A DNA stretch of 64,000 nucleotides, from contig NW_004457715.1 in the NCBI RefSeq assembly GCF_000203815.1, positions 248,001-312,000 of the forward strand, written 5' to 3'. A model generated the notes under the pieces. It did not search any database and was not told the origin of the DNA. It saw only the letters and a program-made list of their open reading frames with translations. Positions 1-64,000 of the stretch are shown here, one piece after another (the first letter of the stretch is position 1; the number at the start of each line of letters is the position of its first letter). The stretch is from Cavenderia fasciculata (lineage: Eukaryota; Evosea; Eumycetozoa; Acytosteliales; Cavenderiaceae). The translations under genes and the position numbers were made by a program.

Positions 1-32
1 ATCTATATCTATATCTATATTTATGTTCATAC

Positions 33-225
33 TCTTATCAGTTCTCTTCTTATACATAATACGGTAGGTACAATCTTTACATTTGATTGGTTCCTTTGGT
101 TTGATTTCGTTTTCAGAACCACATTCTAATTGATTGTAGATAGAAAAGAATCTATTAGTCTCTTGTTTCACTCACTATAGTATTCAATGTATGTACATAC
201 CACCACAAATATAAATACAAGGCAT
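33..225 (-). CDS. polr2k: RNA polymerase I/II/III subunit RPABC4 (Rpb12), 5' part
   Basis: This is the common zinc-binding subunit of the three nuclear RNA polymerases. On the minus strand a 25-nt first exon (225-201) encodes MPCIYICG plus one base. After an intron, exon 2 (125-33) continues as ECGSENEIK, then [17 protein letters not shown]. The CxxC...CxxC zinc ribbon and the RIMYKKRT tail are diagnostic of RPABC4. The final exon, expected to hold the short conserved C-terminus, lies beyond the left edge, because the last intron (donor GTATGA at 32) runs off the window. The N-terminus is shorter than in human. Start at 225 chosen because the spliced frame begins there; an upstream 5' exon cannot be excluded, since TTTAG directly precedes the ATG region. 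Confidence 0.85.
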
Positions 226-560
226 TTTCTAAAGATCTATATTAATTGAATGTGAATATATATATGTACAAAGCTACTAATATTAAACGAAAAAACTCCT
301 TTCTCGTAGTACGATCGAATTTATTTCATTTTTTTTGAATAATTAGACAAACAAGTCGCAACTACCTCGTTTGTACTTGTTGGAGGACAGATCATTCAAT
401 TAATAAACCAATGATACTCAATTGGTCTATAGAAACAACAAGATGTGAAGGTGAAATATTAATATACGCATTACCAATCATATATATATAAATATACTAT
501 AATAAATATAAATATATATATATAGATATATATTATAACTATAATACATTGGCCTACAAT

Positions 561-977
561 ATGAGTTATTATGCATATAATGCAAATTTATCTGGTATGA
601 GATTGGATCAATATGAAGAAGCAGAGATGGATCAACAGACTCAAGTGGTGATGAAACGAATTGAAGACTGTTTGCCGACATGTGTCATTTGTGGAGTTAA
701 ATTAAATCCACTCTATGTCTACAAACATTTAGTGCATTGCCAACTGGTGTTGGGTATGGCCTTGGATACCATCTTTAAGGACACTGTCGATTTAAAAAAT
801 CAACTATCTCAATCTCAAGCAATCGTCAGAGAAAAGGATTCACAAATTGAACAACTCCAAAAACAACTTGGTCAACAACATCTTGGACAACAACCAGACC
901 AACAACAACAACAACCAGAATGTGTCAGTCTTGCCAAAGAAGAAGATCCTGATCCAGAACCAAAGTTTGTTTTATAA
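561..977 (+). CDS. Small protein with CxxC/HxxxxxC zinc-binding motif and coiled coil
   Basis: Single-exon gene of 138 residues; the ATG at 561 is the first one in frame. I do not recognise the family. Near residues 40-62 it has CVICGVKL, followed about 14 residues later by KHLVHC, a likely zinc-binding CxxC...HxxxC arrangement. A predicted coiled coil follows (residues about 72-105, rich in Q, E and K), then a short poly-Q run and an acidic tail. It lies head-to-head with the polr2k homologue, about 335 bp away, so the two may share a promoter. A role in nucleic-acid or protein binding would be a guess. Confidence 0.65.
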   Translation: MSYYAYNANLSGMRLDQYEEAEMDQQTQVVMKRIEDCLPTCVICGVKLNPLYVYKHLVHCQLVLGMALDTIFKDTVDLKNQLSQSQAIVREKDSQIEQLQKQLGQQHLGQQPDQQQQQPECVSLAKEEDPDPEPKFVL

Positions 978-1026
978 ATCAAAAAGAAAAGGTATCAACC
1001 CTGACCTTTATTCATCCAATAAATAA

Positions 1027-2106
1027 TCATTTTTGATTATTATTATATTCCAAAATTGAATTGAGGAGTGATTGTGCATTGGGAGAGGATGAAGTAATAT
1101 TTGGTGTGATCTCATATTGTTCTTTTAAATGTTTTGTTGTAGTTGGTCCTATTGATGCTATTCTAATATTAGCACAACCGGTGTTACTTTCGGAATGAAT
1201 TAATGATTTATGATTATTTATAATATAGTCTACTCCACTTGGACTAAAAAATACAATCCATTGAATTCTATCTTTTATCATGTTTAATCTTGTCAATACC
1301 ATATCTTCTTCTTCATCTTGGCCACCACTACTAGTAGTACTGTTATTGTTGGTTGTATTTTCGTAAATAATCAATTCATCCAAAATGATATTATTTGATT
1401 TTAGAGTTGATGGTAATTCATCTCTTCGAATATTTCCACATAAATATAATACTCTATTATTATTATTATTGTTGTCAATTGATTTATGTTGTTTCTCTAT
1501 AATTCTATTTGATAATAAATTTGCATTTGATTCGACTATAATCATTTCTTTTAATTCGTTGATTGATGTACCATCATCATTATTATTATTATTATTATTT
1601 GTATTGAGTTGTTGTTGTTGTTGTAGATATTTGATTAATAAATTTAAAGATGATTCACCAACGAGAAAGATACCATTTCTAAACAACCTTAATATATCCA
1701 ATAATAAAAGGTTATGATCATCATTCTTTTCAACTATATTAATCAATGACTGCATTGCATTTGAACTAGTAATAACCAATGATGAATAATAATAATTCTT
1801 TTCATCACCAGTACTAGTACTAATATTCTTTAATGTTGTCAACACTTGTTGATCATTACAATTTAACTTTATAGTTAGCAAAGGTATAAACTCTACATTG
1901 AATCTTTTCTCTTTAAACAACTATATAGTAATCATATAAATAACATGTTAATACCAAATATATAGTATATATATACTACAAGTACTTACCATTAGATATG
2001 GATCTTGTTGATCATCTTTTTGTGATTTAAATAATACTATTGTATCAGTACCAGTGGTAATAGAGGAAGAAGAAGAAGAAGAAGAGATGAGATGACTATT
2101 ATTCAT
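1027..2106 (-). CDS. hemD: Uroporphyrinogen-III synthase
   Basis: Catalyses ring closure and D-ring inversion of hydroxymethylbilane to uroporphyrinogen III in haem biosynthesis (cytosol). Two exons, 2106-1990 and 1920-1027, joined in phase 0 across a GTAAGT...TATAG intron, give 336 residues, slightly longer than the family norm because of poly-N and poly-Q insertions. Family landmarks occur in order: a QDPY segment early, LVITSSNAM, FLVGESS, LYLCGNIRRDELP (compare FPCGN-R in animals), WIVFFSPSGVDYI and RIASIGPTTTKHL. Sequence conservation in this family is generally low, so the GN-R, FFSPSG and IGPTT motifs carry the call. The N-terminal exon is Ser-rich and I see no clear targeting signal. 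It is convergent with the small zinc-motif gene, ending only about 50 bp from it. Confidence 0.85.
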
Positions 2107-2261
2107 TCAACCATATGAATCATCATAATAATAATAATAATTATTGAGGTGTCTTTCTTGTTGTTAAGGGTAAAATATACTAATAAATTTTTATTTTTAG
2201 ATAGATGATGTTAAACTGCTCTCTTGTACCTCACATTACTTTATTTCTCTTTGTAGTATTT

Positions 2262-3271
2262 TTATAACTTTCCATTATATACAAGAGCCAAACCATACAA
2301 TGTATAGGTAAATGAACCGGCACGACCAAGATAATAGTTTAATGCTGTATGATCACCTTTGTATGTTTTAAGCATCACTCTCTTAAACTCGAATATTGTC
2401 ATGAAACTTGCTAAAAGAACATAACATTGGTAATAGAATGATTGATGTAAAACAATCATATATCCACTATAAATAGAGAGAAAGCGAGAGAGAGAGAGAG
2501 AGAGAGATGTTAATATTAATTTACATTTCTTTTGGCTGTGTATGATGACTTTTTGGACTTTACTTACGTAATAATTAGACAACTTAACATTATCCAAGAA
2601 TTATATCTACCCAAGAGAATTGGGACTGTTTTAATACCGGCTTTGGCATCTTCTTCAAGATCACGATGGTAGTTTCCTAGAATTGGTAGTTGCGAGTAGA
2701 CAAAGGTCAAGGCATTAAAGATCCAAAAGGTCTTGTCTGGTAGAGCATTGGTAAGGATGGTGTAATAGACGGCGGTGGTCATGATGACATAGACGCAATA
2801 GTTTACATTGCCAAGAGCAATGTATTTAAGATGAGTGTAGGAGATGGAGATGGCAACTACACCGATTGGGTAGAGTACAAAGAGTGGCTTGAGCCATTCG
2901 TACTCGCCGGTACATTGCATTACTAGATAGGAGGCGATGACGGTGAGACCGACAACATCAACCATCATAAACTTGAAAAGAGTGTTTACATTGACACTAT
3001 CGAAAAGTGTACGATCGTGTGATGTCTTGGGGTCGTCGACACCAGAGATAAAGTCAACATACGAGTTTATGAAATAGTACAACGAATGACCCAATGTCGA
3101 AATGGCCAAACACCCAAACACCAACTTGGCCAGCTTCACCGGATCGTTGGCAATCATTGTGCCCTGACTGTACGATATAGACACTTGCAAAAATGCAGCC
3201 AGCATTACACCTGGAAACAAAAAGAATCTAGATGCATCATAAAATTGTTTTGCTCTTCTTCCATACATCAT
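2262..3271 (-). CDS. UbiA-family prenyltransferase, UBIAD1/MenA-like
   Basis: Integral-membrane enzyme that attaches a polyprenyl chain to an aromatic or quinone acceptor. Exons 3271-2568 and 2466-2262 (phase 2 join) give 302 residues. The first Asp-rich motif is at residues about 69-87 (NSYVDFISGVDDPKTSHDR), and the second is HRDLEEDAKAGIKTVPILLG near 203-222. Both match UBIAD1/MenA, which use N-x-x-x-D and D-x-x-x-D for Mg-diphosphate binding. Several hydrophobic helices are visible. The likely product is a menaquinone-type quinone or a related lipid; the acceptor cannot be told from sequence. The intron contains a (GA)n run. COQ2-type enzymes are less likely because of the SHDRTL segment. 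Confidence 0.82.
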
Positions 3272-4395
3272 TTTGTTGAAAAAAATATAATATTATGTGA
3301 TGGTTGGTACAAAGAAAGAAAAAAAGAAAAATATATATATTTATAAATAAGATAATTAATTTTCTTGAACAACCTCTTGTTGTATGCTTTTAAAGAGAAA
3401 TGTAATTAAAATATTATTTTAATGTACATTAACAACGATATGTTTAAATAGGTGAAGAAACAACAATAACAACAACAACATCAACCAACAAAAACCATTC
3501 TATCATCTGCCAACAACTGGGTTATTTATTATATCTTTTGCAAAAGATTGGGTAGTTGTAGACAGACTGACAAACAAACAGACAGACAGACAGACTCGTT
3601 TCTAAACGACCTATCACTCACACCCCACCAACAAAATCGAACACACTCATTATTATTATTTGTCCGAACGTCTCATGTACCGGACAAAATAGATCACTAA
3701 AGATTCAAACTTGTCACCCCCTCCCACCTTTTAGTTTTTAATGTCCATCTTTTAAAACGAATTCAATTGGTACAGCATGCTAAAAATGAAAAGGTACAAT
3801 TTAATGTTCAATGTCAAATAGAATCAAAGATATCAATTATCACAATTAAACAAACAACTAGTTTGAAAGGAAGGAAAAAAAAACTTTCATGTGATCATAA
3901 ACTAAATCGTTGTTTATAATCGTCACTCACACACCCCTCAGCAGCTATTATGTTTGTGTGTGTAGCACCGCATATTGTTGGTTGTGTGTGCCAAAAGATG
4001 AACAATCTTTCCAATTTCGGAACCTGTGTAATTTAAATTAAATTATTTATGTTTGTGAAGTTCAATTTAAAAATACAAGTGTGTTTGTTGTGAAATAATA
4101 TTATTCTTAACACCCCCACACATGCAACAAAGCAGCAGCAGTGTTTAATAATAATAATATTATTATTATGCAATATGGTGAATTTTAATTACGATAATAG
4201 TTGAATTTCAATTTTTAAAATAATTCGTAGCTACCCTAAAAATCATTACTATACAAATTGTTTCTGTTTTAGATCTAAAACAGTAAGAAAGCGACGAGGA
4301 ATCTGAACACTCAGTCTTTGGTTGGTTTTCATTACTCTCTCTTTTTTTTTTTTAGTTTACTCTTATAAAGTAATAATACCAACAAATATTATAAA
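3272..4395. promoter_or_regulatory. Divergent promoter region with C/A-rich G-box-like elements
   Basis: About 1.1 kb between the UBIAD1-like gene (minus) and the AT-hook gene (plus). I see no credible ORF or RNA gene. Short CACCC-rich blocks occur near 3619-3629, 3929-3940 and 4110-4120, with GTGTGTGT stretches near 3955-3990. Read on the opposite strand the blocks are G/T-rich, like the G-box bound by the dictyostelid factor GBF. The assignment is by resemblance only. Poly-T tracts just before 4396 are typical dictyostelid core promoter sequence. Confidence 0.35.
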
Positions 4396-5171
4396 ATGCA
4401 ACATCCAGGAGATAAAGAAGTCACCACAACCAACCTTTCCACCAATGAATTTGGTAAAGTATTACAAAAATTAATAATAATAAAATATTACAGTATATAT
4501 ATATAGTTCTAACTCTCTCTATTATTATCTCTCTATCTCCTTTATCTATAGGAAAAAGACCAAATGAAACATGTTCTGTTGGAGATGCTGGAAAACAAAG
4601 TGAACTAAAAAAAATGAAATCAGAGGTTCCAGTATTATCGGAAGGACAACAATTCATTAATGAAGCTGCCAAGCAAATGATGGAGGGTGGTCAACATGTA
4701 TTGGAGCAGACCAAGGAAGCACTTGCTTCAGCTGCCGATTCGACCAAGGGTGCATTTACAAGCACCGTCGCTGCAGTCTCGTCTGCCGCTCAACCAGTCA
4801 TTGAAAAGGCCAAGGAAATCAGTACCACCATTGGAGACAATGTCAATGCAACCTTGCTCAAATCTGCAGAGTTTAGAGACGACTTGAAGAAAAAAGCCGA
4901 CTCTATGATGGAACAAGTAGAGAAGCGTGTTGAAGAAGCATCCAAGGCACTCAAGGACAAGCCAGCTGAAGATCCAGTCAAATGCTCACTTCCAAAGGAC
5001 ACTCTCTATGTCGACGAACCATTAATCAAGGACAAACCAGAGGAAAAATTGCTCAAAGACCAACCAGCCTCAGAGGAATCCAATGAAGAAAAGAAGGATG
5101 CTACAGAAGACGGTACAAAGAAAGCTCCTGCCAAAGGTAGAGGTAGAGGTAGACCAAAAAAATCAAAGTAA
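4396..5171 (+). CDS. LEA-like amphipathic helical protein with C-terminal AT hook
   Basis: Two exons, 4396-4453 and 4552-5171, joined in phase 1, give 225 residues. After a Thr/Asn-rich start, residues about 75-165 form a Lys/Ala/Glu-rich series of amphipathic helices (repeated motifs such as EQTKEALASAADSTKGA and VIEKAKEISTTIGD), resembling LEA, perilipin or apolipoprotein-like coiled proteins. An acidic/Lys-rich linker follows, and the protein ends KGRGRGRPKKSK. The core GRGRGRP is a canonical AT-hook for minor-groove DNA binding. This suggests a chromatin-associated or stress protein, which is inference. The next gene has the same layout (tiny first exon ending in phase 1, helical Lys/Ala/Glu body), so the two may be an old tandem duplication. 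Confidence 0.75.
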
Positions 5172-5689
5172 ACAAACATCAATCAACAACTAACAATCCA
5201 AAATAAAAAATAAAGTAAACAATATTTCTTTTTTTAAAATAATATGTTTTTGTCATTTGATTCATAATTACTTTTTTGAGAGAAAGAAAAAGATTGATTG
5301 ATATCAACATTATAATATTAAAAAGGAGAAAAGAAAGAGATATTTAAAAAAAAGGGTGTAAAGATAATTAATTATCTATAGCAATATATTATTTAAATAG
5401 TGATGACGTAATATAATATACTAAATTAATCATGAGTGCAAAAAAATAAAAATAAAATACTATTTTGTAAAACTCTCCTAAAAATATTTTATAGTATTCC
5501 TAATTTAGAAGGAATAGTTTTTATCATTAAATATGTATGTATGAACAAGAAACTAAATTTTAATGTCACTAGCTAGCAACCTCAACCAACCAACTAATTT
5601 TTATTCTATTTTATTTTTAATATTATTATAATACTATTACACATTATATTATAATATATTTATTTATTTAATCAACACTTTTATAAAAA
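5172..5689. other. Intergenic, very AT-rich; nothing recognised
   Basis: About 520 bp between two co-directional genes. Poly-A/T runs follow the upstream stop codon and poly-T/poly-A tracts precede the next ATG. No ORF, RNA gene or repeat of note. Confidence 0.5.
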
Positions 5690-6263
5690 ATGGCAGAAAA
5701 TAATAATCCAACAGGTTTGTACATACAACATTTTATTATTGTCTCTTTAGAGTATCAAATAAATAATGTGATGATTAAATATTGAAATTTTAATTAATTA
5801 TTTGTTTTATTTGTTACAATAATTTATTTAATTAGGAAACAGTTCAGGAATTATGAACTACTTTCATCAAGCATTAGAGAAATCAAAGGAAGTTGCAAGT
5901 GCAAGTTTTGAATATCTCCAAGAGACTGTTCCACCTGCACTAGACAAGGGATTGGAAAAGAGTAAAGAGTTTGGTGGTATTGCCAAGGAAAAGTTGGTTG
6001 AAGGATACCACATCTCAAAGGAAAAGGCATCTCAAGCATCTGAAATCATAAAAGAAAAGGCACAAGGAATGATGGGTCACAACCAAGACACTACCAGTGT
6101 CATTGATCAAGATAACTCTCATCCAACCAACTTGTTCCCACAAAATGAACCAAACTTGAATCATCAACAAAAACCATCCTCAATGAAAATGCAAGAACCA
6201 CCAATGCAATCGTATCAACAATCTGCTCCACCAACAGTCCCTTCACAACCTCCTTCCCAATAA
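5690..6263 (+). CDS. Small LEA-like/amphipathic protein with Pro/Gln-rich tail
   Basis: Exons 5690-5714 (25 nt) and 5836-6263, phase 1 join, give 150 residues. Residues about 14-80 are Lys/Glu/Ala-rich helices with repeated KSKE, KEK and EKAS pieces, such as LEKSKEVASASFEYL, GLEKSKEFGGIAKEKLVEG and SKEKASQASEIIKEKAQG, giving an 11-residue-like LEA pattern. Residues 90-150 are disordered, rich in P, Q, N and M. No signal peptide or membrane segment. Function unknown; membrane-surface association or desiccation/stress protection is a family-level guess. Similar gene layout to the AT-hook gene just upstream, but without the AT hook. Confidence 0.72.
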
Positions 6264-6600
6264 ACAAATCAAATAAATTTAAACAATCCCTATTTATTAA
6301 TCACACATGTAATTTAAAGGACGTCCGATATCTAATATCTGTCTGTCTGTCGGTCGGTTCCTTGGACTATCCCAAAATGAATCAAAAACAATCTGAAAAG
6401 ATATTTTCATCATCGATTCTGATCTTTTTTGTTTGTTCTCATAACCACCAAACGCCCAATAATATATTATCAAAGTATCAAACCCCCTTAAAACTCTTTA
6501 ACGAGCCGTGTAAATCAACAAACAATGTGTACTACTACTATCATTTCATTTCATTCTCACATAATTAATAATCAATTATCTATAATCAGTTATCGAAACA
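6264..6600. other. Intergenic; nothing recognised
   Basis: About 340 bp between the LEA-like gene and the GNAT gene. A short open stretch at 6362-6568 has no conserved features. No RNA gene recognised. Confidence 0.4.
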
Positions 6601-7281
6601 ATGACAACAACAACAACAAAGAGCAAAGAAATATTTATTCAAGAAGCAATCATAGAAACATCAAGATTAATCTTGAATGAAATAACTCATGATGATGTTG
6701 AATTTATCTTTAAACTGTGGAATGATGATATTGTATCTAGGTAAATATATTTATATTGGTTGCGATTAGACTCTTCAGTCCCATTGACCTTTTTATTTAC
6801 GATGATTTCTAGATGGATAGGTAATAGAGGTATAAATGATTTAAATGGAGCACATAGATGGATAGATGAGAATCCAATCTTGGGATATAAAAGAGATGGG
6901 TTTGGATTATGGTTGGTTAGAATCAAAGAAACATTGGAGCCAATTGGGATGATTGGATTGGTAAATCGAGCACAAAAAGTAATAAGACAAGATGAGATCA
7001 ACATTGGCTTTTCACTCATCACTGGTCATCGTTCCAAGGGATATTGTTATGAAGCTGCCAAAGAAGTAATGGAATACGCTAAAAAGAGAAATGTCCATGT
7101 CGTAGGATCAACTCATATTGACAATATAAACTCTAAAAAGGTATTGGAAAAGTTGGGGTTAATCTATCACAGTAGTTTCTCAATTCCTGGTTTCAATGGT
7201 GAATATATTTTATTGGTTCAAGAAAAAGATAAAGAATTAGAAGGAAAAGAAGAAAAACAAGAAGAAGAAAGAAATGATTAA
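6601..7281 (+). CDS. GNAT-family N-acetyltransferase (RimJ/RimL type)
   Basis: Predicted acetyl-CoA-dependent N-acetyltransferase. Exons 6601-6740 and 6813-7281 (phase 2 join) give 202 residues. The N-terminal ETSRLILNEITHDDVEFIF is the typical RimJ-like beginning. The middle contains GLWLVRIKETLEPIGMIGL and the C-terminal half EINIGFSLITGHRSKGYCYEA, where the acetyl-CoA-binding loop (usually R-G-x-G-Y-A) reads RSKGYCYEA, keeping R and G-Y. HIDNINSKKVLEKLG matches the conserved N-x-x-S-x-x-V-x-x-K-x-G motif. The tail is a charged E/K run. The substrate (protein N-terminus, antibiotic or small molecule) cannot be deduced. Confidence 0.85.
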
Positions 7282-7480
7282 AAATAGAAAAGGTTATTAT
7301 TAATAATATTTAAAGTTTATTTAGAAAAAGAGGAATTGGTTTTATAGTTATTATTATTATTAATATTATTTAAATAGTTGTTTGTCCAAATGAACATTTC
7401 TTTCTTCTTTGTCTTTTGGTCCACTACTACTAATACCATAATTATAATCTATATCTATATCTATATCTATCTATGTCTAT

Positions 7481-8597
7481 TTATTCTTCTTTTGGAGTTG
7501 GAGGAGAACCAGTGGTAGAGTAGGCACCCAAGTAACCAGTTGGATGATCTGGATACTTTTCTTTTAACTTTAGAGGAACACGAGCTCTCTTTGGTGTGAA
7601 ATCAAACTTTTCAGGCTTGAGCAAAAACTTGAGACCTACACGATCATAGTAGACATTGGTAGCAGTACCTCCCAACTCTTCGATCACTTGTCTAGCACTC
7701 TCTGAGAAATCACTCATTTCAATATTAATCTTATGTTTAAAGGTTTCTGATCCCTAAAATAAAATAAAATAAAAGTAAATTAATATTAATTTTCCATATA
7801 CCATATATAATCCAAATGGGAATTGTATTATTGAATCATCCATCATCATTATCATTATCATCATCATTCAAAAGTCAAACATACTTGAGCCAATATTTTA
7901 ACACCATGTCTAATTCTACCAACAGCGTTTTGGTCGAATAAAGTCTTCATTGTGATTGGCATGGAAATGTCAATACGTCCTTCGCTAATGAGTTTATCCA
8001 ATTTGGCGAGATTCAATGGACTAAGTTCTCTGGCAAAGGTTGCGTTTGAGAAACCATACTTTCTCATCTTTTTGAACAATGGTGTTTGACCACCTTCGAA
8101 TCCACGTGGAATATCTATAGAACAACACAAATATAAGTATACATACATACATACTACTACTCTACTTTGTATTTGTTGTTGTTGTTTTTATACATACTGT
8201 GACCAGCTCTTGCTTTTTGACCACCATGACCTCTACCAGAGGTTTTACCTCTACCAGAACCAATACCTCTACCTAATCTGATTCTCTTTTTGTTTGCACC
8301 TGGATTATCTCTCAAATTGTTTAATGAAATTTCATTTGCCTGTGTTATGATCGTTCTGACAGATGTATATGATGTTGTTGGTTTAATATTTAATAGTTGG
8401 TTATTGTTGATACTGATAGTATTGTTATTTTTGTTGTTATTTAAATATGATTTACAAGTAAAGGATGAAGTAGATGTAATATATGATCTGCTGTATGATG
8501 ACAACGATGATGTGCCATTGGTAGCTACTCCAGCAACCTTGTTGACATTTTGAATATTCAACTTTGTTGAAAAGGTTCTTGTTAATGAAGATATCAT
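7481..8597 (-). CDS. mrpl15: Mitochondrial large-subunit ribosomal protein uL15m (L15)
   Basis: Structural component of the mitochondrial 54S/39S ribosomal subunit. Three exons, 8597-8198, 8114-7885 and 7753-7481 (phases 1 and 0), give 300 residues. Residues 1-85 are Ser/Asn-rich and basic, a plausible mitochondrial presequence. The bacterial L15 core follows: [17 protein letters not shown], then [41 protein letters not shown] and LNLAKLDKL. The GRGxGSGxGKTxGRGxKGQ glycine-rich rRNA-binding region and GFEGGQ are diagnostic. The C-terminal extension ([25 protein letters not shown]) is typical of mitochondrial L15. It lies head-to-head with dctn6, about 240 bp apart. Confidence 0.92.
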
Positions 8598-8836
8598 TCT
8601 CCTATGATACGACTATGACTATGACTATTGTCTCGCGACTTTTCTATAAAGAGTAAGTATAGTAGTATAGTAGGTAGTATTCAAAGCGAAAGTTAAAGGT
8701 AGATGTTTCGTGTTGCTGATCATTGCGAATATGCAAAATAAAAAAAAAAATTCAAAAAAATCACTCATTATTGCTATGAGAGAGGGTGCACTGCTTAGAC
8801 TGAAGTTAGATAGTAAATCGATAGATAGAGATAGAT

Positions 8837-9571
8837 ATGTCTGCATCACCACCAACTCCGTCAACAGCAGCTGCATCATCTAGACCACCAGTTGCAATCA
8901 CAACTATTATATGTGTAGATTGTGTGGTTGGTGAGAGTGTCAAGATTGGCAATGGCACGGTACTGCATCCTCGTGTATCGATTACATCTCCACATGGAGC
9001 ACCAATCATTATAGGTGAACACAACATCATTGAGGAATTTGTAAAGATTGTAAATAATACCAATGAACCAATGATCATTGGCTCAAGAAATTTAATTGAA
9101 GTTGGATCTGGTAAGAAAGAAAGAGAGATTAGACAAATGAAACAAATAATGGGAAACTAATACCATACCGTACCTTTGAATCATTGATTGATTATATAGT
9201 TATTGAATGTAAATCTATAGGAAATGATAATGTAATTGAATCAAAAGCAAAGGTTAGTAGTGGATGTACAATTGGAAATGGATGTTCAATTGGAGCTGGT
9301 GTCACTCTTTACGAAAATGATATAATCGATGATCAAACTATCATCTCTGGTCCATCATTAAATAGAATGAAATCTTCTTTACCTTTGGATGTATGTTATA
9401 TCTATCCATATCTATATATTTTAATGAATGGTTGTCATTCAACCAAATATTTATTTATTTATTTATTTATTTTATTTGTTTATTATCTATTTCTAGATAC
9501 ATAGTGGATTACATGAGAAGCATTTACAAGAATTGTGTAGGATGTTACCACAATTCCATAATATGAAATAG
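8837..9571 (+). CDS. dctn6: Dynactin subunit 6 (p27), left-handed beta-helix protein
   Basis: Subunit of the dynactin pointed-end complex that links dynein to cargo. Exons 8837-9110, 9200-9390 and 9497-9571 (phases 1 and 0) give 179 residues. The protein has the isoleucine-patch hexapeptide repeats of a left-handed beta-helix: CVVGESVKIGNGTVLHPRVS, PIIIGEHNIIEEFVKIVN, PMIIGSRNLIEVGSVIECK, then IGNDNVIESKAKVSSGCTIG and NGCSIGAGVTLYENDII. The C-terminus LHEKHLQELCRMLPQFHNM matches the short alpha-helical tail typical of p27. The N-terminus carries a Pro/Ser/Ala-rich extension. Confidence 0.9.
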
Positions 9572-9785
9572 TAGTCAACCAACCAATGATATAATTATAT
9601 AACACGCTCACGCTAGTGTGATCATCACACCATTTTGTATCGATACATGCGTATATTAGACCAATCGATAACTTAAATTATAAATCTTTTTTGTACATTA
9701 TAAATTCTTCTTTCTTCTTCTTATGTATCATATGATATGATCACCAATCCACAAAAGGCACAGTTAATGACAACAAAACCAATCA

Positions 9786-10214
9786 TTAAATATCAATTTC
9801 ATTACTATCTTTGAATGATGAAGTTTCGGTAGTAGTAGTAGTAGTGGTAGCTGTTGTAGTTGTTGTATTTTCGTCGTCTGCAACATGATCATCAGTATGT
9901 TGATAATGATGACTATGGTTCTGATAATTTTGTTGTTGATAAGAAGAAGAATTTGATCTTGGAGCCCATGGATCCTCCAAGAATGAAGGTTTGAAATAAA
10001 AGGTTGTATTGAATTCACCTGTTGGTAGTGCTGGAGTATTGAATGATGATGATGATTGATTGTACTGTCTCTTTTGGTATGGTTGACCTCCTCTATTATT
10101 GTTGTATCCACCTCCACCTCTGTTGTTGTTGTATCCTCCTCTTCCTCCACCACCTCTGTTATTATAACCTCCTCCTCCTGCCCCTCCTCTACCTCTACCA
10201 CCGCGATTATACAT
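9786..10214 (-). CDS. MPLKIP/TTDN1-like RGG-box protein
   Basis: Single exon, 142 residues. The N-terminal 45 residues are an RGG/GGYNNRGG box, an RNA-binding low-complexity module. Residues about 68-85 contain FYFKPSFLEDPWAPR. Human MPLKIP (TTDN1, mutated in non-photosensitive trichothiodystrophy) has the nearly identical short motif YFKPSMLEDPWA near its C-terminus and a Gly/Pro-rich N-terminus, so this looks like its amoebal counterpart. The match is one short motif plus composition, quoted from memory. The C-terminal half is Asn/His/Thr-rich and ends acidic. Likely nuclear; a role in RNA processing is inferred from the family. Confidence 0.7.
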   Translation of the reverse strand: MYNRGGRGRGGAGGGGYNNRGGGGRGGYNNNRGGGGYNNNRGGQPYQKRQYNQSSSSFNTPALPTGEFNTTFYFKPSFLEDPWAPRSNSSSYQQQNYQNHSHHYQHTDDHVADDENTTTTTATTTTTTTETSSFKDSNEIDI

Positions 10215-11525
10215 TTATTATTATTATCCTTTTTGTAGATATTAAACAATTAATTCTAATTAAATGAACATGCACCCACAAAGATCGATGATTAGAAAAA
10301 AAAAAAAAAGAAATCATTATTTATTTCTTTACTTATTTTTATATATTTAAAAAGAATATATATGTAAATTATGATCATCGACTTAAGGTAATTAATTATC
10401 ATCAAAAAATCCTTACCTTATCAGACATATCTCAAAACCTAAATGTACTCAGATACTCATACTCGTTCAACTCGTCGAGTGAATTGCTTGAATTGTCTCA
10501 ATCGTATTCATCGTTCCGACCATAACCTACACACTGCTTGCAATCATTGCAATATTTGGAGTAAAATCCATAAGACTAGAGGACCTCATCCCTTTTTGTT
10601 TACTTGTAAATCAATAATATCATCGCAATGTAAACGATAAAGGATGAAGTCCTTTTGTTTAAAAGACTTCTGCTGCCGTTTTCAAGAAGCAATTGCTGTG
10701 ATGATTGTCCCGTGGTATGTATGTATGGTATTTATGGTAATAGACCAAAGAATAATAATAATAACTCATCCAATAAATATTTAATAAATTACTTAATTCG
10801 TGTGCAACCATCAAAGACAAAGGAAAGAAGAAGAGAATTGCAAGACCTGTAATATGATTTCATGTAAAAGGTTTCTCTCTCTTTGTCCATCAACATCATG
10901 AGACATCCCCTCCTCCCACTATCGCACCACCACAAACACATCCGTTGGCGTGCACGAAAACTTTTTTTTTCCACTGCAGAAAGAAAGGGAAGACCCAACC
11001 CAACGTAATTAAAGCTTCAACTGCCCCTCCCTCAATCGTCAAACAATACACAATATTAAACAACTTTCGAGATATCTTATTTTCTCTCTACTATTTATTT
11101 TATTATTACTATTATTATTTGCATTCACCTCCCACCAACCATTGTAACATTATACTTATACTATACATCAATCATATCATATCATATCATATCAAATCAA
11201 TCAATACGCGCGCACACTAAATATTATTATTATTATAGTTTATTTATTCATTCATTCCATTCATTCCATTCATTACTCCTCCCTCTCACGACTACTAACT
11301 AACCACCAAAAAACGAATCATAAAGAAGAGTTATTTATTGATCAATACCTAAACAACAACCACAAACTCCAAAAACACAAACAATCTATCTCTCTATTAT
11401 ATTAGCAATCAATACACCTCTTTTATTTCTTTATCATTTAAAAGAAATTAAGATATAGCAATAATAATATACAATTAGTAACATAGTAGAGTTTATTTAT
11501 CAACGAACAAGAATAATAATATAGA
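10215..11525. other. Long divergent intergenic region containing a Cys/His-rich ORF
   Basis: About 1.3 kb between the MPLKIP-like gene (minus) and the SNARE gene (plus). Apart from the orphan ORF listed at 10443 it holds a short inverted repeat (TAAGGTAA at 10384-10391 with TTACCTTA at 10413-10420), a small hairpin-forming AAAGGA/TCCTTT pair around 10640-10660, and AT-rich upstream sequence with CACC-rich blocks. No tRNA recognised. Confidence 0.4.
10443..10640 (+). CDS. Orphan Cys/His-rich small ORF (uncertain)
   Basis: An ATG directly after an in-frame stop opens a 65-residue frame with an unusually ordered Cys/His pattern: RVNCLNCLNRIHRSD, then HNLHTACNHCNIW, then FLFTCK near the end. CxxC...CxxC spacing suggests a zinc ribbon-like fold. 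A GTAAAT donor near 10606 and a TTTAAAAG acceptor near 10665 could extend it, and a second Cys-rich stretch (CNHQRQ...NCKTCNMISCKR) is readable around 10805-10870, so this may be a small multi-exon gene. I recognise no family. The local base composition is less AT-rich than the neighbouring spacer, which favours coding. Confidence 0.3.
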   Translation: MYSDTHTRSTRRVNCLNCLNRIHRSDHNLHTACNHCNIWSKIHKTRGPHPFLFTCKSIISSQCKR

Positions 11526-12493
11526 ATGAATTCACTTATTAAAAGAGTTGAAAAGATTCAAAGAGAGACAGTAGACGCAAAAGACAAGAATAAACAATTA
11601 CAAGATGAAGGTGATGTCGATGCATTCACTCTATTAAGAAGAAAGATTGGTCTTGATGTAAAGGGTATTAAAGAGGTAAGACTAATTGATCAATCACATG
11701 ACAACCAACCAACCAATCAATCAATCAGAAGAATAAGAGTTTAAACTAAACATTTATATCTTTTTTGTTGTTTTTGTAGTTAATTAAAGAAAGAGATGAA
11801 GCAGAAGAGACAATGCCAGGATCAGTTAGAACAGTTGAATTGTCACATCAAATTCGTAGAGCCATTATAGATATTAAAGCCGATGCACAAAAACTACAGA
11901 GAATGTATGACAAGGGTCAAGAGAGATACACTAAAAAGAACAAAGAGAATGAAGAAAAGTTAAAGAAGCTCGAGCTGGAAAAGGAAGTGTGCGAATTGGT
12001 TTGGAGTCATATCAGTGAGTTGGAATTGATCAACAAAAAGAGAGGAGGTGAAAGAAACGCTTTCATCCCATTGGATCCATCAACTTCATCAGCTCCCAAA
12101 CAATTACCTGATATTGATAACGACGATTTTAGAACACTTAGACAAAATGATCAAAAGATTGTAAGTCAATAGTCAAAAAGGAGTACACATATTTGGATAC
12201 TAATTCTCTTTTGTTTTTTTTATTAGGATGCTAAATTAGATATTATTAGTCAACATTTACAAGAGACTGAACAAATTGCCAAGGTAATGGGTGATACTGC
12301 CAAACGTCAAGGTGTAATGCTTGACAACCTCAACGACAGAGCAGACGATCTCGACACTAAATTGGAAAATATTAATATCAGACTCTCTAAAATGATCAAA
12401 GATATTAGAAAGGCCGACAGATTCATTATCGATGTTATTCTTATTTGTGTTTTACTTGGTGTTGGTGGTTTTATTTATTCCATCGTTAGATAA
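11526..12493 (+). CDS. Qc-SNARE, SYP7-type syntaxin
   Basis: Membrane-fusion SNARE. Exons 11526-11675, 11780-12160 and 12227-12493, all phase 0, give 265 residues. The N-terminal helical region (SLIKRVEKIQRETVDAKDKN) is followed by a basic coiled region. The SNARE motif spans about residues 178-240 (DAKLDIISQHLQETEQIAK, MGDTAKRQGVMLDNL, ADDLDTKLENINIRL), and a C-terminal tail anchor reads FIIDVILICVLLGVGGFIYS. The transmembrane segment and the preceding RKADRF closely resemble plant SYP71-73, a SNARE class found in plants and amoebae but not animals, acting at the ER or plasma membrane. The zero-layer glutamine falls within the motif, as for Q-SNAREs. Confidence 0.88.
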
Positions 12494-12891
12494 ACATAAC
12501 TATATCACTAAAATAATAATAATAATAATATAAGTAATAATAATAATATCATCCCCTCACCTCACCTCACCTCACCTCCGTAAACTTTAGTAATAATAAT
12601 AATAATTAATAATTAATAACATGATAAATATAATAATCTCTGTTGTTATTATATAATAATAATAATTTTAAAATACATCTTTCACCTTCATAATATTTAT
12701 TGAAATATTGGTTAATGCAATAATAATAATAATAATAATAAATAATAACTTAAAACAGAATACATAGAGTTAGAGGTATTCTGTTTTATATCTAAAAAAA
12801 ACAAACAAATATTTTTTTTTTTTTTTTTTGATGTCTGCTCCAAGTGGGTCAAAAGATGATTTGAGTTTCATTATTCATTTAAATTTCAAAA
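12494..12891. other. Intergenic AT-rich spacer
   Basis: About 400 bp of (AAT)n-like and poly-T sequence. A small inverted repeat around 12756-12790 (CAGAATAC...GTATTCTG) may act as a transcription terminator for the SNARE gene. A short ATG frame begins at 12831 but closes shortly after and is out of frame with the next gene. Confidence 0.4.
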
Positions 12892-14733
12892 ATGATGATG
12901 ATGGAAGAATTATTTAAAAATATTATAAATAATGTATATCTTTGTCAATTAATATTTAGACATGTTAATGGTATACATCGATGCTTATCATTGAATTCGA
13001 ACAAGTACACCTATCAAGATGGTCAAAATGGAGAGGGTGATGAAAAGTATCGTACAATAGATCCGATTTGGTTGGCTCGTAACAAGTACTATCAAGCATT
13101 AAAGAATGGATTTAGAGAGGGTAGATTCCAATCTTTTCATTTTCAAGTACAACAAGATTGTGAATACGGTTATGAATATTTGATAGATTTTGTACATACT
13201 GTCTTGGATGATAGTAAAGAGAGCACGGAATTCTTTATAATGTATATCTATCCTGTTTGGAGAGGTATATATCTTGTCGATATTATGGCTGCAGTAAACA
13301 ACCTAGATATTCAAGAGTTTCTATTATCACATCAACATGAAATCACTTGTAATCAAGGTGGTGCTACATTCAGAGCTACAGACACTTCATCAAAGTATGG
13401 GTATTTGGAGATGGTACAATTCTTTCAAAATCGTCGTCCGTCATTGGGTCATTCAACAAATTCTATTGATTTGGCTGCCTCAAACGGACACTTAAATGTT
13501 GTCCTTTATCTTGTACAACAACAACAAGAGAACAACAATAGTGGACAACAAGAAGAAGGATTTACAACGATTGGACTGGAAGGAGCATGTGAAGGAGGAT
13601 ATTTAGAGATTGTAAAAATTTTGGTAGACAATTACCCTAATAGTTCGGTGATGGGATATCTACCAATGGCAGCTGGTAAAGCGTATGCAAAAGGACATTT
13701 ACATATTGTAGATTATATAATCGATGAACAAAAGCAAAGTACCAAATATTGTTATATGGGTGCAACATCACCCACCCTATTTAGACATTTATTGGACAGT
13801 GGAAGAGCAAAATTAGATATTCAACTATTACTTCACATCCTTGAAGATGATTGTGTTACAGTGTTGGGAGATATAATCGATTCATATCCACAAGAACTTT
13901 GGAATATTTGGTATGACACTGTTGACGAGATGAGACAACACATCTTTGGCATGATATTGTCATGTCTAGCTGCCAAGAAAAATAATCTTACCACTCAAAA
14001 TACACTAGACAATGTTGAATTGCTTCGGTATCTCTATCTACACTTAATGTCACCCATGTGCCCTGCTGCCATCCCTCACCATGCAATCGAGCGTGCTATT
14101 ATTGAAAACAATCTTCCAATACTGCAGTTTCTTCATAAAGAGGTGGGATGTGGCGCTTCAGACGACTGCATGACATATTTCGGCTCGAGTGGATCGGTGG
14201 AGGTATCAAAATACCTGTTGGACAACTTTTCAGACTTAAAAGTCACAGAAACTGCTATTGGGTTAGCTGTTTTAAACAATGGCCAAGTGGTTATTCTTTT
14301 CGATCAGTATGACAAGTCACATCCCCAACTACTCTCTAATCCTCGATTCTCAAAGGAAATAATGGACGAGGCAATAGGATATGGCAAACTTGACCTTGTA
14401 AAATATCTATACAAAAATAGAACAGAGGGATGCTCAACAAATGCATTTGGGTTGGTGTCAAAATATGTTTGTCCCACTTCCCAAGCCAATCCTTATTATC
14501 ACTTGCCAAATCCACACCCACTAACAATCATTCCAGAGACCATAACTCATGAAATGACTACAAGCCAAAAAGCAACCCAATTGGAAATGGTAAAGTTTTT
14601 GGTACAAAATTGTTTGAATTATTGTAAACCAAATGCTGATTTGTTAGAATTGGCAATTGATCATTCTAATTATGATTTAATTGATTATATTAAACAAAAA
14701 TCTTTAATTACAATGATTAAAATAAATAGGTAA
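12892..14733 (+). CDS. Dictyostelid ankyrin-repeat family protein
   Basis: Single exon, 613 residues. The N-terminus (LFKNIINNVYLCQLIFRHVN) resembles the short F-box-like head of the large dictyostelid ankyrin families. From about residue 150 there are degenerate ankyrin repeats: KYGYLEMVQFFQNR, AASNGHLNVVLYLVQ, ACEGGYLEIVKILVDN, AYAKGHLHIVDYIID and later GYGKLDLVKYLYKN and LEMVKFLVQN. The classical TPLH motif is mostly missing, as usual in this expanded family. No signal peptide or membrane segment. Probably a protein-interaction scaffold or a substrate adaptor; function unknown. Four Met codons at the start make the exact initiation site ambiguous by a few residues. Confidence 0.8.
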   Translation: MMMMEELFKNIINNVYLCQLIFRHVNGIHRCLSLNSNKYTYQDGQNGEGDEKYRTIDPIWLARNKYYQALKNGFREGRFQSFHFQVQQDCEYGYEYLIDFVHTVLDDSKESTEFFIMYIYPVWRGIYLVDIMAAVNNLDIQEFLLSHQHEITCNQGGATFRATDTSSKYGYLEMVQFFQNRRPSLGHSTNSIDLAASNGHLNVVLYLVQQQQENNNSGQQEEGFTTIGLEGACEGGYLEIVKILVDNYPNSSVMGYLPMAAGKAYAKGHLHIVDYIIDEQKQSTKYCYMGATSPTLFRHLLDSGRAKLDIQLLLHILEDDCVTVLGDIIDSYPQELWNIWYDTVDEMRQHIFGMILSCLAAKKNNLTTQNTLDNVELLRYLYLHLMSPMCPAAIPHHAIERAIIENNLPILQFLHKEVGCGASDDCMTYFGSSGSVEVSKYLLDNFSDLKVTETAIGLAVLNNGQVVILFDQYDKSHPQLLSNPRFSKEIMDEAIGYGKLDLVKYLYKNRTEGCSTNAFGLVSKYVCPTSQANPYYHLPNPHPLTIIPETITHEMTTSQKATQLEMVKFLVQNCLNYCKPNADLLELAIDHSNYDLIDYIKQKSLITMIKINR

Positions 14734-14961
14734 ATGTATTTTTTAACCAAAACTGTGGACAATAGCCTTGTAGTTTTGAAAGACTAAGATAAAATTTTTT
14801 TAATAAAAAGGCTAAACTTTTATATATTTATAATACTACAAAGAAGGGTTTATTATATAAGTGAGGGATTATTTAAATAAATAAATAAATAATAAATAAT
14901 ATAAATTATTATGTTTGGGGATTGGATTAGTTTGTCTTGATTTTTTTTTTCTTTTTTTTTT

Positions 14962-17900
14962 TTAGAATAAATTAGAAGTTTTCTTTTTCTCTGTTCTCTT
15001 CCATAATGGCATGACTTCCCATTCTTGTTTAGTTACACCAAGGTGTTTAATAAACTCATCATCTGAAAGGTACATTTCCAAAACAGAACGATCAATTTCA
15101 GGAGGTGTACTCTTTTTGGTCAAATCATCATAGGAAACAATTTGATAATATTTCTTTAATAAAGTTGCTGCGGCTTGAATCTTTGGTGATTCAGGTGGCT
15201 CATCTTGATCTGCTCCATTTGACTAAATAATAAAAATGATGATGATTAATAATTTTTGTTATTTGTTATTTACTTTTTTACTTTTTTTACTTACAGATGA
15301 TGAAGAATATTTAAAAGTATCCCAAGCATGATAACAACTTGTAAAAGATAAGGGTTCTTCCTTTTCCTTGATAAATAATACATCTTCTTCTTTTCTACCA
15401 TCCTTGCGAGCATGAAGATAATCAATTGCAATTTCCATGGCACGTTTCTTTTCCTTTTCTGGTGCTTTGCTACCGGACCAAACAAAAATCTTGGATTTGG
15501 TGTCGAGGATGAATACACGATTGATTTGGAAATCGTATTGATTGAAATTGAATATTTCATCGGCACGAATAATAGAACCAGTATTTACAACGGCAAACAT
15601 TTGGATACGGTTCTTTTCAATGGGAGGTTGAACACTTTGAACGAGGAATTCATGGTCGGCATACTTTTGCTTGCCTCCCAACATCTTCCAGAAAGCATCA
15701 CTCTCCTTGCCTTCGTCGACTCGCTGGATTGCGTTGCCAGAGTCTACAATCTTGGCAAGGTTTTGTGATTGCTCGACGAGGGCTTTGGTGGCACCACGTC
15801 CCACCCACAAGTAGGTAGTCTTGCTATCCGAGACGATGAATGCGTCACGGCTGTTGAGTGCCGAGCTGGTGACACGTGTGCATTGGATGGCATAGATACG
15901 ATCATCCTTTTTGCCATGCACGTGGTAGAGACGTGTAGACTTTAGGTCAACATCGCCTCTGACACCACGGTGCATGACAAACTTGCCATTAAAGGATTGC
16001 GTAAAGATTCTTGGCTCACGGCCATGACGAACGCATTCTTGGACACAGTCTCCACGATTACTAGTTTCTATATACATGTCTTTGGAGAGGAGTGTGCTCA
16101 TACCAATGTCGTTACGTGTGGCATCGATACCTTGCCAAATAAATATAATAAATCTAAAGGCGTTCCAACGCGAATAGGTGTATCGAATAATGTAGCAGTT
16201 TCCACTGTACAAGTGTCCATACTCTTGTTTGGGCAACTCGACAATCTTGTTGTCTTCAACGTACCACACTTCAAAGCTGCTCTCTGATATGGCTCTCTCG
16301 TCCTCGGCTTCCTCTGGCAACTCGCTGTACACCATTTCCGTCACATCAAATTGATTCATCTTGGCAGGTGACTTCTTTTCATAGGGGATGGCCACTTCAA
16401 AGAGACGTTTCTTTCCAAAACCCATACGCGACAATGACACCTCGTGACTGAGGTCAGGCCAATCGGCAAACTTTTCACGAAACATGACTGGTTCACCACC
16501 TTCAGAGGTGATGATCATGTCTACCCACGATTGACGATGTGTACCACTAGCAAGACGCTCCTTGGCCTTTTCAATAAAACTGTCCTTGTGTATGAAATCG
16601 GCGTTTCGGCCAGACCAAGCATAAAACTCGGATCCTGTATCGAGAACAAAGTAGCTGTCGGATGCGAGCAGCTCGAGTGAGAGTATTCCCTTTTGTGCTT
16701 CTGGTTGCTCGACATTGACGAGGTGCTTGGCGTCTTGGTCGTACTTGAGGAGGGTGTATGAGCTGGCCCAGTGTGTTTCGGCCTCAACATCGTCGCCTCC
16801 CTCTTCCTTGATCGAGTCGGTGGCGGCACCCTTGATCTGCTTAAAGAATTCGAGGGCGTCCTTGTCCTTGTCACCCTCATCAATCTTGTAGACGGTAGCG
16901 TGTCCACCACGTTCGTGTGATTTGATGATTTCGGCAATGGCAACAGCCTTGCTCTTCTTGTTGGCCGTTGCCTTTGATCCATACCACACATAGATGTTGC
17001 TATGAGCAGACGAATCAGAGCTTTCACCACCAACACCGCTATTCTCAATACCACAGTCCAAAACAAAGGCGTCGCACTTGTTCAACGACTTGGTGGTCAC
17101 CTCAACCTCCTTGGTCAAGATTCTCTTCTTGCCCTTGCAGTGAATGAGACGTGTACGCAGACCAGAGTACGTGTCTACTGCCTTTTTGTGGACGAGGAAC
17201 TTGCTAGGATCGCCTCTCATGGTTGACGAGACTGACACTGATTGCGAACGTCCCTTTACAAAGTTGGGTGCATTGATTTCACTTTCCGATGACTTGATCG
17301 ATGCTAATCGGTTGTTTGGCGAGGAGGAAGACGATACATTGATCATGCTAGCAGCCTTGTTCTTGTCATTCTCTAACTTTTTCTTTTGGGCTTCAGCTGC
17401 CAATGCTGCCATTCCACCCAATAATCCACCGGCGCCTGGTGGCATGACCATACGCTTCATAATACGGTCCTTGAGTTCGTCTTGGGTGACTGGTTTGCTA
17501 TTATCATCTTGTTTGGCTTCAAGTGCTTGTGAAAGGAGTGATGGTCCAGAAGAAGAAAATGAAGAAGATGAAGCAGATGATTTGGATGGATCAATCACGA
17601 TTGACTTGCCTGCATTTTTGCTTGGTAATTTTCTTCCTTGTATTCTGGCTCTATCCATTGTCAAACTTGAAAGTTTGGATGGTGATGAAACTGATGACGA
17701 GGTTGGTTCTTCATTGACTACAACAGCTGGTTGAGGATTATTCTTTTGATCCAATTGTTGTTTTAATTGTTTCTCCATTTGTAATTTAAATGAATCACTA
17801 ACTTTTGTCTTTGATGATTTTGATTCTTCTTCTTCTTTTGCTAATTTTTCTTTAGCAATACGATCCCTTTCCTCTTTGTCTGCTTTTTCCTTTGCAATAC

Positions 17901-20040
17901 GATCCTTTTCGTCTTTGTCTGCTTTTTCCTTGGCAATACGGTCTTGTTCTTCCTTGGCAGCTTTTTCTTTGGCCAAACGATCTTGTTCTTCCTTTGCAGC
18001 TTTTTCCTTGGCAATACGATCCTGTTCTTCTTTATCAGCCTATAAAATTTAAAATCATTAATATTTCGCCTACTTGTGAACATGTTCTGAGTATATTTAC
18101 CTTTTCCTTAGCAATACGATCTTGCTCATCCTTTGCAGCCTTTTCCTTAGCAATGCGATCTTCGTCCTCCTTTGCAGCCTTTTCTTTGGCAATACGGTCT
18201 TGCTCTTCCTTTGCAGCTTTTTCCTTGGCAATACGATCTTGCTCTTCTTTATCAGACTTTTCCTTTGCAATTCTCTCCTTCTCTAAACGATCTTGTTCCT
18301 CCTTGTCTGCTTTTTCTTTTGCTAAACGATCTTGTTCCTCCTTTGCAGCTTTTTCCTTGGCAATACGATCTTGCTCTTCCTTTGCAGCTTTTTCCTTGGC
18401 AATACGATCTTGCTCTTCTTTATCAGACTTTTCCTTTGCAATTCTCTCCTTCTCCAAACGATCTTGTTCTTCTTTATCAGACTTTTCCTTTGCAATTCTC
18501 TCCTTCTCTAAACGATCTTGTTCCTCCTTGTCTGATTTTTCTTTGGCAATACGATCTTGTTCCTCCTTGTCTGCTTTTTCTTTGGCAATACGATCTTGCT
18601 CTTCTTTATCAGACTTTTCCTTTGCAATTCTCTCCTTCTCCAAACGATCTTGCTCCTCTTTATCAGACTTTTCCTTTGCGATACGTTCTTGCTCCTCTCT
18701 ATCAGCCTTTTCTTTGGCCAAACGATCTTGTTCTTCTTTATCAGACTTTTCTTTTGCAACTCTCTCCTTCTCCAAACGATCTTGTTCCTCCTTGTCTGAT
18801 TTTTCTTTGGCAATACGATCTTGTTCTTCTTTGTCTGACTTTTCCTTTGCAATTCTCTCCTTCTCCAAACGATCTTGTTCTTCCTTGTCTGCCTTTTCCT
18901 TGGCTAAACGATCTTGCTCTTCCTTGTCTGACTTTTCTTTTGCTAAACGATCTTGTTCCTCTTTATCTGATTTTTCTTTGGCAATACGTTCTTGCTCTTC
19001 TTTATCAGACTTTTCTTTGGCCAAACGATCTTGCTCTTCTTTGTCTGATTTTTCTTTGGCAATACGATCTTGTTCTTCTTTGTCTGATTTTTCTTTGGCA
19101 ATACGATCTTGTTCTTCTTTGTCTGACTTTTCCTTTGCAATTCTCTCCTTCTCCAAACGATCTTGTTCTTCCTTGTCTGCTTTTTCTTGGCAATACGATC
19201 TTGCTCTTCTTTATCTGACTTTTCCTTTGCAATACGTTCTTGCTCTTCTTTATCAGCCTTTTCTTTGGCCAAACGATCTTGCTCTTCTTTATCAGACTTT
19301 TCCTTTGCGATACGTTCTTGCTCCTCTTTATCAGCCTTTTCTTTGGCCAAACGATCTTGCTCTTCTTTGTCTGATTTTTCCTTGGCCAAACGATCTTGCT
19401 CTTCCTTGTCTGATTTTTCCTTTGCAATGCGTTCTTGTTCTTCCTTTTCTTTTACCAAAGCAGCAGCATCTTGATCTTGTTTAAAAGTATCAACTTTTTC
19501 AGTTGGAGGAGAAGTTGGTTCATTTACTTCTCTCTTTTCACGTTCACGCATTCTTCGTTGTCTCTCTTCAGCCAATTTTCTTTCTTGTTCTTCGATTTGT
19601 TTCTGAGCCTCTTCACGTTGTTTTCTCTTTTCCTCCATACGCTTTTCTCTTTCTTCACGAATCTTTTTAAGTTCTGGATCGTCGTCATCGACAGCAGCCA
19701 TTGATGTAAGATTAGTGGCCGAAGTTGAAGTTGAAGAAGAGATGGATGCTCCATCAGACGTCGACGATTGAGAACGATTCTTTCTCTCTGATTCCAATTT
19801 TTCAAGATCCTCTTTCAACTTTCTATCCTCTTCCTCTCTTAGTCGACGTCTTTCATCACGCTTTCGAATACGTTCCTCTTCATCTTTTTTCTCTTGTTCC
19901 TGTAAGATCTTGAGTTGTTCTTCACGTGCTCTCTTTCGTTCCTCTGCACGTTTCTCACGTTCTTGAGCCTCTTTTTCCATATCGAGGCTTTGTTGTTTCA
20001 ACTCTTCCAATCTCTTTTTTCTTGCTTCACTGTCATCCAT
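14962..20040 (-). CDS. Villin/supervillin-like actin-binding protein with long 13-residue repeat coiled coil
   Basis: Exons 20040-18101, 18039-15295 and 15222-14962, all phase 0 joins, about 1650 residues. The N-terminus is a highly charged coiled coil (KKRLEELKQQSLDMEKEAQE) leading into a tandem 13-residue repeat, consensus EEQDRIAKEKSDK, spanning about 600 residues. Then come gelsolin-like repeats, about five, with segments such as NIYVWYGSKATANKKSKA, SYFVLDTGSEFYAWSGRN, DAFIVSDSKTTYLWVGRG and RVFILDTKSKIFVWSGS. The last exon is a villin headpiece: YLSDDEFIKHLG...EWEVMPLWKR...KKKTSNLF, with the KKxxNLF-type F-actin-binding end. It probably crosslinks or caps actin. The first exon changes frame at about 19187 (one T missing relative to sister repeats), so the gene is either miscalled there or recently broken. 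Confidence 0.85.
17830..19440 (-). repeat. Coding minisatellite, about 39-bp unit (13 residues)
   Basis: Dozens of imperfect copies of a unit encoding EEQDRIAKEKSDK, with longer variants carrying an inserted LEKER. Copies alternate SDK, ADK and AAK at the variable position. The array is interrupted by an approximately 60-bp intron (18100-18040). Because the unit is a multiple of three and lacks stop codons in most frames, it throws long spurious ORFs on both strands. Confidence 0.9.
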
Positions 20041-21344
20041 CTCTCTTTTTTTTTTTTTGGTAGTTATTATTATTATTATATTATGTTGTTACAAGACAGT
20101 GACTAGTTTAACAAGAAGATTCTATAAAAACATATGATTAGAATTGATTGATTGATTTCATATATTTTAGATACATACCCGTTAGTTAGTTAGTTGTTAG
20201 TTGTTGTTTTGAATGATCAAAAGAAGTTGTATCAATTAATAATTAAATTAATGAAATGAAATGAAATGTAATGTTGGTTAGGTGCCTCTATTATTATTAT
20301 TATTATATAGTATTGTTTATATATAGTAGTAAATGTAAAGTATGTTTGTTAGTATAAAGAAATAACAAATAAGAAGAAGAAGAAGAAGAAGGAGAAACAA
20401 GAAGAAAGTAATTCATTCACTATTGATTGACTGATTGATTGATTGATGATTGAGTTTGAATTGACTGATGGTTCGAGTGGTAGCAAGTATTGGTTGTGGT
20501 GAAGTGAAGAGGAGGAGGAAGGATACTGTGCAGAGTAGTAGTGGGGTTTGGCACTCACACAACAGTAAAACTAAAGTGAGTGAAGGTGGTGGGAAGGGGG
20601 TTGTTGTATTAAATGAACGATGAAGTTGGTTTGATGGTCAATCAATAGTGAATGAATTACTTTCCTTGTGTGCTTCAACTGTCAAGTGATTATCTACTAT
20701 CTATCTCATACCTATTATTAAAAGTACAATGAATGAATGGTTGGTTGAAGATAACAAACTAGCTAGTTAGTTATCATATAAACCAAAAGAGATATAAAAA
20801 TACAAATGGATTATCTATCTATAAATAAAAGTTATATAAAGTGTTGTTGGAAAAAAAATGACACAACTAACTGGTTCAGATAACGGCTCATTGCCTCGGG
20901 ATTGTTTGGCAAAAAAAAAAAACATGTTGGGGAAAGGATGGCAGAATTCTTCAAAGAAATATATCTCTCTTACTTATACACAATCCAATTAACCATTGAA
21001 TTCAGATATGACAAAAGGAAAATCTTTGTATCATGATATCTTATACTATATTATACTACACTATACTATATCTAAATTTTGGTGTTTGATATGTTTTTGG
21101 GATTGAATAACCTAAAACGAAAAAAAACCGTTGGTGTTGTTGCAAAAAAAAATTTAAAAAAAGAGGCAAAAAAATGGTTTAATTATTCATGAATAAAGAA
21201 ACATCTGCATTTTCATCAAGCAATCAATCGGATCTATTATAATCGATTATACACTCACTCACATAACAATCTTAGTAGTTAGTAGTAGTAGTAGTAGTGT
21301 AAGAAGAAAGATTTGTGTAGTAAAAGTAGAGTTAGATAGTTTAA
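20041..21344. promoter_or_regulatory. Long divergent upstream region with a 28-bp inverted repeat
   Basis: 1.3 kb between the villin-like gene (minus) and the RRM-CID gene (plus). It contains a perfect 28-bp inverted repeat (20404-20431 and 20637-20664; see separate entry), several ATTGATTG runs, GA-rich and poly-A tracts. The small minus ORF at 20349-20558 overlaps the left arm and looks non-coding (Ser/Phe runs from simple sequence). Confidence 0.45.
20404..20664. repeat. Perfect 28-bp inverted repeat around a 205-bp interior
   Basis: Left arm 20404-20431 and right arm 20637-20664 are exact reverse complements (arm begins GAAAGTAATTCATTCAC). The interior is GT/GA-rich and itself holds a smaller dyad around CACTCAC...GTGAGTG (near 20550-20585). 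No obvious target-site duplication lies outside the arms. It could be a MITE-like remnant, a cruciform-forming regulatory element or a hairpin RNA source. Confidence 0.6.
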
Positions 21345-23309
21345 ATGATGGATGTTGATGATAAATCAGGAGGAGGCGGCAATAAGGCACCTGCAACACC
21401 GACATCATCATCATCATCATCATCAAATAATGTAAACTTGTCATCACCACCTATGAATATGGTTGGTTCGTTACACTCTCCTCCCATGGGACTAGGTGCT
21501 GGACCAGTAGGCGGTGTCGGTGCACCAACACCTGAAGCATTCTTGAATGCTTATGCTGCAGCGGCTGCTGCTGGTGCTCCTCTAGGTTACCCTCCTTATA
21601 TGGGTCCTGGTCAATTTACAAATCCTTATGGTATGTAGAGACATAATAGATAGAAGATAAGATTAGTTTAGATTAACATTCATTTATTGACTTATTTGGT
21701 ACATACTTATTTTTTGTTTCAAGACTTTACATTATTCAATAGAAATGCAGCGGTTGCAGCAGCGACAGGATATTATACAAGAGGAGTTGGAGTGGTTGGT
21801 GCACCACCTGGAGCATTTCCACCGATCGGTGTTCATGGTGGACAGTTTGTCAATCAACAACAGGTGATCATTCAACCAGAGGTATCCAAGATGTGGGTTG
21901 GCAATCTACCACAAGACACCACCGAAGATGAGTTAAGGGTGTTCTTTTCACCGTACGGCAAGATCGAGTCGATCAAGGTAGACTATCGATGCGCATTCAT
22001 TAAATACACTGAGCATATATTGGCACAAAATGCAATTAAAGCAACCAATGGTGTCTTGTTTAAGGGAAACAAGATAAAGGTTAATTGGGCGAGTATCAAG
22101 GTACGAGGCAAGATGCCACAACCTTCAACTACATCACCGTTACTCTTTGGTCCACCAGTAGGTGTTGTTCCATTACCCAACCTACAGGCTGCAACACCAC
22201 CTATTTTGGCTGCTGCTGCCACTACTCCATCTCCACCAACTAATAATGCAATAGCTGCTGGACAACACCAACAACACCACCACCAACACCAACTAATGTC
22301 TGAACAACAGATTCAATCACCACCATCATTATCATCGGCTAGTAATAGTATTAAAACAATATCTACACCACCATCCTCTGCTACGGCCACTACCGCTGCC
22401 GGCACCATACTCTCATCATCATCCAACTCGCTACCTACATTATTGACCACCAACCCTATTTCACCAACTCAACCTTCATCATCATCTTTATCGACTTCTG
22501 TATTATCAACGAATCCATCATCATCTACGACATTGTCATCATCGATATCATCAATAACAACGTCGTCATCTTCTGTACAATTATCACTTGATCTCAAAGA
22601 TAGTATATCGAAAAATAGTAATAGTAATAATAATAATTTAAATAATAGTAGTGGTAGAATAAATACCAATACAAATATTGCGCCACAACATCATCATCCA
22701 TATCATCGACCTCCACCACCACCTCCACCATCTCAGCCATCTCAACAACAACAACAGGCAACTAGTTCAGCACATCAACTTTTACATTACAATGATTTTG
22801 AGGAACACGTTGTTTCCAACAAGAGCAAGACACTTTCAATATCACCATACGATAAATTATTATTGGAAGAAAAGAATCATCTATTGTATTTGATTGATCA
22901 TCTATCGACTACTTATCGATCAATCAAAGAAGCCAAAGATTGGATATTATTACACTTTAGATGTTACCGTTCCATCATTTCAGTGATATCATCTTATTTT
23001 CAAGAGGTTGGTTTAACTCTACCACCACCCCAACAACAACAACAACAACCACAACAATCAACAACCAAAGTATTACCATTATTATATCTTGTTAATGATA
23101 TTTTACATTTTGGATTATTGAGAAGACGATCGATTGAACAAATTGATATCATTGCAGAGTTGACCGAACCTCATCTTTCTACCATGTTTGTAACATTCCA
23201 CGATGAACCAACTCAAAATCAAAACCAGGCAATGACGATACTCGATCTTTGGGAATCCAAAAAAGTTTATCCTCCAAAAATAGTACAATCATTAAAACAA
23301 TTAATGTAG
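21345..23309 (+). CDS. RNA-binding protein with RRM and C-terminal CID domain
   Basis: Exons 21345-21630 and 21724-23309, phase 1 join, 623 residues. Residues about 148-225 are an RRM with RNP2 KMWVGNL and RNP1-like CAFIKY, ending in IKVNWA. Residues about 240-450 are low-complexity Ser/Thr/Asn/Pro. The last 165 residues (SISPYDKLLLEEKNHLLYLI, KDWILLHFRCYRSIISVIS, KVLPLLYLVNDILHFGLL, TILDLWESKKVYPPKIV) have the helical pattern of a CID, the RNA polymerase II CTD-interaction domain; LYLVNDILH is the hallmark. RRM plus CID occurs in SCAF4/8, Nrd1 and U2SURP, proteins linking Pol II to splicing or termination. Here the RRM precedes the CID, as in U2SURP, but I see no SURP domain. Confidence 0.85.
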
Positions 23310-23472
23310 TAATATTTTTTCTTGAAAAAGAAAAATAAAAAAGAGATTATCTTTTAATTATTATTAATATTATTATGTTGTATTTATTATTATTATTATT
23401 ATTATTATTAAAGGTGTATAATTATTTGTTTTTTTTTTTTTGTTTATGATTTTGATTTTGTTTGTTTTAGAT

Positions 23473-25072
23473 TTAAAGATAAGTTTGATCAATTGGTATA
23501 TCAACGGTACCATCAATTGAAACCAATGAATCTAAAATGACAGTATAGAGATAGAGGATCTTTTCAATGGATTGAGGTTCTTTGTTCCAAATGGATGATT
23601 GTGAATCTACTTCTAGACAAAGTTGATAGGTATCTATGGGGAATTCTAGTTGAGTATTTCCTTCTCTACATTTGACCACTTCCTCTTTTGAAAGAGTTAG
23701 AGTGATACCACTGTTTCCAAATCCAAGACTTGGCAAAAGAGTTGTCTTTAGTGTCATCAATGCTTCTCTTAGATATGGTCTTTTTTCCATCATCCATTTA
23801 GTATCGGTCTTTGTAATCTTGTCTGAACTCTTGGTCAAGAACATCTTTTCAAATTCCTTGTCACTGCATTCAACCGATTTATTAAATGACAATAACTTTT
23901 CAATCGTTGAAAAATAACTTAAACTTTCAATTTCAAATGTTAATCTATTTGATCTTCTAATTGGTGTCTAAACAAAAATTAAACAAAGAAAAGGTTAATA
24001 TTAATATATATTATATTTCCAGAGATTTGTTCATCCATCTATCCATCCATCTATTTACCATTAATTTTAAAACAAAATAAGGTTCAATATCTTTGTTTTC
24101 AATTTCAATCTTTTCAACAACCGTTGTTATCCATTCATTCTTGTAGATTACATGAATGGGACCAATCGATGTCAATTCATCATTTAATATTGGATACTTT
24201 CTTTCCAAAGCTTCCTTTTCCTCTTCGGTTTTGAATAGTTTTTTGGTTTCTTTTCTTTCCTTTTTCTCTTCTTGTTTAGTGGTTGTTGTAGTTTGTTCTT
24301 TTAATATTTTGACTTCTTCTTCCTTTGTTTTGTTGTTGTCATCATCTTCATCATCATCATCTTCATCATCATCACGATCTTCAGATTCAGCCAATCTTCT
24401 CTTTTCTCTGTCGATAAAGATATTGTTTTCACGTACACATGCATCTACAAACTTCTTTCTAGACTTTGACATATCACTCCTTGACATTTCATAGTTTACT
24501 TTGTATTCTCCCAAGATGTATCCCTTTTCGGCTTCGTATACTATTGGCTTGACCATCGATACATTGATACATTTATCTTTAAGTTTACAATTAATTAAAC
24601 ACCAACATGTTGGTGCAACTTCAGTAGTAGATTTAGATGTTGATTTATCAACATTTAAAGAAGAGGAAGAAGATGAAGAGGAAGTGGATGAGGAAGTGGA
24701 TGAGGATTTATTATTTACATTATTTTCAATATTTTGTTGTTGTTGTGAAGGTAGAGTACAAAGATTATCTTTTTTCTGAACATCTTCAATGTCTAGAGGT
24801 ATAGATGTTTTACTAGTTGTTTGTTGTTGACTATTAATAGTACAGTATGTGAATCTTTTATATTGTTGTAGTTGTGAAGAAGAAGAAGAAGAGACATATA
24901 AATGACTACTACTACTACTACTACTACTTGATTTAGTTGTTGTTGTATAAATGTTTTTGCATTTATTACAAGTTCGATATGCAGCTGCATTATTGACTGT
25001 TGTTGCAGTAGCAATCATAACAGATTGCTTTGTTAATGATTTAAATAATCCTATACATGATGATGAACTCAT
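23473..25072 (-). CDS. Conserved-looking protein of unknown function with a frame break
   Basis: Exon 1 (25072-24059, 338 residues) and exon 2 (about 23968-23473). The N-terminus (SCIGLFKSLTKQSVMIAT) could be a mitochondrial presequence, followed by CNKCKNI and long Ser runs. Residues about 150-230 (APTCWCLINCKLKDKCIN, GYILGEYKVNYEMSRSD) look ordered; an acidic DDDED run and a charged linker follow. Exon 2 is ordered too (LREALMTLKTTLLPSLGFG, IEKILYLYTVILDSL). After the strong TTTGTTTAG acceptor all three frames close within about 25 nt; reading TPIRRSNRL-TFEIESLSYF requires ignoring one extra base near 23941. Either a sequence error, a real lesion, or a downstream acceptor near 23896. I do not recognise the family. 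Confidence 0.6.
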
Positions 25073-25282
25073 TCTTCTTTATCTCTTTTGATATTGTTAG
25101 ATCAAGAATAATACAATAAAATATATAAAAAACAATTTTTTGATATTGAACAGGTTTCTCCATTTAGGCCTGGTCAAATTTTGGGGAAGATCAATTTTTA
25201 ATCAAGGTAGTACAAAACTTCTGGGTTTATATACCTCATAGTATTTTCGTAAAACAACAACAACAATGGCAGTTGTACAAGA

Positions 25283-26640
25283 ATGCGAACGATGAAGATT
25301 TCCGACGTAATAAGTCATAGTACTAGAAAGAAGATAATAACAGAAGAGGAGGAGGAAGAAGAAGAAGAAGAAGAGACTGAAGAAGAAGAGACTGAAGAGC
25401 ATGTAAATCTCAAAAAGACAATGATATCATTGTGTATCATTTGGGATACCAATATGGTCAACCCAAAGAAACTATCAAGATTAGTGATGATCGATAGAAT
25501 TACAAAGAGACAGATTGATATTACAAACCATAGAGATAAATTGGAGAATGGTAGATATTGATATTACTAATATCATATGATGTTATATGTATAAGTCACT
25601 AACGCTCTAGATCTATTTTAATTTATTTAGCACAACTTTTAAACTATTCTCGAATGGTTGGTACTCGACCACTATCTGTATTGTTGATGACCAAGATTAT
25701 TAGATACGCATGGGAGATGGATACAATGACTGGTACTGGTTACAAGTATAGAGTGTTCGAACCATTTAATGAAAATGTACTTGTTGGTCGATACAAATGG
25801 GCATTGTCACTTGGGTTGGTATGCAAACAATTCTTTAATCTCGTCAAATCATCATTGTTTAAACGTCTCTGCATTTATAATAGTTCACTCACTAAGCAAT
25901 GGAGTCGTTATGAAGACAACAAAGTTCGAGCACTTGCAAACGACGTATCACAACACATAGACAATATTGCTTGTGTCATTAAACAACCTACCAACCTTAC
26001 AATACAGTGTAAAATGTTGATTGGTATTGCATTGAAGCCATCGATAGGTGCAGTCATTCTTCTTCAAGGTATTACAAAGTTACGATTGGTCGATACGACA
26101 TCAAATTTCTATAATCTTTTTGATAGTGTTCTTCAGGTGATGGTCAACCTCGAGTCACTAACACTTGATAATACCGGTGATCTTTCAGAAATATATCGAC
26201 CATCACTCAAACACTTATCAATTAAGGGTTGCCATCCACTATTCACTCAAAAGGTAATCAACCTCATCACCACACCCATACCATCACTTGGATTATCACT
26301 ATTTCCCCAAGACCGCCACCTCCAACTACCACCCAACGTCCAATCACAAATCAAAAAGCTTCGTATTTACATTAAGAATATTCCTCCAGACTTTTCCAAC
26401 TATACGTCACTGCGCAAGTTACAACTGACCAAAGAAAATTACGGCTCATTCATAAATCCACTTTCATTCGCGATGATGGTCAACGTCACATATCTGTCGG
26501 GTGAAATGACAGATCCTCAATGCATCAAAGAATGGTTTGAAATCCTCCCAAAATTCCCATCACTCACGACTCTGGAGGATTATAAACATGATTTTTGTAA
26601 AGATCAATGTCATTTATTTTGTAATAATTTATTAAAATTA

Positions 26641-26704
<64 letters not shown>

Positions 26705-26718
26705 TAGATTTAATATAA
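25283..26718 (+). CDS. Dictyostelid F-box/LRR-like family protein
   Basis: The core ORF from the ATG at 25654 to 26718 gives 354 residues. It starts LSVLLMTKIIRYAWEMDT, then WALSLGLVCKQFFNLVKSSLF, the arrangement of a cryptic F-box as in the large dictyostelid families, followed by irregular leucine-rich repeats (GITKLRLVDTTSNFYNLF, MVNLESLTLDNTGDLSEI, SLKHLSIKGCHPLF, SLRKLQLTKENYGSF). It ends in a long poly-Asn run from an (AAT)n microsatellite. An upstream frame at 25283-25550, acidic and basic, could be joined in phase 1 (donor 25551, acceptor ending 25630), which would lengthen the N-terminus; this is uncertain. A coherent 65-residue frame continues after the stop at 26741-26935 in another frame, suggesting a C-terminal frameshift. 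Confidence 0.6.
26641..26702 (+). repeat. (AAT)n microsatellite encoding poly-Asn
   Basis: About 20 uninterrupted AAT units at the 3' end of the F-box/LRR-like gene. Trinucleotide arrays like this are frequent in dictyostelid coding sequence and vary in length between strains. Confidence 0.95.
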
Positions 26719-26740
26719 TGGACAACTACCATCAGCCAAA

Positions 26741-26935
26741 ATGGTAAATGGAATCAAAACAATAATATTACGTACAAAGTACACCAAATTTGAACAACAT
26801 GACCTCACTCTAGCAGGTCTGTCAAACTACAAAGCTACTGGTCAACGATTCAAAACAAATTATTCCTATCGTGGTCCCGAGTTATATGTCAAAACTCTCT
26901 ATTCTTACATTGCACACCTGACCACCAACGAATAA
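26741..26935 (+). pseudogene. Probable out-of-frame C-terminal continuation of the F-box/LRR-like gene
   Basis: Opens right after the poly-Asn gene's stop codon in another frame and encodes about 65-74 residues with coding-like composition (LTLAGLSNYKATGQRF, YRGPELYVKTLYSY). No separate promoter or start context is evident. It may be the true C-terminus displaced by a small indel near 26710, or an independent short ORF. Confidence 0.4.
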
Positions 26936-27405
26936 ACAATAATAAATAATATGATAGAAAAAAGTTGACAACACCATCTAAAAGAACCAATCAAACCTCT
27001 GGAAGAATGAAAAGGGAAATAATAATTTACAAGTATGAATTTTTTATTTTCTACTTTGAGATCCACTCAAACAATGTGAAAACTGTTTTGTTTATTTTAA
27101 AACTTTTTAAAAAAACCAAAATATCAAAATTATCAAATAATGTTTTGACTTTAAAAGGAAATTCAAAGGTAATAAAAAGAAAAGAAAAGCTATCATTTAA
27201 TTTAATTAATTAAATAAATAAACTTTTTTTTGTTCATGATATCTGCCAATGTTTTTTTGTGTTACTTATTGGAAAGATCAACCGAGAAGGACCAAACCAT
27301 CCAAACACAACAACAATTTCAATGAGATTATGTTTTAGTATCAAAGAATAATTATTTTTACTTTACTTTATCTACCTCTCGAGTATTAAATAAATAAAGA
27401 AAGAA
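26936..27405. other. Intergenic; nothing recognised
   Basis: AT-rich spacer of about 470 bp upstream of the eIF4E-like gene. A short ATG frame at 26965-27213 is Lys/Phe/Ile-rich with no recognisable features and is probably chance. Confidence 0.4.
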
Positions 27406-28278
27406 ATGGAAGTTGACAATCAATTAAAGAATAATGATATTTTGAAAAGTTCATTTCACAAAAATGAAGACAAGGAACGTCCAAAAAAGAGTGTAAAGTT
27501 TGTAGCTCAGGAAAGAGAAAACATAGAACAAGGAGGTGAAGCTAAACAATCTTCATTGGGAAAACATTTACATACCCAAGACGAAGAATTACCATTGGAA
27601 AATGGTTGGAGTTTTTGGGAGGATCATTGTCACACTCATCATGGTGAAATGGCTACTACAGCTCAATATGAAGCTTCTTTAAAAAAGGTTTCATCTTTTT
27701 CAACTGTTCAAGTATGTCAATGATTATAAAAATATAAAGATTTTTTTAATTAACTTTGTTTCTATTTTTTTTTTCTAAAACTTTAGGGATTCTGGAAAGA
27801 ATTTAATAAATTACCACATTTAATTAGTGTACCAAATAATAGTTGCTACCATTTAATGAAAGAAGGTGTTAGACCAATATGGGAGGACCCTGAAAACCAA
27901 GATGGAGGTGTTTTAATTTTAAAGATTAAAAAGTTTAGAACGTATGTAATTGCAAGTTCATATTTTCTGTTTTTTTTTTAGATAAAAACTAATTAACTTT
28001 ATTATTTTTTGTAAGTGATGAAGTTTGGAATGAATTATTATTGACAGTGATTGGAGAACAATTTAGTGCTTATTTGGACACTGACGATGATATTTGTGGT
28101 GTATCGATTAGAAAGAAACAAGGATTGGATTTCAATACCATTCACATTTGGAACAAGAATTCAAAAGGAAATTCACAAATTGAAAGAGCCTATAAACATC
28201 TTTTACAACGTCTAAGTGATGCTTGTATCCATTTATATTATAGAGGTATTGTTTAATGGAAATATGAATATAATTAAA

Positions 28279-28310
<32 letters not shown>

Positions 28311-28546
28311 CAACAAATACATTTCCATATTTAAATTTAGAACATAAAATGGAATTTGAAAGAATGAATAAAATGGAAAAACAAAAGGAGGAACAAAAGA
28401 TTGACCAACATGTAGATGACAAAAAGAAAGAAGAGCCAAAGTTAGAAGAGGAAGTAGAGAAATCACCAGCCGCCACCACCAATGAAAAACACTACAAGGA
28501 AGCTGAAGAAGATGAATATTCTGATTTATATTATCTCTATCTCTAG
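27406..28546 (+). CDS. eIF4E-family cap-binding protein, class II (4EHP/eIF4E2-like)
   Basis: Binds the mRNA 5' cap. Exons 27406-27711, 27787-27941, 28016-28245 and 28341-28546 (phases 0, 2, 1) give 298 residues. The eIF4E fold is clear: LPLENGWSFWEDHCHTHHGE, FSTVQGFWKEFNKLP, EGVRPIWEDPENQDGGVLIL, VWNELLLTVIGEQF, DDICGVSIRKKQG and IHIWNKNSKG. The second cap-stacking Trp (IWED) is present. At the position of the first stacking Trp of class I eIF4E the chain reads TAQYEASL, a Tyr, as in 4EHP (SYEQNI). That makes a translational repressor or condition-specific initiation factor more likely than the main eIF4E. The N-terminus is disordered and the C-terminus is an E/K-rich extension absent from animal 4EHP. 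Confidence 0.88.
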
Positions 28547-28773
28547 TTGGTAATCTAAATCCAAATCCATCCCCAAATTAAAATAAAACAGTAAAAGAGG
28601 AATGTTCATGACCTGAACATCCACACTTTTTAAACTTGTTACTTTTAACCAATCTTTTTATCCAGATTCTTTGTTATTATTATATTATTGTATAGTATTA
28701 CCTATGTATTTTGGTACAATTAAATTATTAGTATTTTATTATTATTTTTTGGTATAGGTTCTCCTTTCATTAT

Positions 28774-29178
28774 TTAGTCAAGTAAACCAGCATCTTTGAG
28801 CAATGGAACAAGCTTTCCATCCTTGTGTAATTTATGAGTGTCTATTGATAGATAGATAGATAGATAGATACAAAGTAAAGAGTAAAAAGTTAGATATAAA
28901 TGATAAGATGAGAGAGAGAGAGAGTATGACATACCATCACAACCACCGATAAACTTTTGATTAACGAATATTTGTGGTACAGATCTAACACCAGTGATTG
29001 ATTTAAGAGCATCTTGACATTCTCCACAGTCACCTCTATTGTCCAATTCAATGACGAATGCGTTGACCTTTAGATTTGCAAACAATTGCTTAGCCTTTAC
29101 ACAGTATGGGCAGAATGTCTTGCTAAAGATAACAAGTTTATTTGAGCTTATAGCTTGCTTTACAAATTCTGTTGACAT
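28774..29178 (-). CDS. Dithiol glutaredoxin
   Basis: GSH-dependent disulfide oxidoreductase of 103 residues, exons 29178-28935 and 28841-28774 (phase 1 join). The active site FSKTFCPYCVKAK is the classical CPYC dithiol motif. The TVP-like cis-Pro segment reads VRSVPQIFVNQKFIGGCDD, with the GG-C-D-D glutathione-binding loop completed by the splice join. It ends GKLVPLLKDAGLL. No targeting signal, so cytosolic. It also has CGEC in GDCGECQDALKS, an extra cysteine pair. Confidence 0.93.
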   Translation of the reverse strand: MSTEFVKQAISSNKLVIFSKTFCPYCVKAKQLFANLKVNAFVIELDNRGDCGECQDALKSITGVRSVPQIFVNQKFIGGCDGMSYSLSLSSYHLYLTFYSLLCIYLSIYLSIDTHKLHKDGKLVPLLKDAGLLD

Positions 29179-29612
29179 TCTTATTATTTATATATATATG
29201 TATATATTTCTCTATTATTATTATTATTATTCTTCTAACTTATATGTTATTATTGTATGTTTATAAACAAATAATATTAATTCGAAAGACACCTTTTAAA
29301 GTGTCAAACGACGAAAATTCACACAAAAAAGAATGAATCGAACGTCATTCTTCTTCAAGATCTTTGAACATCACACAACAAAAGATAACTTATGTCTATT
29401 AATAATAAACACAAATGTCTCATAAACTAACCGAAATTTCATTATCGTCAACAACACAAATATATGTTGACTTGGAATTGAAGGTTGGAGAATAATTTAA
29501 AAGTTGTCGACATGTTTCTGGACCTGGATCATCGTCATGCAAATAATAATAATATTATATTATTCTTTTGATTTAATTTATTATTATCTTACTATTATTA
29601 TTATTAAGTTAA
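29179..29612. other. Intergenic; nothing recognised
   Basis: About 430 bp between the glutaredoxin start and the 3' end of the palmitoyltransferase gene. AT-rich with AAT runs; no ORF or RNA gene seen. Confidence 0.4.
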
Positions 29613-31106
29613 TTAAATTTTCTTTGGGAAAATAACTTCAATTAAATTCTTGTATTTTCCTTGGTCAAATGGATTCTTGATTTGTTTAAATGTTGGTGGT
29701 AATGGTAGATGAATGGAATCGTCACCATCATCAATTTGAATATTATTATTCTTTTTCTTTTGATTATTATTATTTGTTTGTTGTTGTTGTTGTTGTTGTT
29801 TACCATTCTTTTTCTTATTATTATTTTGATTATTAGTATTTTGATTATTAATACTTTCCAATTCATCCAATTCATGTTTTAACGATTGATTTTCTTGTTC
29901 CACTCTATTGATTGATATTTGTTCTTTCAAATCACCATATTTAAATGTTTCATTGGTCGTCTTGTTCTTTACAACCAACCACATATGATAACAGAAAAAG
30001 TAAAACAAAAACAATGAAATCACCAAACAAAATACTCCCAATGGGAATACTGATCTTGATTCATAGAATAAATACTAGAAACAAAGTAAAAGATAGTTAG
30101 ACATTATCATCTATTATTCTTTTTTTTGTTTTTGTTCTATTCTATTATAATTATTTTTAACATACTTTAATAACATATGAAGTTGGTAAAGGTTCCCATT
30201 TACCATTTGTTCTATAACCCAATTGAAAGATATTTTTGGTGTCGATGATTACATAGATTGCTTCTAGACAAAGATAGAAACCATACATACAAAGCAATGA
30301 AGTAGAGAGTACAAACAAGAGAAAGTATCTAAGATTACTTTCTCCAACGCAATTATTGATCCATGGACAATGATGGTCCATACGTGAAACACATCGGTCG
30401 CATACTCTGCAATGCTTTGAACGCGATGGTTTAGTAATGTCACAGGTTTCGCAGTGTTTTCGAATGTACAACAATCGATCGTATGAATAGTGCATAGCAT
30501 TCTTTACATTTTTCTTGGTCAAGTAACCCGGATTAGACATTGATGCAACCACAAATGTAAACAATGTAAATATAATTGCAATTGCCGATCCAGGTCTATG
30601 AAGATTAGATACATAAGGTTCATATAAATAAGGATATGTATCTTGATAGAATAAATATGCTCCAAATAATACTAATATTAAGTATACTGTCTTTTAATTA
30701 AAAGAGATAGAGATAAGATGTTAGAATAAGTTTACTTTCTTTTGATCATCTCTATCTCTATCTCTATCTATCTACATACTTGTAATATTATATTTGGTCT
30801 ATGTAAAAAGTAGTTTGTACAACTTCCACATGATCTTCTTATAAATGAAGGACATATAAAACTTGCTCCTTTTCTAAATTATTATGATTGATTGATTATT
30901 GTTGTTAATCATCTCTACTACTGTCACTATCTCTCTATCTCTCTATCTCTCTTTTAAACATACTTGCAAGTATTCTCTAAGCCTTTAGTCATACCATAAT
31001 GAATCTTTCCTACACATCCCTTTGAAGAATGACCAAATAGTAATACATAGATAATAAATACAGCAACTATAACATATCCAATTAGAAACTGTAATAGTAA
31101 ATCCAT
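29613..31106 (-). CDS. DHHC palmitoyltransferase, ZDHHC4/Swf1-like
   Basis: S-acyltransferase that palmitoylates membrane proteins. Exons 31106-30964, 30873-30780, 30690-30166 and 30074-29613 (phases 2, 0, 0) give 407 residues. An N-terminal signal-anchor (FLIGYVIVAVFIIYVLLFG) and a second membrane segment precede the Cys-rich domain HCETCDITKPSRSKHCRVC, CVSRMDHHCPWINNCVG. Two further membrane helices follow (FLLFVLSTSLLCMYGFYL and GVFCLVISLFLFYFFCYH). NKTTNETFKYGD corresponds to the TTxE motif, and the C-terminus NPFDQGKYKNLIEVIFP matches the NP-x-D-x-G-x-x-x-N PaCCT-like end. The long first cytosolic/luminal segment and ends resemble ZDHHC4 and yeast Swf1 (ER). Poly-N and poly-Q inserts lie in the tail. 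Confidence 0.9.
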
Positions 31107-31278
31107 AATCTAAACTAGTTGACCTCACTATAGTATAGTTGATTTGATACAAAATAATAATAATAATAAACTAAATTGAACGAATGAACAAATATCTTCT
31201 CAACAGAAAAGGAAAAAACTTTACTTTTTGGATATTTTAATTATTTAATTTATTATATATAGTTTCTATTTCTTCTTT

Positions 31279-33683
31279 TTAGAAATTAAAATTATTATGA
31301 GCAATCATTGAATACATCTTTGGTGGAATTTCACTGATACAAAGTTTACAGTTTTTCCATGGACCTGGATGTTTTCTTGAATGGTGCATACCACATAGTG
31401 AATGTTGATCGTGGTTATGGTAACAGTTATCACATGCATTCATAAACATGAGATGTGGATCAGAGTTTGAACAGATCCATTTGCCACAACACTTGGTTTT
31501 AGTGAGGTTACTCTTCTTTCCACAGAGTCCACATTTTTGACCTACCATATCAGCCATCATCTGTGCCTTTTTAGAACCTGGGGTGGAAATGACCAACTCT
31601 TCATCATCTACATCCAATGCTTCATCAGATTCGTCATCAGAGTCATCTTCATCATCGTATTCGTCATCGTCATCATCATCATCCGAGTAGTCGTCTTCGT
31701 CATAAGAGTATTCATCGTCATCATCATCATCCGAGTCATCACCACCATAATAATAGTATCCATCTTCGTCATCATCGTCCGAGTCAACGAAAAAGTTGTT
31801 TCTAAAGTTTTCATAGGCAAATTTCATGTGTTGTTGTCTATACGATGGTTCGCTATCAAAGCCAAAGTCATAGTTGGAGTTGTCAATATTCAACTTTTTG
31901 GTTGAATTGGAGGACCAAGAGGCAGCAGCAGGTTCTTGCTTCTTCTTTTTCTGTTGTTGTTGTTGTTGGGGTGCAGCCTTTTTTCTTTTTCTTGTCCTTT
32001 TTCAGATTGTTGTTGTTGCTTTTGTTTGATTTGTTGTTTCTTCTTCTTTTTGTTCTTTTTCTTTTTTGATGGATTTGAAGATTGAGATTGTGCATTCTTT
32101 GCAACATTTTCTTTTCTAGTAGTAGTAGTAGATTCTTCTTCTTCTTCTTCCTCTTCTTCAGATAATTCTTCTTCAGATTCAATAGTTAGGGCAGCAACAG
32201 ATACCTTTACCTTTCCATTAACAGGTTTGGTATAGGGACTAGTTTTGGAATTGGTAGTAGTAGTAGTAGTTTTGGGTTTGTTAATCTTTGTTTGAGAAGA
32301 TGAGGAGGTGTAGGATGGTGTAGAAACTGGTGCATTAGAAACTGGAAAAGGTAAAGGTGGAGGAACAGGTACAAACTTTTCCTTTTGATCCTTTTTGGTA
32401 CCATTATTATTATAACCACTACTATTACTAGTATTATCATTCTTTGTTGCAAATGAAGAGGATGGTGAAGAGGTTTCATTCAACTTTTTGGAAGGTGTTG
32501 AAGTTGATGTAGTTGTTGATTGTTGTTGTTGAGAATAGAAATGTCCATAGGGGCATTCAGTAGTGTTGGCACAACCAGATGGTCTGTTAAAATATTTACA
32601 TGGTATCTCCTTTAGATTATGTGCAAATGGGCAATCATCACCTTTGGAGCAATAGCCAGCCTTGAAGAATTTACATGGCTCCCATACAAAGTCGGTGGTA
32701 AAGTCATCGGTAAAGACTGGTTCTTCAACTTCAACTTGTTCTACTTTGATTGGCTGGTAGAGATCGTGAGAGTATGGACAATCGTTACCCCTAGAACATG
32801 AACCAGCTTTACCATTATAGAATTTACATGGTTCATTTTCCTTTTCCTTTCTCTTTTTGTTGGTGTCATTTACTTTTGGTGGTGGTACAACTACAGCCGG
32901 TTGTACAACTACTGGCTTATAGAGATCGTGAGAGTATGGACAATCGTTACCCCTGGAACATGAACCAGCTTTACCATTATAGAATTTACAAGTTTCCTTT
33001 TCTTTTTCCTTTCTCTTTTTGTCGATGTCCTTTACTTTTGGTGGTGGTACAGGCACTGGTTGTTCTTCAATATGTGTGTATGGACAATCATCACCCTTGG
33101 AGCAAGTACCAGTCTTGAAAAATCTACATGGTTTATCCTTTTTCTTTTTGTCAGGGATAGCAGCATTGATGTTGCTGTTACCGTTGCTAGTATTAGCAGT
33201 GACGGTGGGGGTGGGAATGGTTTGTTGTGGTTGAGATACTTGTACTACAACTGGATTACCTTGATGGATAAAGGTACAGTCATCACCCTTTGTACATTTA
33301 CCGAGTTGGTAGAAGCTACAAACCATCATCTTTTCATTGTACACTGGTTTCTTTCTCTTTCTTTCTTTATTGTCAGAGACTACGGTATCGGTCACAGCGG
33401 CGGCGGCGGCGGCGGTAGTAGATTGAGACTGAGTAGGAGACTCTGGACGAGTTGTAGACTTGTGCTGTGACTTTGATTGTCTATCTTGTTGTTTTGATGA
33501 TGCAGCATCGGGAGAAGATTGAAGAGGAGGTTGAGGAGGAGAACTGCCATTGTTGTTATTGTCGTTGTTGGTTTGTTCTACTGCTGTTGGTTGTGAAACC
33601 AATGAAGCAGGTTTTTGCTTTACTGTCTTCTTTTTCCTGGCAGCTTGCTTTGCAGCAATGCTACCTGGTTTCTGAGCAGACAT
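31279..33683 (-). CDS. Six-finger CCCH zinc protein with acidic region and C-terminal Cys/His domain
   Basis: Frame 33683-31890 encodes 597 residues with six CCCH fingers of the type C-x8-C-x5-C-x3-H: MVCSFYQLGKCTKGDDCTFIH, PCRFFKTGTCSKGDDCPYTH, two near-identical CKFYNGKAGSCSRGNDCPYS copies, PCKFFKAGYCSKGDDCPFAH and PCKYFNRPSGCANTTECPYG. Poly-S/T and K-rich linkers follow. A second frame (31893-31279) carries a D/E-rich stretch and a conserved-looking domain KCGLCGKKSNLTKTKCCGKW...CDNCYHNHDQHSLCGMHHSRK...WKNCKLC. The two frames meet at an A6 run (31979-31984); one more A would give a single protein of about 801 residues, in which EKKAAPQQQQQQKKKKQEP reads through. RNA binding is expected from the fingers; the C-terminal Cys/His domain has no known role that I can name. 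Confidence 0.75.
32755..33015 (-). repeat. Internal tandem duplication of a CCCH-finger segment
   Basis: Two nearly identical blocks, each encoding KRKEKE...CKFYNGKAGSCSRGN...CPYSHDLY plus a PPPKV linker, lie side by side in the CCCH gene. Nucleotide identity is close to complete over about 70 bp of each finger, so the duplication is recent or homogenised. Confidence 0.8.
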
Positions 33684-33945
33684 ATGTTACTTTGATACTG
33701 ACTGTGATATGTTATGTCTACTTATCAAAGTACTATATATATATATCTATCTAACTATCTGTCATACAAAAAAAGAAATGAAAGAAGGAAAATAAATTGA
33801 TGATGGTTGGTGATGAGCACAGCATCATCAAAAAATTAAAAAAGAATTTGAGGAAAATAAATAGACCCAAAAATGGTAATATAGTTTTAATCTTATATTT
33901 ATTTATACATACACATACATATATATATACTTTATTTATTTATTT

Positions 33946-36900
33946 CTAATCATCTTTATCTTTATGATTATTATCTTCATCATCATTATAATCACGATGA
34001 AATCTTAATATAGTTGGGTTATTTGTGTTGTTGTTGTTATTACTGTCACTACTATTATCTTCAAATTCTGTAAGAGGTATAAATTTAATTTGACGATCAG
34101 TTTTTTTGAATACAAAACAACTAAGTATTGCTAATGCACCAGATGTCATTAATACAATACTTGCAATAAAGTACCATGACATATGTTCTTCTTCTTTTTT
34201 GTCGGACGTTTGACTATTCGATGATGGACATTGACTAGATAGATCAATTTCCAATGGCACGAATTGAGGATCAATCAAACATAGTTGACATTGTGGAAGA
34301 TGAATACCAATCAATGCAATCGATTGTTGATCATTGATTCTAGTTGTGTTGATTAATTCTATTTTGGAGTACGTTGATTTGTTGTTGTCTGATATTACAA
34401 ATGGTAGGAATTGTCCAAAGAATTGAATATCATTGGAAATGATTCGAATAAATTCAATTGAATCACTATCTTGGAATGATTGGAATGTTTCCACTTGATT
34501 GATTGATCCATCACATCCAATAATAGTTTGATTATTATTAATTGTGGTTGAGAATAGTACAACGAGATGTGGTGATTCTGATACTGTTGAATATGGCCAA
34601 TCTTTAATTGATACTGTTGATTTAATACTATTATTACCAATATAAATACTTTCATCTCCAAATTGAATCGTTCTACTATTATTTGATACTTGAATAGTTG
34701 ATATAATATTTGTATTATTAAATATATTATTATTTGTCAATGATAATTGATATTCTAATGATTTTAATTGATTGTTTGTTGATGTATCAGTATAATTATT
34801 CCAATTATTAGTTGTATGTAATTCTTTAATTATTTGATTATTAATATCTAATTCTTGAATGGCAACTAAATCAAATTGAAGTTTATAACTAACATGAGTA
34901 AATGATATAGTTGGATTACTTGAATTTACTAATACTTTGACATCTTTTAATAAAACAAATAATTAATAAACATATAAGATAGGGATTAATCTTTTTCTTT
35001 CTTTTTTCATTACATACTTTCATCGGATGATATTTTAAATTTACAATCATCATACCAATCCAAACCAACACATTGACATATACCATCAACACATTTACCA
35101 TGACCACTACAATTATTAGTTCTAACCATGCATTCCTCATTACTTGGTGATGGATATGGAATGAATAATATTGTATTGGATGAATAATTTCCATTTTGCA
35201 TGTTGACAGTGACATTTGTTTGTCCAGATACAAGTAGAGTACTATTAAAAGTACATTGAATCATTGTTTCATTTGATTGTTTAATAATCGTACAAATATT
35301 CGTATTATTATTGATATAGATTAATCCTTGATTTGAATTAACTCCAAAATATCCATTTAAAATCATTGTTGTTGGTGGGAATGTTGGTGGTATTAATTGA
35401 ATTGATGTTACTATTTAAATCAAAGTTAAATATTTAATATATAAATCATTTTTGGAGTATTGGATAGATTATAATATAATTTATAATTACTTACTTTTTG
35501 TACTTGAAATAGTAATAGTTGATTGTGCATCTCCATCAGCAACTTGAACTTTAACAATATATACTCCTTGAGGAGGAGATTGACTTAAATTACATTTAAT
35601 GTATGTTGCATTGGAGTCTGTAATAATACAACTATAACTACTACTACTAATACTACTACTACTATTTATATATATTTTTCCTCCTTGAGTATCTTTACCA
35701 AAATACCCATTTAATATTAAAAATGGGAATTCTATTGAATGGATTATTGATTCAATATTTACTAATATAGATTGAAATAATTAGTTAATATAAATGAAAA
35801 TAGATTACTTAATTGTTTGATTATATATCTATATCTATATTTATATTTACTTGGAGCAGGAATATAAAATGGAGCAAAGTTGTAGTTTCCATTGGGAATA
35901 TTTAGATTTAATTTTGTTGGACCAATTGTTATTGGTTGTTTTTCAAATTCACATTGAATGTATGTTTGGTTTGATTGTATGATTGTACAACCACCAACAT
36001 TTACATTTTCATCTTCCAATGACGTAAATGTTAGCGTTCCATCCATTGAATTAAATCCAAAATAACCATACAATGTTAGATTATTAAATGGTCCATATGG
36101 GGGATCAAATTTATATGATTTGATTTCAGTATCTAAAAATATAAATAAATAGAATTAATAAATATATTAAATAAAAATGTATGTAAAGTTTTTGGATACT
36201 TACGTTTTGTAACAATATCTGGATCATTAATTGTTTGATTTTGATAACTATTTGATATTTGTATTGATAGATTTGAACCATTTGGTGGTGATGTGACTGT
36301 ACATAGAGTGGTATTTGAAAAAAGGTCAAATTGTATAAAATGACATATTGAACCACCAAAAAGTATAGATGGTTGGTATTGTGTAAGAGGATTGACAATA
36401 TCATAGAATATTGCAATTGAAATGGCTTGATACTCTGGGTTGTATGGGTCTACCATAACACTGTGAACTTTAAATCCAACCTCATTAATATTAAATGGTA
36501 TGGGTTGTCCAGTTGACAAAAATGTATAATTCTTTTGTTGACTTAAACCTTTATCCAAATCAATTGTTCCTCTAAAGGAAAAAGAAAAAAAAGATAATTA
36601 ATTAATATTAAAATATATTATAAATATATATTTTGAAGCATACTCTAATTGTTTGTTTGGATAAATTAACTTTAAATTAGAATCAAAGTCACTCCAACCA
36701 ATCATATTGCCTGAGATTGTGAATCTTCCTTGAAAAGAAACTAAATCATGGCTATCAAATTGAATTAATTTTTCTAAAAAATTAAATAAATTAAATAAAT
36801 ATAATAATATTAGTACAAACGTTATATTGTTGTTGACAATGTCCTTTAGTCGTCTATATCAACATACTACAATCCGATGGCAATGGTAATGGTAATGAAG

Positions 36901-38460
36901 ATGAGAATCTAGTAGTTGGAGAAGCCAAACATCCCCAACAATCTGGTACGGCTGTAATAGATGTGTTTTGAATAAATAAAGATTGAATATAACAAAAATC
37001 ATTTGAAAGCTTTCCAGTCAACCCCATATTATTCTCTAGATCAAGATTAAGGTTGAATGGATCATTTAAGAGAAGATCCAATGGTACATTTCCTGAAAGT
37101 GAATTATTTGTTGTTGTTCTATTAAAGAATTAAAAAACATATATTAATATCTAATTAATTAATTAATTTGGTCTTTAATTTCTTACACATTTTTCAAATA
37201 TTTTGGTAATGGAGAAGGTAATAATAAAGTTTGATTAATATTATTAATATTTCTAATTATCATTTATAAATGAATGGAAAAAGAGGTTAGTTAAAAGAAA
37301 ATAAATATATTAATATTAATAATATACATACAATTCCAGTAACGAATAATATAAAGAAATATTTGATGGGGTGATTGAATTTGTTTGAATATTTAATCGT
37401 TTGATTGTCTCTGGGTATGTAAAGTTTGTCATTACTCCCAGTTCAATACCACTATTATTTATAAATGAACTGCTGCTGCTGTATTGTTGAATCAACGTAG
37501 AATTGATATCTATTATAATAGAGTTGTAAAAGTTTTGATTATTATCATAATTTCCATTTATATTTCTATTAAACAAAATACTAATTAGTATTCACAAATT
37601 GATAGACTTTGGTGGTGTAATACATACAATATTGTTAGATTAGGGAATACTAATTCTTCAAATGACAATGTTATATTATTATTGTTGTTGTTGTTGTTGT
37701 TGGATGATAGACCTAGTGTCAATGATTGAAGTGATGAAAATGGTGTTGTTGTTGTTGTAGATACCATCTTTAACCTTGGGTCGTATAATCGAAGTGTCGA
37801 TAGTGATGAAAGGTTGGTTAGATAGTCTAACAAATTGACAGACTCAAAATACTTTGTTGAGCTATTCACATAGATATCAATCGATTGTACCATTGGCAAT
37901 ATCAACGATGTAACATTAGAAGGTAAATCACCATCATATACAAAGGTAACATTATCAAACATATTTCTAAAAAAAAAGACAATATTGTATTAGATAGATA
38001 GATGTCTAATGTCATTCAGCATATATTATATAGTTACACTTTAATAATGTGTCCACCATCAATTGAACAACTAAAATAAGCTCCATTACAAATATCATCA
38101 GATGTTGATGCATTGATGTGCACACTTGTTCCTGTTCCTCCTGCTCCTGCTCCTGCATCAGTTCTTCTACCACTATACTGTAACAACCATATTGCAGACC
38201 ATACTAATAATTAGATAGATAGATATGATAGATATGTGTAAGTATTATTATTATTATCATTAGCAAGTTGATGATGATCTTAAACTTTTTAGAATAGACA
38301 TACATTCATCATTAGGCAATGATTGATTTGTCGCAGCAGCAGCAGACGACGACACACAACATGATAGAACCAATACAAAAAATAATAAAACTAGGTTTGT
38401 TTGCATTGTTAGAACTAAAGAGAATAAGAAATTAATTTGTACAAATCTAAAAGTAATCAT
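33946..38460 (-). CDS. comC-type surface receptor: signal peptide, LRRs, TIG/IPT repeats, EGF, transmembrane tail
   Basis: Twelve exons: 38406-38304 (or from ATG 38460), 38203-38038, 37966-37628, 37565-37332, 37252-37187, 37118-36868, 36773-36644, 36571-36204, 36132-35851, 35761-35495, 35410-35018, 34943-33946. Sum is 1199 codons. Signal peptide (LVLLFFVLVLSCCVSSSAAA), then irregular LRRs (LSSLSTLRLYDPRL, LSGNVPLDLLLNDP, GLTGKLSNDFC). TIG/IPT-like repeats each begin with a GYFG motif (LYGYFGFN, LNGYFGKD, LNGYFGVN) and contain IIQSNQTYIQC-type strands. One EGF-like module follows (NNCSGHGKCVDGICQCVGLD). A single membrane helix (WYFIASIVLMTSGALAILSC) precedes a short acidic cytoplasmic tail. 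This is the layout of dictyostelid comC-like cell-communication proteins. Ligand unknown. LRR-region introns are phase 2, TIG-region introns phase 1. Confidence 0.85.
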
Positions 38461-38560
38461 TTTCTCACTGCAAATTCATTTGAATGGGGTTCAAAAAAAG
38501 TATCAATTTAATCTGATTGGATGAACTTCGTAATTGTGTGGCTCATAAAAATGTTGTGTT

Positions 38561-41500
38561 TTATTGTGAAGAACCACTTGTTGATGGTATTGTTGTTGCT
38601 CCACTTGTAGTTGTTACACTTGTAGTTGTACTGAGACCTGAATCGGTTGATGGGTCTGTTGTTGTACCGCTTGTTGATGGTATTGTTGTACCGCTTGTAG
38701 TTGTTCCATCTGTAGTTGTACCACTTGCTGTTGTTGTACTGAGGCCTGAATCTGTAGATGGGTCGGTTGTTGTGCCAGTTGTGGATGGTATTGTTGTGGT
38801 TCCACTTGTAGTTGGTCCTGATGTGCCGCTTGTTGTGGGTCCACTTGTTGTTGTTGTAGTTGTACTGAGGCCTGAGTCTGTTGATGGGTCTGTAGTTGTG
38901 CCAGTTGTGGATGGTATTGTTGTGGTTCCACTGGTGGTAGTTCCTGATGTTCCATCCGTAGTTGTCGTTGTACCACTTGTAGTTGTACTGAGACCTGAGT
39001 CGGTTGATGGGTCGGTTGTTGTGCCAGTTGTGGATGGTATTGTTGTTGTCCCACTTGTGGTAGTTCCTGATGTTCCATCCGTAGTTGTCCCTGATGTACC
39101 ACTTGTAGTTGTACTGAGACCCGAGTCTGTTGATGGGTCTGTTGTTGTACCAGTTGTTGATGGTATTGTTGTGGTTCCACTGGCGGTAGTTCCTGATGTT
39201 CCACTTGTTGTTCCTGACGTACCACTTGTAGTTGGTGGGTTTGTTGTAGTGGTGTCTGTGGTGGTTGAGTTACATGCCCCACCAGTTGTTCCACCCCCAC
39301 TTGAACTACTAGTGGTCGAGGTGGTACCGCTCGTACCGCTACCTCCTGTGGTAGTTGTTGTTGTCGTAGCCCCTGTTGCCGTAGCCCCTGTAGTGGCCTC
39401 TGTTGTAGTAGTTGTATTAGAACATGGGTTGCTACCAGTGGTAGAGTTTGTTGAAGTTCCTGTTGTTTCTGTTCCAGTTCCAGTTCCAGAGGTTGCAGAA
39501 GTCCCAGAGGTTTCTGTCGATGTACCACTTGTTGGTGTTCCAGTACCAGTAGTTGAAGTTGCAGAAGTAGATGAAGAAGAACCGTCACTAACATAACTAA
39601 TCGTATAAAATGGATAGAGATTCAAACCATTCCATTGCATTGTTATTGGTTTGGTGTAGTTTCCACTAGTGTATGGTGGGATGACACAATTCATCGTGTT
39701 GGCACCACCACTCACCAATGTACAAGACATTGCTACACCATCCAATGTAAATGTTGGTACTGCATAACTATATATTTGATTTATCACAACATTTCCTCCA
39801 TTTGATTGATAAGTATTTGATCCAAATAATACTAAATAAATAAAATAAAATAAAATAATTAATATTAATAATTAATTGTTTGTTTTTTTAAAAGTGATAC
39901 ATACAAGGATCTAAAATTTCAATTGAACCATATTGAATATTTGAAACTATGGTATACTCTGTGCCAGTTGGATGATAGATTCGTACAGAGTCATCGGGAT
40001 TGGTGAATACGATAGATTGATGTTCACCAAGTAAGAAAGCAGCTTTGGTGATAGATGTCGATGGCCATCCAATATTGTTCAAGTAGGATGGTCCAAATTT
40101 ACCGTATGTGAGCGAGAGAACGGCCGATGGGTTGGTAGTAGGGGCAGGGTACTGACTGATAGAAAGAGTACGTGAAGGTGGCACATTGAGGAATGCTAGT
40201 GGAGTAGAAATGGTTTGTACAATGTACATTGTTGACTCGGCAACTGAAATCTTTTTGTTATTATAGATGGTTGTGGTGACGGGTGTTGATGATAAATCAG
40301 ACACACTAATAACAGTGTCACCTGGTACATCCATTGTAATAGTAGAGTATGGTAGTTGAGTGATAAATGCAACCTTTGTAATCGATCTACTTTCTCCAGG
40401 GAGTACAGATACAACTGTAATCTTTAAGTTTACATTGACCGAGGTTGAAAAACCAAATGACGTAAATTGTTCAAGTGTATCGAGAGCACCATTCATATTG
40501 GTATCGATGAATGGAGAGATAACGAGGTTTGTGGCGTACGAGATGACTAGATTACCATTACTCGATGTAGCAGTTTGAACATTACAATAGGTTGGGAAAT
40601 GTACTTCCGAGTATGTAGGTGTTGGGAACAAGGCTGGATTATAAATGGCCAAGTTAAAAGACCCATATTGTAAGTTGATCTTTGTATTACCATATTTCAA
40701 ACTACCATAACATCCATTGGGTGACTTGGCAATAGCAGAAAAGTCAATATTAACAATTCTAGTAGATGCTTCAAGGATGAATGAACGAGAGTTGATTGGT
40801 AGGATGTGGTCTGGTGTACTACCCAAAACACGAAGTACGTACGATCCACGAGTTTGGACATTAAAATTGTACTTTCCTTCAGAGTTTGTTGTAGTTTGGT
40901 AAAAGAATGTAGAGGTTGGAGATTGCTCCAATGTAATGAGTACACCTCTTAGAACAGGTTCTAAAAGATCATGTACATTGTTTTGGTTATAGTCATAGTA
41001 GAGTACACCTGAGATTGCTGTAATAACAGGTCCAGTTGACCCTGTTGTCATTGATGTAGTTTGTGTTCCACTTACTCCAGTTCCTCCAGTTGCTCCACCA
41101 TCCTCACCTCCACCATCATCTCCTCCACCATCTTCACCTCCACCATCTTCTCCACCACCATTTGTAGTTCCATCACCGCCTCCATTGGTAGTTCCATCAC
41201 CGCCTCCATTGGTAGTTCCCGAACCACCATTGGTAGTTCCTGGATTACCTCCATTAGTAGTTCCATCACCTCCACCAGGTGGTATTCTAGGTCGAACAAA
41301 CTCACCTGTCAATGTCATTGGTATCCACATACCAGTACTATCCTGCATATTAATGCTGAGTACAATAGTAGATGTAATAATACCAGTTGCAGGTGTCAGA
41401 ATACCATGTATACCAATACCAACAATACTAATGGCAGCACCTGGTAAGAAACCAGCTACACCACTTGCAAGTGTCAGAGCGACCGTCACGATAGGTCCAG

Positions 41501-44500
41501 CAATCACAACAGCACCCGATGCAAAGGTAGTTGTAACAGTTAAAAGTGCAGTGATTGTAATGGTTGAAGTCTCTTGGTTGATTTTAGTCTCTTTAATTTC
41601 TTCAACCGATGCTTCTTCCTCTGTCACTTGATCGGGTGGGTTCTCAGAGCTAGAGTTTCCTCCTCCTGCTGTAATAACAATGATACCAGTTGTAGCTGGT
41701 GTAGTAGTAGATGTGGTGGATGGTTCAGAGGTGGGTTGTTCTGTTTGTTTTGGATTAACTGTGAATGTAGATCTACCAGTTTGTCCATGGAAGGTGTTTA
41801 ATACTTCATATGACCCAGGTCCCATTTGTCCAATCGTACAAGATACACTGGACGATGATGCCGATGACACTGAGCATGTCTGTCCACCAACAGTCACCGA
41901 TGGGAAATCAGTTGCTAGACCAAGATTAGATCCTGTTAAAGTAAGTTGGGTTGAAGGTGCGTCAGATGTAATGACAGGTGGTGCAACTCCAAATATATTT
42001 GGGTCACGGTACTTGTATGTCAAACGATTAGACTCTTGTCCTCCAACATCAACATAAACCTGTTTGTTTATACCACCTCCACTAGGTGCTGTAACAGTCA
42101 CTGATGTACCGTCGGTTGATTGAGTGACAATAGTCACTTGTGTACCATCCATGTATACTTTAGTTTCACCGCTATCATCTTCCTTTAAATTCTTTCCATT
42201 TAAAGTGACTGATTCCCCATTAACACTAATTTGGTCGGGACTAATAGTATCTAGTTTGGGTGGCCCATAGAATGTAAATGTTACATTGGTATCGTTTGAT
42301 TGTTGGTTACCAGCTGTAACCTTTACTATCTCCTCACTCTCCAATGTTGTAATGGCAGTCTTGCAAATGATTTCAGTGTGATCTTGATTGGTAGATTGTA
42401 CAGTACAAGTAGTAGTATCACCAATCTTTACAGTTGGTTCAGGACCAAAATTCTTTCCTACAATAGTAACTGAATTTTCTCTACTATTTCTACCTTTAGT
42501 TTTTGTAATACTATTTACTTTTGGAACTAAAATTAAAATAAATAAAATAAATAAATAATAATTAGTAGTTTAAAAAAAAAAATAGTTTCTTTAAAAATAA
42601 TATTTTTGGTTTGACTTAACATACTATCATAAGAATAAGTTTGATTATCTGCTGCAGTAGTTTGATTACCAACATATAAGATAAATGTCAAATCTTTTCC
42701 AACACCAGATGGTGGTGAACATTCAATTCTTTGATTTGAAACCCATACCATATTGGTGCACTGATGATCGTTGATTTTAATGTATGATTCATCTTGACTA
42801 CGAGGTGATACACCTTGTGGTACAAAATTATCTCCTTTAATTGTAATTCTAAAATTATCACCTCCTTTTGTATTTCTTTCTCCTTCAATACTTGAAATAC
42901 TTGGTTCTAAATGAAAGTAAATAAAAGAAATAAATAATTAATTAATAATTATTTTTTTTTTGTTTTTTTTTTACAACATACTTTGATAAGAGAAGAGGAT
43001 AGTATTATTTGATGGATTAGTTTGATTACCAACAGTCACTTGTAAAGTATAATTGGCTCCAATACCAGGTTTAACTTGACATGTTGTTGTAGTTGAATTT
43101 ATCCAATTAATAGTGTCACATAATAAAAGGGAGGGGGTGGTGGTTTGGTTAATTTTAACATTACTATAGTCTCCAGCCGATACATTTGTTGGGACAAAGT
43201 TGATACCAGTTATAGTGACTAGTGATCCACTAGTCTTTGACATTTCAGTCGATGATATATTGGGAGCAGCATAGGAAAAGGTAAATTTAGTGCTGTTTGA
43301 TTGCATGTGGTTGGTTGAGTTTTGTGCTCCAATTACAATATCCAAAGGTATATCTTTTCCAATACCAGGTGGTGCAACACCAATAATTTGTGTTGAGTTG
43401 AAGTAGTTGACTGTCACAAATTTAGTGGTTTGGTTACCCAACCATACATATGTGTAGTTGGAAGACCCCTCCAACAACCCGTCAACATACTCGTCCGATA
43501 CAGGATCGAGGTATCCGACAACCAACTCATTTGGTACAAAGTTGGTACCTGTAATAGTTACATTGACACCACCATCAGTACCAACGTTGATAGCACCGTC
43601 GACGTTAGAAATAGTCGGTTGCAAGTACCCAATAAATTGAGTAGCATAATTTGAAACGACGCCTGCAAATGATAGATTGACATAGGTGTCCATACCAATA
43701 CCAGGTAATAGTTGACATCGCATACACTCAAAGTCAATGGTTGTACGGTACGAGTCATCGAGTAGAATGTATGGTTCAAACTGATCACCTTGCCCAAGTT
43801 GATCACCAAACAGTTCGATGGTGGGACGAGTCGTTTCAGTCTGTCCGTCAGTACTAACAAAACTCTTGTTTGAGTAGCAATAGTCTGCAGCATCCTCACA
43901 ATCGACAACGACAATGTCAAAAATAGTGACGATTGGGTACTCCTCGTCAGACATTGCTCCGAGACCAAGATCGGTACCTACCACCCAAAAGTATCCACCT
44001 TGTGCCGTTTGCATTGGTTCTTGGACGACTTGCAAGATGACGGGTGACAAATAATTGATGACAAACGATGTTTGGGTTGAGTTTTGTCCAGATAGAGTTA
44101 CAACGACAAGTTGATTCGAACCAAACCCTGGGGGTGTGGAGAATGTTGCTTGTGTGTTACTTTGACGATCAGTGGCACATGTAGCACCACCAACAGACAC
44201 TGATAATTCACCTGTCTGTCCGAAATTGAGACCTGTTACAGTAATAATATCATTGCCTGCAGTTGAAGATGTTGTGGATGATAGAGATTGAATGACTGGT
44301 GCATTATAAGATACTGTGAATTGGTTTTGACTTGATACCTGACTTGCAGCAACAACCACCGATAAAACATTATCCTTTCCACTACCAAATGCAGTATAAA
44401 TAAGTAGGTCTTGACGGAGAGCAGTAAAACTAGTTACTAAAAGACGTCCTTCAAACAATTGAATAGATGATTTGTCAGAGGTTAGTGACAAAAAGTTACT

Positions 44501-47500
44501 ACCAAAAACCGATACCGTTGAACCAGCGGTATTCAATCGAGTATTAGATGCAGGTACAACATTACTAATGATTGGAGCATCATAAGTAAATGTATAGGTT
44601 TTTAAAGGTTTCTCTACTGGAATTAAAGAACCAGAACCTTGTTTAGAGTAAGTTACTAATTGTAATCCAATACCAGATGGTGGTTTACAAACAAGTGTTT
44701 CCAAGAATGGATGAGGTGTATTGGTAGCAGGGGCAGTAGTTACCACTTGACCAGTACAATCTAATCCACCAATCTTGATTGATGCTTGTACTAGTTTACG
44801 ACCAGTAATGGTTATTCTAGAGGTTGATGGTGGTACGGTTGGTGATGATAATCCATCCATTGTAAATACAATCGGTCCACTATCACATAGATCAAGTGCC
44901 GATCCAGTCAGATAAGTGGAGTATGTTTGTACAGTTGCCCAACACAACTTGTCTTTATGTTTGACAATGACCATACCAATTGAATCTTGATCGACGACAG
45001 TACCAACAAACAATAATGACAAGTCATTAAAGGTTTGAGAATGAGTGGCCAAATTAGATTGATACTCTAGCATCTGAGTGATCAATATGGCTCCCAATGG
45101 ACTGACTGGTCTATTAACCTCTTGAATCATACGAACAGTCTCGCATAATCCATCGTCTTGAACCGACAACAACGACTGAACATTTCCATCATTACTATTT
45201 ATAAATTGTGACAATGTACTACCTTCATACATAAACTTTAAACCTTGGTTTCTTAAAACCTGGTTACTAATAGTACTTGGGTCTGTTGTCCATGCAGCAA
45301 AACTCTTTCCCAGGGTATCCCAACCAACTTGATCGATTTGTTCAAGACATACTCTTTTTGATAATAAATAATCACCAATTGATGGATTCAATGGTATCTA
45401 AAAATAAATAAAATAAATAAATATTAATATATTATTATTTAAATTAATTAATTTTTGATTGATTTTGATTTTGTACATACAACTGGAGGATTAGAAATTA
45501 ATGGACATATATCTTGACATTTAAATATATTATTGTATTTCATAATACGTTGAGAATGTAGTATTTGGAGTTGAGGGTTGGATGTAGTATCTTGATGATC
45601 AATTGGTTGTGAGTTTGACAAGAGTACTTGATGAACTGTATCAATAAATGAAATGGTATCATTTGGAGTAGAGGTGGATATGTTGATAGCCTTTAAAATG
45701 GTGTGGAGGTGAATAGTGTTGCCTTGATTATTATCATTGTTTGGTGATCGACGATTCAAGACATCGGAATAATCATCATTCTTTTCATCGAGTAAATCCC
45801 AAAACATGGCAGTTACCCAACCTTCACTATACAACCCTTGTGTTTGAATGGTCAATGGGGTTGTAAATAATTCAATGTCTACAGTCTCTGAACAAGATGC
45901 ACCAAATGATTCAAGGGTTGATAGAGGTAGTCCAGTGGGATAAGACAACTCTCGTAACTTCATAGAGATGGCATTGACAAGACCTCGGAGAAGTGGTGGA
46001 TAGGCGGTAGAGTCGATCGTCGACACTAACGATGATGATGGTGAAAAGAGTGGAGATGCAGCACTTTGGAACAGGGGGTTGATAGTCTTGACCACATGAT
46101 ACGTGAATGATCTCATCAAAGAATTGATGCAGAATAATTGTGGGCTACCAGCAGTCACGGCAATACCAAATGGTGCGTTGGCAGACCCATTAAAATAAGC
46201 TGTGTTGGCAATAGTATCAACTACCAACACTATATTATTTAATCGACCAATATCTACATGTCTCGATGCAGTATCGATCAACAATTGGACGGTCTTGTAG
46301 ATAATGACGGTAATGTCTAACTCTGGTGGGTTATATACTGACGGTTTGGTTGATGTCATTGGAACGGTTAAAACAACGTTATTGTTATTTACCATCTTGA
46401 AACCAGTTTGAGTATCTTGTAATTGCAAGAGGACGGTTACAGCGAACCCCAACTTGTCAAATGCAAGTGATGCCTTTGGATTAGTTGATGTTGTGGTAGT
46501 CTCTCCAATAGCTTTCATACAATCAAGGTTACATTCACCACGATTACTGTATACTTGTACGACGGTATTACGAATCAACGAGTCTTGAGTGGCACGGATA
46601 AAAGGTACAACGTGAGCCAATACAAATGGTGCATCAACATCAATCATCACCTTTCCTTTGAATTGGTTTGGTCGTTGGATTTGTACCTCATGAACACAAT
46701 CTGAATAACTTGTACATGGTACACTGACTTGTTTAAATGCTGACATCTTCAACAATGCTGCCAAGTTTCTTATATTCTTGTTTAAGCAAACTACAATACA
46801 TCCATTCTTTTAAATAAATAAATAAATAAATGAATCAGTAAATAATATTAATATACTTTGTATATAATATGTATACATACAGTGCATGAAGAATCGGCAA
46901 GACAAACAGAAGCATCTATAATTGAGATGGAAAAAGCCAAGTGACTGTCATCCAATTCACTGCTCCATTGTGATACATCAATTGGTACATTATATTTGCG
47001 AACAATATCAATTGGTAATTTCATCTCTGTAATACCATCAAATAATCCACCTTGCAAAGGTACTCCTACTTTCTAAAAAATAAATAAATAAATAAAGTTA
47101 ATATTAATTTTATATTATATTATATTTGTTTGTGTTTGTTTGTAATATTATACATACTGGAATAGTTATTGAAGTTAGAAATGTTGGAGACCAAGCATAT
47201 TGAGCAAATGAACCATAGATGGAATAGCCAAGTGTTGGATTTGACTGTGATTGAGAGGTTGGTGGTGGTGGTGGGGATGTTGGGATGGCACTAGTAACCA
47301 TATTGTAGAGACTGGTGAATGGAGTGGTTGGAAGAAGATTGCTTGCATAAAAGAATGGGTTGGCAGCTTTAATAACTGGTACAAGTGTTGAGATATCTTC
47401 AAATCGGTGACAGATAAAGGTGTGACCACGTGATATGTCACCGTCGACAGCTGGATCATGTTGACTTGGAAGATGGTAGTCGGCAGGGAACCAGTTGGTC

Positions 47501-48030
47501 GGATGAGTCGCAGGTAGTTTGATCAGATATCTAGAGGTGGGAGACCGTGGTACTGGAAATCCAACCAGAGAATGTTTGATGTGAAAACCTGCTGCTGCTG
47601 GTGAGTTGGGGGAGGACGGGTCACCAACACCGATAATACCTCTTGGTCCTTGTAGTGGGGATCGGTTGATTGCTACGTCTCCGGCGATCGACGTACTGAC
47701 TGTACCAACTGGAATATCGTATAGATCATTCCATGGCATATCATTGTAGGCTGTGAATGATGGCAGTGTGCCATCAGAGGCAACACTCAATTGTGAAAGT
47801 GTACGTGCGAGTGCACCTGTCGTAGGATTCGTTATATCATTCTCTATAGCAACAACTGCGTTATTACTATCAGAGTAGATATACATCTTTGATTGTGGTA
47901 GTTTCTTTATTACCCACCAATCTACCGATGTACCATTATTAGATAAACAACTCGGTGGACTGGCTTGAACTACTACGACTACCAAAGTAATTAAAAATAG
48001 TAGTAGAGTAGTAGTAGTATATGACAGCAT
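38561..48030 (-). CDS. Giant secreted protein: DNase II-like domain, TIG repeats, Cna-B-like module, Thr-rich tail
   Basis: Seven exons: 48030-47158, 47072-46881, 46806-45481, 45397-42982, 42906-42625, 42526-39905, 39831-38561; 2993 residues, sum exact. Signal peptide (LLLFLITLVVVVVQA), then a DNase II-like domain: CLSNNGTSVDWWVIKKLP, GFHIKHSLVGFPVP (His153, first catalytic His), RGHTFICHRF. The second catalytic region reads ELDDSHLAFSI (residues 330-340) where active enzymes have DHSK, so the His seems replaced. Residues about 400-790 are a module ending YSEGWVTAMFWDLLDE, also in the plus-strand partner. Then TIG/IPT repeats (about 1000-2010), a hydrophobic stretch (2018-2087), a Gly-rich acidic linker, a Cna-B/SdrD-like module (GVLYYDYNQNNVHDLLEPVL), and a Thr/Ser repeat tail. 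No C-terminal membrane anchor. Confidence 0.85.
38570..39600 (-). repeat. Thr/Ser-rich mucin-like coding minisatellite
   Basis: About five imperfect copies of a unit containing IPSTTGTTTDPSTDSGLST followed by variable TTTSGTSG runs make the C-terminal 340 residues of the giant minus-strand protein. Composition predicts dense O-glycosylation. The antisense strand is also open (VVVPLVV-type frame), a by-product of the repeat. Confidence 0.85.
41090..41285 (-). repeat. Gly-rich TTNGGG and EDGGG linker repeats
   Basis: Short tandem repeats encoding TTNGGGDG then EDGGG, between the hydrophobic segment and the Cna-B-like module of the giant minus-strand protein. Likely a flexible, acidic spacer. 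Confidence 0.8.
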
Positions 48031-48851
48031 GACTATAAACTACTATCTCTCTCTTCTATCTCTCTATCTCTCTCTTTTGTTGATGATGAAGGATAATGTT
48101 ATCTATCTCTCTTTATTTTGATGGTTGATGAAGGAGGTTGATGGTTTGAATGATCGCATGATCATCATCATGTTTGGTTGTAAAGAAGAGGAGGGGAGGT
48201 GATTCGTTTGGGTTGGTTGTCGTTATCTTTATCATTATTGTTGTGAAGACGAGGAGGATGGTGTGCACCATCCAACCTAATATTTGCATTAAACGAGTAA
48301 AAGAGATATTTTAGCAATCTATTTTCTCGAGATACCCTGTCGTCTTCGACTAACCGCAAGTGCAACTTCACAAAGACAAAGGAGGAAAAAAACCTTTTTT
48401 TTTTTTTTATCTCACGCGCGATAATGCAAAGATTGCTTGCAACAACACCAATCATAACTATGAACTTAACATGTAGCGAGTTGCGGTCTTTTGTGTATAA
48501 TATCTATATTTATCGTGCATGCACTTTCAGGCAACGACAATGATGTAAACAACATGCGAACGACGATCAAGTTTGTCATCAACAAACCAACCAAACTAAC
48601 TTCACCATACCTAGGGTTACAACAATAATAATAATAATGAATTCATTGCACATGTGATCTTTCTACACGGTCGAGAAGAGAATCTAATCTGATTCGTATC
48701 CCGCAAATGATTCCTCATCTTCATCATCACTTGTTCATGTTCGTTTCACTACAACAAACAGTCTAGTTATTATAATCAATACACTAAAGTACTTAGTATA
48801 CAACAAAGTATAGCTATATAGACATATATACAACAAAAAAGAATAATAATA
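48031..48851. promoter_or_regulatory. Shared divergent promoter of the two giant DNase II-TIG genes
   Basis: About 820 bp between the two start codons. Less AT-rich than other spacers here. It holds a dyad with 8-bp arms GGATGGTG/CACCATCC at 48256-48273 separated by TG, G-rich blocks near 48186-48205, CT-rich tracts just upstream of the minus start, and a poly-T run near 48390-48410. No convincing ORF; the frame at 48168-48455 is not supported by composition or splice context. Confidence 0.5.
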
Positions 48852-51800
48852 ATGATACGGTTTAAATTGCCGCAATTTATATCTTTGATATCATTATTAT
48901 TATTGGTAGTCTTGGTACTTGTGGTGAATGGCGCACCACCAACCATCAATATGGCAGCCAATGTGTTTATCGGATACAAAGGTGCTGTTAAGGTTTACAC
49001 TGTTACTGCCGACACTGTATCAGTGTACTCTGTCATTGTTTCAAACCCTCCCATTTCTCATCCTCCCGTCGATTTAGTTCCTCCCGTTGCTAGTGGATCA
49101 CAACTAACGATCACATTCCCAGCACTGCCTGGTGATATACCTGCACCTGGTACTATAGATGCTACTCTAATCATTTTCAATGCTGCTGCTGAGAAAACAA
49201 CTATTGCATTTAAATATTATGGTATGTTAAATGAATTCAATTAATTATAAATGAATTTAAATTAATTGAACTAAACTAACTCTTTCTCTCTCTCTTATAG
49301 CACCAAAGATTACTACAATATCACCAACTGGTGGATTCAAAAGTGGAGGTACTATCATAACGATCACAGGATATAATCTCTACTTTGCAGGACTACTCAC
49401 AACTATTACTCTTGGTGGTGTTCCATGTACCGTCGTTAATGTTCCTACTGCTGCATCAATTCAATGTACTACACCTTCTTTAATTGGTATATCTTCAACA
49501 TTTGTTAAATTACACTTGGAGGTTGATGGTCTTCCTGCTACCACTGCAGCTCCTGAATTTCTAAATTATGATTTAATGGGTATGTTTATTAATAATTATT
49601 AACATTAATTTAACAAATTATTGTTTATTATTTATTTATTAAATTATTAATTAATTGTTTATTTAATTTTAGAACCTCAAATAGAAGATTTTGAACCAAA
49701 ATTTGGAAAGGCTATAGGAGGTGACTTGTTGATGATTACACTCAATGATAATCCTGATCCCCTTCCACTACTTCCAACATCTATTATGATTGGTACTGCT
49801 CAATGTACTAGTATAAATAGACCCTCTCGACTGGTACTCACTTGTCTAACACCCACCATTTCAGACCCATCCCAACTATCATTCAAAATCACAATCAACT
49901 TTAACACATTTGTAATTACATCTTCATCAACTTTTAATTATCTTTGTATGTATAAAAAAAAATAATAATAATAGTATTTATTATTTTAATTAATTTAATT
50001 TTTTATTTATTTCTTTTAGATCCAACAATCACATCAATTCAACCTGAAAGTGGATGGGCAGGAGGAGGAAAAGATATTATATTTAGTGGTGACAATTTAT
50101 TTGCAGCAACCTCTATCATTGCCAATATTGGAGATGAACTATGTACCGGATGTACTGTCATCACTGATAATACTGTTATTCCAGTATCTTACAAGATTAA
50201 GTGTACTACTCCCGTTCGTATTGCTCCATACAATCTTGTATTATCAAAGATTGTAACACTCAAACTCAACAATCTTGAAGTATTATACCCTCCAACTCCT
50301 TTGAAATATACTTTTATTCGTAAGTCTTTATCATTTTATATTTTTCATAAAGATTTCAAACTAACATTTTAATCCCAATAGAACATTCAATCAAAAAGAT
50401 AACACCAGAAAGAGGATCACCCGGTAGTACAATAACAATAACAGGAACCAATATTAAAGATGGAGTTGTTAAAATCAATAGTTTATTATGTCCAACAACT
50501 GCCTATGTTGCTTTAGCGTACACTGACGAGATCAAATGTACCGTTCCAACACTATTTGGAGTAAATGATGTTGATGTCAATGTTGTTATCTTTGTTGATA
50601 ATAACCCTTCAATTCTTTCATTACCTTTTGGTGTAACAACCCTTCCTAAATTCAGATATTATAGTATGTAGAAACTAAAAAAAGACACAGGCTATTTTCA
50701 ACAACAATATATTAATTATTATTTATTATTTGTTTAATTTGTAGAACCAATCATTTCAAATACAGAACCTTTACTATCATACACCAAAGGAACATTTGTA
50801 GTGACTATTCAAGGACAAGCTTTCTATGATATCACTCAAGTCAAATATGGTGATACTGTACTTGACTCAACCAAATTCAATGTGATTGATAACAACAAAA
50901 TCTATCTTCATGTGTTTAATGACCTTCCAACAATAGCTCATCTTCCAATAACCCTCACTACAACATTTGGTGATTATTCAAAAGTTGGTTTTGGTGTTCA
51001 ATTTGTAGAACCTTCCATTTTGACAATGGATACTACAAGAGGAATAGCATCAGGAGGTACAATAGTAAATATTCAGTTGGATGGAGTTGTTGAAGGAAGT
51101 TCATTTGAAATTAAAATAGGTGATAGATTATGTCAACCAACTATGGTTGCACCTGCACCTGTATTTGGATCGATTCAATGTATCATTCCACCTTCAAAGT
51201 TTGAAGAACCTGAACTCGATGGAACAGTCAGTGAAGATATTTCTATTATTGTCGGTTTATTGGGTTCAACATTGCCATTAACCTCATCACCATCTTCACA
51301 AACCTACACCACCACTTTAAAATACACCTATGAAGGACCATTGATTAATAACATCACACCTGCCAAGTTATCAAAGAGTGGTGGTCAAGTTACGATTCAT
51401 GGTACCAATCTAGTCAATCCCACCAAAGTTACAATTGGCACTGACAATTGTATGATCAGTACCACACCGACTCCACCAACTCCAACACTAATCATTTGTA
51501 CTCTACCACCAACCTTTTTATCAGGTTTACTAAATACCAATGTTATGCTTTCATCTGGTCTTTTAGCAAATAAGATACAAATTAATATCGATGCAAATTG
51601 TAAGTAAAAAAAATTATAAATTATTTATTTATTATTTATTAATATTTTATTTATTTCTATTTCTAATTATAGTACCAACCATATTGAGTATTTCACCAAA
51701 ACAAGGACAGAAATCAGTAAATACTAAATTGGATGGTAGTTTTATGCTTATAACCATTAATGGTATCAATCTTGGGACAACAACCACAACAACATCAATC

Positions 51801-54800
51801 AAGATTGGGACGGAAACATGTGTCTTGGGAAGAACAGGAACAATTGTTACACCAACCCAAATTATATGTTGGAAACCAATCAGTACTGTATCAGGACCAG
51901 CCAAAGTTGTTGTTAAAGTGAACGGTATCGATTCTATTGATGAGGTGTACTACCGACAGAATGGTCTGTCATGCTTTGGACAACCAGAGGCAGATGGATC
52001 AAACTCACCAGTCGACTGGTTCTTTATCAAGAAATTCACACACACCAAAGTAAGCGGTTTCAACACCAACAAGGCATACATGTACACTGATTCATCGGTC
52101 AAAGACAAAACAATGGAATTTAAAACTGACTTGGAATTTGTAAACGGACCATTATCATTAACCTATCACCAATGGTTGCAAGATACACAATACGGTTACA
52201 TGTTTTTTAATGATCAGACTGATGGACCAACTAGTGCATCTTCTGATTATGGACATGTTAAAGGAATGCTGTTTTGGGAGTTTTCTCCAGATGGTAGTCG
52301 TTTAGAATCGGGTATACATATAATGCATTCACAACCACACTTTCCAGTTTTCGTTGATGTACGTGGCACTCCAACCAAGCCAGCACACACCACCTATGCT
52401 ACATCGGAGCAACCATTCTCTGCAGATACCTTGTGGGCTGGAGACAGCAGTACTATGGGACAACATTTCTTTTGTTACAAACTCGATGCTGCAGGTGTTG
52501 ACAGAGTAGCCGAATACTTTATTAAAAACCACGCCTTTCCCGTTGGTCGACCAAGTATTTTTGGAGCACCTCTCGTCACACCCCTCTACCATGGAGCATA
52601 CCTCACAACCACCACATGGCTCAAAGAATTAATTATCCTTACAACTCCTGCTCCAGCAAGAAATGCAAATTATGGTCTTGCAAAAATGGATGAATTTGCT
52701 GATGTAAGTAGTAAAGAGTAGTGATTAATTCCTTTTCTCAACTCAAACACTAATTTTATCCATTTCCTTTAAATAGATTTGTCAAAATAATATTAATCAA
52801 GTTGATTTAGGTAATATTTGTTATTGGGTAGTTAATGCAGTTGTTCCTGGGTTTGGTACAGCTCATTATTTTGAAAAGACAAATGTGATTACAAGTCCTG
52901 CACCTGTTGCAGTGACATTTGGTATTCCTGTCGACCCAGCACGTGTACCTCCATTTTTTGGCGGACCAGGAGAATCAAGATTAATTGTTGCTAATAGACC
53001 GAGACCACTTGCTGCCGTAAGGACTCCAGAAAAGTTGGTTCAAGATGGTCTCGATGCCTGGGAGGTAATGGTCAATTACTACAAAAGAAGTTTCTTTGTA
53101 TCAACTTGGCTTAAAGGTCCACCAACTCTTTTCCCAGTACCCGGTATTTATAATGTTCATGTAACTCGTATGTATATCATCCAAGAAAGAAATCATATAT
53201 CTATATATAATATATTAATAATCAATCATCATCTCTCTCTCTCTTTCTTTCTTTTAGAAATTCCTTTACCAACTGATACATTGGGAAAGAGAGGATATGC
53301 ATATTTTAGAAATAACGATCATTCCAAACTTGCATTCAACTTGGAACCAAAGATTGGAGCAGGTGCACTGAACCAAGGTGAAAATATGTTTTGTTTTGGT
53401 GATACTAATCGTCACTTGAATCAACCAAAAAGAGGTGGTGGTATGTTGTGTATTCAATCACCTGAACTTGTTTATCAATTCAATCGTTTTGTTTCCAGAT
53501 ATGGATCAGTCGTATGTATTCATTATTTAAATTAAATAATAATTATTATTTTAATTTATTTATATGACTAACTCTTAATTCTTTACTTTTATTCCATTGA
53601 CAGACACGTTTTGAGGAAATGGTTGATAGTTCGCCAAGAGATATTAATCTTCCTGCGCCTGCAGGTGTAACCACCATACCATTAACATTTAATCCAGCGA
53701 ATGTGTTTAACCTTGTCAATCGTAACCCAATCAACTCGATTGCACCTACTATCACAAGATTCGCACCAGGTGATAATGTTTTTGGTACTGGTGTTATAGT
53801 TCCAGCCCCCACCATTGCACCAGCTACAATGACTGATATTCAATTAACACAATCATTGCAGTATTATGTCTTGTATAATGGAAATCTACCAGTTATGGAT
53901 CCAGCCAGACCTTTAAGATATTTGTTTGTCGGGTCATCCTATATTGTTCCAGTTGACCATAAAACAGACAAGTCTGTGACCTACACTGTATCTGTTCATC
54001 AGACCATTAGAATGGAAAGAATACCAACTTTGGGATACACTGGTGAGTTGACATTCGATCTGTATGATTATACAGTGGATACAACCAACCCTGTACCTGT
54101 CAATGTCTATACTCCCAAGACACCCAATTTACTCGTCCCCACGACCAATGTACCTGTTGATAGACTATTACCACCAATCAAAGTTATGCGTACCGATCTT
54201 ACTCCAACTCGTGTTGGTCATGAATTTGAATTGGTGTATCCCGATGCCCACTTTAAATCAATCAAAGGAATCAAAGCACAAGATGCCTTTGCACCTCTAT
54301 TTGTTGCATACAGTCAAGGTGTAGCTGGAATATGTTTAATTGGTGATATTGATCCCATTAAAGGATGTACATTGGAAAAGGCCATTAGATCAAGTGCACC
54401 CACCGTCACTGAACTACCTGTAACCCCTGCATCGCCACCACCAGTACCAGTCAGTCTACCTATTGCCTATGGAAAACCTAGAGAGGTAGAAGTAATGTAT
54501 TCAACAAGAATATTCGAGTTTAGTGGTACAGACAATACATTCAAGATTCTAAAGTTTGTCAGTCTATTCCAAGAAGAGCTTCGTAAACTACCACCTCTAC
54601 TTAGTGGATTGGCCATATCATCACCCAATCAATTTAACATTGCGATTGACACTACTATTGCTCAATCAACAGTAACAGTCGATGGTACAACTATCATTTT
54701 GAAATCTGATCAACTTTGTGCCGATGAATTATCGTATCTCCTTTTACTCACTGTCGTTGCAAGAGAATCAAACATCAAGGGTCATGCCAGTCCATTAGCT

Positions 54801-57800
54801 TATGGAACTAGTCCACTCAACTGGTCCAATGGTATCCTTATTGCCATTTCAAAATTAATTTCAAATGTATGTATTTATAATAACAATAATAATAATAATA
54901 ATAATTATAATTGCTAACAAAATATTTTCTATCATTTTTATTTGCAGCAAATCACAGGCATTGTTCCTGGTACACCACCTAGTTTAATTGGTGGATGTTT
55001 TACTGCAGTCGGTGCTATTGATTTGGTTACATTTGCTGATAATGTCAATATTGGATCATTCAAAAATACTGCTGCTGCCACTTGGTCACTAGTAAATTCC
55101 CCTTATCCCGATTGGTCATCGGATTCAATGTTTAAGTTATTATTTAAAGTCAAGACAACCGATCATATTCAATCATTTGCTGATTTCTATAATATGAAGA
55201 GACTACCACCATTGCCAATCTTGTATGAGAAATACATCATTATTCGTCCATTTAGCGCAAAGATGGATACCGACGATGATGAACCTGCAGCTCGTCATAT
55301 GATGTCATTATTCACGATACCCACAACAACAACATCAGATATTGAAACCAACCAAAATATAGTATCACCACTCCAACAACTATTCAACTTTATTGATCAA
55401 GCTGCATTTACACCAGATGAATTATTACAACTTGACAACCAACAAATCAACCTATTAAAAGAATCATTGGACAAATGGGTTGATATTTCATCAGAGAATC
55501 AAGGTATCAAAGTATTACTCAAAAATCCAATCACTCAAACATCCAACCAAATCATCAAATACCTCGATGAAGTCAACTCTGTTCAATATGGAGTGTCTTC
55601 TGAACACATTGAATTATGTTATTTGGCAATCGGTGGTGGAGGTCAACAACAACAACAATACAAGATTGAAATATGTTCACCAATGTCAATCGTTTGCCTC
55701 ACCAACACATTGAAACGTATTCAAATGACAGCATCGACTCTTTCAAAGAACTTTGGTGACTTGACATTTTACTATTCACCATTATCATCAGATTATGATG
55801 GATATGTTTCTGAAAGTGGAGCAGTGGATGGTATCTTGATTGCAACACTCAACTCCAAGTTATGTGATGCTCAAATGACTACTCTTTCATCGTTCCAATC
55901 GAATTCATTCTCGACTCTTTGTACTCAATCAGGACCGATCATCACCAGTTTATCAACAAACAATGGTGCATCAATTGGAGGATATCAACTATCGGTCAAT
56001 GGATATAGATTCCAATCAAATTTGAATGTCACAGTTGGTGGTGCTAAATGCTCACAAACAACATTCCAGACATCACAACTTGTACAATGTGTCGTTCCAC
56101 CAAACACAGGCATCAACCACCTCGTATCATTCTCATCGAATCACATTCAATCCACTCCATTCTATTTCTCATACAATCAACCAATAATCAACAGTGTATT
56201 AGTATCAGATATAACAAGATCAGTATCAGAGATAACAATCAATGGTGCTAACTTTGGTAATAGTGGTAGCAATGGTAATGACAATGCATTGTACATTTCT
56301 ATTGATCAATACCAATGCTTTAATATTATTCAACATGTTGACTCCACCATCAGATGTAGAATTAAAAGTAGAGTTGCTGTCAACAACTTTGTCAATGTTT
56401 CAATATCCAACGACAATAGCAATGGTATTAGACAGACATCAGTATTCCATTTGAATCAAATCACAAATACTCAATTCAATTATTCCTATGTTCCAAATAT
56501 CGTTGCAGTATTACCAAGTCATGGGTTTGCTCGTGATTTGGTGACAGTGGTTGGTGATTCATTTGCCAATGGAGATGCATTACCATTGTCATACTTTAAG
56601 GATACAAGATCAACAGTCCTGCCACCAGGTGATATGGGTGATGATATCTTGACCGTTCGAGTACCACAAATAACTCGCGACTCTCAACTCTTGGTGTCAG
56701 TCGATAATATTGGTAGTAATCTCAAGTCATTCACTTTGGATCAACCTTTTATTGAATCAATCTCACCAAGTCGTGTTAGTTCATCAGGTGGAGTCATTAT
56801 CATTAAAGGAGGTGGATGGGGTATGTCTCGTCAAGCTATTGACTATGTCAAACTTGGTTCTACACCAATCAGTTGCACTCCATTCAACAAATTCCTCGAA
56901 TGTATTGTTCCACCAAGCACTGGTGAAGTTAATACTCTCACTGTCTCTTTTAGTGGTAGAGTTACGACATCATACTTGTCCGATTACGGTATGTCGTATT
57001 CAACACCTCGTATCACATCATACACTGAATCGTCAGGAGTACTCACAATCAGAGGTGTCGACTTTGTCAACAGTGGAACCTCAACATCACCTCAAAACAG
57101 TTATTTGAATGTTGTATCAAATATGAATCGACCAATATCATATCAACAGCTCACATTTGTCAACAAGACAATGATCACAGCCACTCTCACATCTCTCTTG
57201 CCAGGAGAATCAGTAGAATCGGTTCAAGTATTAATATTTGGAATGAAATCCAATACTTACTACCATGCACGATATGGATGTGATGGATGGGTTAGAAACG
57301 GTGACTACAACTATATCCCACTACATTATGGAGTTTATCCATTAAAAGATTATGGATTCTGTGTCACTCCTTCATGTATTGCATCTTATCAAAAATCATC
57401 TGGTGAAGCTGGTTGTATCATTGTAGTTGATAGTAATACTGGTGTTCTTACACTATCTTATGGTATGTTATAAATTAATTAATTAATTAATTTAGAAAAT
57501 TAAACTAATTTATTTATTTATTATTATTATTTAATTATTTTAGAATTTACAATTAATCTAAGTACATATGTTGATGCTCATATTGATGGTGTATTTAATA
57601 ATACTTTTGACACGAGAGGTTCTGAATTTACCAATTCAATTATGTATATTTTGTCATACCCAACTGCTGCTTCTACTTTGGTTACTCGAAGATTCTATCC
57701 ATCAATGTCAAGAATTGATTGCCCATCAAATTGTCTCATCAATGTATCTTCGACTAATGCAAGTTATATACCAATTATAAATAATTGGAGAGCAGACTTT

Positions 57801-60800
57801 ACAGTCAACAAACAACCACAATCGTTTGACATTGGTTTCTACGACAAGAGAATATTTGGAGAACCAAGATCCATATTCTTTGACAATACATTCGGTAGTG
57901 GAAGAAGTATATCACTTCCATATGGTCGTTTCCGTATCTCATTTGAATGTCAATCGTACACCATCTCTGATCCTACCAACTCTATCAATGTTGCTGTATA
58001 CTCACCTGGTATTGTAAATCCTACTATTTACGCACCCCCAGGTTCCAACATTAATCAACAAGCGACAACATTTGATGTCTATCGTAATGGTATATTGAAT
58101 GCTTATAGTGGAGGACTTAATTCATTGGGTCAAGCTATTAGTTTTGAAAATATCTATCATCCAAGAGTGCCATCTTATTATATTGGAACTTCACTATTAG
58201 TTTGTTCAAGCATACCACCAAGTAACATTTGGACGTGTACAGTACCACCTAAAACAAGTTCAACACCTTTAACGTTTTCAACTTATTTAATGGTTGGTAC
58301 AACTTTGACAAAGCTATACAAAGAGTTCCCAATCACCTACACTAGTGTTTTAGTTGCCTCTGGCTCTGTCTTTATGGACTATGACAAAGACAATACATTC
58401 AATAATATAGATACTAAAATGGCAGGACACACAGTTCAAATCAAATCAGGTAGTACTGTATTGGCATCACAAAATACAGTGGCTGGTGCTATTGGTTTCT
58501 CATTTAGTATGGATTATTTCCCAACCAATGCTCGTATCTACATTTATCCATCGCCTGGATATTTCTCGTACATTCCATCGTTCCCATTCTCGTCTCCCAT
58601 TGTTAAAGATTTCCCAATTGCTCAATCTGATTACAAAAAATGTCAAGGATTTTTAACAGCTGGTAGTGAACAATTGAATTTGCAATTTGGTACATACGAT
58701 CTATCAAAATTTGGATGGTGTAAATCACCCTCTGTATGCGCCAACGTCATCACCTCCCAGACTTTTGCAGACCATTGCACACTTGTTTACAGTGGTACCA
58801 TGGTAACCATTGATTACAATGCACCGGTAACACTCACCTTTTGGCATAGTAACACGCCGGGCCAAACATATGGAGTGTATGCCAATTCGCCTCCTCCATC
58901 GGTCACCCAATACGTTGTTTTAGCTCGATCCATCATGAATGGTGTCTATGTTGTGTTCAACTATGCCGTTCCAGCCAATGGAACTCTCAAATTTAATGTA
59001 CCCTATGGCACAACAAACCTTGTGATCACCACACCCAGTATCTTTGACCATTTAGTTGATGGTACCACCATTGACTTTACAACCAGTTTAACTGTACCAT
59101 CATACACCAAGACACTAGGAGTCTTTTCTCCAGCCACCCACTATTACAACAGTGCATCAGTCAACATTCTCAGTCTTCCATTAGGTTTCTACAACTTTAC
59201 ATGGTACTCGAAACAAGGTCAAATCAAATCATTCAGTGCACATCCATCAATGAGTATTTATGTTTGGAATAATGCAGGTACTCTTTATAATGTTGCTAGA
59301 AATGGAAATAATATTCAACTTCCAGATACACTTGCATTGACTGTTGAAAATAGTCCAACTGGTATGTATCAACACAAATGAACAAAAACAAAATCAATTA
59401 TAAATTAATATATTAACACAATACTTTTTTATTTATTAGATTTATACAGTTTCACAGTCCCACCAGAAGGATTACAATTTAGAATGCCAACTCCTTATAC
59501 CTATGTTCCATTCCTTTTTATTGAAGGATTAGAGATTGAATGTGAAAATGCCTATATTACTTGTAAAATTCCATCACATATTGGAGGTACAACTTCAAAA
59601 GCAAAATTGAAACATACTGGAACGTTCTTTTATCACACTTGGACTATTACCTATCAAAAGAGATTCGAAATTCCATCTGCTGGATCAAGTTATTTGGCGG
59701 CAGGACAATCGTTGACATTGGGAGTAAACGATTTGGGAGTGATGATCAAGTACCCTCTCAATCCAGGAGTTGGACAACCATACACCTACTTTTCTCTCTC
59801 CCCTACAGGCATCAAGATTGGTTTCCAAGCAGGCCCAACCAATAGTCACATCTACCAGGTACTTTCTTCTCAGTATGACCAATCATTTACTGCACCTTTC
59901 TCATTCAAGGTAGAGTCTGACTATAACATTGGATTGTGGGGTACCAAATCAGGAGCACTATCCCGTGGTGCTTGGTATCTTGACAAATCTCCTCTTCCTC
60001 TCCAATCATCATACTTGCAAGTTGTTCGTGACGGAGTCATTGTTCAAAACAGCGCTGGAAGGGTAACATGGTCTAGATTAAAACCACTCAATTATTCTGG
60101 TCTTGCACGTCCACTTGGTGCTCAAATAGACTATCTTGATGCACTTGACACCAACAAGAACACGTTGTTTAAAGGTCAATTCCTAACCAATGGTGAAAGC
60201 TACCTTAGGGTTGATACTGACGGAGGTATTCGTCTCTACAATGACAACTCATTTACAACCAAAGTTTGGGAAGCTAAATTTACTGGTGGTCTCATTATTC
60301 TCACTTTAGCAGAAAAATGGGTATTGACTAGCACTAATCTATGTGCCTACGGTCAGTCAGGAATTTTTCTGCCTGTCATGTTGGGATGCCTTAATTTCTA
60401 TGGTCAAGCTCGTTACCTATTTGTTGCCCCACCAACATACGGATCGTCACAATTTTCAATGACAGTGACCAATTATTTTGGAGCACTTGTTTACTCTCAA
60501 GGATCTGCTCCAACCTCGCCATACAAGATGATCCCAGGTACCTTTATGGAGTTTGGTGATGCACTGATTCATGGACAATTCCTCACCAACGGAGTTGAGA
60601 AACTCTACATTAAACCAAATGGAGTGTTTAGAAGAGAAGCATCTGGAAGTGAAACAACTCTTGCATCTGGTGTAGTCAATGCCATCTATGCTTCCATTCC
60701 TCTTCAATTTTCCGACCTCATTACAGTAACTCCACCAGGTACTTATAAATACGTATTCTATCCACCACCTGGTCACAATCTTCCCAATGTAGATCCCGTC

Positions 60801-60902
60801 ACAAAACTTGTCTTTGTAACAGCTGCTGGAAGAGGTGCTGGAACCTCTAACCCTGCTGCTCAATTTGTTATCTATGATCAAAAATATTGGGCAAATATTT
60901 AA
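48852..60902 (+). CDS. Giant secreted protein: TIG repeats, intact DNase II domain, Cna-B-like modules, B-lectin-like end
   Basis: Thirteen exons: 48852-49221, 49301-49579, 49673-49945, 50020-50319, 50382-50663, 50745-51599, 51673-52703, 52777-53167, 53258-53511, 53604-54866, 54948-57462, 57544-59361, 59440-60902; 3697 residues, sum exact. Signal peptide (ISLISLLLLVVLVLVVNG), about seven TIG/IPT repeats (to residue 880), then DNase II: SCFGQPEADGSNSPVDWFFI, HIMHSQPHFPVF (first catalytic His about 1004), MGQHFFCYKLD, YFRNNDHSKLAFN (second His about 1281), GDTNRHLNQPKRGGGMLCIQ. These match animal DNase II closely, so acid endonuclease activity is likely. Next a module shared with the minus-strand giant, more TIGs (2095-2450), a Cna-B-like module (SGSVFMDYDKDNTFNNID), and in exon 13 bulb-lectin-like repeats (SSYLQVVRDGVIVQN, GESYLRVDTDGGIRLYN). 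No membrane anchor. Confidence 0.87.
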
Positions 60903-60916
60903 TTCAAACAAACGAA

Positions 60917-60951
<35 letters not shown>

Positions 60952-61023
60952 ATAGGTTTATAAACAAAACTATTTTTATAAAGATGATAGTTATTTTATT
61001 CTTTTTATTTTTTATCAATGTGT

Positions 61024-62167
61024 TTAGTGTGAAACAGCAAATACTTCAATCTCTAACACTGTAAAGTCAAGCTTGGATGTCAGAGTTTTGCTTCCTTTAA
61101 AGGTAGTATCTACATAGGAGTATGGGAAACTTTGATAACATAAATCATCTCTGGCAATGTTGGCACGATCAATGATATTGATATCATGAGCAGCCCCAAA
61201 GATAGGGCCAGAGTCTGGATCACCCTTGACATATGATTGATCCTTTGAATAATACTTGGTTGGTGGCACTCCTACATGATTGAGCATAGTGAAAATAAAA
61301 CACTGATCGTCACCATAGAACTTGTTTTCCGAATTCCAAGACTGACTGTTGTATCCACCAAAAATGCTAAGATCATCTGATTTGATCAAGGTAATAGTTG
61401 GACCTTTTCCATCGCACAAGGAATGGAATGTTGATGCTTTAAATCCATTACGAGTACCCTACAGATCATAAATATAGTTATTGTTGTTAGTGTTGTGATA
61501 ATAAAATGAATTTAAAAAAATGATATCTTTCTTACCCTGTAGAGAAGAGTTAAATTTGATTTCTTTCCAATCCATTTAGAAAAGTTGGCAATTTGATATT
61601 GGTCGACTATTACAGATGGGGATGGTAGGTGTTCAATGTAGATTTTATAGAATGCCAAATCTTTGTCGATTTCATTCAAAATTGATTGTGGAATCTCAAG
61701 TGGATCTTCAGTACGAAGGTAATTTAAAATATATTTAAAATTAGTTCCATCCCTAGAAATTTAAAACAAAAAAAAACAATTAATTAATTACAACTTTAGT
61801 CTCGGACTATAATAATAATACATATTTATGCATACCTGTCAATAAAGAAAGAGTTTGATTTATCATTGATATTGGTTGCTTTGATTTCCCCTTTTAATAG
61901 TTTATCAAAGTATGATCCTTTAACCTTAAGCAATGTCTCTTTTGTTGTTTGATACTCTGAACCACCAATATTTAGTGTGATTGGATCTACAATGTCTGGT
62001 TGGAACTCTACCTTGGTTAATTTGGCCACTGATGTTGATGTTGTATTGTTGTTTAAAATTTCATCCTTTTTTTTAATTATTTCTTTTAATTCTTTAATTT
62101 CATTTGAATATCGTACTTGTTGCTCTTGTAAAAGAGAATTAATTTGTTGAATTATTGGATCTGACAT
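61024..62167 (-). CDS. BTB (KCTD/T1-type) plus TLDc domain protein, copy 1
   Basis: Exons 62167-61836, 61752-61536 and 61458-61024 (phases 2, 0) give 327 residues. A coiled-coil start (QINSLLQEQQVRYSNEIKEL) is followed by a T1-type BTB domain (DPITLNIGGSEYQTTKETLL, GSYFDKLLKGE, FFIDRDGTNFKYILNYLRTE). The last exon is a TLDc domain: LLYRGTRNGFKASTFHSLCD, GPTITLIKSDDLSIFGGYNS, DDQCFIFTML, ending LEIEVFAVSH. TLDc proteins regulate V-ATPase and oxidative-stress responses in animals. The BTB may recruit cullin-3 or drive oligomerisation. The tandem neighbour has identical exon structure. Confidence 0.9.
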
Positions 62168-62574
62168 TTTAAATATTTAGTTTTGATTATTATTATTGAA
62201 TCAAATGGTACCATTATTCCCTATTTATACTTGTACGTTTCTCCTTTAGGAGGAGAAAAACGAAGTGATACATGCATGAATTATAAATGGAATGTCAGAG
62301 AAAACCAAATCAAAAAGATCTTTTTTGTTACTTCATACTTTCCCGATATTTTGTCATCTTGGATATCTAGAATCCATCGTTCGATACCACCCATCAATTT
62401 AGGTTTCAAGACCATGTATAAGTAGTTTACCTTTTCTCATTGTAATTCTTTTAACACATCATCATTATCATAAAGATATTTGCAAATATCACTTTAAAAA
62501 TCATCGCAAAAAAAAAAGGATTATTGGTTTGTTGGGATTGTGAATAATTTATTTAAATAGAATTAATTAAAAGT

Positions 62575-63734
62575 TTAATCAGTTGTAAATACCTCGATTT
62601 CTTCCATTGCGATTTCATCAAATGAACAAAAAGTATATCTTCCTTGTGATATCTTTGATGACTCGTGATAGTGATGAGGGAAACCAGAGTAGCTATTTAT
62701 GTCGTTGTTGCTATTACTACAAATCTGAATATCAGATCCAAACATTGGACCATGTGTGGAGTACCCATACACATAACCATCGGTAAAGCCTGGTATAGCC
62801 ACAAACTTGGTTGGTTCTCTTCCATAATTGTTGATGATTGTGAAAATAAAACAATTTGTGTCACCATAACCATCTTGATTGTTATCTGAATTCCATGATT
62901 GGCTGTTATAGCCACCGAATACCTCGCCTTCAATTGATTTAATAAATGTAATAGTTGCACCTTTTCCATCACATTTATCATGGAATGATTTAGCTTCAAA
63001 TCCATCTTTTGTTGCCTAGAAAGAAAGAAAAAGAAAGAAAGAAAAAAAGAAATTGTTAGTTATTATTAATAATGATGTTATTTTGTATATTAATTACTCT
63101 GGTTCAATAAGATTTAAACATACTTTATAAATTAAATTTAATTTTTTATGTGAACCTAGCCATTCATAAACAGGAGCCATTTGAACATGGTCCAACATAG
63201 AGCAAGGTGGCTCAGGAATTGTGATTTTATAGAATTGTAATTCCCTTTCGATTGCACTTTTGATCGATGCTGGGAATATAACTGCATCATGATCACGAAG
63301 ATAATTTAAAATATATGCAAAATTAGTTCCGTCTCTAAATAGGTAGTAAAAATAATAATATTATTAGTTTGTGTTTAAAATATATTAATTAATCGTTGTG
63401 TACATTCATACCTGTCAATAAAGAAAGTGTTTGGTTTGCCAGTAACAGAAGTAATTTTGATATCACCAGACAACATTGCATCAAAGTATGTGCCTTTGAT
63501 GCTGGTGAGTGTTGCCTTTGATGCTTGAAACTTTACTCCACCAACAACGAGTGTAACAGGATCAGCAATCATTGATATATCGACTACTTTTTGAAATTCT
63601 AACAACTCTTTTCTTGTCTTTGTTAGTTTTTCTATTTCTTCATTCAACTCTTTGATATCATTTTTGTAACTTTCTTTAGCTTCTTCTAATAGTTCTGTTA
63701 TTTGGTTAACTGTAATTTGTGTTTTGTCTAACAT
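62575..63734 (-). CDS. BTB (KCTD/T1-type) plus TLDc domain protein, copy 2
   Basis: Exons 63734-63412, 63334-63124 and 63015-62575 (phases 2, 0) give 324 residues. Same order as copy 1: coiled coil (ITELLEEAKESYKNDIKELN), BTB (DPVTLVVGGVKFQASKATLT, GTYFDAMLSGD, FFIDRDGTNFAYILNYLRDH) and TLDc (LIYKATKDGFEAKSFHDKCD, FGGYNSQSWNSDNNQ, NCFIFTIINNYG, ending EIEVFTTD). The conserved intron positions show a tandem duplication. Divergence is marked in the coiled coil and in the TLDc middle, so the duplication is not recent. Confidence 0.9.
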
Positions 63735-64000
63735 TTTAAAATTATAATTGATTTGATTGATAAATTATGATGATGATGATGATTTGTCTATCTCTTTTTG
63801 TTGGTTTTGATCAATAATAATAATAATATTTGTATTGTATGTTTTGGTTCTAACGTTGACGACAACGAATGCAAATGACCACTGCACCATCATTTTATAG
63901 CTGACGGTTCTCTTTGATTCTGCAGATCACTTTCAAACCATGACCCCAAATATCAAAGTTTTAAAAAAACCTTAAAATTTTATAAGATATTATTCTGTGC
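63735..64000. other. Right-edge non-coding sequence
   Basis: AT-rich upstream region of the second BTB-TLDc gene with GAT and AAT runs. No gene recognised up to the window end. Confidence 0.4.

Follow-up and report, generated by a model that had tools for sequence, protein, structure and literature searches.

The window, a stretch of 64,000 nucleotides of the Cavenderia fasciculata genome, carries two giant genes in head-to-head orientation. According to the predicted gene models, gene A lies on the forward strand (48852-60902) and comprises 13 exons encoding 3697 amino acids, and gene B lies on the reverse strand (48030-38561), with 7 exons encoding 2993 amino acids. The 18 introns of the two models measure 62-98 bp, with GTATGT or GTAAGT donors and AG acceptors. 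The start codons are separated by 821 bp (48031..48851), a space that is a candidate shared bidirectional promoter. A first-pass annotation of this DNA had described two head-to-head DNase II-TIG fusion genes encoding secreted proteins of 3000-3700 residues. The positions and sizes agree with the models, in which both proteins have signal peptides, and the divergent pair is confirmed and wider than first noted. The pairing seen in the window is not due to chance, since A and B genes also occur together at eight other loci, seven of them divergent.

The forward-strand gene A starts with a hydrophobic signal peptide (48852..48932; gene model and hydropathy), followed by an N-terminal region with approximately eight IPT/TIG-type repeats, counted by eye, upstream of the nuclease (48933..51962, introns included). 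The DNase II domain, amino acids 884-1339 by Pfam (51963..53493, introns included), is matched in the whole protein with E 4.4e-39, at 135 bits against a curated cut-off of 23, and contains the two catalytic HxK motifs, H981-V-K983 (52254..52262) and H1282-S-K1284 (53320..53328). Downstream are an uncharacterised module common to gene B, homologous to the B copy by hhalign (53509..55937), and a second TIG repeat block (55929..57461), of which exon 11 alone contributes three passing stretches (Pfam E 6.3e-24). Over the whole protein TIG reaches a Pfam E of 4.6e-66, with eight passing stretches, three of these in the later block. Exon 7 alone matches both TIG (E 1.4e-6) and DNase II (E 8e-27) in a single stop-free frame, and the fusion in A is therefore independent of splice predictions. 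At 3697 residues, with TIG in the same frame, window A does not correspond to a stand-alone DNase II of about 350 amino acids. A region that is possibly Cna-B/SdrD_B-like, judging by weak matches (57462..59360), precedes the C-terminal region and stop codon (59361..60902), where probable mannose-lectin (MMBL) modules begin at about 60006.

Gene B, read on the reverse strand, encodes a signal peptide (47965..48030; gene model and hydropathy) and an N-terminal pseudo-DNase II domain, amino acids 25-372 by Pfam (46756..47958), with an E of 4.1e-20 that exon 1 alone nearly reproduces (1.4e-19). The site of the first HxK motif now reads GPRG (47638..47649) and that of the second DDSH (46941..46952), so that both motifs are lost. 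The module common to gene A (44882..46755, hhalign against the A copy) is followed by the TIG repeat block (41766..44881), where Pfam finds seven stretches (E 7.8e-58; 1.9e-27 and 8.9e-20 in two exons) in a scan of the first 2651 of the 2993 residues, the Thr-rich tail being excluded. Further downstream lie a glycine-rich hydrophobic stretch that hydropathy suggests may be a membrane hairpin (41376..41561), a region that is Cna-B-like by eye only (39625..41030) and a C-terminal end consisting mainly of a Thr/Ser/Gly-rich repeat tail, with the stop codon (38561..39624). Hydropathy places no C-terminal hydrophobic or membrane segment in either window protein. Four of nine B models (those of C17B and C5B being partial) show the hydrophobic stretch that lies midway along window B. 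The earlier suggestion of an anchored extracellular nuclease is thus not supported.

The shared module that had been proposed is borne out: the A and B copies are homologous (hhalign probability 97.5%, E 6.5e-12; of the 412 aligned columns, about 30 at the end extend into TIG), and a genome search with the second part of the A module matched 10 A genes and one decayed copy. The proposed Cna-B-like modules found no such Pfam match in the scanned window exons and proteins. The A exon covering the candidate region has no Pfam match at E<=0.01 (the best being GEVED, E 0.074), B exon 6 yielded only TIG and a sub-threshold TgrO1-like Ig in Pfam and NCBIfam, and the best SdrD_B score, 19.8 bits against a cut-off of 29.7 (E 9e-4), came from one paralogue tail only. 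With regard to the C-terminus, gene A probably ends in an MMBL-type mannose-lectin module. A profile built from three A-gene tails and one C17 tail without gene assignment matches pyocins L1 and L2 (E 1.2e-5 to 5.4e-5), and Pfam B_lectin matched one of the four tail pieces, the unassigned C17 tail, at an E of 0.0074 that is below cut-off. The window A C-terminal exon alone has no lectin match, and the A-tail lectin matches do not reach the curated thresholds set by Pfam and NCBIfam.

Genome-wide, 10 A genes and 9 B genes were found at nine loci, including that of the window. All nine B genes are near an A gene, and eight of the nine loci are head-to-head, with modelled start-to-start gaps of 821, 877, 610, 687, 929, 1335, 1451 and 1182 bp; the last of these, at C14, is probably nearer 0.8 kb. 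The exception is C17, where the two genes share a strand, their starts about 15 kb apart, with a lectin-like open frame of no assigned gene between them. The fusion does not depend on splicing in C9A, C7A, C2A and C5A, whose Pfam matches to TIG and to DNase II fall within one stop-free frame, and a single stop-free frame extends 99-195 codons upstream of the DNase domain in nine of 10 A genes. Downstream of the pseudo-DNase, one frame continues for 1284 (C14B), 802 (C13-2B), 452 (C2B), 431 (C17B) and 309 (C13-3B) amino acids.

In a tree of the DNase domains, A and B form two clades (support 94/89 and 100/99, respectively), C9 groups with C17 and C14 with C13 in both, and the resolved groupings match. 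A Mantel test of A against B gave r 0.949 (1/20000 permutations), and r 0.532 (36/5040) when a single one of the three C13 pairs was kept. The pairing is retained among diverged pairs whose identity falls to 24-41%, and the A-B locus has been inherited as a unit. In the unrooted tree, the solo DNase of C7 and a Burkholderia protein side with B (85/81), and the solo DNases of C1 and C12 side with A. With solo DNases in both parts of it, the tree by itself does not establish one fusion ancestor common to A and B; the homology of the shared module argues for such an ancestor. DNase II copies without TIG have also multiplied in this genome. The statement that DNase II is normally stand-alone holds, by ORF length only, for the C7 solo copy (within a 403-aa open frame) and for bacterial relatives, with ORFs of 261-644 aa at 19 of 19 loci.

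DNase II enzymes are digestive-type acid enzymes with metal-independent DNase activity. They are defined by two HxK/HKD catalytic motifs, as described in the available text of PMC4148230. Both motifs are kept in nine of the 10 A domains, and none of the nine B domains keeps either, the closest being C2B with HAR at the second site. At C5, the A domain is without both catalytic histidines. Judged by active-site residues, eight of the nine loci combine an enzyme-like protein with a pseudoenzyme, and the reading of the window pair as two nucleases has to be revised, only A carrying the catalytic residues and B being a pseudo-DNase. As a control, both motifs were found in 17 of 19 bacterial relatives, the remaining two being cut or broken; one of the two scan patterns required DH[SA]K, and only the first motif (18/19) is independent.

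Furthermore, A and B evolve unequally. Among recent copies, the A DNase domains are 63-72% identical (four comparisons) and the B pseudo-DNases 92-95% (three comparisons), with whole-gene dN/dS of 0.40-0.63. The conservation of the pseudo-DNase is partly accompanied by lower dS in that region, and in two of four A comparisons the DNase is barely more diverged than the preceding part. Moreover, dS varies along A (C9A/A2, chi2 85.9, p 2e-12; C13-2A/3A, chi2 123.9, p 1e-19; p 3e-6 and 0.07 in the other two comparisons). Among the C13 genes, dN/dS is about 1 (0.96-1.13) in B segment 1400-1600 in all three comparisons, and 1.09 and 1.53 in A segment 250-500 in two of three.

Among described arrangements, the closest is tgrB/tgrC, a divergent TIG pair that serves self-recognition in Dictyostelium and is reported in the available text of a preprint as paired diverging TIG genes with a common promoter, at 1-9 pairs per genome (PMC12324515). 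As in tgrB1/tgrC1 of D. discoideum, A and B both carry TIG/IPT repeats and form multicopy head-to-head pairs (divergent at eight of nine loci), with an intergenic promoter that is described for tgrB/tgrC and, in A/B, is still a candidate. Tgr allorecognition genes are further marked by a cytoplasmic tail, by polymorphism among strains and by a recognition phenotype; the present analysis covers a single genome. Tgr proteins are single-pass transmembrane proteins (PMC4404348, in the text available), whereas window A and B have no Tgr-like C-terminal transmembrane segment and carry DNase II; neither a nuclease domain nor a lectin tail is mentioned in the available portions of the Tgr descriptions (PMC12324515, PMC4404348). 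The only Tgr-named model to come up in the scans, the Tgr-type Ig PF24612, scored 16.7 bits in B against a cut-off of 27.9, and nothing exceeded this cut-off genome-wide. The sequence likeness to DNase II (PF03265; e.g. Burkholderia DNase II, PDB 5i3e/5unb) includes, besides the HxK pairs, a CxGDxNR..Q..GGG stretch conserved in A; unlike those apparently stand-alone bacterial proteins, A and B are giant fusions, and B has lost the motifs. In Trichinella, 125 DNase II-like genes are predicted, one of them with the HKD motif, and the accessible text on this expansion and its plancitoxin-1-like members mentions neither fusions to TIG nor lectins, nor divergent pairs of live and dead genes (PMC4148230). 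The GO term 'Deoxyribonuclease II activity' is enriched in dictyostelid lineage-specific expansions and is shared between species within a set of five to which C. fasciculata belongs, but it is a GO label only, and fusion, pairing and catalysis loss go unmentioned in the parts of that report available (PMC8535579). Finally, a weak profile match links the A tail to lectins of the MMBL type and to bacteriocins that are lectin-like (pyocin L1, putidacin L1), the difference being that the tail is one region of a giant eukaryotic protein.

Neighbouring giant adhesin-nucleases, in nearly every pair one apparently live and one dead, suggest an undescribed two-part recognition or attack system. Our preferred explanation, held tentatively and at slightly less than an even chance, is a secreted two-component nuclease system for recognition or attack. 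In this view A is a very large secreted protein whose DNase II, apparently functional by its active-site residues, is flanked by adhesion repeats and a tail that probably binds sugar. B is its ancient relative and bears a catalytically dead yet conserved DNase II fold, N-terminal to a stalk of similar build. Both may be produced together from the shared intergenic promoter and secreted. B would bind A, either by TIG-TIG contacts such as those proposed for TgrB1/TgrC1 or via the paired DNase II-like domains, and might dock or restrain it in a complex attached to the cell or matrix. With its lectin tail and TIG arms, A could bring its nuclease to a recognised target, be it a partner, a non-self cell or a prey bacterium, and would cut the DNA exposed there in an acid setting. 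Against this explanation, close pairing follows from duplicating one ancestral pair and does not imply physical interaction, and a stable pseudo-DNase beside a fast-changing DNase would be odd for binding via these folds. The same-strand layout of C17, the C5 A gene without catalytic histidines and the weak lectin and Cna-B matches also count against it. So do the placing of solo DNases in the tree, the whole-gene dN/dS values, the lower dS that partly goes with the B conservation and the two A comparisons in which the DNase hardly exceeds the preceding part in divergence.

The multicopy divergent TIG pairs, the mosaic divergence of A with uneven dS and the regions of dN/dS near or above 1 would also fit a self/non-self system like TgrB1/TgrC1, with A and B as matched ligand and receptor, DNase folds serving mainly as recognition surfaces and nuclease activity incidental. 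The retention of both HxK motifs in nine of 10 A genes is hard to square with useless catalysis and, given that the window proteins have no Tgr-like transmembrane tail, we consider this rather unlikely. In a feeding role, surface or matrix nucleases would use the lectin tail to hold prey bacteria and would digest DNA from bacteria or biofilms, and B, a duplicate without catalysis, would have turned into a subunit that binds DNA or is structural. This role accords with the probable MMBL tail, the large, secreted, multicopy proteins, the digestive nature of DNase II and the multiplied TIG-less copies; by itself it leaves the adjacency of each B to an A and the conserved dead domain unexplained, and is unlikely. 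Secreted DNase II-type toxins such as plancitoxin are known and, with the linked live and dead relatives and the fast-evolving A DNase, they invite a picture of A as a poison-like nuclease against competing cells and B as a co-inherited pseudoenzyme inhibitor or immunity partner. This is very improbable: immunity proteins are small, B by contrast nearly matches A in size and has an adhesion stalk of its own, and its pseudo-DNase does not diversify alongside A.

The first-pass annotation had already raised kin or food recognition, a hypothesis that gains strength from the tgrB/tgrC-like layout and from the divergence of the A DNase domain. TIG families of the Tgr type are found throughout the Dictyostelia (PMC4931340, in the text available), and one-to-one orthologues of tgrB/tgrC are reported, in the available part of PMC12324515, from the discoideum clade only. 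It is conceivable, if doubtful, that the loci represent an undescribed extracellular two-component class, in which divergent giant adhesins with a live and a conserved dead DNase II are co-inherited matched partners, the A DNase diversifies as a cassette and each locus encodes a single specificity of a recognition complex for self/non-self or prey that is armed with an enzyme. The A/B system combines a tgr-like divergent TIG-pair layout with an attached enzyme and a live/dead asymmetry kept over deep divergence. If A and B do form a complex, this would be a rare case of enzyme-pseudoenzyme co-inherited evolution across a whole gene family, and even a merely digestive nuclease array would be a new use of DNase II.

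The genes of the divergent pair were modelled with a simple splice finder, as were all the genes discussed here. Gene A lies on the plus strand (window positions 48852-60902; 13 exons, 3697 aa) and gene B on the minus strand (48030-38561; 7 exons, 2993 aa), with short, AT-rich introns in both models and 821 bp between the two start codons. Both DNase_II and TIG were matched in each gene with Pfam, and exon 7 of gene A alone carries a TIG match (E 1.4e-6) followed by a DNase II match (E 8e-27) with no stop codon in between. The DNase II-TIG fusion that the first-pass annotation had read in both genes is therefore real. The A genes of three other contigs (C7, C2 and C5) likewise have a Pfam TIG match in one stop-free frame with the DNase domain, in a scan that scored 150 of 449 TIG candidates. 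More generally, the same stop-free frame runs for 99-195 codons, part of which is possibly intron, ahead of the DNase domain in nine of the ten A genes, the exception being C17A, with 12 codons. In five of the nine B genes, the pseudo-DNase and the domain just after it, a module common to A and B, lie in one frame; the one-frame extension after the pseudo-DNase reaches 1284 aa in C14B, 802 in C13-2B, 452 in C2B, 431 in C17B and 309 in C13-3B, and the other four B genes meet an intron or a break within 26-77 aa. Neither TIG and DNase II in A nor the pseudo-DNase and module in those five B genes need splicing to be read as one frame without stops, which rules out mistaken splicing of two separate genes. 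Chance similarity is dismissed by the E-values together with the recurrence of the fusion at nine loci.

The module shared by the two genes, also proposed in the first pass, was borne out by hhalign (probability 97.5%, E 6.5e-12). In both genes the DNase domain is followed by the module and then by TIG repeats; A carries a further TIG block ahead of the DNase domain; the C-terminus of window B is a Thr/Ser/Gly repeat tail (38561-39624) where, because of the repeat, long open frames occur in several frames on both strands, a single one being coding in the model. Outside this genome, no ORF above 644 aa was present at 19 bacterial loci, so that, judged by ORF length alone, no bacterial DNase II-TIG fusion was detected; viral contigs yielded no relative, and a PDB sequence search with individual A and B DNase exons returned nothing relevant. 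Elsewhere in the window, some 3.6 kb from where B ends, a minus-strand open frame (33949-34962) carries a ComC supersandwich domain (E 4.7e-14) and represents another dictyostelid protein type. The stretch 18001-20000 has a strong strand asymmetry (GC skew -0.32, AT skew -0.49), contains long open frames that overlap on the two strands, and adjoins a gelsolin-repeat open frame (15262-18039, minus strand).

The survey of the genome (31.0 Mb, 21 contigs, denoted C1 to C21, the window being C9:248001-312000) gave 33 matches to the DNase_II profile. A search with part of the A module recovered ten A genes and one decayed place, and a search with part of the B module recovered eight of the nine B loci, C5B being found through other matches. 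B genes are thus found on C9, C7, C14, C2, C13 (three), C17 and C5, and A genes on the same contigs with a tandem copy in addition on C9. This second A gene (C9A2; C9:312874-325060), just past the window end, is 86% identical to window A overall and 72% in its DNase domain, which has diverged further. The arrangement is head-to-head at eight loci, with start codons 0.6-1.5 kb apart; at C17, both genes are on the plus strand, with B beginning at 734.2 kb and A at 749.6 kb, and the partly read stretch between them holds a lectin-like open frame (C17:747145-748878) that may be the end of C17B or a separate gene. The C5 pair (about 4099000-4110000) is degenerate, with a single TIG ahead of the A DNase domain and both A catalytic His lost, and a decayed A-module copy with internal stops at C2:1554336-1554896, beside TIG matches on both strands, is perhaps a dead pair. 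Further DNase II copies with no recognisable TIG nearby in the stretches read are located at C12:1289505-1295825 (a tandem array), C1:235369 and C16:382855. The models of C17A, C5A, C17B and C5B are partial and the ends of the remaining ones uncertain, as are the start codons of C9A2 and C14A; the C13-3B model extends into the adjoining gene, and C13-1B, near C13:390000, appears to have a frame break immediately downstream of the pseudo-DNase when compared with its two sister copies. No promoter motif is claimed for the A/B intergenic spaces, since the 10-mers found in them are for the most part restricted to the three C13 loci, which are nearly identical.

Two HxK motifs are described as the active site of DNase II (PMC4148230, in excerpt). 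Nine of the ten A domains keep the H and K of both motifs, C5A being the exception, its two His replaced by Q and Y, whereas neither motif is intact in any of the nine B domains. The first His of B is replaced by G, W, I, L or S, with the first Lys retained in eight of the nine; C2B retains the second His and has lost its Lys. The active-site residues rule out B as an active nuclease, and the pair of nucleases envisaged by the first-pass annotation gives way to one partner that, from its residues, looks alive and another that looks dead. Both motifs are present in the three aligned copies without TIG, here called solo copies (C7, C1 and one from C12); outside the alignment, the other modelled C12 copy has both motifs and C16 the second, and the models of the weak C18 and C21 matches contain no DHxK. 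Among bacterial relatives, 17 of 19 have both motifs, the remaining two being cut or broken; because DH[SA]K was a requirement of one scan pattern, the first motif alone (18 of 19) constitutes the independent bacterial comparison. The simplest account is that catalysis disappeared from B before the pairs spread, or early in that process, and that the domain was kept nonetheless.

The tree and motif table comprised 23 rows: all ten A and nine B domains, a Burkholderia protein and three of the eight other DNase_II places (C7, C1 and one of the three C12 copies; two C12 copies, C16, C18 and C21 were left out). The DNase domains of A form one group (94/89) and those of B another (100/99). Both parts of the tree join C9 to C17 and the three C13 copies to C14; C7, C2 and C5 have no resolved position in either. 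The distances between A domains correlate with the corresponding B distances (Mantel r 0.949, 1 of 20000 permutations), also with one of the three C13 pairs (7 lineages; r 0.532, 36 of 5040). The A/B pairs are inherited together, and the DNase-domain identity of 24-41% between deep lineages implies that they have been together for long. Solo copies branch on the A side as well as the B side of this tree, the root of which is not fixed, so that a single fusion ancestor of A and B is argued by the common module and not by the tree.

The two partners have evolved unequally. Recent A copies share 63-72% identity in the DNase domain over four comparisons. In two of these, C9A/C9A2 (0.72, with 0.90 before and 0.88 after the domain) and C13-2A/3A (0.64, with 0.91 and 0.83), the domain differs strongly from its flanks; in C13-1A/2A (0.68, with 0.65 and 0.75) and C13-1A/3A (0.63, with 0.66 and 0.72) the difference is weak or absent. 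The three C13 comparisons all give 92-95% identity for the B pseudo-DNase, versus 78-88% for the remainder of B, where single windows can match this conservation, to which lower dS also contributes. Along A, dS is uneven in C9A/A2 (chi2 85.9, p 2.3e-12), C13-2A/3A (chi2 123.9, p 1.1e-19) and C13-1A/3A (p 3e-6), with p 0.07 for C13-1A/2A; it is less uneven along B (p 0.0035, 0.14 and 0.36). The unevenness in A is as expected if gene conversion homogenises the flanks while divergent DNase cassettes persist. The dN/dS ratios, 0.40-1.00 in A DNase windows and 0.25-0.52 in B pseudo-DNase windows, show faster change in A, positive selection not being proven. This inequality is explained less well by a lock-and-key between the two DNase folds than by a contest in which the A nuclease faces something external to the pair.

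Four tails (those of C9A, C13-2A, C14A and the C17 frame, which has no gene assignment) were combined into one profile, which matches pyocins L1/L2 in the PDB (E 1.2e-5, 2.8e-5 and 5.4e-5); these pyocins are MMBL lectin-like bacteriocins. As single tails, C17 matches B_lectin and C13-2A putidacin L1, both under curated cut-offs; no lectin model matched the C9A or C14A tail alone, the latter scanned with Pfam only. The A tail is probably a lectin. The Cna-B-like modules of the first-pass annotation come down to one sub-threshold SdrD_B match, in C13-2A. Its anchored nuclease fares no better: neither window gene has a C-terminal membrane segment, and a mid-protein hydrophobic stretch, glycine-rich in window B (41376-41561, minus strand), is found in only four of the nine B models (C9B and the three of C13), which rules out a common membrane anchor. 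In the same place, C7B, C14B and C2B carry repeats that are Thr- or Gly-rich or composed of Val-Gly-Ala-Thr. Single-sequence AlphaFold models (pLDDT 29 for A exon 10, 31 for the A tail) were too low in confidence for use.

Adhesion between TgrB1 and TgrC1 reportedly proceeds through IPT/TIG domains, going by the title of a paper. The excerpted text of PMC4404348 names TgrB1 as the adhesion partner of TgrC1. The A and B genes resemble tgrB and tgrC, the self-recognition genes of Dictyostelium discoideum, in their divergent layout and TIG repeats, but unlike them have no transmembrane tail; membership of the Tgr family is ruled out on this tail and on PF24612. A and B would be secreted together as partners, with B, through its stable dead DNase fold, docking or restraining A, and A would carry an acid nuclease via its TIG arms and lectin tail to a bound target, which may be prey, a competing cell or DNA of the matrix. 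We know of no precedent for the pairing of a live and a dead nuclease. Among the matches listed in the open-licence PMC literature, no description of a DNase II-TIG fusion was found, which does not prove absence; the nearest, in the excerpt seen, is an enrichment of the GO term 'deoxyribonuclease II activity' in dictyostelid lineage-specific expansions (PMC8535579), and dictyostelid TIG families are known to be large (PMC4931340, PMC4334915, both in excerpt). Divergent TIG pairs are the known kind here, and what appears new is their fusion to a nuclease with a live and a dead partner, the function of which is a prediction.
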